The notes under the pieces: model-generated
Seen by the model: only the letters and a program-made list of their open reading frames with translations
Databases searched by the model: none
What the model was told of the DNA's origin: nothing
Shown here: piece by piece, positions 1-31,927 of the stretch
How the letters are laid out: every line of letters starts with the position of its first letter
How positions within the stretch are numbered: the stretch's first letter is position 1
Origin: a virus
Reading direction: 5' to 3' (one strand)
Virus record (IMG/VR): IMGVR_UViG_3300013114_000149
Coordinates: 1-31,927 of that record
Length of the DNA: 31,927 bases
Program-made: the position numbers and the translations under genes

Positions 1-102
1 TACGAGATCGACTTGGAAGACGATGAGATGGAGGCGTTTGGACTGAGACGCCACGTGATGTATGACACCTACTGGGATCGTGCGATCCAGGGAGCAGTAT
101 AA
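1..102 (+). CDS. C-terminal end of an unidentified protein (partial)
   Basis: The window opens inside a reading frame that runs 33 codons to a TAA at 100-102. The visible tail is acidic and then aromatic (LEDDEMEAFG, later MYDTYWDRAIQGAV). I do not recognise the family. Codon use is clearly GC-richer (GAC, GAG, CTG, CGC, GTG) than in the genes from 1191 onward, so this gene may have a different origin from its right-hand neighbours. The next small ORF starts 1 nt after the stop. Confidence 0.6.
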   Translation, partial: YEIDLEDDEMEAFGLRRHVMYDTYWDRAIQGAV

Positions 103-103
103 A

Positions 104-211
104 ATGAGTTGGCTTGACATACTTGTTTCAATAGCCGCTGGAATGGCGGTCGGGAAGGCAGTAAACAAAAAATTAACTTTTCCGGTTTTCAGTTACCCGG
201 TCTGTCGTTAG
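104..211 (+). CDS. Small hydrophobic ORF, 35 aa, running into the structured repeat
   Basis: ATG at 104 follows the preceding stop by one base, which suggests translational coupling. The product begins MSWLDILVSIAAGMAVGKAV, one short possible membrane helix, then a basic stretch. Its last 11 codons lie inside the 5' part of the conserved repeat at 178-282 and its TAG (209-211) falls within that element. Reading through a conserved RNA could be accidental, so the C-terminal sequence may not be under protein-level selection. No family is recognised. Confidence 0.35.
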   Translation: MSWLDILVSIAAGMAVGKAVNKKLTFPVFSYPVCR

Positions 212-282
212 CAAGTACTATTAGCCACGATTAAGTTGCGTATAGGGATAGTGCCCAAGAACGAGATGCAGATAAAAACTGT
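178..282 (+). ncRNA. Conserved structured RNA element, copy 1
   Basis: A 105-nt block here is about 95% identical to 23191-23296, and similarity stops abruptly at both ends. Proposed pairings: CCGG 182-185 with CCGG 197-200; TCGTT 205-209 with AACGA 260-264; GTACTAT 215-221 with ATAGTGC 248-254 (7 bp, one G-U). CAGTT 190-194 in the first hairpin loop can pair with AACTG 277-281 at the 3' edge, which would be a pseudoknot. GCAA 211-214 with TTGC 236-239 is a further crossing possibility. The two positions that differ within the 7-bp stem both keep pairing in copy 2. The next gene starts at 356. It could be a riboswitch, another cis-regulator or a stand-alone RNA; I do not recognise the class. 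Orientation is inferred from gene direction. Confidence 0.6.
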
Positions 283-355
283 TACAGGAAACTAAACAAG
301 AGAACAAACCAGATGAAAACTGAAATGACATTTGCTCCAGACAGGAAATGGTAAA

Positions 356-1180
356 ATGGCTCACGTAAAACCAAAAGATCGTAATCATTGTTTTAAACGT
401 GATACGTTGGGTGCTGGTAAAATTTACCGTATGCATCGTAAAAACGAAGCAATGGTTGAAACCCCACTGGCTATTCAATTATCCTGTGTTGCATATCGTT
501 TGAATAAACGAACTCACGTTAAGAGCCAGGAAGCATACTATGCCGCATTAGATGCGAAGTATGAAAAACACCAGGCGCATCAGAAGGGCATATCAAATAA
601 CGTGGATCGTGTTATAATGATGGCAAACAGAGATCATATGGTTCTTGCATATGATGACATCCAGCATGGCAAAGAGGTAAAAATTACTGCCAAAGATAAG
701 GAATTGGCAGAGGATATAACCTCCTACTTTCAGGGATTGCTGTTTAAGCAGTTAAGCGGCAAAATGAGTGATTTTAATAAAAAAATCCTCAAAGTTATAA
801 ACGAGGAGCAGGTACCAATTAATGAATTTGGCTTGGTAGCATCATTACCCAAAGCATTTTACAATGCTAAAAAATGGGATAAGGCCGCTGAGGTAGAGCG
901 TGACCTTGCTGATGTTAGCGACTATGTCGGCACACAGGGTAAAAGATGTAATTTTGACCTTGAGGTAGTAAGCACTCGTTACATTCCTACACATGATTGT
1001 ACAATTGTCACTTGTATTGATGAAGATAAGAATGTTGTAAAATTCTTTACCCACGATTTTGCAAAGGATAGCGAACCAGGTGATAAATTTGAGATTGCTG
1101 GTTTTGTTAAAAGCCATGAAGTAAGCAAATATAACGGCGGCAAAGAAACAATGATTAACAGAGTAAAGGTACGCACCTGA
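356..1180 (+). CDS. Putative OB-fold nucleic-acid-binding protein, 274 aa
   Basis: The ATG at 356 is chosen over an upstream in-frame TTG at 332 because AGGAAA lies at a suitable distance (343-348). The N-terminal third is basic and rich in Lys, Arg and His (begins MAHVKPKDRNHCFKRDTLG). The middle is mostly helical. The last ~75 residues look like a small beta-barrel, with alternating strands, a glycine turn (GDKFEIAGFVKSH) and the ending TMINRVKV; this resembles OB-fold domains of DNA- or RNA-binding phage proteins. It follows copy 1 of the structured repeat by 73 nt. Function in DNA or RNA binding is inferred from fold impression and charge only; no catalytic motif is visible. Confidence 0.6.
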   Translation: MAHVKPKDRNHCFKRDTLGAGKIYRMHRKNEAMVETPLAIQLSCVAYRLNKRTHVKSQEAYYAALDAKYEKHQAHQKGISNNVDRVIMMANRDHMVLAYDDIQHGKEVKITAKDKELAEDITSYFQGLLFKQLSGKMSDFNKKILKVINEEQVPINEFGLVASLPKAFYNAKKWDKAAEVERDLADVSDYVGTQGKRCNFDLEVVSTRYIPTHDCTIVTCIDEDKNVVKFFTHDFAKDSEPGDKFEIAGFVKSHEVSKYNGGKETMINRVKVRT

Positions 1181-1190
1181 TAAGTACTAG

Positions 1191-1838
1191 GTGCATATAC
1201 ATTTCTGTACTCCGTGCTATAACGGACAAATAAGCGAGCCCACTTTCCGCTCATACACCAGGCAACAGATGCTGTTGTCTCGTATGGGCATTCCCTATTC
1301 TATATCTACACTATTTAATGAAAGCCTTGTTACGCGGGCTCGAAATACTTGTGTGGCATTTATGATGGGTAACCTTGCCGCTACTCATTTAATGTTTATT
1401 GATGCTGACATTGAATGGCAAGCAAGTTCTGTTCTTAAATTGGCAAGTCTTGATAAAGATATTATAGGTGGTACTTACCCTAAAAAATCTCTTCCTATAG
1501 ATTTTGTTGTTAATGCCGTGCCAGAACAAACAGGAGAAGTGGTGGAGGTACATGATATTGGTACAGGGTTTTTAATGATTAAACGTGAAGTAATACAAAA
1601 AATGTTTGATGAGTATCCACTTAAAAAATATAAAAACATAATTGGTTTGGAACCAAAATATAATGACTTATGCTATGCATTATTCGACACAATGTTAGTA
1701 AATGGACATTATTTGAGCGAGGATTATGGTTTTTGTCATTTGTGGAAACGATTGGGAGGCAGTATACATCTAGATAAATCTATTGTTTTAGGACATTATG
1801 GCTCTTATATGTTTAAAGGAGACTCTAATTTAATATGA
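1191..1838 (+). CDS. Family-2-like glycosyltransferase (GT-A), 215 aa
   Basis: The product resembles short phage GT-A glycosyltransferases. It has an N-terminal strand with CTPCYNGQ, then SLVTRARN (residues 45-52), then a DxD metal/nucleotide-sugar motif in MFIDADIEW (D71, D73), followed by an acceptor half with GTGFLMIKREV. It starts at GTG; no ATG or good Shine-Dalgarno is visible just upstream. The stop overlaps the ATG of the sulfotransferase-like gene (ATGA), so both are probably translated together. From here the DNA is markedly AT-rich. The likely role is sugar transfer onto a virion protein, phage DNA or host surface glycan; the acceptor cannot be told. Confidence 0.7.
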   Translation: MHIHFCTPCYNGQISEPTFRSYTRQQMLLSRMGIPYSISTLFNESLVTRARNTCVAFMMGNLAATHLMFIDADIEWQASSVLKLASLDKDIIGGTYPKKSLPIDFVVNAVPEQTGEVVEVHDIGTGFLMIKREVIQKMFDEYPLKKYKNIIGLEPKYNDLCYALFDTMLVNGHYLSEDYGFCHLWKRLGGSIHLDKSIVLGHYGSYMFKGDSNLI

Positions 1839-2950
1839 ATGTCGTAATTTTAACTCCAGATAGAGTAGGCTCAACATTACTTCAACGGATATTAACTATA
1901 CATATGGTAGAAGCTGGTTTTGATAGACCAGTTATTAATTTACATGAGTTAACAAATGGTATTGTTTCTTATTTTTCTGAAACATATAATCAAACAATGG
2001 TTGGAAAACCAATAGGTGACTCGTGGGGTTATTGGCAAACACTACCAGATGTAGTAAAAATATTAGATAGTGTTGATCATTATAAAACTAGTCGGTTAGC
2101 TCATTATCATATTCAAAAACGCAAAGATTCAATTAATGATCAAAATAAGTTATACGAATATCTTAATGAAAACTTTTACATTATAGCGGCTCAACGTAAA
2201 AATGTCTTTGAATATGCATTAAGTTGGGGTATTCACGCTACTACTAGTACGTTAAATGTTTATTCACACAGAAGCCGTTTAGAAAAAATAAGTGGTATTT
2301 ACAAGGATAAAGTCACTATTCCAGATCAAATATTTATTAGTTATTTAAATGCATATAAAAGTTATGTTGAATGGTCTCATTTATACTTTAATGTTAATAG
2401 TTTTTTTATCTATGAAGACCATATTAGAGATATAGATCTATATATTTCTAATTTAGATTTCATGTCAAATAAGAAACATAAAAATTGGGAAGACATATTT
2501 GGAATAAATTGGCATGATTGGAATAAATGCCATAAATTAAGTAGTGATTTAATTTTTGCCGATCTACCAAAATTATTAGAAGGGCAACAAGAAATTTCTG
2601 ATATAGATTCAAATTTGCCTATATTAAAAAAATTCTATAATAATTTACCAGTAACAGAACAAAAATTTCTTAATGACAATGGCGTAAAATATGTTAAAAC
2701 ATATAAACGTATTGACGAATTAGTTGAAAATAGAACAATAATAACTGGCGTACCTATTAAACTTCAAACTATGGCCGAAAAAAAGTTATTAATTAAAAAT
2801 TTTAATGAATGCTTAATATGGTATAATGAATGGGCAGATAAAAATGATTACCCAACTATGGAAATAGATGAGTTACATAAATCAACAAAAGCAGAATTAT
2901 TAGATTGGTATGATATTGGTAGCACTCCAAAATTATTAAGTAATGAGTAA
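1835..2950 (+). CDS. Sulfotransferase-like P-loop protein, 371 aa
   Basis: The N-terminus carries a sulfotransferase-type 5'-phosphosulfate loop, LTPDRVGSTLLQR (residues 6-18). Around residues 119-130 is AQRKNVFEYALS, matching the RxN...S pattern that binds the 3'-phosphate of PAPS. Length fits cytosolic-type sulfotransferases. An AAGGAGA Shine-Dalgarno lies within the end of the preceding glycosyltransferase, whose stop codon it overlaps. Together with the flanking glycosyltransferase and SGNH hydrolase it suggests synthesis or editing of a decorated polysaccharide or glycoprotein. The substrate is unknown. The C-terminal 150 residues, rich in Lys, Asn and Tyr, are not recognised. Confidence 0.65.
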   Translation: MNVVILTPDRVGSTLLQRILTIHMVEAGFDRPVINLHELTNGIVSYFSETYNQTMVGKPIGDSWGYWQTLPDVVKILDSVDHYKTSRLAHYHIQKRKDSINDQNKLYEYLNENFYIIAAQRKNVFEYALSWGIHATTSTLNVYSHRSRLEKISGIYKDKVTIPDQIFISYLNAYKSYVEWSHLYFNVNSFFIYEDHIRDIDLYISNLDFMSNKKHKNWEDIFGINWHDWNKCHKLSSDLIFADLPKLLEGQQEISDIDSNLPILKKFYNNLPVTEQKFLNDNGVKYVKTYKRIDELVENRTIITGVPIKLQTMAEKKLLIKNFNECLIWYNEWADKNDYPTMEIDELHKSTKAELLDWYDIGSTPKLLSNE

Positions 2951-2959
2951 TTTAATTAA

Positions 2960-3745
2960 ATGATTTTACCAGATTTTATATTACAAACCCGACAAAATAA
3001 AGTTTGGAAGTATAGTGGTACAGATAGTCCAAAATGGTGTTATAATAAAAAACATTTTAACAACTATCCTTATAAAGTTTCCTATAATTATAATTCAAGA
3101 GGATTCAGAGATACAGAATGGCCAGATAATATTGAAGATTTAAAAAAAGCAATCTGGTGTGTTGGTGATAGTTTTACTGTTGGTTTAGGTGCTCCAATTG
3201 AGCATTGTTGGGTTAATGTTTTACAACAAAAAATTAAAAGGCGTTGTATTAATATAAGTTTAGACGGTGGTAGTAATGATTGGATATTAAGGAAAACAAA
3301 AAGAATAATTGAAGAAGTAAATCCTGAAATAATAATAATTCATTGGAGTTATATATGGCGGGGAGAACATACTGATATATCTTTACAAGATGAAGATCGT
3401 CGTTTAAAAGATAAAGGATATAAACATAATATTCAATATTTTAAAGATTTTCTAACAATACTTAATAATATTGACACTTTTAATACTACTAAAATAATAC
3501 AATCAATAATACCTGATCCAGCAATGGATATATCTGCTATTGAGGAATGTATACAAGATGTATTAAATGATTATCCAAATGACCACCCGGGTAAAGCTAA
3601 TATTCTAATGCTATACGAAAAAATTTTAGATTATGTGCAAAGTAATTTTGTTTACTGTAGGCAATGTGATCTAGCAAGAGACGCTCATCATTATGATATA
3701 CTGACTACTACTAATTTCGTCTCTAATATAATTAAATTACTTTGA
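2960..3745 (+). CDS. SGNH/GDSL-family hydrolase, 261 aa
   Basis: Block I with the nucleophile is WCVGDSFTVG (S71). A second block with Gly/Asn is GGSND (103-107), and the C-terminal catalytic Asp-x-His is in RDAHHYD (D241, H243 or H244). NSRGFRD before block I is also typical of the family. These enzymes usually add or remove acyl groups from carbohydrates, so it likely de-esterifies or acylates a glycan made by the two upstream genes. No Shine-Dalgarno is visible; translation may depend on upstream coupling (9-nt gap). The TGA stop overlaps the T4-late-like box at 3744-3751. Confidence 0.75.
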   Translation: MILPDFILQTRQNKVWKYSGTDSPKWCYNKKHFNNYPYKVSYNYNSRGFRDTEWPDNIEDLKKAIWCVGDSFTVGLGAPIEHCWVNVLQQKIKRRCINISLDGGSNDWILRKTKRIIEEVNPEIIIIHWSYIWRGEHTDISLQDEDRRLKDKGYKHNIQYFKDFLTILNNIDTFNTTKIIQSIIPDPAMDISAIEECIQDVLNDYPNDHPGKANILMLYEKILDYVQSNFVYCRQCDLARDAHHYDILTTTNFVSNIIKLL

Positions 3746-3751
3746 TAAATA
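3744..3751 (+). promoter_or_regulatory. T4-late-like promoter box GATAAATA
   Basis: GATAAATA matches the T4 late -10 consensus TATAAATA in 7 of 8 positions and overlaps the SGNH stop codon. No -35 hexamer accompanies it, as expected for late promoters. The predicted start near 3757-3758 would place a strong hairpin (3756-3782) at the very 5' end of the mRNA for the next gene. Confidence 0.45.
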
Positions 3752-3755
3752 CAAG

Positions 3756-3782
3756 ACATCACACTGGCGCAGGTGTTGATGT
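3756..3782 (+). other. 5'-terminal mRNA hairpin in the leader of the next gene
   Basis: ACATCACAC pairs with GTGTTGATGT (9 bp with one bulged T) around a short GC-containing loop. No U-run follows, so it is a poor terminator. Its location at the predicted late transcript start suggests a 5' stability hairpin. Farther along the leader CCAAT/ATTGG and the palindrome TTTTCGCGAAAA can also fold before the AGAGGA Shine-Dalgarno at about 3834-3839. Confidence 0.45.
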
Positions 3783-3849
3783 GTTAAAAATATAATATAT
3801 TCCAATTCCGATTGGTTTTCGCGAAAACATTTATAGAGGAATAAACAAA

Positions 3850-4404
3850 ATGAGTGAATGGATTAAGTTTGATTTTGAAATGCTGTCAGAAACTACAGCA
3901 TGTGATTTGATAATGTACTTAGATGGTGCCAAAGTAGAATCACGCCGAATTTCAGCATCTCCATTAATTGATGATGGAGAGCATCCTGAAAAACAAGCAA
4001 CACTATGGTATGAAATTAACGAGTCAATGTGTGACGGTATAGGAGATCATAAAATTCGAATTAATGTAGTAGAAAGATTAAATGCTGAAACCGGAGAACC
4101 GCTTTATGAAACCCCAATAATTGAATTAGTTGGGGTTGAATTAAGTGGCTCAGCACATACACCAGCAGATGGCAACATTAATGATTCAATTAAAGTATAT
4201 AACATTCTCGATGCAGGTTTTCAAGCATTGATAGATGCCGGTGAGTTTAATCATACCGGTCAAGTCAACGAAGATATTGGTAATGGCGAAACTAGTTACA
4301 GTGTAAGTGACTGGTCCAGTTATAAAGTTAAAGGTAATGGATGTTGGATATTAGAATTCTCATGTCCTTACATAAATTGGTACGATGCAGTTCATGCTGA
4401 CTAA
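3850..4404 (+). CDS. Beta-sandwich, carbohydrate-binding-module-like protein, 184 aa (paralogue 1)
   Basis: An all-beta protein rich in Asp, Glu, Ile and Val with a pattern shared by four other genes here (4475, 5055, 10214, 10543). The pattern is an N-terminal strand pair, a run like HKIRINVVER, then a strand pair like PIIELVGVELSG. A C-terminal element (WILEFSCPYINWY) is also similar to the ends of the 4475 and 5055 products. The pattern resembles calcium-dependent carbohydrate-binding modules. It has its own leader with a clear AGAGGA Shine-Dalgarno, a late-like promoter upstream and a terminator downstream, so it looks like a single late gene that could be highly expressed. A virion surface or tail-associated glycan-binding role is inferred. 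Confidence 0.55.
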   Translation: MSEWIKFDFEMLSETTACDLIMYLDGAKVESRRISASPLIDDGEHPEKQATLWYEINESMCDGIGDHKIRINVVERLNAETGEPLYETPIIELVGVELSGSAHTPADGNINDSIKVYNILDAGFQALIDAGEFNHTGQVNEDIGNGETSYSVSDWSSYKVKGNGCWILEFSCPYINWYDAVHAD

Positions 4405-4424
4405 CAAAAATTTTTAAGTACTTA

Positions 4425-4456
4425 AAAATACGGTCATTTTTTGGCCGTATTTTTTT
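4425..4456 (+). terminator. Rho-independent terminator
   Basis: AAATACGGTC pairs with GGCCGTATTT (10 bp, one G-U) around a short T-rich loop, and the stem runs into a T-tract (TTTTTT). It ends transcription of the 3850 gene and is followed at once by a late-like promoter box for the next gene. It is the clearest intrinsic terminator in the window. Confidence 0.85.
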
Positions 4457-4461
4457 GACAA

Positions 4462-4469
4462 AATAAATA
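4462..4469 (+). promoter_or_regulatory. T4-late-like promoter box AATAAATA
   Basis: AATAAATA (7 of 8 to the T4 late consensus) lies between the terminator and the ATG at 4475. Only 5 nt separate it from the start codon and no Shine-Dalgarno is present, so the transcript would be leaderless or nearly so. Confidence 0.4.
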
Positions 4470-4474
4470 ATAAC

Positions 4475-5053
4475 ATGACTACAGAAACTTTTCCCATTTC
4501 AATTTTTTTTAAAGTAAATAATATTTTATATGAAAATAAAAATGAAACTTTAGATCCTATAATCACAATATCTGTAAATGATGTTAAACATAAAGAAAAT
4601 GTTATTTTAAATCAACCAATAGATGTACAACCGAAAGTTCATTCAGAATATCATTCAGGTGAACTTGTCGAAGTTAAATTTAATTTAGATATAGATGATG
4701 ATGTTGATCAAGATATTAAGTTAAGTATTAAATTAGATAATGAAAATATACCATTACACGATGAGTGGGGAATTTATGTTACAGATATAGAATTAAATGA
4801 AATATCAGTTGAAAATTTAGTTCACGAGAATGGTGTTCTTGACGTTCCTTTATGTAAAGAAGAAGATTATGCTGATGACGGATTCATTCAATCATATCTT
4901 ATTCCAGAAGGTTTAGATAGTAATTTAAAATTAATAGATGGTAGATATCATTATATAACTAATGGTGATTATGTACATATGCCAGAATCATCATATAGTT
5001 TTACATTTAAAACACCATTATATCTTTGGTTATTAGAACTATTATTGCAGTAA
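4475..5053 (+). CDS. Beta-sandwich, carbohydrate-binding-module-like protein, 192 aa (paralogue 2)
   Basis: A very acidic all-beta protein. It shares with its neighbours the strand pattern IKLSIKLDNEN followed by GIYVTDIELNEISVENL, and the C-terminal motif SFTFKTPLYLWL, close to [11 protein letters not shown] in the next gene. This marks it as a tandem paralogue despite low overall identity. It probably forms a jelly-roll domain and may bind glycan or decorate the virion; that role is inferred. Transcription likely starts at the late-like box 5 nt upstream. Confidence 0.5.
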   Translation: MTTETFPISIFFKVNNILYENKNETLDPIITISVNDVKHKENVILNQPIDVQPKVHSEYHSGELVEVKFNLDIDDDVDQDIKLSIKLDNENIPLHDEWGIYVTDIELNEISVENLVHENGVLDVPLCKEEDYADDGFIQSYLIPEGLDSNLKLIDGRYHYITNGDYVHMPESSYSFTFKTPLYLWLLELLLQ

Positions 5054-5054
5054 T

Positions 5055-5873
5055 ATGTTTACGTTTCATTTTAGTGTCACCTATGATGCGAATGGAGACA
5101 AAAAACCTAATTTAAAATTCTATGTACTATGTAATGACAAAGTAGTACGTGGAGAAACACTAGCAGGCTGGAGTCGTCCAGACAACCCTATAGAACAATT
5201 ACCACACATAGGTAATCAGTACAATAAAGAAATAATCTCTTCATTTTATACAGAGTTTTATAAATTTAAAATAGATATAGACGAAAGCATAGAGAATGAT
5301 TACACATTAGTTATAGAACATACTAATGGTGTATATCCTGATGACTATCTGAAAAGCAACTTTGGTATTCATATAAAATATTTAGATATATGCGGTGTAG
5401 ATTTATGTGATTTAATACACAGGCGTGGGCATATATATTTAGATTGTACTGGCAATCCATATTACATTTATAATCAAATTAATAACGACAATAGACGCGG
5501 CCGGCATAAACGTGGAGAAGTGTTTATTGTTGAAGATTTTAGACTATTGAATTTTAGACATAGCGGAGTACAAGGAAACAATCCACGAGTATTTAACAAT
5601 GTTACTGGAGAGTTTAAACAATATACTGGATATTATGTCAGTGATAGTGGTTACATAATTAAAGGGAAAAACTTATATTATGATTGTACAAAAGATATAT
5701 TTTTTATAGTAGACAATGCCAATAACCCTAACTTATATGTAGAGGGAGATAGATTAATACATCATATACCTAATGATGCTACTATTAGTTTGAACGGTAA
5801 GTGGGAATTAAAATTTAAAACACCGTTTTATGCGTGGGTATCAGAAAATATATTTGGTAATGATTTTGCTTAA
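5055..5873 (+). CDS. Beta-sandwich, carbohydrate-binding-module-like protein, 272 aa (paralogue 3)
   Basis: The first ~130 residues follow the same beta-sandwich pattern as the preceding gene ([10 protein letters not shown], then [18 protein letters not shown]). A Tyr/Asn-rich middle (about 140-245) contains two similar stretches, [14 protein letters not shown] and [15 protein letters not shown], which look like an internal repeat. The C-terminus has the shared [11 protein letters not shown] signature. It starts 1 nt after the previous stop with no Shine-Dalgarno. Its stop codon overlaps the stop of the convergent guaC gene. A structural or receptor-related role is possible but unproven. Confidence 0.5.
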
Positions 5874-6934
5874 TCACCAACAGTGTTTTGTAAATAAACA
5901 GTGTTGTAAGTAGAATTAACTAAAACAAATGTAGCAGATTTAGGTATGTCCTTAATACGCCTTGCGCCAATATATGTACAAGCACTACGAACACCACCCA
6001 ATATTTCTGTTACTGTATTTTCTACTGGTCCTCTAGCATCCAATCTAATGTGACGCCCTTCTGAACTCCTGTATCCATCTTTACGTGTACCGTGTTCCTG
6101 CATTGCGCGATTAGAACTCATACCGTAAAATTCATATTGCCCAGCAACTTCTGCCAATTCACTCTCATCATGCCCAGCAAGCATACCACCTAGCATTACA
6201 AAGTCAGCACCTGCGCCAAATGCTTTAGCAACATCACCAGGCTCTGTGCAACCACCGTCTGCTATAATATGTCCGCCCAATCCATGTGCGGCATCAGCAC
6301 ATTCCATAATACCACTTAATTGTGGCATACCAACACCGGTCATTATTCGTGTTGTACATACTGAGCCAGGCCCAATACCGCATTTTACAATATCAGCACC
6401 AGCAATACATAATTGCTCAGTCATTTCGCCTGTAATTACATTACCTGCTATAATAATTTTTTTAGGAAACTTCTCTCTAACTTCTCTTACAAAGTCTGAG
6501 AAGTTTTGCTGGTATCCGTTTGCTACATCAATACAAATAAACTTAATATCCGGCCAACGTGCGAGTATTTCCTGTGCTTTCTTATAATCTTCTGCATCAG
6601 GATCAAATATAGCATTGGTGCCAGTACTGACTGCTATATTGCTTAAACTCATGCCATGGCCTACAGCATTTTCCCAATCTTCTATAGTGTAATGCTTTTT
6701 AATGACTGTTAGCATGTTGTAATTTTGCAACACGTTTGCCATTGAAAATGTGCCTACACCATCCATGTTGGATGCCATAATAGGAACACCCGACCATGTT
6801 TCTTTTGTTTCATTCCAGTGCCTGAACGTAAAGTCACGTTCTATCGTAACACTACGCCTACTGGATAATGTAGAGCGTTTGGGTTTTAGTAAGACGTCTT
6901 TGTAGTCTAGTTTAATGTCTGTTTCTATTCTCAT
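5870..6934 (-). CDS. guaC: GMP reductase, 354 aa
   Basis: Complete NADPH-dependent GMP reductase (GMP to IMP plus ammonia). Family landmarks run end to end: [20 protein letters not shown] at the start, the IMPDH/GMPR signature [11 protein letters not shown] with catalytic Cys193, [35 protein letters not shown], and [20 protein letters not shown]. There is no CBS insertion, which favours GuaC over IMP dehydrogenase; length is close to bacterial GuaC (~347 aa). It would shift purines from G toward A nucleotides, plausible for an AT-rich phage, and affects the GTP pool used by FolE. A TTGACT-N17-TATAAT promoter ends 6 nt before the ATG with no ribosome-binding site. Confidence 0.95.
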
Positions 6935-6940
6935 ACGTAT

Positions 6941-6969
6941 ATTATATAGTAGTATTACTATATAGTCAA
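6941..6969 (-). promoter_or_regulatory. Sigma70-type promoter for guaC, predicted leaderless
   Basis: On the minus strand TTGACT (6964-6969), a 17-nt spacer and TATAAT (6941-6946) are followed by exactly 6 nt and then the guaC ATG. A start 7 nt past the -10 box is the A of the ATG, so the mRNA would have no leader. The -35 box overlaps the TGA of the upstream radical-SAM gene. Confidence 0.75.
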
Positions 6970-8141
6970 ATATAATCTGAATAAAACTGTGCTATTTCAG
7001 GAAAAGTTTTTTTCCAATCTAAATTTCGCATATTATCAAACCAATCTAAATACTGTATCATACGAGGTATTTCCTGTGGCCTATATTCATTTGGCAAATA
7101 TATTTTTTTATCATCGCTTAATGCATTAATGTACTTGTCAGTTAAATGTTTCAAAGCATATTCGCCACCAGCAGTATGATCAGCATAATTAAAACCATAA
7201 CTATTACACCATTGTTTTGCCTCATCCATGTAATATAAACTTAATACACTTATTACTTGGTTAATATGTAATGTAAAATCCCCTCCATCTTCTGGTTGAG
7301 CGCATTTTCCAAGTTGATATTGCAAATTATTTAATATATTATCTTTAACTTGATCCCATTCTGCTGGTGCTCTTAAATAACTAAACCTATCTCCTATACA
7401 ATCTAAACTAACACTAATACGTACAAATTTACATTTATCTAATAATTCAAGCATGTGTTCTGGAATAGGTTTAGTGCCATTAGTATGCATCATAACTGTT
7501 ATATTATCCAAAGAATGTCTACTATCTATGTATTCTAAGAATTTTATGTTTGGATTATTTCCAGGTAGTAAAGTTTCTCCTCCAGTAAAATTCATTGTAT
7601 TTAAATTACTTACATCTATATTATCAAAAAATTTAATAACTTTTTCTATTTCTGCTTCACCACCACGTTTATCAGTATAAAATTTATCTGGATTTGTTAA
7701 AAAAATTGGAGGGTTTTTCTTTACTGCGTTTTGCCACACAGTACTAAATTCTGGACCACAAGTTGTACACATTAAATTACATACACTACTTAATTTAATA
7801 GTTAAATTTACTGGCCCATTTAAATCTGTACGTGGTTCACTATCCCGATTTGCACAATGTAATCTATGACTATCATCCCATGCCCCTGCTTCTTCTGCTA
7901 TGCGACAACGACCACAATCATTATTCCATATATTCTTTTTATTTAGATCTCTTATAGATTGAAAATATTCATTCTTCCAAAAATTATGCCCGCCCGCTTC
8001 GGTATCTGTTATATTTGCTGTACGTAAGGAATTTTGGTCAGCAATACAACAACAACGATATTCCACTAAATCTGGATTACCCCATTTGGGAAAATTAATG
8101 TCTAGACCTTCATGTATAAAATTACAATGCAAAGAAGTCAT
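6966..8141 (-). CDS. Radical SAM protein with twitch-like N-terminal Cys motifs, 391 aa
   Basis: The radical-SAM cluster motif is CNLMCTTC (C121, C125, C128, counting from the chosen start). It is followed by [15 protein letters not shown] and [17 protein letters not shown], typical core strands. N-terminal cysteines (YRCCC at 29-32 and CGRC at 76-79) probably bind an auxiliary cluster, as in twitch/SPASM-type proteins seen in marine phages. The start MTSLHCNF is chosen at 8141 rather than the in-frame ATG at 8183, because the longer start adds a hydrophobic, non-conserved-looking leader that overlaps the divergent gene. Substrate unknown; peptide or protein modification is possible. The 7Fe ferredoxin at 19787 is a candidate reductant. 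Confidence 0.8.
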
Positions 8142-8156
8142 TACAATACTTATACT

Positions 8157-8164
8157 AATAAATA
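8157..8164 (+). promoter_or_regulatory. T4-late-like promoter box AATAAATA
   Basis: AATAAATA lies in the divergent gap 7 nt before the ATG at 8172. It predicts a late, leaderless or near-leaderless transcript for the large multidomain gene. A further ATG at 8166 is in the same frame; the 8172 start is preferred because the predicted transcription start falls at about 8171. Confidence 0.4.
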
Positions 8165-8171
8165 CATGTAT

Positions 8172-10166
8172 ATGAAACTTCATAATTTAGTAGGTCGCAG
8201 TCTGCTTAAAAATCGACGCAATTATAAACGCAGATCCAAATACGAAACTGGATATTCTGCTGATAATATGGTATATAGAAACATGATAAAGGGTGTCTAT
8301 GAGGATGTTCCAGAAGATGAGGACATGAATCCAGTTGGTCCAAGTTATGATGTACCAAAGTATTTGTACCATGCTACATTTACTAAAAACGTTCCTAGCA
8401 TTAAGCAAAAAGGATTGCTACAATTCCAGCCTAGTTTATGGATTAAAGGCCCAGGTGGTAGCAGATATAACGAAGAAGCAGGCATATTTGCCTTTGATGA
8501 TCCAGAAGATGCATTAAACTGGGCAGGTAAGATGGCTTGGGAGTTTCGTGACACAGACAAAGATATTTCCATTGTACGCATAGATATGGAAGATGAGATT
8601 TGGGATGATGACCCAGCAGAGGATCCATTTGTTTCTAACAAAGGCAGAGCATTGCGTAGTGGAGCAAATATTAAAGCAGATAGAATTGTAGATGCTATTA
8701 GGGTAGATGATTTAGGCAAACCCGGTGATCTTGGCATATCACGAGATGAGTGGTTAGCACAAGTTACCCCTAAACTACGCGAAGATACGATAGAAGAAAC
8801 CGCAGGTGTTGGTATAGTTACAAAACAAAATGCTACCAAAGACGTGCCGGTAGGTGGTGAATATAATAATCTTAAAAAACTACGTATGGGAAATAAGCCA
8901 AAAGTTCATACAGAAGGCGACATGGAAGCAGATCGCAAAGCAGGTATTAAATGGGTGGACGATCCAGATTGGAAACGTTTACACGATATTGATGATAGAA
9001 TGATACAGGCATATATGGACCATAAAAAACCTAAAGAAGAACTTCATGAAGGCATAAATGATCCACATATTTTTAAAGCGGTGTTTATGGCTGGTGGTCC
9101 TGGTTCAGGCAAAAGTCATATGGCGCGAGAATTACTTGGTGGTAGTGGACTTAAAGCAGTAAACACAGACCAAGCATTAGAATACTTAATGGCTAAACAT
9201 GATTTAGATCCTAAAATGCCCGATGAAGAGCAAGAAGAAAGAGACGTTCAACGTGATCGTGCTAAAGAATTAACAAGTAAGCGTAGTGCCAATTATATCG
9301 ATGGTAGATTGGGACTTATTATTGACGGTACTGCCAAAGACTATGAAAAAATAGCAAAAGCAAAGAAAGATTTAGAAGATCTTGGTTATGAGACTCGCAT
9401 GGTATTTGTTAATACCGATCTTGAAACAGCACAAGAGCGAAATATGAAACGTCCAGAACGCTCTGTTCCAGCAAAGTTAGTAAGAAAAGGATGGGAAATG
9501 GCCCAAGAAAACGCCGGAAAATTCCAAATGTTATTCGGCCAGCCTGGTCTTTATATTATAGAAAATTCAGAAAATTCAGAAAATGCAGAGCGTATAAACA
9601 AGGTACATGCTAATATGCGACAATGGTTATTAACACCAGTTACAAATAGAGAAGCATTGGATTGGATGGATCAACAGACAGGTTTTAGTGAAGGACTTGC
9701 TTCAATTACAGAAGATGCATGTGGTGATTGCTTTAGTAAAGCCGGCCGTGCTTTAATAGATACAGAAGAAAAACTACAAGATAATACAACACTAGTTCAT
9801 GCATTAGTGCGTGGCCAAGGTAAATTGGAAGGACGCAGATTCCCACACGCATGGACTGAGATGGGTGATGTAGTGTTTGACAATGCTAATGGTAATAATA
9901 TTGTAATGCGTAAGGAACAATATTACGCACTTGGCGGTGTTGAAGAAACAAAAGGCGCCTTTGCCAGGTATGAACATTATAAAGGTCTTTCCAATATGTT
10001 AAAACATGGTCATTGGGGTCCTTGGGATTTAGATGAGAGTTTGAATGAGGAGGAAAAGCCAGAGCATAGTAGCAGTATTGCTAATGCTTTAGAAGGTAAG
10101 AGTCCACATAAAAAAGGCACAAAGAAATATAAAAAGCACATGGCGGCAATGCACGCCAACATGTAA
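8172..10166 (+). CDS. Large multidomain protein: ADP-ribosyltransferase-like, P-loop kinase and papain-like regions, 664 aa
   Basis: Three regions are visible. (1) Residues ~60-180: KYLYHATF, then IKQKGLLQF and GIFAFDDPEDALNWAG, resembling ADP-ribosyltransferase/2'-phosphotransferase folds (H67 in the YHAT motif). (2) Residues ~300-470: Walker A AGGPGSGKS (307-315), VNTDQALEYL, LIIDGTAKD and MVFVNTDLETAQERN, like zeta-toxin or polynucleotide kinases. (3) Residues ~515-620: ACGDCFSKAGR, FPHAWTEMGDVVFD and HWGPWDL, where C517 or C520, H559 and D570 resemble a papain/NlpC-type triad. The tail (GKSPHKKGTKKYKKHMA) is strongly basic. It has a late-like promoter. T4 Alt, a packaged ADP-ribosyltransferase, is of similar size (682 aa), but homology is not claimed. 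An injected effector is a reasonable guess. Confidence 0.65.
   Translation: MKLHNLVGRSLLKNRRNYKRRSKYETGYSADNMVYRNMIKGVYEDVPEDEDMNPVGPSYDVPKYLYHATFTKNVPSIKQKGLLQFQPSLWIKGPGGSRYNEEAGIFAFDDPEDALNWAGKMAWEFRDTDKDISIVRIDMEDEIWDDDPAEDPFVSNKGRALRSGANIKADRIVDAIRVDDLGKPGDLGISRDEWLAQVTPKLREDTIEETAGVGIVTKQNATKDVPVGGEYNNLKKLRMGNKPKVHTEGDMEADRKAGIKWVDDPDWKRLHDIDDRMIQAYMDHKKPKEELHEGINDPHIFKAVFMAGGPGSGKSHMARELLGGSGLKAVNTDQALEYLMAKHDLDPKMPDEEQEERDVQRDRAKELTSKRSANYIDGRLGLIIDGTAKDYEKIAKAKKDLEDLGYETRMVFVNTDLETAQERNMKRPERSVPAKLVRKGWEMAQENAGKFQMLFGQPGLYIIENSENSENAERINKVHANMRQWLLTPVTNREALDWMDQQTGFSEGLASITEDACGDCFSKAGRALIDTEEKLQDNTTLVHALVRGQGKLEGRRFPHAWTEMGDVVFDNANGNNIVMRKEQYYALGGVEETKGAFARYEHYKGLSNMLKHGHWGPWDLDESLNEEEKPEHSSSIANALEGKSPHKKGTKKYKKHMAAMHANM
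9561..9587 (+). repeat. Triple 9-nt tandem repeat
   Basis: GAAAATTCA occurs twice in tandem followed by GAAAATGCA, encoding Glu-Asn-Ser, Glu-Asn-Ser, Glu-Asn-Ala. It falls just after the kinase-like region and looks like a short in-frame expansion in a linker. Confidence 0.7.
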
Positions 10167-10177
10167 TCAGATTCTGC

Positions 10178-10206
10178 TTGACACAACACTAAAAACGCTA
10201 TATAAT
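10178..10206 (+). promoter_or_regulatory. Consensus sigma70 promoter, predicted leaderless
   Basis: TTGACA (10178-10183), a 17-nt spacer and TATAAT (10201-10206): perfect consensus boxes and spacing. The ATG at 10214 starts 7 nt after the -10 box, so the mRNA would begin at or 1 nt before the start codon. There is no Shine-Dalgarno. Confidence 0.85.
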
Positions 10207-10213
10207 ATAATGT

Positions 10214-10543
10214 ATGCCTGATAGACAATTACACTTCTATATTAACAGCGATTGGGATTTCAAACCACCCGTAGTACGAATATGGGTTAATGGTTATTTA
10301 ATTACTGAAAGAGCAATAACTCCACAAAAGAAATTTAATGAATATTTAGAAGAAATAGTTGTTATAAACCTTAAAAAAGGAAATAATAAAATAGTAGTTG
10401 AAAATATTAAAACCGCACTAGCAGATGTAGAATTATTAAAAATAATAGTGGATAAAATAGGAGATGAAACTGGAAAACATTCAATTGAATGTCCAATTAC
10501 TACTAAAGATGGCATAACTTACGAAGCAAATTTAAAAATATAA
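10214..10543 (+). CDS. Small beta-sandwich, carbohydrate-binding-module-like protein, 109 aa (paralogue 4)
   Basis: A single-domain member of the same beta-sandwich group as the 3850-5873 genes: paired strands VVRIWVNGYLITER and NKIVVENIKT, then VELLKIIVDKIG. Its length fits one jelly-roll carbohydrate-binding module, which may define the minimal repeat unit of the family. Unlike the 3850 and 4475 members it has a strong host-type promoter rather than a late-like box, suggesting early transcription. The stop overlaps the next ATG (TAATG). Ligand unknown. Confidence 0.5.
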   Translation: MPDRQLHFYINSDWDFKPPVVRIWVNGYLITERAITPQKKFNEYLEEIVVINLKKGNNKIVVENIKTALADVELLKIIVDKIGDETGKHSIECPITTKDGITYEANLKI

Positions 10544-11244
10544 TGTTACGATTTAAATTAATACCAACAGTAGATAAAGCAACATATTTTGTCAAAATTA
10601 ATAATAAAATTATTGATCATGGCATTTTATATACAAACGATAAACCTGCTTGGTCTCAACGACAACCAATAACATTAGAATATAAAGGCATTACTTTTAA
10701 GAATTCTGAAAAGGATAATTATGTATCTGTATGTTGTACTAATGCTGGTTCAGGTAGAGAAATATATATACAAGAAATTCAAGTGGATGATGTTGAAGTC
10801 GTTGCTGAGGGATTAGGAGTATCTTATCGTGAAGATGCAAATTTTCATGTTCACCATATAGTTAGTGGATGCAGTAAAAATCTTGATGCAGTAATGAACC
10901 ATGATTATAGTGATGTTGTTATAATGGACAGAGCAGGGGTTGCGGGGGAATTCATAGTTGTTGTAAAACAAGACACTGGATGGATAGCATGTTGGGATGA
11001 ACATTTATATTTTGCAAAGGATGACATTACGTTTAAAGAACGAGAATATTTCCATCCGCCACCAACACTACCAGGCCCACCACCACCACTAACACCGGCT
11101 CAAGAACGTTATAAGAAAGCAATGAAAGCAAGCAAGATAGAGAAAATATTAAAACCACATGATAATGCAATAAGAGAAAGAGTAGTCTTGCCAGAATGGT
11201 ATGATTCATCATCCAATGATGATGAAATTAAAAAATCAACATAA
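10543..11244 (+). CDS. Beta-sandwich protein with Pro-rich linker and charged tail, 233 aa (paralogue 5)
   Basis: Residues 1-95 follow the shared pattern (ATYFVKINNKIID, NYVSVCCTN, EIYIQEIQVDDVEVV). Residues ~95-170 form a second mostly beta region ending FKEREYF. Then comes a proline-rich linker (PPPTLPGPPPPLTPAQ, about residues 173-188) and a basic-to-acidic helical tail ending in SSSNDDEIKKST. The linker and tail suggest that the domain is displayed away from an anchoring part. It is translationally coupled to the 10214 gene (overlapping TAATG). Role in the virion or on the host surface is inferred only. Confidence 0.5.
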   Translation: MLRFKLIPTVDKATYFVKINNKIIDHGILYTNDKPAWSQRQPITLEYKGITFKNSEKDNYVSVCCTNAGSGREIYIQEIQVDDVEVVAEGLGVSYREDANFHVHHIVSGCSKNLDAVMNHDYSDVVIMDRAGVAGEFIVVVKQDTGWIACWDEHLYFAKDDITFKEREYFHPPPTLPGPPPPLTPAQERYKKAMKASKIEKILKPHDNAIRERVVLPEWYDSSSNDDEIKKST

Positions 11245-11255
11245 GGAATAATATT

Positions 11256-11468
11256 ATGAATTTAAAAAGAGAAATGATATCAGTACATGAAAGACTTGAT
11301 AAAATTGAGGAGGCAATTTCAGGGTTGTTAATATCACCGCCTCCAGCAAAAGCCAAAACAACAAAAAAAGTTGCGGCAAAAAAGAAAGCAAAAACAACCA
11401 AGAAAAAAGTTGTAGACACAACGGCTGTTAAAACAACATCAGATGATATTGCAAAGGTAGAAATGTAA
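11256..11468 (+). CDS. Small Lys/Ala-rich protein with histone-H1-like tail, 70 aa
   Basis: The first ~25 residues form an amphipathic helix (MNLKREMISVHERLDKIEEA) that could dimerise as a coiled coil. Residues ~29-52 are Lys/Ala/Thr-rich with a near-repeat (AKTTKKVAAKKKAKTTKKKV), like histone H1-type or other non-specific DNA-binding tails. An AAGGAATAA Shine-Dalgarno precedes the ATG. The next gene, a DsbA-like DNA-binding protein, overlaps its stop codon (TAATG), so a joint role on phage DNA is plausible. No named family is recognised. Confidence 0.55.
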   Translation: MNLKREMISVHERLDKIEEAISGLLISPPPAKAKTTKKVAAKKKAKTTKKKVVDTTAVKTTSDDIAKVEM

Positions 11469-11731
11469 TGGCACATGGCGGATCATATACCCCAGAAGAA
11501 AAAGCAAGGCTAACACAATTAATTGGTGAAGGCACCCGCGTATTACAAGAAGTAGACGACCTTAAAGAAGGATTGCGTGATACTGTAAAAGCGATTGCTG
11601 AAGAAATGGATTGTAAGCCAGCAATTCTTAATAAAGCAATACGTACAGCATACAAATCAAATTGGCAGGAACAATTAGCAGATATTAGTGATCTAGAAGG
11701 AATTCTAGAAACAGTTGGTAAAACTTTATAA
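11468..11731 (+). CDS. dsbA: DsbA-like double-stranded DNA-binding protein, 87 aa
   Basis: An all-helical 87-aa protein similar in length and pattern to T4 DsbA (89 aa), the double-stranded-DNA-binding protein linked to late transcription. Features are a first helix pair (EEKARLTQLIGEGTRVL), then LKEGLRDTVKAIAEEMDCKPAILNKAIRTAY, where T4 DsbA has a comparable acidic helix-turn-helix region, and an acidic C-terminus. It overlaps the end of the Lys-rich small protein gene. The assignment rests on pattern and context; the sequence is divergent. Confidence 0.6.
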   Translation: MAHGGSYTPEEKARLTQLIGEGTRVLQEVDDLKEGLRDTVKAIAEEMDCKPAILNKAIRTAYKSNWQEQLADISDLEGILETVGKTL

Positions 11732-11792
11732 TAGTGTATTATTACTGCTTATTTAAGTAGTAAATAAAGTATAACATTTAGGAGCGATGTAG

Positions 11793-12881
11793 GTGTTAAA
11801 CATTAGAGAGATACCAATCGGCTCACACGAGCGAGTAATTCGTGCCACAGACGATACAACAGGCTTAGATGCCATAGTAGCGATACATAACACAAAGTTA
11901 GGACCCGCCTTAGGCGGGTGTCGTTATCTTAAGTATGATAGTTATGATGAACAGCGTTTAGATGCATTACGTCTATCAAAAGGCATGACTTATAAAAATG
12001 CCTTAGCAGGATTGCATTTTGGTGGTGGTAAATCTACTATAAATGCTAACACAGCAAAATCCCCTGACTTATGGAGATCATTTGCAGAAGTATTAAACTA
12101 CACAGCAGGCACATATTATGGTGCTGGAGATGTAGGAACTGTTGTAAGTGATTTAGATCAAATACACAAACACACGCAATATGTAGTAGGTTTTGGTGGT
12201 CAAGATTCAGGCTGGTCTACAGCATATGGTTTATACTGTGCTACTAAAGGATTATTAAGAGTATTAGATGATACTCCTAAAGTTAATTGGACTAATAAAA
12301 CATTCTCAGTAGTTGGGTTAGGCAAAGTTGGAAGTAGACTAATTAATTTTTTATCAAAACATCCAGTTAAAGTTTATTGCACAGATATAAAAAGAAAAAC
12401 ATATAAAAATTTACAGCAGGCCTTAGACAATTTACAACCGCATCCTCAATTTGAGTTAGTTTGGTGTAAAGATGATAATGAAATACACGACATTGCCACA
12501 GACGTATATATGCCCTGTGCGTTAGGCGGCACAGTTACCCCAGAATTTATTAAAACTTTTAAAAGCAAATCTATATGCGGCGGAGCAAACAATCAATTAC
12601 GCACAACTGACGATGGAGATATATTACACAAAGAAGGTATATTATATGTTCCTGATTATCTTGCTAATGCTGGCGGTGTAATTTTTATTAGTGCCGCATC
12701 TAATATAACACACGATATAACAGCAACACTTGATGTAGAATGGAGTAATCCAATGGTAAAACCAAAATTAATGGCATTACATGAAAAAGCATATGATATA
12801 CTTAAAACTAGTCAAGAAGAAGATAAACCAACCACCAAAGTAGCAAAAGAAATGGTAGAAAAAAAGTTAAAAGGCTTGTAA
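11793..12881 (+). CDS. Leucine/valine-type amino acid dehydrogenase, 362 aa
   Basis: Complete Glu/Leu/Phe/Val dehydrogenase-family enzyme, closest in pattern to leucine dehydrogenase (~364 aa), which oxidatively deaminates branched-chain amino acids with NAD+. Visible are LGPALGGCR, GMTYKNALAGLHFGGGK (K68 and catalytic K80, at the same positions as in Bacillus LeuDH), GAGDVGT with D113, the Rossmann GLGKVG (175-180), a GGANNQL motif and PDYLANAGGV. The usual Glu before the catalytic Asp (AEDVGT) is Gly here. It starts at GTG with an AGGAGCG Shine-Dalgarno. Located between the DsbA-like gene and gp43. A metabolic gene unusual for a phage; reaction direction and substrate are not determined. 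Confidence 0.9.
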   Translation: MLNIREIPIGSHERVIRATDDTTGLDAIVAIHNTKLGPALGGCRYLKYDSYDEQRLDALRLSKGMTYKNALAGLHFGGGKSTINANTAKSPDLWRSFAEVLNYTAGTYYGAGDVGTVVSDLDQIHKHTQYVVGFGGQDSGWSTAYGLYCATKGLLRVLDDTPKVNWTNKTFSVVGLGKVGSRLINFLSKHPVKVYCTDIKRKTYKNLQQALDNLQPHPQFELVWCKDDNEIHDIATDVYMPCALGGTVTPEFIKTFKSKSICGGANNQLRTTDDGDILHKEGILYVPDYLANAGGVIFISAASNITHDITATLDVEWSNPMVKPKLMALHEKAYDILKTSQEEDKPTTKVAKEMVEKKLKGL

Positions 12882-12904
12882 TTTTTGTACTTATCTGTTA
12901 TAAT
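12876..12904 (+). promoter_or_regulatory. Sigma70-type promoter for gp43, predicted leaderless
   Basis: TTGTAA (12876-12881, overlapping the stop of the dehydrogenase gene), a 17-nt spacer and TATAAT (12899-12904). Exactly 6 nt follow before the gp43 ATG at 12911, which would be the first base of the transcript. No Shine-Dalgarno is present. Confidence 0.7.
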
Positions 12905-12910
12905 TAGTTA

Positions 12911-15562
12911 ATGTATATTGATGCTTATCTAGATAAAGAACAGGAACGCATCCACGTAGCGGAGCGAATTGACGGCAAACGTCAATACAAACAGTACCCC
13001 GTAGAGTATGTTTTTTATTTTGACGATATAAAAGGAAAGCATAAAACTATACACGATAGACCTGTTAGCAGGTTTTATTCTAAAAACAAAAAAGAGTTCA
13101 ATAGAGAACTCAAAATTAACAGCAGGAATCAGATCTATGAAAGCGACATTAATCCGATCTTTAGGTGTCTTGCTAATAATTATCTTGGCGCCGATTCTCC
13201 TATTCTTAATATTTGCTATGTAGACATTGAAGCAGATTTTGATCCGGAAAAAGGATTTAGTGAGCCTAACGACCCCACGGCACCAATAACTGCTATTACT
13301 GTATATCTCAGTCAACTACAGCAGTTGGTAACATTAGCATTGAAACCAAAAACAATGCACGAAGACATAGCACAAAGCGTTGCGAAACACTTTGACAATA
13401 CATTTGTTTTTAATAGCGAAGCACAATTATTACAAACATTCTTAGACCTATTAGATGACAGTGATATTATAACTGGCTGGAACAGTGAAGGATATGACTT
13501 ACCATATCTTGTTAATAGAGTTACTCGCGTATTAAGCAGAGATGATACAAGACGTTTTTGTTTATGGGATCAATTTCCAAAAAAATTCTCATATGAGAAA
13601 TATGGGGGAGAGCAAACTAGTTTTAATTTAACAGGTAGAGTGCATTTAGATTATTTAGAACTGTATCGCAAATATACATATCATGAAATGCATAGTTACA
13701 GTCTAGACACTGTAGCAGATTATGAGTTGCAAGACAAAAAAGTTCCATATGAGGGCACATTAGATCAATTATATAACACAGACTTTGAGAAGTTTATAGA
13801 GTATAACAGGCAGGATGTTATGCTTATTGTACGATTAGATGAGAAACTAAGATTTATTGATTTAGCAAATGAACTCGCACATCAAAACACTGTACTATTA
13901 CCCACAACAATGGGAGCAGTAGCAGTAACAGAGCAAGCAATTATTAATGAGGCACACGCACAAGGATTAGTAGTTCCTAACAAACCCGACAGGGATGACA
14001 GCAAAACAGTTACGGCCGCGGGTGCGTATGTTGCAACACCTAAAAAAGGATTACATCATTGGATTGGCTCAGTAGATATAAACAGTCTGTATCCAAGTGC
14101 TATACGAGCATTAAACATGGGTCCGGAAACTATCATAGGGCAATTACGTCCTACAATGACACAAAATCATATCAATAAAATCGTAGCATCAGGCAAATCA
14201 CAAGCAGATGGCTGGGAAGGATTATTTGGCTCGTTAGAGTATGAAGCAGTAATGAATAGAGAGTCTAGCACAGAGATTACTATTGACTGGGAGGATGGTA
14301 AAGAAGAAGTTAAAACAGCAATGGAAATACATGGTATGGTATTTGGTAAGCATGGCAATAAATTGTTATTAAGTGCTAACGGGACATTGTTTACGAATGA
14401 TAGAAAAGGAATCATTCCAGGACTTCTGGAAAAGTGGTATGCTGAACGTAAAGAGATGCAAGCAAAATTGCATAAGGCAAAAACACAAAAAGATATTGTG
14501 TTTTGGGATAAAAGACAACTTGTAAAGAAAATTAATCTAAATAGTTTATATGGTGCATTATTAAATCCATATTGTAGATTCTTTGACATACGTTTAGGAC
14601 AAAGCACTACGTTATGTGGTAGGACTATTACAAAACATATGGCAAGTTATATAAACAAAATTATAACAGGCGAGTATGAGCATGATGGCAATTCTATTAT
14701 ATACGGAGATACAGATAGTTGTTATTTCTCAACATATGATATACTCAAAGAGGATATTAAAAAAGGAAGCATTCCATGGGATAAAGAATCAGTTATTGAA
14801 CTATATGATAACGTAGCAGAGGAAGTTAATAAATCATTCCCAGCATTTATGGCACAGAGTTTTAACTGCACGATGGAATTGGGAGAGATTATTAAGTGTG
14901 GGCGTGAGATTGTCGCAAGTAGCGGACTGTTTATAACTAAAAAGCGTTATGCTACACTCATATATGATTTAGAGGGCAAACGTGTTGACCAGGATGGGCC
15001 AGGCAAAGTAAAAGCAATGGGTATGGACTTAAAGAGATCAGATACGCCAGTAATTATGCAAGACTTTCTAAATATATTATTATTAGATGTTTTAACGAAC
15101 GCACAAGAAGCGGAAGTTATAGAGAAAATTAAAGCATTTAAATTTGACTTTGCCGACAAGCCAGGATGGGAAAAAGGAACTCCAAAAAGGGTAAATAATT
15201 TAACAATGTATACTAAACGCGAGCAACGCGAAGGTAAAGCAAATATGCCAGGACATGTTAGAGCGGCAATGAATTGGAACAATTTGCGTGATATGAATAG
15301 CGACAAGTATAGTATGCAAATAATGGATGGTGCTAAAACTATTGTATGTAAATTGAAATCAAATCCAATGGGTATTAAAAGTGTAGCATATCCAATTGAC
15401 GAGGCAAGATTGCCAGAATGGTTTAAGGGACTTCCATTTGATCATATCGCTATGGAAGAAACAATCATCGATAAGAAAATAGGAAATTTATTGAATGTTA
15501 TGAAGTGGGATCTGAAACAAGGAACTTCACGTAGTACATTTGATGATTTATTTGAATTATGA
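12911..15562 (+). CDS. 43: T4-type family-B DNA polymerase (gp43), 883 aa
   Basis: Replicative DNA polymerase with 3'-5' exonuclease. Exo I is YVDIEAD (D105, E107), Exo II is GWNSEGYD (189-196) and Exo III is YNRQD (298-302). Polymerase motif A is DINSLYPS (389-396), motif B is KKINLNSLYGALLNP (539-553) and motif C is YGDTDS (598-603). The extreme C-terminus, STFDDLFEL, has the aromatic/hydrophobic pattern expected of a clamp-binding peptide. Length is close to T4 gp43 (898 aa) and all catalytic aspartates are present. The following methyltransferase ATG overlaps its stop (ATGA), and the clamp gene lies one gene downstream. Confidence 0.97.
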   Translation: MYIDAYLDKEQERIHVAERIDGKRQYKQYPVEYVFYFDDIKGKHKTIHDRPVSRFYSKNKKEFNRELKINSRNQIYESDINPIFRCLANNYLGADSPILNICYVDIEADFDPEKGFSEPNDPTAPITAITVYLSQLQQLVTLALKPKTMHEDIAQSVAKHFDNTFVFNSEAQLLQTFLDLLDDSDIITGWNSEGYDLPYLVNRVTRVLSRDDTRRFCLWDQFPKKFSYEKYGGEQTSFNLTGRVHLDYLELYRKYTYHEMHSYSLDTVADYELQDKKVPYEGTLDQLYNTDFEKFIEYNRQDVMLIVRLDEKLRFIDLANELAHQNTVLLPTTMGAVAVTEQAIINEAHAQGLVVPNKPDRDDSKTVTAAGAYVATPKKGLHHWIGSVDINSLYPSAIRALNMGPETIIGQLRPTMTQNHINKIVASGKSQADGWEGLFGSLEYEAVMNRESSTEITIDWEDGKEEVKTAMEIHGMVFGKHGNKLLLSANGTLFTNDRKGIIPGLLEKWYAERKEMQAKLHKAKTQKDIVFWDKRQLVKKINLNSLYGALLNPYCRFFDIRLGQSTTLCGRTITKHMASYINKIITGEYEHDGNSIIYGDTDSCYFSTYDILKEDIKKGSIPWDKESVIELYDNVAEEVNKSFPAFMAQSFNCTMELGEIIKCGREIVASSGLFITKKRYATLIYDLEGKRVDQDGPGKVKAMGMDLKRSDTPVIMQDFLNILLLDVLTNAQEAEVIEKIKAFKFDFADKPGWEKGTPKRVNNLTMYTKREQREGKANMPGHVRAAMNWNNLRDMNSDKYSMQIMDGAKTIVCKLKSNPMGIKSVAYPIDEARLPEWFKGLPFDHIAMEETIIDKKIGNLLNVMKWDLKQGTSRSTFDDLFEL

Positions 15563-16503
15563 ACTTATTAGAATATATTAGAGAACGAGAATTATTAGAT
15601 AAACTTGATACTAGTGCTATACATGAAAACTATAATACTATTAGAGAATTATATAGGCAAACAGTTATAGAACATTCACATTTAACATTAGATAGTTTTG
15701 TGCATTGTATGAAATTTGTTGATGAAGAAATAGCAAATACTAATAAAAAATTAGAAGAAATATTTAATAAAGAAATACAGCCTCCACGTCTAAAGCAAAG
15801 TTATGCAAACTATGAAAATAAAAGACGTATGGATGTACGACTCATAGAAGATGACTATTGGACACCTGAATTTAAATTAACCGTTTGTTCAAAAATAAAA
15901 AAGTATGTTGATTTTCAATATCCTGGTTGTGAAATTGGACCACGATCTCATTATTGGACTAAAGAATTGGGTGGATTTGATCCATTATATCTTGTAGGTC
16001 CTGATTTAAATATGATTCAACATGTTGCAGAGCATTTTAATCCAATATATCAACGTAGATTACGGGTATATCAATTAGAAGATAGTATGGATTTTAGTTA
16101 TCTTCCTCAAAAAGCATTTTCATTTGTGTTTAGTTTATATCATTTTGAATTCTTACCGTATGACATGATTGACAAATATTTGGCAGGTATTTATAAAGTA
16201 TTAAGTCCTGGCGGCATTGCGTTTTTAACTTATGCTAACTGTTTAATGGAAAAATCTGCTGAAAAATTTGAAGACTCGTATTATTGTTATATGACAAATC
16301 ACTTAATGGAAGGACTGGCTAATAAAAACGGATTTGATATGATGGAACAAGAAGATTTTCAATTTAGAATGAGTTGGGTTATACTTCAAAAACCTGGTAA
16401 ATTCCAACCAGGAATTAAACGAGTTCCAAGTGTTGGATTTCTTAATGAGGGCGATATACCGGAAGTAGGCCAGCATAACATAACATCAGTAACAGCACCA
16501 TAA
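15559..16503 (+). CDS. SAM-dependent methyltransferase-like protein, 314 aa
   Basis: The N-terminal ~75 residues are helical and charged (begins MNLLEYIRERELLDK). A class-I methyltransferase-like Rossmann core follows: GCEIGPRSHYW as the SAM-binding loop (about residues 121-131), FSFVFSLYHFEFLPYD as motif IV, and LAGIYKVLSPGGIAFLTYAN as the post-motif helix and strand with PGG. It overlaps the gp43 stop by 4 nt, so it is translated with the polymerase. The target is unknown (DNA, RNA or small molecule); the position next to gp43 makes nucleic acid attractive. The start of the neighbouring 51-aa ORF at 18764 (MTLLEYIQQR) resembles its own N-terminus. Confidence 0.6.
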   Translation: MNLLEYIRERELLDKLDTSAIHENYNTIRELYRQTVIEHSHLTLDSFVHCMKFVDEEIANTNKKLEEIFNKEIQPPRLKQSYANYENKRRMDVRLIEDDYWTPEFKLTVCSKIKKYVDFQYPGCEIGPRSHYWTKELGGFDPLYLVGPDLNMIQHVAEHFNPIYQRRLRVYQLEDSMDFSYLPQKAFSFVFSLYHFEFLPYDMIDKYLAGIYKVLSPGGIAFLTYANCLMEKSAEKFEDSYYCYMTNHLMEGLANKNGFDMMEQEDFQFRMSWVILQKPGKFQPGIKRVPSVGFLNEGDIPEVGQHNITSVTAP

Positions 16504-16505
16504 TC

Positions 16506-16534
16506 TTGACAATTAATCAATTTTATAATATAAT
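16506..16534 (+). promoter_or_regulatory. Consensus sigma70 promoter for the clamp operon
   Basis: TTGACA (16506-16511), a 17-nt spacer and TATAAT (16529-16534) are both perfect. The predicted start near 16541 gives a 17-nt leader containing AGGAG before the ATG at 16558. This is an ordinary leadered promoter, in contrast to the leaderless ones at gp43, guaC and ferredoxin. Confidence 0.85.
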
Positions 16535-16557
16535 ATACTTTAACGTAGGAGTAATCA

Positions 16558-17289
16558 ATGAAAGATATTTTAGCAGATGTAATTAGTCACACACATGCCT
16601 TAGGTTTTTTAGAAATTATTAAGGTAACTGGCACCACAACAGACACATTAATAGAGTCTATGGCTGAAGATAGGAGTGTCGTGTTACAAGCAGAAACACA
16701 CGACCCAGTGTCAGCATTTGTGGGCACATTTGGTATGCCAAACCTTAACAAACTAGACACACTATTAAAGATTCCCGAGTATAAGGAAGATGCGAAGTTA
16801 GAACTTAATCAGCAGGAACGTAATGGTGAGGTAGTTCCAACAGGCATCCACTTTGAGAATAAAGCAGGTGATTTCCAAAATGATTACAGGTTTATGAATG
16901 CTGAAATTATAGAAAACAAACTTAAAAGTGTCAAGTTTAAGGGTGTAGAATGGGATATTGAATTTGAACCAGGCACCCCATCTATTATGCGTTTTGGCTA
17001 TCAAGCACAAGTTAACTCAGAAGAAGATGTATTTACAGTTAAAACTGATAAAAAGAACTTAATATTTGAATTTGGAGATCACAGCACACACGCAGGACAA
17101 TTTGTATTTGAAACAAGTGTTAGTGGTGCATTAAAAACAGGTTGGACTTGGCCAGTACAGCAAGTGTTGAAGGTTTTACATTTGACTGGCGATAAAGTAA
17201 TATCATTTAGTGATAAAGGTGCATTACAAATATCAGTAGACAGCGGATTGGCAAAATACAATTATATATTACCAGCACAAAGTAAATGA
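16558..17289 (+). CDS. 45: Sliding clamp, T4 gp45-like, 243 aa
   Basis: Trimeric processivity clamp; in T4 it also acts as the mobile enhancer of late transcription. The product resembles gp45 (228 aa in T4) in length and pattern: an acidic N-terminal domain, VSAFVGTFGMPNLNKLDTLLKI, a central YRFMNAEIIENKLK segment, and a second domain ending LQISVDSGLAKYNYILPA. A good AGGAG Shine-Dalgarno and a consensus promoter precede it. The stop overlaps the ATG of the TGT/DpdA-like gene (ATGA), which ties clamp and base-exchange enzyme to the same mRNA. Confidence 0.9.
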   Translation: MKDILADVISHTHALGFLEIIKVTGTTTDTLIESMAEDRSVVLQAETHDPVSAFVGTFGMPNLNKLDTLLKIPEYKEDAKLELNQQERNGEVVPTGIHFENKAGDFQNDYRFMNAEIIENKLKSVKFKGVEWDIEFEPGTPSIMRFGYQAQVNSEEDVFTVKTDKKNLIFEFGDHSTHAGQFVFETSVSGALKTGWTWPVQQVLKVLHLTGDKVISFSDKGALQISVDSGLAKYNYILPAQSK

Positions 17290-18764
17290 GAGAGAACCTT
17301 GTAGAAACACAAGGAAATTATGCAATCTACTTACCAGCCATTAGTAGTTTTTATGCCGCGTATGTAGGCAAACAACGATACGAAGATTTTGTACCTCAAG
17401 ACAGAATTCCATCACGTTTTACTAGTGGTATAGAAGGCTTAAATTTCCTTAACACTAAAGAAGGATATTTTAAGTATCCTTGGGCATTGTATTCTGCTGG
17501 ACATGCTGATATGAATTTGGATAAGTTTGTTGCTAAAGAGGACATGGTCCGCAATAGAGCACCAGACACTGTATTAGTGGGTGACAGTGGTGGATTCCAA
17601 ATATCTAAAGGCGTGTGGATGGGAGAGTGGTTAGAGCCATATGGTGTTGATAAGAAAACTGACGCAATACGAGAAAAAGTATTACGATTTTTAGAAGGCA
17701 CATTTGATTACTCTATGGTGCTTGACTTACCTACATTTAGTGTTACTCATGCACACTTACATGGATTAGATACTTGGCAAAAGTGTTTACAAGGCACGTT
17801 AAACAATAATGATTACTTCGCACAAGCACGTGAGCCAGGTGCGACAAAGTTTCTAAATGTATTACAAGGTAACAATTGGAAACAATGTGAGGAATGGTAT
17901 GAGGCAGTTAAACCATACAGCACAGGCGAGAAGGCAAACTTTGAGGGATGGGCATTAAGTTCTATTAATAAAAAGGATGTAGAAATTGCTATACGCAGAC
18001 TATTAAAGATGCGTGAGGATGGCTTTTTAGGTGAGACAGAATGGATGCATTATTTGGGTACAGGTGAACTGCTTTGGAGTATTGTACTAACAGCATTCCA
18101 ACGTGAAATACACGACAAAATAAACCCAAATATTATACTGTCTTATGATTGTGCGTCACCGTTTTTAGCAACAGCATATGGCACAATGTATACTAGCATA
18201 CACACTGACCATTTACGCAAGGGTTGGACTTATAAAATGCTTAAGGCAATAGATGACAAAAAGTATGCTAAAGATACAAGGATATTTGATTATAATATTG
18301 AGTTTCCTGATCGAGATTGGGAACCCAGTCCTATTAGTGAGCGTATAGAAATGCGAGACGTTTGCCCATATGGACCAGGTGATTTAAACAAAATAGGCAA
18401 GGAAGGAAGAACGAGTTGGGATAGTTTTAGTTATGCATTACAAATGGGACACAATGTTTACTTGCATATTTTAGCAACACAACGAGCAAATGAATGTTAT
18501 GATCAAGGAATAATGCCTAAACAATTAGTAGCACCAAATGGCGCTCATATAGCAGAGGTAATTCATGAGATATTTTCTAAGAAAGATCATGCTAATGCCA
18601 TTGCTGAAGTAGAGAAATACAGTAGATGGTTTACACGCATCCAAGGGGTAAATACTTCTGAAGCCTATGCAGATGAATTAGGCATAGAACCAATGGGAAA
18701 GGATGAAGTGATGGCCAAAGAAACATATAGTGCAGAGGAATCATTTCATAACTTGTTTGAGTAA
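17286..18764 (+). CDS. dpdA: TGT/DpdA-type guanine transglycosylase, 492 aa
   Basis: Resembles tRNA-guanine transglycosylase and its phage DNA-acting relatives (DpdA), which swap guanine for a 7-deazaguanine base. LVGDSGGFQIS carries the first catalytic Asp (D100). FLNVLQG (189-195) and FEGWALSSI (219-227) match the substrate-binding strands. SYDCASP carries the second Asp (D288), 188 residues after the first, close to the 178 of Zymomonas TGT. The C-terminal CxCxxC...H zinc site of tRNA enzymes is not evident. At 492 aa it is longer than bacterial TGT (~375). It overlaps the clamp stop codon and FolE, QueD and QueE are in this window, so DNA is the likely target; specificity is inferred. Confidence 0.8.
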   Translation: MRENLVETQGNYAIYLPAISSFYAAYVGKQRYEDFVPQDRIPSRFTSGIEGLNFLNTKEGYFKYPWALYSAGHADMNLDKFVAKEDMVRNRAPDTVLVGDSGGFQISKGVWMGEWLEPYGVDKKTDAIREKVLRFLEGTFDYSMVLDLPTFSVTHAHLHGLDTWQKCLQGTLNNNDYFAQAREPGATKFLNVLQGNNWKQCEEWYEAVKPYSTGEKANFEGWALSSINKKDVEIAIRRLLKMREDGFLGETEWMHYLGTGELLWSIVLTAFQREIHDKINPNIILSYDCASPFLATAYGTMYTSIHTDHLRKGWTYKMLKAIDDKKYAKDTRIFDYNIEFPDRDWEPSPISERIEMRDVCPYGPGDLNKIGKEGRTSWDSFSYALQMGHNVYLHILATQRANECYDQGIMPKQLVAPNGAHIAEVIHEIFSKKDHANAIAEVEKYSRWFTRIQGVNTSEAYADELGIEPMGKDEVMAKETYSAEESFHNLFE

Positions 18765-18919
18765 TGACACTTTTAGAGTATATACAGCAACGTATAGAAC
18801 TAAACAAACAATACAATATTATTCGATTTCCTATAGAGAAACGAATCAATGATATAGAGGAGCAAAAACATGGCAGTAAAGAAAAAGAAGAAGGTAGTCA
18901 AGAAAGAAGCAGAAGATAA
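18764..18919 (+). CDS. Small ORF, 51 aa, between dpdA and the ClpP-like gene
   Basis: ATG overlaps the dpdA stop (TAATG), an arrangement used repeatedly in this window. The product (begins MTLLEYIQQRIELNK) is a predicted charged helix and overlaps the first 50 nt of the ClpP-like gene in another frame. The N-terminus resembles that of the 15559 methyltransferase gene. Without it, 105 nt would be non-coding. It is too short to assign. Confidence 0.45.
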   Translation: MTLLEYIQQRIELNKQYNIIRFPIEKRINDIEEQKHGSKEKEEGSQERSRR

Positions 18920-19508
18920 AGACACAGAAGCAGGACCAAAACCACAACGACCACGTGGGCCGCAACCTAGCGGTGATCCACTATATGATAATAATATTCA
19001 TATGTTCATGACTGACTTTAATGAAGAGTCCTGTGGTATGGCAATTAGATTTATACTTGAGAAAAATGTATTGCCCTCAAAATTTAAACCAAAACATCTC
19101 ACACTAATGATTAATAGTCCTGGTGGTGAGGTTGCCCACGCATTTGCGTTAATTGATTGTATGAAAGGATCAGCGATCCCTGTCCACACAGTAGGACTAG
19201 GTATGATTGCCTCTTGTGGCGTACTAACATTTATGGCTGGACAAAAAGGTCATAGAACAATTACCCCAAATACTAGCATATTAAGTCATCAATATAGTTG
19301 GGGCAGTAGAGGTAAAGAACACGAATTGTTCGCAGTTGTAAGAGAATTTGAGATGAGTACAGAACGTATGTTAATGCATTATAAGAAATGTACTGGATTA
19401 TCTGAAAAGAAGATTCGTGAAGTATTACTACCACCGCAAGACGTGTGGCTCAATGCTGAAGAAGCAGTAAAATATGGAATAGCAGATAAAATTAAATCAG
19501 TATACTGA
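18870..19508 (+). CDS. ClpP-like serine protease, 212 aa
   Basis: Residues 35-212 follow the ClpP fold: LMINSPGGEV (79-88), GMIASCGVLTFMAG with nucleophile Ser115, ILSHQYSWG with His140, and PPQDVWLNAEEAVKYGIADKI with Asp191. The spacings S-H 25 and H-D 51 agree with E. coli ClpP (25 and 49). The oxyanion-strand residue after Ser is Cys instead of Met. The first ~35 residues are a Lys-rich then Pro/Arg-rich tail (MAVKKKKKVVKKEAE, PKPQRPRGPQP), not seen in cellular ClpP. A strong GAGGAG Shine-Dalgarno precedes the start. Partner ATPase, if any, is unknown; a role in host takeover or head maturation is possible. Confidence 0.85.
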   Translation: MAVKKKKKVVKKEAEDKDTEAGPKPQRPRGPQPSGDPLYDNNIHMFMTDFNEESCGMAIRFILEKNVLPSKFKPKHLTLMINSPGGEVAHAFALIDCMKGSAIPVHTVGLGMIASCGVLTFMAGQKGHRTITPNTSILSHQYSWGSRGKEHELFAVVREFEMSTERMLMHYKKCTGLSEKKIREVLLPPQDVWLNAEEAVKYGIADKIKSVY

Positions 19509-19774
19509 TGGAAATTGGAAAATTCAAAATTAATAGTGTTACTGTCCGTGATAGATGGATAGGCGAAACAACGGGTAAATCTATAGAAGGCGGCGCACTA
19601 AACGCCAACTATAGAACCGTTGAAGCCGTTGCTATGATATGTAATCATTTAGGCACATTAGGTCTAATATATGGGGAAGATTTCACATGGGACGGCGTTG
19701 ATGGCCAAGGAAATATAGTAATAAATTATAAAAAAGGACACTCGTCTTTGCTTGACAATATCAAGTGGTCGTAG
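19508..19774 (+). CDS. Conserved-looking hypothetical protein, 88 aa
   Basis: Starts at an ATG overlapping the ClpP-like stop (TGATG). The protein begins MEIGKFKINSVTVRDRWIG and ends in a short beta/turn segment (DGQGNIVINYKKG). There are no membrane segments or cysteine motifs beyond a single Cys. The ferredoxin promoter lies in its last 23 nt. I do not recognise the family. Confidence 0.6.
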   Translation: MEIGKFKINSVTVRDRWIGETTGKSIEGGALNANYRTVEAVAMICNHLGTLGLIYGEDFTWDGVDGQGNIVINYKKGHSSLLDNIKWS

Positions 19775-19780
19775 TATACT
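19752..19780 (+). promoter_or_regulatory. Sigma70-type promoter for ferredoxin, predicted leaderless
   Basis: TTGACA (19752-19757), a 17-nt spacer and TATACT (19775-19780). Exactly 6 nt follow to the ATG at 19787, so transcription should begin on the start codon. No Shine-Dalgarno is present. The promoter lies over the end of the preceding gene. Confidence 0.8.
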
Positions 19781-19786
19781 TGTGTT

Positions 19787-20125
19787 ATGACTTATATAGT
19801 TAACGAAAATTGCGTTAAATGTAAATTAACGGACTGTGTAGAAGTATGTCCTGTAGACTGTTTCTACGAAGGCGAAAATATGCTGGTTATACACCCAGAC
19901 GAATGCATTGACTGTGGCATTTGTGAGCCTGAATGTCCTATTGAAGCCATTGTGCCAGACAATGAATATACACAAACTGGCAATATTGATTGGGCAGAAT
20001 TCAACGACAAATATTCTAAAGTATGGCCCAACATAACGGAGCAGAAGGACCCAATGCCCGACCACAAATCGTGGGAAGGGGTAGATGGGAAAGAAGAACA
20101 CGTATCAACTGAACCTGCGAGTTAA
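19787..20125 (+). CDS. fdxA: 7Fe-8S ferredoxin (FdxA type), 112 aa
   Basis: Small low-potential electron carrier. Cysteines 9, 12, 17, 21, 25, 40, 43, 46 and 50 match the Azotobacter FdI/FdxA arrangement shifted by one: C9, C17 and C50 for the [3Fe-4S] cluster; C40, C43, C46 and C21 for the [4Fe-4S]. Hallmark segments are [31 protein letters not shown] and [20 protein letters not shown]. Length matches proteobacterial FdxA (~107-112). The gene has its own strong leaderless-type promoter. It may reduce the radical-SAM clusters of QueE and the 6966 protein; that partnership is inferred. Confidence 0.95.
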
Positions 20126-20127
20126 TT

Positions 20128-20574
20128 ATGAACGAAGTATTCAACATAGACGATCATAGACGTCAACTGAGAACAGAAAAAGTTCAACAAATGCCCAAAA
20201 TGATTTGGGTTAAATTTCAAAAAGAGGGTATACACAAATACCCGGCCGCATTAGAAGATCCCGCATTAGCAACTGGTGATGAGTATGATGTATCCTTTCT
20301 CGGATATCCACATCGCCACACATTCCACTTTAAGGTTACTATACAAGTATTCCACGACGACAGAGATATTGAATTTATTCAATTTAAACGTTGGTTGGAA
20401 GGTTTGTATGGCACAACATTGGAATTAGACTATAAGTCTTGTGAGATGATTGCTGATGATCTTTATATGGAAATTAATGACAGATATCCAGATAGAGAAG
20501 TATGGATTGAAGTAGGCGAGGATGGTGAAAACGGCTGCCATTGCGTCTATCCTATAACTTTAGCCGCAGAATAA
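20128..20574 (+). CDS. Putative T-fold (tunnelling-fold) protein, QueD-related pattern, 148 aa
   Basis: Not a clear member of a named family, but the order of features resembles T-fold enzymes such as 6-pyruvoyl/carboxy-tetrahydropterin synthase. YPHRHTFHFKVTIQV places a His pair before a long strand. DRDIEFIQFKRWLEGL resembles the Asp-x-x-x-Leu helix start. DYKSCEMIADDLYMEI resembles the substrate-binding Glu region (S/TxExxA), and VWIEVGEDGENGC a final strand. Three-histidine zinc ligation is not obvious, so it may be non-catalytic or bind another ligand. It starts 2 nt after the ferredoxin stop, so it belongs to the same transcript. Alternative: an unrelated phage protein. Confidence 0.5.
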   Translation: MNEVFNIDDHRRQLRTEKVQQMPKMIWVKFQKEGIHKYPAALEDPALATGDEYDVSFLGYPHRHTFHFKVTIQVFHDDRDIEFIQFKRWLEGLYGTTLELDYKSCEMIADDLYMEINDRYPDREVWIEVGEDGENGCHCVYPITLAAE

Positions 20575-20580
20575 CAACAA

Positions 20581-20801
20581 TGAAAGAAGCAGTCAAAAAG
20601 GTCTTTGACGACCTTGATGAGTACCGAGATTTCTGTAGAATTTACGGGCGTGTTTTTAACGAAGCACATATGTATAAGGAAAGAACTCCTTATGATGATT
20701 TCCTTAAATGGAAGGACACAGGCAAAGCACGTTACTGGCCAGGATATAAGAAATATGACCACAACAGAGACCGCAAACGCCAAAATTACCGAAATTCTTG
20801 A
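20581..20801 (+). CDS. Small hypothetical protein, 73 aa
   Basis: ATG at 20581 is taken rather than an in-frame ATG at 20541 that would overlap the preceding gene. The product begins MKEAVKKVFDDLDEYRDFCR and is rich in Tyr, Lys, Arg and Asp, ending in a basic tail (HNRDRKRQNYRNS). No good Shine-Dalgarno is visible. The 3' end overlaps the cupin gene by 47 nt in another frame. Family not recognised. Confidence 0.6.
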
Positions 20802-21186
20802 AGAAGTTCTAAAAGAATATCGCGTATGGGGACATTATAAAGTTTTAGGTGACTTTAACGGCGTTAAAGTGAAAGAACTTGTAGTTAGTCCTAGCATGTG
20901 TTTAAGTTTTCAAAAGCATGAACACAGAGAAGAATTTTGGTGCGTTAATAGTGGCGTAGCAAGGGTAATACTCAGTGAAGATTACCCACGGGGTAGTAAA
21001 AAAGTAGAGCAAGATTTAATAGAAGATAATAGCACTACTGTTATACTACATGAAACTGAAACATTAGTCATACCAGCAGGTACTTGGCATCAATTGATTA
21101 ATCCCTCAAGACAGGAATTAAGCATTATAGAGGTACAATATGGTAGCCAGTGTGACGAAGAAGATATTACAAGATTATACCAATGA
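20755..21186 (+). CDS. manA: Mannose-6-phosphate isomerase-type cupin, 143 aa
   Basis: A single cupin domain like the isomerase half of ManC/ManA type II. WGHYKVLGDFNGVKVKEL is the start of the barrel, QKHEHREEFWCVNSG the metal site (H55, H57, with E60 or E61), IPAGTWHQLIN the second conserved motif with the C-terminal metal His, and IEVQYGSQCDEEDITR the typical end. It would interconvert mannose-6-P and fructose-6-P or act as a related sugar isomerase. ATG at 20755 (AGGAT upstream) matches the domain start; the open frame extends upstream without family resemblance. The stop overlaps the glycosyltransferase ATG (ATGA). Confidence 0.8.
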   Translation: MTTTETANAKITEILEEVLKEYRVWGHYKVLGDFNGVKVKELVVSPSMCLSFQKHEHREEFWCVNSGVARVILSEDYPRGSKKVEQDLIEDNSTTVILHETETLVIPAGTWHQLINPSRQELSIIEVQYGSQCDEEDITRLYQ

Positions 21187-22265
21187 ATACAATTTATATT
21201 ATACCCATTGAGCCTATAGATCAACGCTATACGAAACAATGGTACGATAATATTCCATCACTTCTTGAAGAGAAAATAGCAGAACACAGTTTAGAGTACT
21301 GTGTTGAAACTATCGATGGGGTTACTGTTGAAGATAAAACCACCAGCGGTGCGTTCCTTGACTTCGGAAAAACAAATGAGTACAAGGCTAGCCAAACCGC
21401 GCGAGTAAGCGAATTGTTTAGCAAGGGTCTCATCCTCCCCGGCGACAAATTCCTTATTACTGACGCTTGGAACTTCATTGTAACACCCATCAAATACATG
21501 AGCGAACTGCTTGACATACCTGTAGAGATACACGGTATTTGGCATGCAGGCGCATACGATCCAACTGACATATTGGGTCTAAAGATGTCTAAACCATGGC
21601 CACATTTACAGGAAAAATCATGGTTTATGGCATGTGACTATAATTATTATGCAACTAATTTCCATAAGGATATATTTTTACACAACTTGGAAATACCTGA
21701 CATATATCACAGCAAAGCAATACGCAGTGGACAACCACATAATCCTATTGTAGAGCAATTGCAACAATATTATAATAGTCCTAAACGAGATACTATTATG
21801 TGGCCGCATCGTTACAATGAAGATAAACAACCTGAAATTATAGAAGATCTTGATTTAACTCCATATAATGTTGTAATTACCCAAAACTTAAATTTAAGTA
21901 AAGAAGACTATTATGCAACAATGGGACAAGCAAAAGCGGTGTTTAGTTGTGCTCTACATGAAAATTTGGGTATTAGTATGATGGAGGGATGTTTAGCAGG
22001 CGCTATTCCTATTGTTCCAGATAGAGCAAGTTATAGTGAAATGTATAAGGATGTATTCAAATATCCTAGTGTATGGACTGAAAGTTATGGGAATTACCAA
22101 GAGCATAAAGAAGATTTACAAGACTTTATTACTACACTATGTAGCAACTATGACATTGTAAAAAAGGAATATTTAGACGAACAAGTAGAAGTATTAACAC
22201 ATAATTTCTTAAGTGCCGATATTATGTTTGACAATATTTTATCGCCGTGGCTTCTAGAAATATAA
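21183..22265 (+). CDS. GT-B glycosyltransferase (family 4-like), 360 aa
   Basis: The C-terminal half has the GT-B donor-site pattern. IMWPHRYNEDKQPEII starts the second Rossmann domain; MGQAKAVFSCALHENLGISMMEGCLAGAIPIVPDR is the typical family 1/4 motif with Glu (HENLGISMMEG) that contacts the nucleotide sugar. The N-terminal half (KGLILPGDKFLITDAWN, EIHGIWHAGAYDP) fits the acceptor domain. It overlaps the mannose cupin gene, which suggests a mannose or GDP-sugar donor, but this is inferred. A target such as modified DNA or a surface glycan cannot be told. Its final codons overlap the late-like box at 22261. Confidence 0.75.
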   Translation: MNTIYIIPIEPIDQRYTKQWYDNIPSLLEEKIAEHSLEYCVETIDGVTVEDKTTSGAFLDFGKTNEYKASQTARVSELFSKGLILPGDKFLITDAWNFIVTPIKYMSELLDIPVEIHGIWHAGAYDPTDILGLKMSKPWPHLQEKSWFMACDYNYYATNFHKDIFLHNLEIPDIYHSKAIRSGQPHNPIVEQLQQYYNSPKRDTIMWPHRYNEDKQPEIIEDLDLTPYNVVITQNLNLSKEDYYATMGQAKAVFSCALHENLGISMMEGCLAGAIPIVPDRASYSEMYKDVFKYPSVWTESYGNYQEHKEDLQDFITTLCSNYDIVKKEYLDEQVEVLTHNFLSADIMFDNILSPWLLEI

Positions 22266-22268
22266 ATA
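22261..22268 (+). promoter_or_regulatory. T4-late-like promoter TATAAATA (exact consensus)
   Basis: TATAAATA is the full T4 late consensus. The predicted start near 22275 puts a hairpin (22276-22293) at the mRNA 5' end, as at 3744. It would drive folE and what follows. Late expression of a modification-pathway gene would be unexpected, so the box needs direct mapping. Confidence 0.45.
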
Positions 22269-22275
22269 TTAGCAG

Positions 22276-22293
22276 AGTTACACAAAGGTAACT
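22276..22293 (+). other. 5'-terminal hairpin in the folE leader
   Basis: AGTTAC (22276-22281) pairs with GTAACT (22288-22293) around a 6-nt loop ACAAAG. It lies directly at the start predicted from the late-like box. No U-tract follows, so it is unlikely to be a terminator. Confidence 0.45.
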
Positions 22294-22325
22294 GATGTAA
22301 AACAACAACCGAGTAAGGAAGGAAA

Positions 22326-23006
22326 ATGAGTTATAACAAAACAAAGACTGACTCTCATCTGGGTCAGCAAGTTCACGAACATTTATCAAAGTTAGGCCTT
22401 GAAACGCCTGTCACTTCAAGTCTGTATACACTTTCAAGAACAGAAAAAATAGAAGCAATCGAACGTAGAATGGAAGAAGTTCTTGAGATTGTGGGAATGG
22501 ATTTAACAGACGATAGTTTAATGGATACGCCAAAACGTGTTGCTAAAATGTATGTTAATGAAATATTTTGGGGTTTAAGTCCAGATGCATTTCCCAAATG
22601 TACAGCAGTAGCAAACAAAATAGACTACGATGAGATGGTTGTAGAAAGGAACATACAAGTATCTTCTTTTTGCGAGCATCATTTAGTTGCTATTGATGGC
22701 AAGGCACACGTAGGATATATTCCGAAACACAAAGTATTGGGTTTAAGCAAATTAAACAGGATTGTAGAATACTTTAGTAAACGACCACAAATACAAGAAC
22801 GTTTAACAGAACAAATTTACCACGCACTCAGTTTTATTTTAGATACTGAAGAGGTTGCTGTGGTAATTGACGCCGCTCACTTCTGTGTTAAGCATAGAGG
22901 TGTAGAGGACACAGGTTCATATACTATCACAAGTAAATTAGGTGGACGATACAAAACAGACTCGGCACATAGAGCAGAGTTTATGCAGTTAGTACACAAA
23001 TCATGA
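22326..23006 (+). CDS. folE: GTP cyclohydrolase I, 226 aa
   Basis: Converts GTP to 7,8-dihydroneopterin triphosphate, the entry step of folate and 7-deazaguanine synthesis. Zinc ligands C116, H119 and C187 sit in SSFCEHHLVAI and AAHFCVKHRGVEDTGS with the same spacing as E. coli FolE (C110 to C181). GLSKLNRIVEYFSKRPQIQERLTEQI is the family's central helix signature. Length is normal (E. coli 222). A strong AAGGAAGG Shine-Dalgarno precedes it. With QueD and QueE downstream, it most likely feeds the deazaguanine route rather than folate. Confidence 0.97.
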   Translation: MSYNKTKTDSHLGQQVHEHLSKLGLETPVTSSLYTLSRTEKIEAIERRMEEVLEIVGMDLTDDSLMDTPKRVAKMYVNEIFWGLSPDAFPKCTAVANKIDYDEMVVERNIQVSSFCEHHLVAIDGKAHVGYIPKHKVLGLSKLNRIVEYFSKRPQIQERLTEQIYHALSFILDTEEVAVVIDAAHFCVKHRGVEDTGSYTITSKLGGRYKTDSAHRAEFMQLVHKS

Positions 23007-23182
23007 CAAAAAAGAAGATTAAAATGATTGATCCTCCTTCTGGTTGGAGATATGGATTTCCTAAACCGTTACCAGAAGGTGTAGAGGATGTAAAAAAATG
23101 GCTTGTTGAGAATGGTTATCCTCAACAGGAAATAGATGCCCTTGGTAAACATTTTTATTATCGCCATTGGGAAGAGGGGTAA
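23003..23182 (+). CDS. Small hypothetical protein, 59 aa
   Basis: ATG overlaps the folE stop (ATGA), so it is probably translationally coupled. The protein has a Lys-rich start, then DPPSGWRYGFPKPLPEG and VKKWLVENGYPQQEIDALG, ending in an aromatic tail (FYYRHWEEG). It looks like a real conserved small protein in composition and codon use. Function unknown. It stops 8 nt before copy 2 of the structured repeat. Confidence 0.65.
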   Translation: MTKKKIKMIDPPSGWRYGFPKPLPEGVEDVKKWLVENGYPQQEIDALGKHFYYRHWEEG

Positions 23183-23190
23183 GAGATATA

Positions 23191-23296
23191 TTTTCCGGTT
23201 TTCAGTTACCCGGTCTGTCGTATTGCAAGCACTATTAGCCACGATTAAGTTGCGTATAGGGGTAGTGCCCAAGGACGAGATGCAGATAAAAACTGT
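23191..23296 (+). ncRNA. Conserved structured RNA element, copy 2
   Basis: Second copy of the 178-282 element, fully intergenic upstream of the 23309 ORF. The same pairings hold: CCGG 23195-23198 with CCGG 23210-23213; TCGT 23218-23221 with ACGA 23275-23278; GCACTAT 23229-23235 with GTAGTGC 23262-23268; loop CAGTT 23203-23207 with AACTG 23291-23295. Relative to copy 1, a U-G pair in the 7-bp stem becomes C-G and a U-A becomes U-G, both preserving pairing. The RNA lies between folE and the phosphoribosyltransferase-queD-queE genes, so it could be a cis-regulator of the pathway or a separate RNA. Class unknown. Confidence 0.65.
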
Positions 23297-23308
23297 AAAC
23301 ATTGTAAC

Positions 23309-23566
23309 ATGACTAGTATTACCAAACTTAAAAAGCAGTGGATGAACGATCCAAAGGTTGTCGAAGCTTTTGAAAAGATGCACCAAGAATTTACGAAGGA
23401 CAGAACACATATGACAAGCAACAAACCAATTGAAACTGATGCAGAATACAAAGCTGCCCTAAAAAGGGTTGAGGAACTGCTGACACTGATGGAACTTATT
23501 GAGGCATATGAGGCCAAACACTTTCCTCTATTAGAGGATGATAATCAACAACAGGAGTTGAAGTAA
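23309..23566 (+). CDS. HigA-antitoxin-like small protein, 85 aa, lacking a DNA-binding domain
   Basis: Residues ~35-77 (TDAEYKAALKRVEELL, then MELIEAYEAKHFPL) resemble the N-terminal region of HigA-type antitoxins, which has a D/E-Y-x-x-A-L helix and a VEAYEAKHYPI-like segment. The loop usually between the two helices is shortened and no helix-turn-helix domain follows. The first ~30 residues form a separate charged helix. An in-frame ATG at 23411 with GAAGGA upstream is an alternative start that would keep only the antitoxin-like part. No Shine-Dalgarno precedes 23309, which lies 13 nt after the structured repeat. It may be a domesticated antitoxin remnant. Confidence 0.5.
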   Translation: MTSITKLKKQWMNDPKVVEAFEKMHQEFTKDRTHMTSNKPIETDAEYKAALKRVEELLTLMELIEAYEAKHFPLLEDDNQQQELK

Positions 23567-24105
23567 TGACAAAAATGATAGATGTTAATACACAAGATGT
23601 CAAATCGTATGTATTAGACATTTGCCATCAAATGAACGCAGACAATTGGGTGCCTGATTATATAGTAGGCATACCACGAGGCGGTATGTTGCCTGCTGTA
23701 ATGTTAAGTCACTATCTCAATCGTCCTATGGTTATACAAGATGTTAGGTTACGTGATAATGTACAACAAGAATCTAATTCTGAAATACCATTGGATGCAT
23801 TAGAAGGCAAACAGATTCTTATCATAGATGATATTAATGACACTGGCGCAACTTTCAAATGGATGGTAAATGATTGGGAAAATACTATAGAGCCACATTT
23901 ATTTCATCATTATGGGAAGGGATATCATATGCCTGATGAAAACAAAGCATTATGGAAACGTAATATCAGATTTGCTGTATTGTTTAATAACGCGGGCAGT
24001 GAGTTTAAAGACATAGCATTCAATGCTCGTGAAATTAACAAAACAGAAGATCCATCGTGGGTCGTATTTCCATGGGAATGTTGGTGGTATAATAGGAATT
24101 GGTAA
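23566..24105 (+). CDS. Phosphoribosyltransferase, purine type, 179 aa
   Basis: Type-I phosphoribosyltransferase fold. VGIPRGGMLPAVMLSHYLNRP is the early strand and helix, ILIIDDINDTGAT (84-96) the PRPP-binding loop, and WVVFPWECWW a C-terminal motif like that of xanthine/guanine phosphoribosyltransferases. It probably salvages a purine base to its nucleotide, or acts on a related base. Gene order (next to folE, queD and queE) raises the possibility of a deazapurine substrate, which is inference. An AGGAG Shine-Dalgarno lies before an ATG overlapping the previous stop (TAATG). Confidence 0.8.
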   Translation: MTKMIDVNTQDVKSYVLDICHQMNADNWVPDYIVGIPRGGMLPAVMLSHYLNRPMVIQDVRLRDNVQQESNSEIPLDALEGKQILIIDDINDTGATFKWMVNDWENTIEPHLFHHYGKGYHMPDENKALWKRNIRFAVLFNNAGSEFKDIAFNAREINKTEDPSWVVFPWECWWYNRNW

Positions 24106-24467
24106 TGAAGCAAAGAACACAGTATATATTGGGCATGGTAGTAATGATACTATTATGCTTTGATTTGGCAGGTTGTGATAGGGGTGAGACAGAAAAAGGC
24201 AAAGCATGTTGGGGAGTACTTGGAATGGATACACTCACTGGTGAGCAATGTGAGCCAATTGATGAGGTTGTACCACCATCAGATGGAGATGGGCGATACT
24301 GTTGTGCCGCATTAATACCATCTTGCCATGCTTGTAAAGAGGGATTAACAGTTAGACAGTGGTTAGATAAAACGTGCGGGACAGATTCTGACTCTGCAGA
24401 ATATTCGCATTGGGACACAGAGAAAAATGAACCAGTTTGGTTATGTAGAATGGTAATTATAGATTAG
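24105..24467 (+). CDS. Cys-rich predicted lipoprotein, 120 aa
   Basis: ATG overlaps the preceding stop (TAATG) and is preferred over an upstream TTG at 24099. The signal peptide has MKQR, then a hydrophobic stretch MVVMILLCFD, then lipobox LAGC with lipidation Cys24. The mature part has eight further cysteines (35, 49, 66, 67, 74, 77, 91, 114), which suggests disulfides in the periplasm. Phage-encoded lipoproteins are known to block receptors or DNA entry by competing phages (for example T5 Llp), so superinfection exclusion is a candidate role. It interrupts the deazaguanine genes and shows no enzymatic motif. Confidence 0.7.
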   Translation: MKQRTQYILGMVVMILLCFDLAGCDRGETEKGKACWGVLGMDTLTGEQCEPIDEVVPPSDGDGRYCCAALIPSCHACKEGLTVRQWLDKTCGTDSDSAEYSHWDTEKNEPVWLCRMVIID

Positions 24468-24476
24468 GAGAGAGCA

Positions 24477-24953
24477 ATGAGTGACGTACCAGAATTTACA
24501 TCAACGAAAAGTTTTTGGAACTTTCCGTGTGCTCATAGACAGCACAAACACGATGGCAATTGCCATTTAATACACGGTTATAGTCGTAGTTTTCACTTTG
24601 TATTTGGCGCACAGACAATGACAAAGGAAGGATTCCTTGTTGATTATGGTGACTTGGATGGAGTAAAACAATGGTTAGAAGAAAATTATGATCATACATT
24701 TGTAGTTGATCATGATGATCCGTGGATGGAAACATTTCAAGCAATGCACGATGCGGGTGTATGTAAATTAATTGTACAAGAAGAAGGACCAGGTATGGAA
24801 GGAACTGCTATGCGTATTTGTATGTGGGCAGATGAATGGTTGCGGGAACGTACAAGAGGACGAGCATGGGTTATTAGTGTAGAGTCTAGAGAAAATGATA
24901 AGAATAGTTCCATTTATACTAACCCTGATGCTGGCTTTAAAGGTTGGCTGTAA
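24477..24953 (+). CDS. queD: 6-carboxytetrahydropterin synthase-like protein (QueD), 158 aa
   Basis: T-fold enzyme that turns dihydroneopterin triphosphate into 6-carboxytetrahydropterin. Visible are FPCAHRQH (zinc His20), NCHLIHGY with catalytic Cys29 and zinc His33, VDYGDLDGVKQWLEE, YDHTF with Asp72-His73 of the relay, and ISVESREND with Glu136. The second His of the usual HGH zinc motif is Tyr35, so one of three zinc ligands appears replaced. That may be a clade feature or alter activity. Longer than E. coli QueD (121). It has an AGGAG Shine-Dalgarno. The downstream amidinotransferase start overlaps its end. Confidence 0.85.
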   Translation: MSDVPEFTSTKSFWNFPCAHRQHKHDGNCHLIHGYSRSFHFVFGAQTMTKEGFLVDYGDLDGVKQWLEENYDHTFVVDHDDPWMETFQAMHDAGVCKLIVQEEGPGMEGTAMRICMWADEWLRERTRGRAWVISVESRENDKNSSIYTNPDAGFKGWL

Positions 24954-26098
24954 TAAATTGCAACACAGGATTTCAGCCATTAGTTGAATGTTGGCTTGGT
25001 GATTGTTATCGTCCTGACTTTTTTGATTATATAGAAAATAATAGTGTTAGAAATGTTCTGCGACAAATAACAGAAGAAACTATAGAAGATTTAGAGAACA
25101 TACGAGAAATACTAGAGAAGTACAATGTAAAAGTCAATCGACCTAAAGTATTTGACTTTGAAAATATGTATAATGTATACAAAGTAGGGCGAGAATGTTT
25201 AGATGATAACTTGGAAGTGCGTAGAGATTTAGTATTACAAAAATGGCCTAAATTTAAAGATATAAATGGTGTTACAGAATATCTAGACAATTACAATATA
25301 CATGAATTTCCAGGTGACTTAACTCGTCCTCCACTCATGGTAAGAGATGAACAAATTGTTATTAAAGATTCAATATACAGGCTTACAAGAAAAGATGTAC
25401 GCAAGGATCACGGAGATTTCCCAGCAACGATAGCGGCACTAGAACCATTATTTAATAAACTACACAAATACGATGGAAATATTATAGATGATCTTCCATT
25501 TGGAAATAGTAACGATGCTCCTAGTATTGTTAGACTTGGAGACACTATAATATTAGATGGGTTACCAATAGATATCTATAACTATTTTAAAAAGCAATTA
25601 AAAGATTATACTATAATAACTGCTTTCAATGATGGACATAGTGATGGTATATATAATCCAATTAAACCTGGCGTTTGGATTAGTAACGGAGAAGCATTAA
25701 ATTTTAAAAAATACTTTCCTAGTTGGGACGTATATTATTTGCCTGATGCACAGTGGTCTAATATGTCACCATTTTTAGAAGTTAGAGACAAGGTAAGAGG
25801 TAAATGGTGGATTCCTGGTGAGGAACATAATGATGATCTTATTAGTTTTGTGGATAACTGGTTTAGTGATTGGGTAGGTTTTTGTGAGGAAACAGTATGG
25901 GACGTAAACGTATTAGTAATAAATCCTGAAACAGTATTATGCTTAACAGAAAATAAAGACTTATTTAAATGGTTTAGATCACACAATATAGAACCTATAG
26001 TAGCACCGTTTAGACATAGATTCTTTTGGGATGGTGGACTACATTGCCTAACATTGGACATACACAGAGAAGGCGGAATAGAAAGTTATGCAAGATGA
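24944..26098 (+). CDS. AGAT-type amidinotransferase, 384 aa
   Basis: Member of the glycine amidinotransferase/guanidine-modifying superfamily. The catalytic triad aligns: Asp191 in NDAPSIVRLGD (compare FDAADFIRAGRD of AGAT), His232 in GHSDGIYNPIKPG (compare HIDATFNIIGPG) and Cys368 in GGLHCLTLDIHREGG (compare GGGFHCWTCDVRRRG). The N-terminus GFQPLVECWLGDCY is also typical. It would move an amidino group from arginine to an amine. It starts at TTG (24944), overlapping the queD end by 10 nt; no ATG is available upstream of the conserved part, so the exact start is uncertain. It lies between queD and queE, suggesting a link to base modification, but an unrelated substrate is possible. Confidence 0.85.
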   Translation: MAVINCNTGFQPLVECWLGDCYRPDFFDYIENNSVRNVLRQITEETIEDLENIREILEKYNVKVNRPKVFDFENMYNVYKVGRECLDDNLEVRRDLVLQKWPKFKDINGVTEYLDNYNIHEFPGDLTRPPLMVRDEQIVIKDSIYRLTRKDVRKDHGDFPATIAALEPLFNKLHKYDGNIIDDLPFGNSNDAPSIVRLGDTIILDGLPIDIYNYFKKQLKDYTIITAFNDGHSDGIYNPIKPGVWISNGEALNFKKYFPSWDVYYLPDAQWSNMSPFLEVRDKVRGKWWIPGEEHNDDLISFVDNWFSDWVGFCEETVWDVNVLVINPETVLCLTENKDLFKWFRSHNIEPIVAPFRHRFFWDGGLHCLTLDIHREGGIESYAR

Positions 26099-26348
26099 AT
26101 TAGAAAAAATTAAAGAACTTGCGGAAAATAGTCTAAAGAACTTTAAAGAGCCACATTATTATCGTGCGCCAAAAGAAGATGTAACTATTGACAATTTGAA
26201 GAATATTGTTATAATAGTAAATGAGCATGAAAAGAATGAAAAAGAACGTGAGAAAAAACATATAGAGGCAATGCGACATTGGTTCGGACCACACTATAAA
26301 CGTGATATGAAAGAATGGATGGAGCAACAAAAGAAAGATGAAAGTTAG
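26088..26348 (+). CDS. Small charged helical protein, 86 aa
   Basis: ATG overlaps the amidinotransferase end by 11 nt. The product begins MQDELEKIKELAENSLKNF and is mostly helix with a Glu/Lys-rich second half (NEHEKNEKEREKKHIE) that could form a coiled coil, ending in WMEQQKKDES. No family is recognised. It overlaps the start of queE by 11 nt, and an internal host-type promoter lies at 26188-26215. Confidence 0.6.
   Translation: MQDELEKIKELAENSLKNFKEPHYYRAPKEDVTIDNLKNIVIIVNEHEKNEKEREKKHIEAMRHWFGPHYKRDMKEWMEQQKKDES
26188..26215 (+). promoter_or_regulatory. Internal sigma70-type promoter upstream of queE
   Basis: TTGACA (26188-26193), a 16-nt spacer and TATAAT (26210-26215), both perfect boxes, lie inside the 86-aa gene. 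The predicted start near 26222 gives a ~116-nt leader to queE. It could give extra expression of queE. Chance occurrence in AT-rich DNA is possible, but both hexamers are exact. Confidence 0.5.
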
Positions 26349-27177
26349 ATATACTGAAATATTCTACAGCCTACAAGGCGAAGGTAGATGGGTAGGAACA
26401 CCAAGTGTATTCCTACGTTTATTTGGTTGTAACTTCAAATGCCAAGGCTTTGGAATGCCAGAGGTTAGTGCTGGACAACGGCAGGTAAGTGAAGAGCGGT
26501 TGTGGGTTGATCCAGATGATTATACCGCAATGGATGGATTACCATTAGTTAAAACAGGTTGTGATAGTTATGCTAGTTGGGATCCGCGTTTTAAACGATT
26601 TGCTACAACAACTGACATAGACGGCGTAGTAACAGATTTATTAGATATAACACCGCGCAATCAATGGGAAGAAATACATTTAGTTGTAACAGGCGGTGAA
26701 CCTATGTTATGGCAACGTATATATGAGCCATTATTAAAGCATCCAAGAATGAGTAGTTTAAAGCACATGACATTTGAGACAAATACAACACAAGAATTAC
26801 GATGGAATGACTTTTTTGCTGGTACTGACAGGCCATGGATAACTTGGTCTTGTAGTCCTAAACTATCAGCAAGTGGCGAAATATGGTCGGATGCTATTAA
26901 ACCAGACGTAGCAAAAGAATATTCTGCCGTTCAAAAATCAGATATGTATTTTAAATTCGTGATAGATAATGAAGAGGGTATTAATGAAGTGCTGGAGGCT
27001 GTAGAGGCATACAGAAGTGCTGGAGTAAATTGTCCAGTATATGTAATGCCAGTAGGCGGATGCTACGAAGATTATTCCTTTAATTCACGCCACGTTGCAG
27101 ATCTAGCAATGAAATACGGACTTAAATACAGTCCAAGACTACATTCCGATTTATTTGGAAACGCCTGGGGAACATAA
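26338..27177 (+). CDS. queE: 7-carboxy-7-deazaguanine synthase (QueE), 279 aa, with split radical-SAM motif
   Basis: Radical-SAM enzyme that makes the 7-deazaguanine ring from 6-carboxytetrahydropterin. The start TEIFYSLQGEGRWVGTPSVF is the QueE signature. The cluster Cys are C31 and C35 (GCNFKCQGF), but the third Cys of CxxxCxxC is replaced by Phe. C75 in GCDSYASW aligns with the usual WCDTxYxW, so ~38 residues appear inserted between the second and third cluster cysteines. TGGEPMLW (118-125), TFETNTTQ and CSPKLSASG complete the core. Longer than typical QueE (~220-245). It overlaps the preceding gene and is followed with TAATG coupling. Confidence 0.88.
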   Translation: MKVRYTEIFYSLQGEGRWVGTPSVFLRLFGCNFKCQGFGMPEVSAGQRQVSEERLWVDPDDYTAMDGLPLVKTGCDSYASWDPRFKRFATTTDIDGVVTDLLDITPRNQWEEIHLVVTGGEPMLWQRIYEPLLKHPRMSSLKHMTFETNTTQELRWNDFFAGTDRPWITWSCSPKLSASGEIWSDAIKPDVAKEYSAVQKSDMYFKFVIDNEEGINEVLEAVEAYRSAGVNCPVYVMPVGGCYEDYSFNSRHVADLAMKYGLKYSPRLHSDLFGNAWGT

Positions 27178-27434
27178 TGGACATACCAGAATATTTAAGC
27201 AACTTGCCCGTAAAACAAAATGATCCAAAAATAGAAGAACTTATGTTAAAAGTTCTATTGGAATGCAGAAATGAAGGCATAACTGAGATATCAGTTGGTT
27301 CATTATTACTACTATTTGGTGTTGATTCTTCTGATATTTCAGAAGAAATGTATGAAGATTATGTCGAATTAACTCCAGAAGGAATTGAAATGGCAGTAGC
27401 AATTAAACAAAAAGATGGCACGGTAATACAATAA
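27177..27434 (+). CDS. Small acidic hypothetical protein, 85 aa
   Basis: ATG overlaps the queE stop (TAATG). An acidic protein with helical stretches (EELMLKVLLECRNEG), then ISVGSLLLLFGV and SEEMYEDYVELTPEG. It looks like a small phage regulatory or structural protein but matches no family I can name. The next gene starts in the same overlapping fashion, so 26338-28044 is one tightly packed operon. Confidence 0.6.
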   Translation: MDIPEYLSNLPVKQNDPKIEELMLKVLLECRNEGITEISVGSLLLLFGVDSSDISEEMYEDYVELTPEGIEMAVAIKQKDGTVIQ

Positions 27435-27817
27435 TGGGATTATTTGATAAATTAGGCAAGGCAATTAATCGCAAGCCAAAACCAGAACCAAAAGCAGAAC
27501 AACCTGCTCCTAAAAAAGCAAAATTAACACCAAAAGAACAAGCGACTAAAAATGAAGAGCCTTGGTTTACTATTGTTGACGTGGAAATAGATGTTGATAA
27601 TCCACGCAATGGTGCTTTTGAACTAGACTGGAACGAGTATTTCGTAAAGATGTTACGTGGGCATGGCTTGACTGGTGACACTGATGAAGATGTAGTAGAT
27701 CAATGGTTCCAAGATTTATGTAAACAAATTGCATTAGAACAATATGACGAAGAAGTATTTTCAAATAGTATTATTCAAGGACGAGAAATAGAAGGTGGCA
27801 GGAGAGAATACGAATGA
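27434..27817 (+). CDS. Conserved phage hypothetical protein with Lys/Pro-rich N-terminus, 127 aa
   Basis: The first ~40 residues are a basic/proline linker (KPKPEPKAEQPAPKKAKLTP). The rest is a compact domain with KNEEPWFTIVDVEIDVDNP, GAFELDWNEYFVKML, VDQWFQDLCKQIALE, a pattern I associate with a hypothetical protein common in marine T4-like phages. No catalytic motif. It overlaps the next gene (ATGA). Function unknown. Confidence 0.6.
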   Translation: MGLFDKLGKAINRKPKPEPKAEQPAPKKAKLTPKEQATKNEEPWFTIVDVEIDVDNPRNGAFELDWNEYFVKMLRGHGLTGDTDEDVVDQWFQDLCKQIALEQYDEEVFSNSIIQGREIEGGRREYE

Positions 27818-28044
27818 GTGAAAGTGGTAAAACAATTACTGTTAATACAGACGATAATTCTGTAATAGTACAGCAAACAAATATTCCATCTGATGAAGGA
27901 TTAAATGTTGGTGGTGTCAGTCTCAATACTGACTTGCCGTGGTATGGTGATGCATTTATAGTTCTAATATTAATAGCATTGATTTACATTGGTAAAAAAT
28001 GGATTGATGCTCAAGCATGGAAATGGTTCAATAAAGAAAAATGA
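27814..28044 (+). CDS. Single-pass membrane protein, 76 aa
   Basis: The N-terminal ~45 residues are polar and Asn/Thr/Ser-rich. One transmembrane helix follows (DAFIVLILIALIYIGKKW, about residues 48-65), then a short Trp/Lys tail. No signal peptidase site. ATG overlaps the previous stop, and its own stop overlaps the next gene (ATGA). Possible lysis-, superinfection- or membrane-related role; no family recognised. Confidence 0.6.
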   Translation: MSESGKTITVNTDDNSVIVQQTNIPSDEGLNVGGVSLNTDLPWYGDAFIVLILIALIYIGKKWIDAQAWKWFNKEK

Positions 28045-28631
28045 GCAGTATTGTCTGTGTTGGCGGTGCTCATACAGCAGGCGCAAAATGCGTCAATGAT
28101 TATTCATCTGCAAGTGATGATCAATTATGGAGACATCATGGCGATGTTCCACATCCAGATAATAAAGCAAAAGCCTGGCCAATACATATAACGCCAGTAA
28201 TGCAAATAGGAAGTTTTAATATATCGAAATCACATTATAATAATGAATCTATTATGATGGAAACTATGCGATATATTAATCCTAAACCACACCCAGAAGA
28301 TGTAATTGCTATAATAGGCTTTGAGGACTGGGATGGTTTATTACGAGGACATGAAAGTATGTTAAAAGATATTATTCAATTACATGAACAATTGAATAAA
28401 ACTAAAACAAAACATCTCATGTTCAATACGGTCAATTGCCTGAATATTCAGGAAAATGATCGATATGATTTTGGAGACTCTTATATCGGTCCGTATGATC
28501 CACAGGAAACTATGGTTTCACAATTGACAAAACAGAATCTCTTCTTCAATCCAGGCACAGAATACTATGGCCCATTTGGTCATAAAGCATGGGCTCGTGT
28601 TCTGTTGAATAGATTGACAAAAATGGTATAA
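28041..28631 (+). CDS. Putative SGNH-like phage protein, 196 aa
   Basis: The start (SIVCVGGAHTAGAKCVNDY) resembles block I of SGNH hydrolases but without the GDS serine (G-G-A instead). The centre has EDVIAIIGFEDWDG, like the strand before the block with an acidic residue, and the end GPFGHKAWARVLL resembles the block V His region. This suggests an SGNH-like fold with altered active site, perhaps non-catalytic. It overlaps the preceding membrane protein gene, and the next promoter lies over its stop codon. Confidence 0.45.
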   Translation: MSSIVCVGGAHTAGAKCVNDYSSASDDQLWRHHGDVPHPDNKAKAWPIHITPVMQIGSFNISKSHYNNESIMMETMRYINPKPHPEDVIAIIGFEDWDGLLRGHESMLKDIIQLHEQLNKTKTKHLMFNTVNCLNIQENDRYDFGDSYIGPYDPQETMVSQLTKQNLFFNPGTEYYGPFGHKAWARVLLNRLTKMV

Positions 28632-28642
28632 CTTGTTATACT
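28614..28642 (+). promoter_or_regulatory. Sigma70-type promoter with structured leader
   Basis: TTGACA (28614-28619), a 17-nt spacer and TATACT (28637-28642). The predicted start is near 28649, giving a ~79-nt leader to the small membrane protein gene at 28728. Two hairpins fill the leader (see the next entry). Confidence 0.75.
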
Positions 28643-28650
28643 ATATAGAT

Positions 28651-28699
28651 CATAGTTGCAATTGGGCAATTATGATTTGCCAGTGCATCAATTATGCAC
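28651..28699 (+). other. Two-hairpin 5' leader
   Basis: Hairpin 1 pairs CATAGTTGC (28651-28659) with GCAATTATG (28666-28674), 9 bp with one G-U. Hairpin 2 pairs GTGCAT (28683-28688) with ATGCAC (28694-28699). An unpaired region and a strong AGGAGG at about 28715-28720 follow. The first hairpin begins 2 nt after the predicted transcription start. Likely roles are mRNA stability or translational control. Confidence 0.5.
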
Positions 28700-28727
28700 A
28701 ATCGATAAAACCTCAGGAGGTATTAAT

Positions 28728-28958
28728 ATGGCTGGCATCGTAGACACTGTTTTAGGGTGGGTGAGTAAACTAACGGAAGTTGGTGTATCTTTAATCGCCT
28801 TAGCAGTAATTGTCCAAATTATCTTTGGACCTTCAGTGGCATTTTTGCCCGGTGATGTTGTAGGCAATATTATAGGACTGGTGAGTTCACTTGGTAGTAA
28901 CGGCCTAGTTGGATTAGTAGCGGCCGCAGTCCTGTATTGGCTTTTTACTAAGAAGTAA
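28728..28958 (+). CDS. Small two-helix membrane protein, 76 aa
   Basis: ATG at 28728 is chosen because AGGAGG sits 7 nt upstream; an open frame extends up to a TTG at 28656 but has no such site. Two hydrophobic helices: GVSLIALAVIVQIIFG (about 18-33) and NGLVGLVAAAVLYWLF (about 58-73), joined by a Gly/Pro/Asp loop and ending in FTKK. It has a strong promoter, structured leader and ideal Shine-Dalgarno, so expression is probably high. Size and topology fit a holin or another small phage membrane protein, but neither is proven. The hairpin at 28971 follows its stop. Confidence 0.65.
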   Translation: MAGIVDTVLGWVSKLTEVGVSLIALAVIVQIIFGPSVAFLPGDVVGNIIGLVSSLGSNGLVGLVAAAVLYWLFTKK

Positions 28959-28970
28959 AACACATCAACA

Positions 28971-29007
28971 GAAGTGATCGGCCATCACCTGGGGTGGCCG
29001 TAACTTC
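28971..29007 (+). terminator. Strong two-part stem-loop between the membrane protein and rnh
   Basis: GAAGT (28971-28975) pairs with ACTTC (29003-29007), and inside it CGGCCA pairs with TGGCCG. The stem is GC-rich and would be very stable in this AT-rich DNA. No U-run follows, so it may be a partial terminator or mRNA processing/stability element rather than a classical terminator. Confidence 0.5.
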
Positions 29008-29011
29008 AATT

Positions 29012-29028
29012 CCATAGAGTGCGCTATG
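29012..29028 (+). promoter_or_regulatory. Hairpin covering the rnh start codon
   Basis: CATAG pairs with CTATG (5 bp) around a 6-nt loop AGTGCG; the ATG of rnh at 29026 lies in the 3' arm. No Shine-Dalgarno is present between the upstream stem-loop and the start. This could restrain translation, but a 5-bp stem may be weak. Confidence 0.35.
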
Positions 29029-29997
29029 AAATATTTACTAATAGACACCGCCAACATGTTCTTCAGAGCAAGGCATGTTGTAGCAAAGAGTGTCGATACT
29101 GATACAAAACTAGGACTTGCTATACATGTGACACTTAATAGTGTTGCTAAAGTATGGCGCGAATTTAATGCTGACCACGTTATCTTTTGTTTGGAAGGAC
29201 GCAGTTGGCGTAAAGATTATTACGAGCCCTATAAAAAGAATAGGGTTGTAGCACGACAAGCACTCACTGAAAAAGAACAAGAAGAAGACGAACTCTTTTG
29301 GGAAGTGTTTACTGACTTTGTTAAGTTTTTAGACGACAGAACAAACTGCTCAGTAATACAAAACGATGTATTAGAAGCGGATGATTTAATTGCGGGTTTT
29401 ATTCAAAATCACCCGTTTGATGAACACTACATTATAAGTAGTGATAGCGATTTCTATCAACTTATAAAAGATAACGTTAAACAATACAATGGCATCACAG
29501 ATCAACTAATAACAGTATGCGGTATATTTGATAAAAAAGGCGACATGGTCATAGATAAAAAGACCAAAGAGCCAAAAGAAATACCGAATCCCGAGTGGTT
29601 ATTATTTGAGAAGTGTATGAGAGGTGATGCTAGTGATAACGTCTTTAGTGCGTATCCACGCATTAGAAAGAACAAATTATTAGAAGCATTTGAGGACAGA
29701 ACCAATCAAGGTTTTGCTTGGAACAATATGATGCTTCAACGTTGGGTTGATCACAATAATGTTGAGCATAGAGTAAAGGATGATTACGAGCGCAACAAAA
29801 GACTGATTGACTTAATGGAGCAACCAGACGATATTAGAGAACAAATGAATGAAACTATAAACAGTATTACAGCAAAAAAGAATACTAGTGTAGGGATTCA
29901 TTTTATGAAGTTTTGTGGCAAGCATAACCTACAAAAGTTAGGTGATGATGCTCAAAGATTTAGTGAAATTTTAAACTCGAGTTACTCGGAGGCGTAG
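29026..29997 (+). CDS. rnh: RNase H / 5'-3' FEN-type nuclease, T4 rnh-like, 323 aa
   Basis: Removes RNA primers from lagging-strand fragments. The acidic metal-site residues of the FEN family are present: Asp7 (LLIDTANMFFRA), EADDLIAGF (117-125), ISSDSDFYQLI (137-147) and RGDASDNVF (199-207). Length is close to T4 rnh (305 aa). The stop overlaps the GTG start of purN, with GGAGG just before it inside rnh. It sits at the end of the DNA-metabolism part of the window, away from gp43 and gp45. Confidence 0.9.
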   Translation: MKYLLIDTANMFFRARHVVAKSVDTDTKLGLAIHVTLNSVAKVWREFNADHVIFCLEGRSWRKDYYEPYKKNRVVARQALTEKEQEEDELFWEVFTDFVKFLDDRTNCSVIQNDVLEADDLIAGFIQNHPFDEHYIISSDSDFYQLIKDNVKQYNGITDQLITVCGIFDKKGDMVIDKKTKEPKEIPNPEWLLFEKCMRGDASDNVFSAYPRIRKNKLLEAFEDRTNQGFAWNNMMLQRWVDHNNVEHRVKDDYERNKRLIDLMEQPDDIREQMNETINSITAKKNTSVGIHFMKFCGKHNLQKLGDDAQRFSEILNSSYSEA

Positions 29998-30533
29998 TGT
30001 CAGGAATAGTTGTATTACTATCTGGTTCAGGAACAAACTTGCAGGCAATTATAGACGCAAACTTGCCTGTTAAGTATGTTTTGTCTGACAAGCCTAATGC
30101 CTATGGATTGACTAGAGCAGAAGAGGCAGGAATACCTACGTATGTATTGTCTAGCCTTAAACGATTAGAACATAGAACAACAAATATATGTGAAGAATAC
30201 AAAATAGACTTAATAGTACTCGCCGGCTTTATGCGACTCTTGAGCCCTGGTTTCGTACAACGCTGGGAATCGCACATTATCAACATTCATCCATCTTTAC
30301 TTCCAGAGTTCAAGGGGGCGGGTGCTATTAAGCAAGCATTTGACGCAGGTGTTAATGAGACCGGCGTTACAGTACATTATGTAGATGAGGGAATGGATAC
30401 TGGCTCTGTTATAGAGCAAATAAGAGTTCCCATACTCAACCATGATAGTTTAGAGGATTTAGAACAACGAATACACAAAGTAGAACATGAGTTATATCCA
30501 AGGACAATTAAATGGCTTTTAACGAATTACTAG
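29997..30533 (+). CDS. purN: Phosphoribosylglycinamide formyltransferase, short form, 178 aa
   Basis: Third step of purine synthesis: 10-formyl-THF-dependent formylation of GAR. LLSGSGTNLQAII is the phosphate-binding loop (8-20). HIINIHPSLLPEFKGAGA carries Asn96 and His98, and YVDEGMDTGSVI carries Asp134, with the E. coli catalytic spacing (N-H 2, H-D 36). It is ~34 residues shorter than E. coli PurN (212), mostly before the active site. GTG start with GGAGG upstream, overlapping the rnh stop by 1 nt. Would boost purine supply during infection. Confidence 0.93.
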   Translation: MSGIVVLLSGSGTNLQAIIDANLPVKYVLSDKPNAYGLTRAEEAGIPTYVLSSLKRLEHRTTNICEEYKIDLIVLAGFMRLLSPGFVQRWESHIINIHPSLLPEFKGAGAIKQAFDAGVNETGVTVHYVDEGMDTGSVIEQIRVPILNHDSLEDLEQRIHKVEHELYPRTIKWLLTNY

Positions 30534-30862
30534 GCAAATTAGTTATACAAGTATCAGCAATGCCGCGAGACACCAATGCTCGGGGCGATATATTTGGTGG
30601 CTGGCTTATGGGTTTAATGGACTTGGCATCTGCACATATAGCACCAGAAGGAAAGAGTGCTACCCGAGCAGTTAATAATATAGAATTTTTTAAGTGTGTA
30701 CAAATAGGAGATTTAGTCTCTTGTTATGGACACATTGTAAAGTTAGGGACAACATCTGCAACTGTACACATTGATGTATATGTAGGTAAAACTAGAGTAG
30801 CATGTGGAGATTTTGTAAATGTTGCCCTTGATGATGAGGGAAGGCCGAGGAAAATAAAATGA
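30512..30862 (+). CDS. YciA-like acyl-CoA thioesterase (hotdog fold), 116 aa
   Basis: Close to YciA: SAMPRDTNARGDIFGGWLMGLMD (compare MPADTNANGDIFGGWLMSQMD), with the catalytic Asp26 region, RAVNNIEFFKCVQIGDLVSCYGHIVKLGTTSATVHIDVYV, and FVNVALDDEGRPR. It hydrolyses acyl-CoA; shorter than E. coli YciA (132). It overlaps the end of purN by 22 nt. Why a phage carries it is unclear; altered acyl-CoA or membrane lipid supply is possible. Confidence 0.88.
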   Translation: MAFNELLGKLVIQVSAMPRDTNARGDIFGGWLMGLMDLASAHIAPEGKSATRAVNNIEFFKCVQIGDLVSCYGHIVKLGTTSATVHIDVYVGKTRVACGDFVNVALDDEGRPRKIK

Positions 30863-31188
30863 GAGTTGACATTGGTGAGCCGCAAAATGATGGCAGTTTT
30901 GACATTGATGTAGAAATACACCCATGGGATACATGGGCATTGGATCACACATTAGCATTAATAATTATTCCTGCTCTAGAACAATTGCGAGATAACTCGC
31001 AAAGTTATCCACAAGACTTTGAGGAATTTGAAGATTGGTCCGATGCAATTGATAAAATGATTATTGCTTTCGAGAATGTTGTCGGAGATACAGACAGTGA
31101 TATAGACTATTGGACTGATGAGCGTTGGCAAGACACTAAAGACGGATTTGCATTGTTTGGAAAGCACTACACAGACTTATGGATGTAA
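30859..31188 (+). CDS. Conserved phage hypothetical protein, 109 aa
   Basis: Acidic protein with Trp-rich segments: IDVEIHPWDTWALDHTLALIIIPALEQL, then DDW-like and DIDYWTDERWQDTKDGF. The pattern of a short beta start followed by a helix with W-x-x-D-x-T-L-A is one I associate with a hypothetical protein common in marine T4-like phages. ATG overlaps the thioesterase stop (ATGA). Function unknown. Confidence 0.6.
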   Translation: MRVDIGEPQNDGSFDIDVEIHPWDTWALDHTLALIIIPALEQLRDNSQSYPQDFEEFEDWSDAIDKMIIAFENVVGDTDSDIDYWTDERWQDTKDGFALFGKHYTDLWM

Positions 31189-31189
31189 A

Positions 31190-31570
31190 ATGAGAAACAC
31201 AGCAATTAAAGGAAAGTATATACCTAAAAACAAGTCTAAACTTGATAAGAAGGATGCAATATATAGATCGATGTGGGAACGGAGATTTATGATCTATTGT
31301 GATCGTTCAGAGAATATATTAAAATGGGATAGTGAGCCAATCCATATTCCATATGTATCACCAAAAGATGAGCGTACACACAATTACTATCCAGATTTTT
31401 ATGTAAAGTACAAGGATATTGAAGGCAAGACTATTGAGAAAATTATTGAAATTAAACCTAAGTGGCAGACATCTTGGAGTGTAAACAGAGCCAAGTGGAG
31501 AGCCGCTAGATTATATTGTATAGATCATGGGTATGAGTTTCAAGTATTAACAGAAAGGGAATTGTTTTGA
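31190..31570 (+). CDS. 4: T4 gp4-like head-completion protein, 126 aa
   Basis: In T4, gp4 completes the head after DNA packaging. The gp4-type pattern is visible: AIYRSMWERRFMIYCDRSENILKWDSEPIHIPY, then a PDFYVKY strand and EKIIEIKPKWQ, which together look like a nuclease-fold core (D...ExK), and VNRAKWRAARLYC. The ATG at 31190 is used rather than an in-frame ATG at 31118 inside the previous gene. Somewhat shorter than T4 gp4 (150). The next gene starts at a TTG overlapping its stop. Confidence 0.75.
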   Translation: MRNTAIKGKYIPKNKSKLDKKDAIYRSMWERRFMIYCDRSENILKWDSEPIHIPYVSPKDERTHNYYPDFYVKYKDIEGKTIEKIIEIKPKWQTSWSVNRAKWRAARLYCIDHGYEFQVLTERELF

Positions 31571-31848
31571 AGATAATCAGTAGAAAAACGTTTAGAAAAG
31601 TAGTAAACATTAGCGATAGACTAAACATCTGGTTTAAGAATACGTTTGGTTTGGATGCTAAACGCAAAGTATTAGAAGCAAAACAAGATTTAACTACTAT
31701 GGATGAGTTGGATCGTACTATAGGAAAAGCAATAGGTGCATACCCTAATTTTGTTACTGATAAAAAACAATGGAAAGATACCATTGATAAATTTAAAGAT
31801 CGAAAACCACAGTTGTCTGAAACATTAGAATACTTGAAGGACAAATAG
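31567..31848 (+). CDS. Hypothetical protein, 93 aa
   Basis: Begins at TTG overlapping the TGA of gp4 (TTGA), the only in-frame start before a well-formed basic helix (KIISRKTFRKVVNISD). The rest alternates basic and acidic helices (AKRKVLEAKQDLTTMDELDR, DKFKDRKPQLSETLEYL). No Shine-Dalgarno except weak AAAGGGAA. Family not recognised. It ends 6 nt before the last, partial gene. Confidence 0.55.
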   Translation: MKIISRKTFRKVVNISDRLNIWFKNTFGLDAKRKVLEAKQDLTTMDELDRTIGKAIGAYPNFVTDKKQWKDTIDKFKDRKPQLSETLEYLKDK

Positions 31849-31854
31849 CATTAA

Positions 31855-31927
31855 ATGAACACATATCAAGAACGTATGGCGGCGGCGTATCGTAAGAGAC
31901 GCAATAAAGCAATAGGCCGAAAAAAGA
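31855..31927 (+). CDS. Start of a basic protein (partial)
   Basis: ATG at 31855; the frame stays open to the end of the window (24 codons visible). The visible part is strongly basic: MNTYQERMAAAYRKRRN, then KAIGRKK. It cannot be identified from this fragment. Confidence 0.45.
   Translation, partial: MNTYQERMAAAYRKRRNKAIGRKK

Follow-up and report, generated by a model that had tools for sequence, protein, structure and literature searches.

A giant-phage gene module that probably tethers a predicted DNA-guanine transglycosylase to the sliding clamp

The window, by which we mean the whole stretch of 31,927 nucleotides of viral DNA analysed (IMG/VR record IMGVR_UViG_3300013114_000149), carries a series of genes for DNA replication and for 7-deazaguanine synthesis, listed in Table 1. 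A sequence-only reading of this DNA, whose coordinates all check out, had proposed a "spread-out" DNA-modification pathway with a transglycosylase coupled to the sliding clamp, and made no mention of the 20128 protein, the GT4 glycosyltransferase at 21183 or the purine phosphoribosyltransferase at 23566. We find instead that the genes form a conserved module. Relatives kept for analysis were the best 80 of at least 590 confirmed. Among 66 loci with at least 9 kb downstream of dpdA, a set that includes redundant contigs, FolE lies near dpdA in 60 and queE in 58, and an exonuclease of the 29026 type is present in 40; searches with the window proteins (tblastn) miss diverged partners, queD above all.

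Table 1. Genes and sequence features of the window, with the evidence for each
Feature	Coordinates	Strand	Evidence
B-family DNA polymerase	12911..15562	+	NCBIfam matches to DNA polymerase II, none reaching its cut-off; C-terminal motif
Clamp-type tail TFDDLF of DNA polymerase	15536-15553	+	C-terminal motif
gp45-type sliding clamp, diverged	16558..17289	+	hhalign to T4-type clamps
4-nt ATGA shared by the clamp stop and the dpdA start	17286..17289	+	
DpdA-like DNA-guanine transglycosylase (predicted), unnamed subfamily	17286..18764	+	catalytic D100, D147, Q194, D288; fold and invariant residues
Putative clamp-binding-type peptide SFHNLF, DpdA residues 486-491	18741..18758	+	F..[LF]F motif
148-aa conserved partner, tentative QueD/PTPS-type enzyme	20128..20574	+	invariant residues; weak local QueD match
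GT4-fold (GT-B) glycosyltransferase	21183..22265	+	E260/E268 (EX7E), R210, K215 invariant in 32
FolE GTP cyclohydrolase I	22326..23006	+	NF006824, 304 bits against cut-off of 202 (NCBIfam equivalog)
Purine phosphoribosyltransferase	23566..24105	+	Pribosyltran 9e-13; purine PRTases 1vdm 4e-12, 4z1o 7e-11
QueD-like 6-carboxytetrahydropterin synthase	24477..24953	+	PF01242 2e-18; phrog_2389 5e-33
QueE-like radical SAM CDG synthase	26338..27177	+	phrog_2076 1e-49; C31, C35, C75
5'-3' exonuclease / RNase H-like replication gene, module end	29026..29997	+	PF02739 2e-21

The precursor genes FolE, QueD and QueE are present as first reported, the last two falling below NCBIfam cut-offs (40 against 89 bits for QueD; all QueE matches) and being supported by PHROGs. 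The QueD-like product has C29, D72, H73 and E139 invariant in 12 rows, together with HGY at the position of HGH in E. coli QueD. No Pfam family matched the 26338 product, whose alignment found QueE structures at 4e-11; its three cluster cysteines are invariant in 19 sequences with a long insert between the second and third, and we describe it as QueE-like because this spacing departs from the canonical CX3CX2C of radical SAM enzymes. A route to 7-carboxy-7-deazaguanine (CDG) lacking QueC had also been proposed and is supported: a search with PF06508 found nothing in the window or in nine larger contigs of relatives (up to 235 and 322 kb; possibly incomplete).

The 17286 product was identified through its fold. 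It gave no match at 0.001 to Pfam, PHROGs or NCBIfam, a PDB sequence search with its alignment returned nothing usable, and no PDB chain was found via the KVP40-type profile. Its AlphaFold model (pLDDT 88) superposes on 2ash_A with Z 20.1 over 303 residues (rmsd 4.5), all 50 entries among the matches listed by the structural aligner being tRNA-guanine transglycosylases (TGTs), and Foldseek likewise assigned a TGT fold (1e-6). The Salmonella DpdA structure 7UI4 (PMC12137116) was absent both from the 50 matches listed by Foldseek and from those listed by the structural aligner. All 34 aligned rows, 33 of them 44-96% identical to the window protein, keep the residues D100, D147, Q194 and D288. 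Two of them, D100 and D288, are the catalytic aspartates pointed out earlier, which we take to be the equivalents of D102 and D280 in TGT numbering. In the profile search suggested for this protein, PF01702 gave no match and no DpdA profile in PHROGs matched at 0.001; a KVP40-type profile showed moderate similarity to the family (Prob 68.5).

Two alternatives concern what this enzyme does. It could belong to a phage queuosine pathway and exchange guanine in tRNA, given its TGT fold, the role that FolE, QueD and QueE also have in making tRNA queuosine, and the annotation of the X1 and Moby proteins as queuine tRNA-ribosyltransferase. Enzymes of that kind that act on tRNA, however, have a CxCxxC...H zinc site; CxCxxC occurs in none of the 34 rows, and on this absence and the unmatched PF01702 we rejected the tRNA reading. 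It is made very unlikely further by a window that holds neither a tRNA gene nor a QueC match, by placement of the gene in a replication module, and by a clamp-type tail on its product. To the other alternative, that the genes serve auxiliary metabolism (pterin supply and purine salvage) and that the barrel of the DpdA-like protein has degenerated or acts in another way, we give hardly any credence: FolE also feeds folate, and GMP reductase and PurN are encoded in the window as well, but all four TGT active-site residues stay invariant throughout the alignment and queE keeps its place near dpdA. The best reading of the 17286 product is a DpdA-type transglycosylase, presumably acting on DNA, from a widespread subfamily that was missed by the family libraries searched.

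For the gene immediately upstream, Pfam gave no clamp match and a PDB sequence search with its alignment nothing usable. Compared with gp45 by hhalign (23 against 11 sequences), the product showed similarity along most of the chain, with Prob 81.5 in local mode over 172 columns and 84.4 in global mode over 212; six control families reached at most 0.4 and 20 column shuffles at most 1.2, and with shallower profiles no similarity to T4-type clamps emerged (Prob 0.8). A T4-type clamp is absent from six of six records that carry this clamp family, five of which encode a gp44-like loader; clamp-profile matches in X1, ACP17 and RHph_I1_18 arise by construction.

The clamp lies upstream of dpdA at 87 of 88 distinct loci, a count from which loci with less than 1.5 kb upstream were dropped. 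The overlap of the two genes in the window was correctly noted. The further claim that they are expressed from one mRNA is not supported: an overlap of 4 or 1 nt occurs in 16 of the 87 loci, with gaps of up to 1.4 kb elsewhere. The clamp also precedes dpdA in PA5oct, with one gene between them, and in Vibrio 2.275.O, with two. X1, ACP17 and Moby have ~10 kb or more between clamp and dpdA. In Phosso dpdA lies ~174 kb from the clamp, which counts against coupling. Because of these distances in X1, ACP17 and Moby, we treat clamp synteny and the tail motif described below as separate lines of evidence.

The DpdA of the window ends in ESFHNLFE and its polymerase in STFDDLFEL, both conforming to a [ST][FL]xx[LF]F pattern. 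Of 88 distinct DpdA C-termini, 75 have a motif F..[LF]F in their final 60 residues and 13 lack this strict form; among DNA polymerases 76 of 80 have it there. The 88 DpdA C-termini are distinct last-60-residue strings (one best place per locus, contig-end-cut loci left out), differ from the 88 synteny loci, and represent one clade and not independent events. Twelve of 14 other families had no such motif, the exceptions being the phosphoribosyltransferase (4/64) and the exonuclease (1/56), and the background was 18 of 1909 other ORFs, counted as ATG-started frames of at least 100 aa of unverified gene status that include at least one polymerase (Phosso). Tails of polymerase and DpdA match in six of 11 named phages, in a pairwise comparison carried out only after the window, X1 and ACP17 had revealed the motif: X1 (SLESLFG/SLEELFG), ACP17 (SLDDLFE/TLDELFE), Moby (SLEDLFGW/SLDDLFG), BUCT-ZZ01 (TLDDFFS/SLDSFFD), Vibrio 2.275.O (NNTDLFDW/NNNDLFGW) and PA5oct (HFDSLFGW/SFNSLFDV). 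The matched variants comprise FxxLF, LxxLF, LxxFF and NNxDLFxW. Correspondence is weak in pf16 and Phosso; the DpdAs of KVP40 and D484 have no tail, although their polymerases do, and the 9g DpdA tail, RLQDLFDE, does not match its polymerase. AlphaFold models the DpdA tail helix with low confidence. In many DpdAs an acidic extension follows the motif, which starts ~29-48 residues from the end.

Judged by sequence, the DpdA tail seems to be of the same class as the polymerase clamp-binding peptide, and would bind the clamp; together with the synteny it favours the coupling of DpdA to the clamp that had been proposed. In T4 the C-termini of gp43, gp55 and gp33 bind gp45 and are interchangeable (PMC2988020). 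T4 gp43 ends in ASLDFLFG, and the window DpdA tail would likewise be a short hydrophobic/acidic C-terminal epitope, the acidic extension of many DpdAs being unlike the T4 clients. To our knowledge none of these three proteins exchanges DNA bases. DpdA might still modify DNA with no clamp tether, the synteny reflecting co-expression of early genes and the tail coincidence or another partner. The unmatched tails of KVP40, D484 and 9g and the wide clamp-dpdA gaps at some loci fit such an account, which we consider unlikely in view of the near confinement of the tail to DpdA and polymerase and of the corresponding variants in six phages.

The 20128 family has H36, H62, H64, C105, E106 and E131 invariant in 35 sequences. 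Its match to QueD is weak and local (hhalign Prob 47 over 45 columns; controls at most 0.5), falling to 1.5 and 16 with shallower alignments, in the first of which one of nine QueD rows was a QueC-like protein (L016); only local values are given because global-mode E-values proved unreliable, a shuffle having reached 1e-23. Pfam PTPS matched one of 26 members, at 0.023, and a PDB sequence search with the alignment found nothing usable. Over 29 selected records QueC and 20128 are mutually exclusive: full-length QueC occurs in none of the 22 records with 20128 and in all seven that lack it, once weakly (Moby). These records were picked non-randomly from DpdA, 20128 and glycosyltransferase hits; 12 form one clade, and PhiXhv-12 entered for its glycosyltransferase hit alone. 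Weak partial PF06508 matches in 20128-positive records exceeded the cut-off in two of 22 (G017, W17) and lay below it in two more (G015, W01). As a guess, 20128 could be a CDG decarboxylase, DpdL. In Vibrio phage Bakedbeans a 20128 domain forms the C-terminus of a 383-aa protein, a fusion lead dropped because the N-terminal part could not be aligned with phiST-type transglycosylase candidates.

Phages 9g, CAjan and nt-1 have DpdA or DpdA2 DNA-guanine transglycosylases (Hutinet 2019, PMC6884629). The window enzyme resembles these in its TGT fold and its pairing with FolE, QueD and QueE, and in 9g an annotated clamp gene also adjoins dpdA; its subfamily is separate, with no QueC match but with 20128 and usually a GT4-type enzyme. 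The KVP40 type, phrog_10773, was provisionally equated with DpdA2 because the KVP40 gene sits in a FolE/QueC cluster. KVP40-type relatives in X1, ACP17, Moby and BUCT-ZZ01 are DpdAs with a clamp-type tail. Phage pathways that lack QueC and yield dCDG or dDG were reportedly described by Cui in 2023, and the window resembles them in having FolE, QueD and QueE with no QueC match. Cellulophaga phage phiST has a 20128 homologue and no match to the 21183 glycosyltransferase family; its candidate transglycosylase CGPG_00065 (phrog_20335), picked by eye, is only 259 aa long, unlike the 17286 product.

From what was computed for the module (fold, active-site residues, synteny, tail motif and no QueC match), we consider it probable that these giant phages encode a clamp-tethered DNA-guanine transglycosylase that would insert a QueC-independent 7-deazaguanine. 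FolE, QueD and QueE would convert GTP to CDG, and because no QueC follows, the base used would be CDG or the 20128 product, perhaps decarboxylated 7-deazaguanine. The DpdA-type enzyme would swap guanine in DNA for this base while its C-terminal peptide, of the polymerase type, held it to the gp45-type clamp; so tethered, it would presumably act in the wake of the replication fork, on freshly synthesised duplex. If base exchange rides on the clamp, a phage genome could be chemically disguised while it is copied, and the tail shared with the polymerase opens such replication-coupled exchange to a direct test that needs a short peptide and a phage clamp. The association would also tie the unannotated 20128 and 21183 families to DNA modification in giant phages.

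The guanine released may be recycled by the phosphoribosyltransferase, for which salvage is a possible role. A further possibility is that the GT4 enzyme attaches a sugar to the base. The 21183 product is a GT-B enzyme (pLDDT 91; Z 26.0 to 6kih_A; BshA E 1e-10) with an EX7E motif. Pfam Glycos_transf_1 scored 16.4 on it, below the cut-off of 26.4, and at E<=1 was found in 18 of 32 family members, Rsbr_N being found in 15; 8pjx_A (40 residues), the sole PDB hit below 0.001 with the alignment, was taken as chance. An extended scheme, in which a tethered DpdA, guanine salvage and GT4 sugar transfer together yield glycosylated 7-deazaguanine in the DNA of a large giant-phage class, would amount to replisome-coupled hypermodification, and we regard it as speculative and rather unlikely; a limited literature search found no glycosylated 7-deazaguanine in DNA. 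The alpha- and beta-GT of T4 are phage DNA glycosyltransferases, and the 21183 protein resembles them in being a GT-B enzyme that a phage encodes in the context of DNA modification, differing in its EX7E motif and its position beside 7-deazaguanine genes. BUCT-ZZ01 encodes another, distinct glycosyltransferase-like protein that overlaps dpdA and ends in a clamp-type tail, SLEDFFND.

Phage modification of DNA with 7-deazaguanines is a system of known type; the surprising and testable part of the system here is the putative tethering of its transglycosylase, DpdA, to the sliding clamp. In the open-licence papers searched, the passages that name DpdA, clamp and phage contain no connection between the two proteins, which is no proof of novelty, and the word "clamp" is absent from the main text of both Hutinet 2019 (PMC6884629) and the 9g genome paper. 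The window is a virus record of 31.9 kb, in which every feature named in the sequence-only reading was recovered at its position.

Coordinates of features in the window and in stretches of three other phage genomes (L180, L185, L198)
Genome	Position	Strand	Feature
Window	5870-6934	-	GMP reductase
Window	11793-12881		Amino-acid dehydrogenase
Window	12911-15562		DNA polymerase
Window	15559-16503		SAM methyltransferase-like
Window	16558-17289		Diverged gp45-type clamp (16558)
Window	17286-18764		DpdA-like protein (17286)
Window	19787-20125		Proteobacterial-type FdxA ferredoxin
Window	from 20128		148-aa conserved partner protein (20128)
Window	from 21183		GT4-fold glycosyltransferase (21183)
Window	23566-24105		Purine phosphoribosyltransferase (PRTase)
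Window	26338-27177		QueE-like
Window	29997-30533		PurN
BUCT-ZZ01	L180:2653-3996		Glycosyltransferase-like protein
9g	L185:2006-3960		Annotated clamp gene and adjoining dpdA
Vibrio phage Bakedbeans	L198:7251-8402		20128-domain fusion

Searched against Pfam, PHROGs and NCBIfam at 0.001, the 17286 ORF matched nothing; PF01702 did not match it either. Its AlphaFold model (pLDDT 88, alignment of 34 sequences) returned only two PDB matches below 0.001 in Foldseek, both TGTs (best 1e-6); TGTs made up all of the 50 entries listed by a second structural aligner, and the best structural match was 2ash_A (Z 20.1, rmsd 4.5, 303 residues). Residues D100, D147, Q194 and D288 are invariant in 34/34 aligned family rows, and lie where we place the DSGGFQ, base-binding Asp, QG and nucleophile Asp motifs of TGTs; CxCxxC occurs in none of these 34 rows. 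Compared with a KVP40-type (DpdA2-like) transglycosylase profile, the family profile gave Prob 68.5, two controls giving at most 0.3. Judged by its predicted fold and invariant residues, the 17286 product is a TGT/DpdA-type enzyme.

Pfam does not recognise the 16558 product. Aligned by hhalign with 11 T4-type clamps, its family (23 sequences) gave Prob 81.5 over 172 columns locally and 84.4 over 212 columns globally, with controls of at most 0.4 (six unrelated families) and 1.2 (20 shuffles). A T4-type clamp profile found no match in six records carrying the family (G001, G004, G011, PA5oct, Vibrio 2.275.O and Phosso), five of which have a gp44-like loader; ten other phages searched all matched both T4-type clamp and gp44-like loader, three matching the clamp profile by construction.

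A profile scan of viral contigs detected at least 590 relatives of the 17286 product, of which the best 80 were kept. Among 66 dpdA loci that had 9 kb or more of downstream sequence, a set in which redundant contigs were kept, same-strand counts put the clamp in 61, 20128 in 64, 21183 in 58, folE in 60, the PRTase in 51, queE in 58 and queD in 20. The clamp lies upstream of dpdA in 87 of 88 distinct loci, the spacing being an overlap in 16, within 20 nt in 32 and within 700 nt in 81, with a widest gap of 1397 nt; the sole exception is Phosso, whose dpdA relative lies ~174 kb from a module retaining clamp, 20128, glycosyltransferase, FolE and QueE. The pathway, initially described as spread out, thus forms a module instead. 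Homologous clamps also lie upstream of dpdA in the distant phages PA5oct (one gene between) and Vibrio phage 2.275.O (two genes between). Between polymerase and clamp lies the methyltransferase-like gene, with homologues at the same position in many relatives; upstream of the polymerase, also in close relatives, is the dehydrogenase, similar to tryptophan dehydrogenase ScyB (below cut-off).

The window's polymerase ends in STFDDLFEL and its DpdA in EESFHNLFE. The motif F..[LF]F stands within the last 60 residues of 76/80 distinct polymerases and 75/88 distinct DpdAs; it is absent from that stretch in 12 of 14 other families, the others being PRTase (4/64) and exonuclease (1/56), and its background is 18/1909 other ORFs. 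When tails were compared in 11 named phages, after the motif had already been seen in the window, X1 and ACP17, six pairs matched, two were weak (pf16, Phosso) and three mismatched (KVP40, D484, 9g).

Matching C-terminal tails of polymerase and DpdA
Phage	Polymerase	DpdA
X1	SLESLFG	SLEELFG
ACP17	SLDDLFE	TLDELFE
Moby	SLEDLFGW	SLDDLFG
BUCT-ZZ01	TLDDFFS	SLDSFFD
Vibrio 2.275.O	NNTDLFDW	NNNDLFGW
PA5oct	HFDSLFGW	SFNSLFDV, with acidic extension

In X1, ACP17 and Moby, ~10 kb or more separates dpdA from the clamp gene, so the tail is a line of evidence distinct from synteny. The C-terminus of T4 gp43 reads ASLDFLFG. Passages of a review (PMC2988020) describe gp45 as bound by the interchangeable C-termini of gp43, gp55 and gp33, and a crystal structure of the RB69 clamp with the last 11 residues of the polymerase. 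From the matched polymerase tails and this precedent we infer, by analogy, that the DpdA tail is a putative clamp-binding peptide. Phage 9g is alike in that an annotated clamp gene directly adjoins dpdA; there DpdA ends in RLQDLFDE, while the annotated polymerase lacks such a tail.

Among the base synthesis genes of the window, FolE scored above its equivalog cut-off, and the QueD-like and QueE-like products match their respective phage families, below NCBIfam cut-offs. A search of 10 records for QueC (PF06508) found none, even in contigs of 235 and 322 kb. In a non-random sample of 29 records, the 22 carrying the 20128 family include none with full-length QueC (weak partial matches, two over the cut-off and two below), and all seven without it have QueC, six at E <1e-48 and Moby weakly. 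Because the two exclude each other in these 29 records, 20128 probably accompanies a QueC-independent fate of 7-carboxy-7-deazaguanine (CDG). Three histidines, C105-E106 and E131 are invariant throughout its family (35 sequences), which resembles QueD weakly over a short stretch and has a homologue in Cellulophaga phage phiST; dCDG or dDG reportedly occurs in the phiST phage group. The 20128/QueC pattern and the phiST occurrence therefore point to CDG, 7-deazaguanine or a relative as the final base. In Bakedbeans the 20128 domain is fused C-terminal to ~260 residues. The QueE-like protein has split cluster cysteines, C31 and C35 and then C75 past a variable insert, invariant in 19 rows; by eye, X1 and phiST also have inserts at that site, and ACP17 and Phosso look canonical. 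The ferredoxin, above its equivalog cut-off and within the module in close relatives, may supply electrons to the radical SAM enzyme QueE.

The glycosyltransferase 21183 (pLDDT 91, Z 26.0 to 6kih_A, BshA E 1e-10) belongs to a family in which EX7E (E260, E268), R210 and K215 are invariant across 32 sequences. Of the 22 records positive for 20128, 17 carry this family (three through short weak matches), as does one of the seven negative ones, PhiXhv-12, where it adjoins an annotated malate deacetylase. Its genes overlap or touch dpdA in PA5oct, ACP17 and X1; a glycosyltransferase-like protein of another kind, slightly below Pfam cut-offs, overlaps dpdA in the Synechococcus phage BUCT-ZZ01 and bears the clamp-type tail SLEDFFND. 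One paper (PMC10893344) mentions a mycobacteriophage that carries both a galactosyltransferase and a dpdA-like gene.

The PRTase gene sits between FolE and QueE in the window, and an annotated xanthine-guanine PRTase adjoins QueE in BUCT-ZZ01, as expected if displaced guanine were salvaged. Two further purine metabolism genes lie beside this GTP-consuming pathway, those for GMP reductase and PurN, both of which score above an NCBIfam cut-off.
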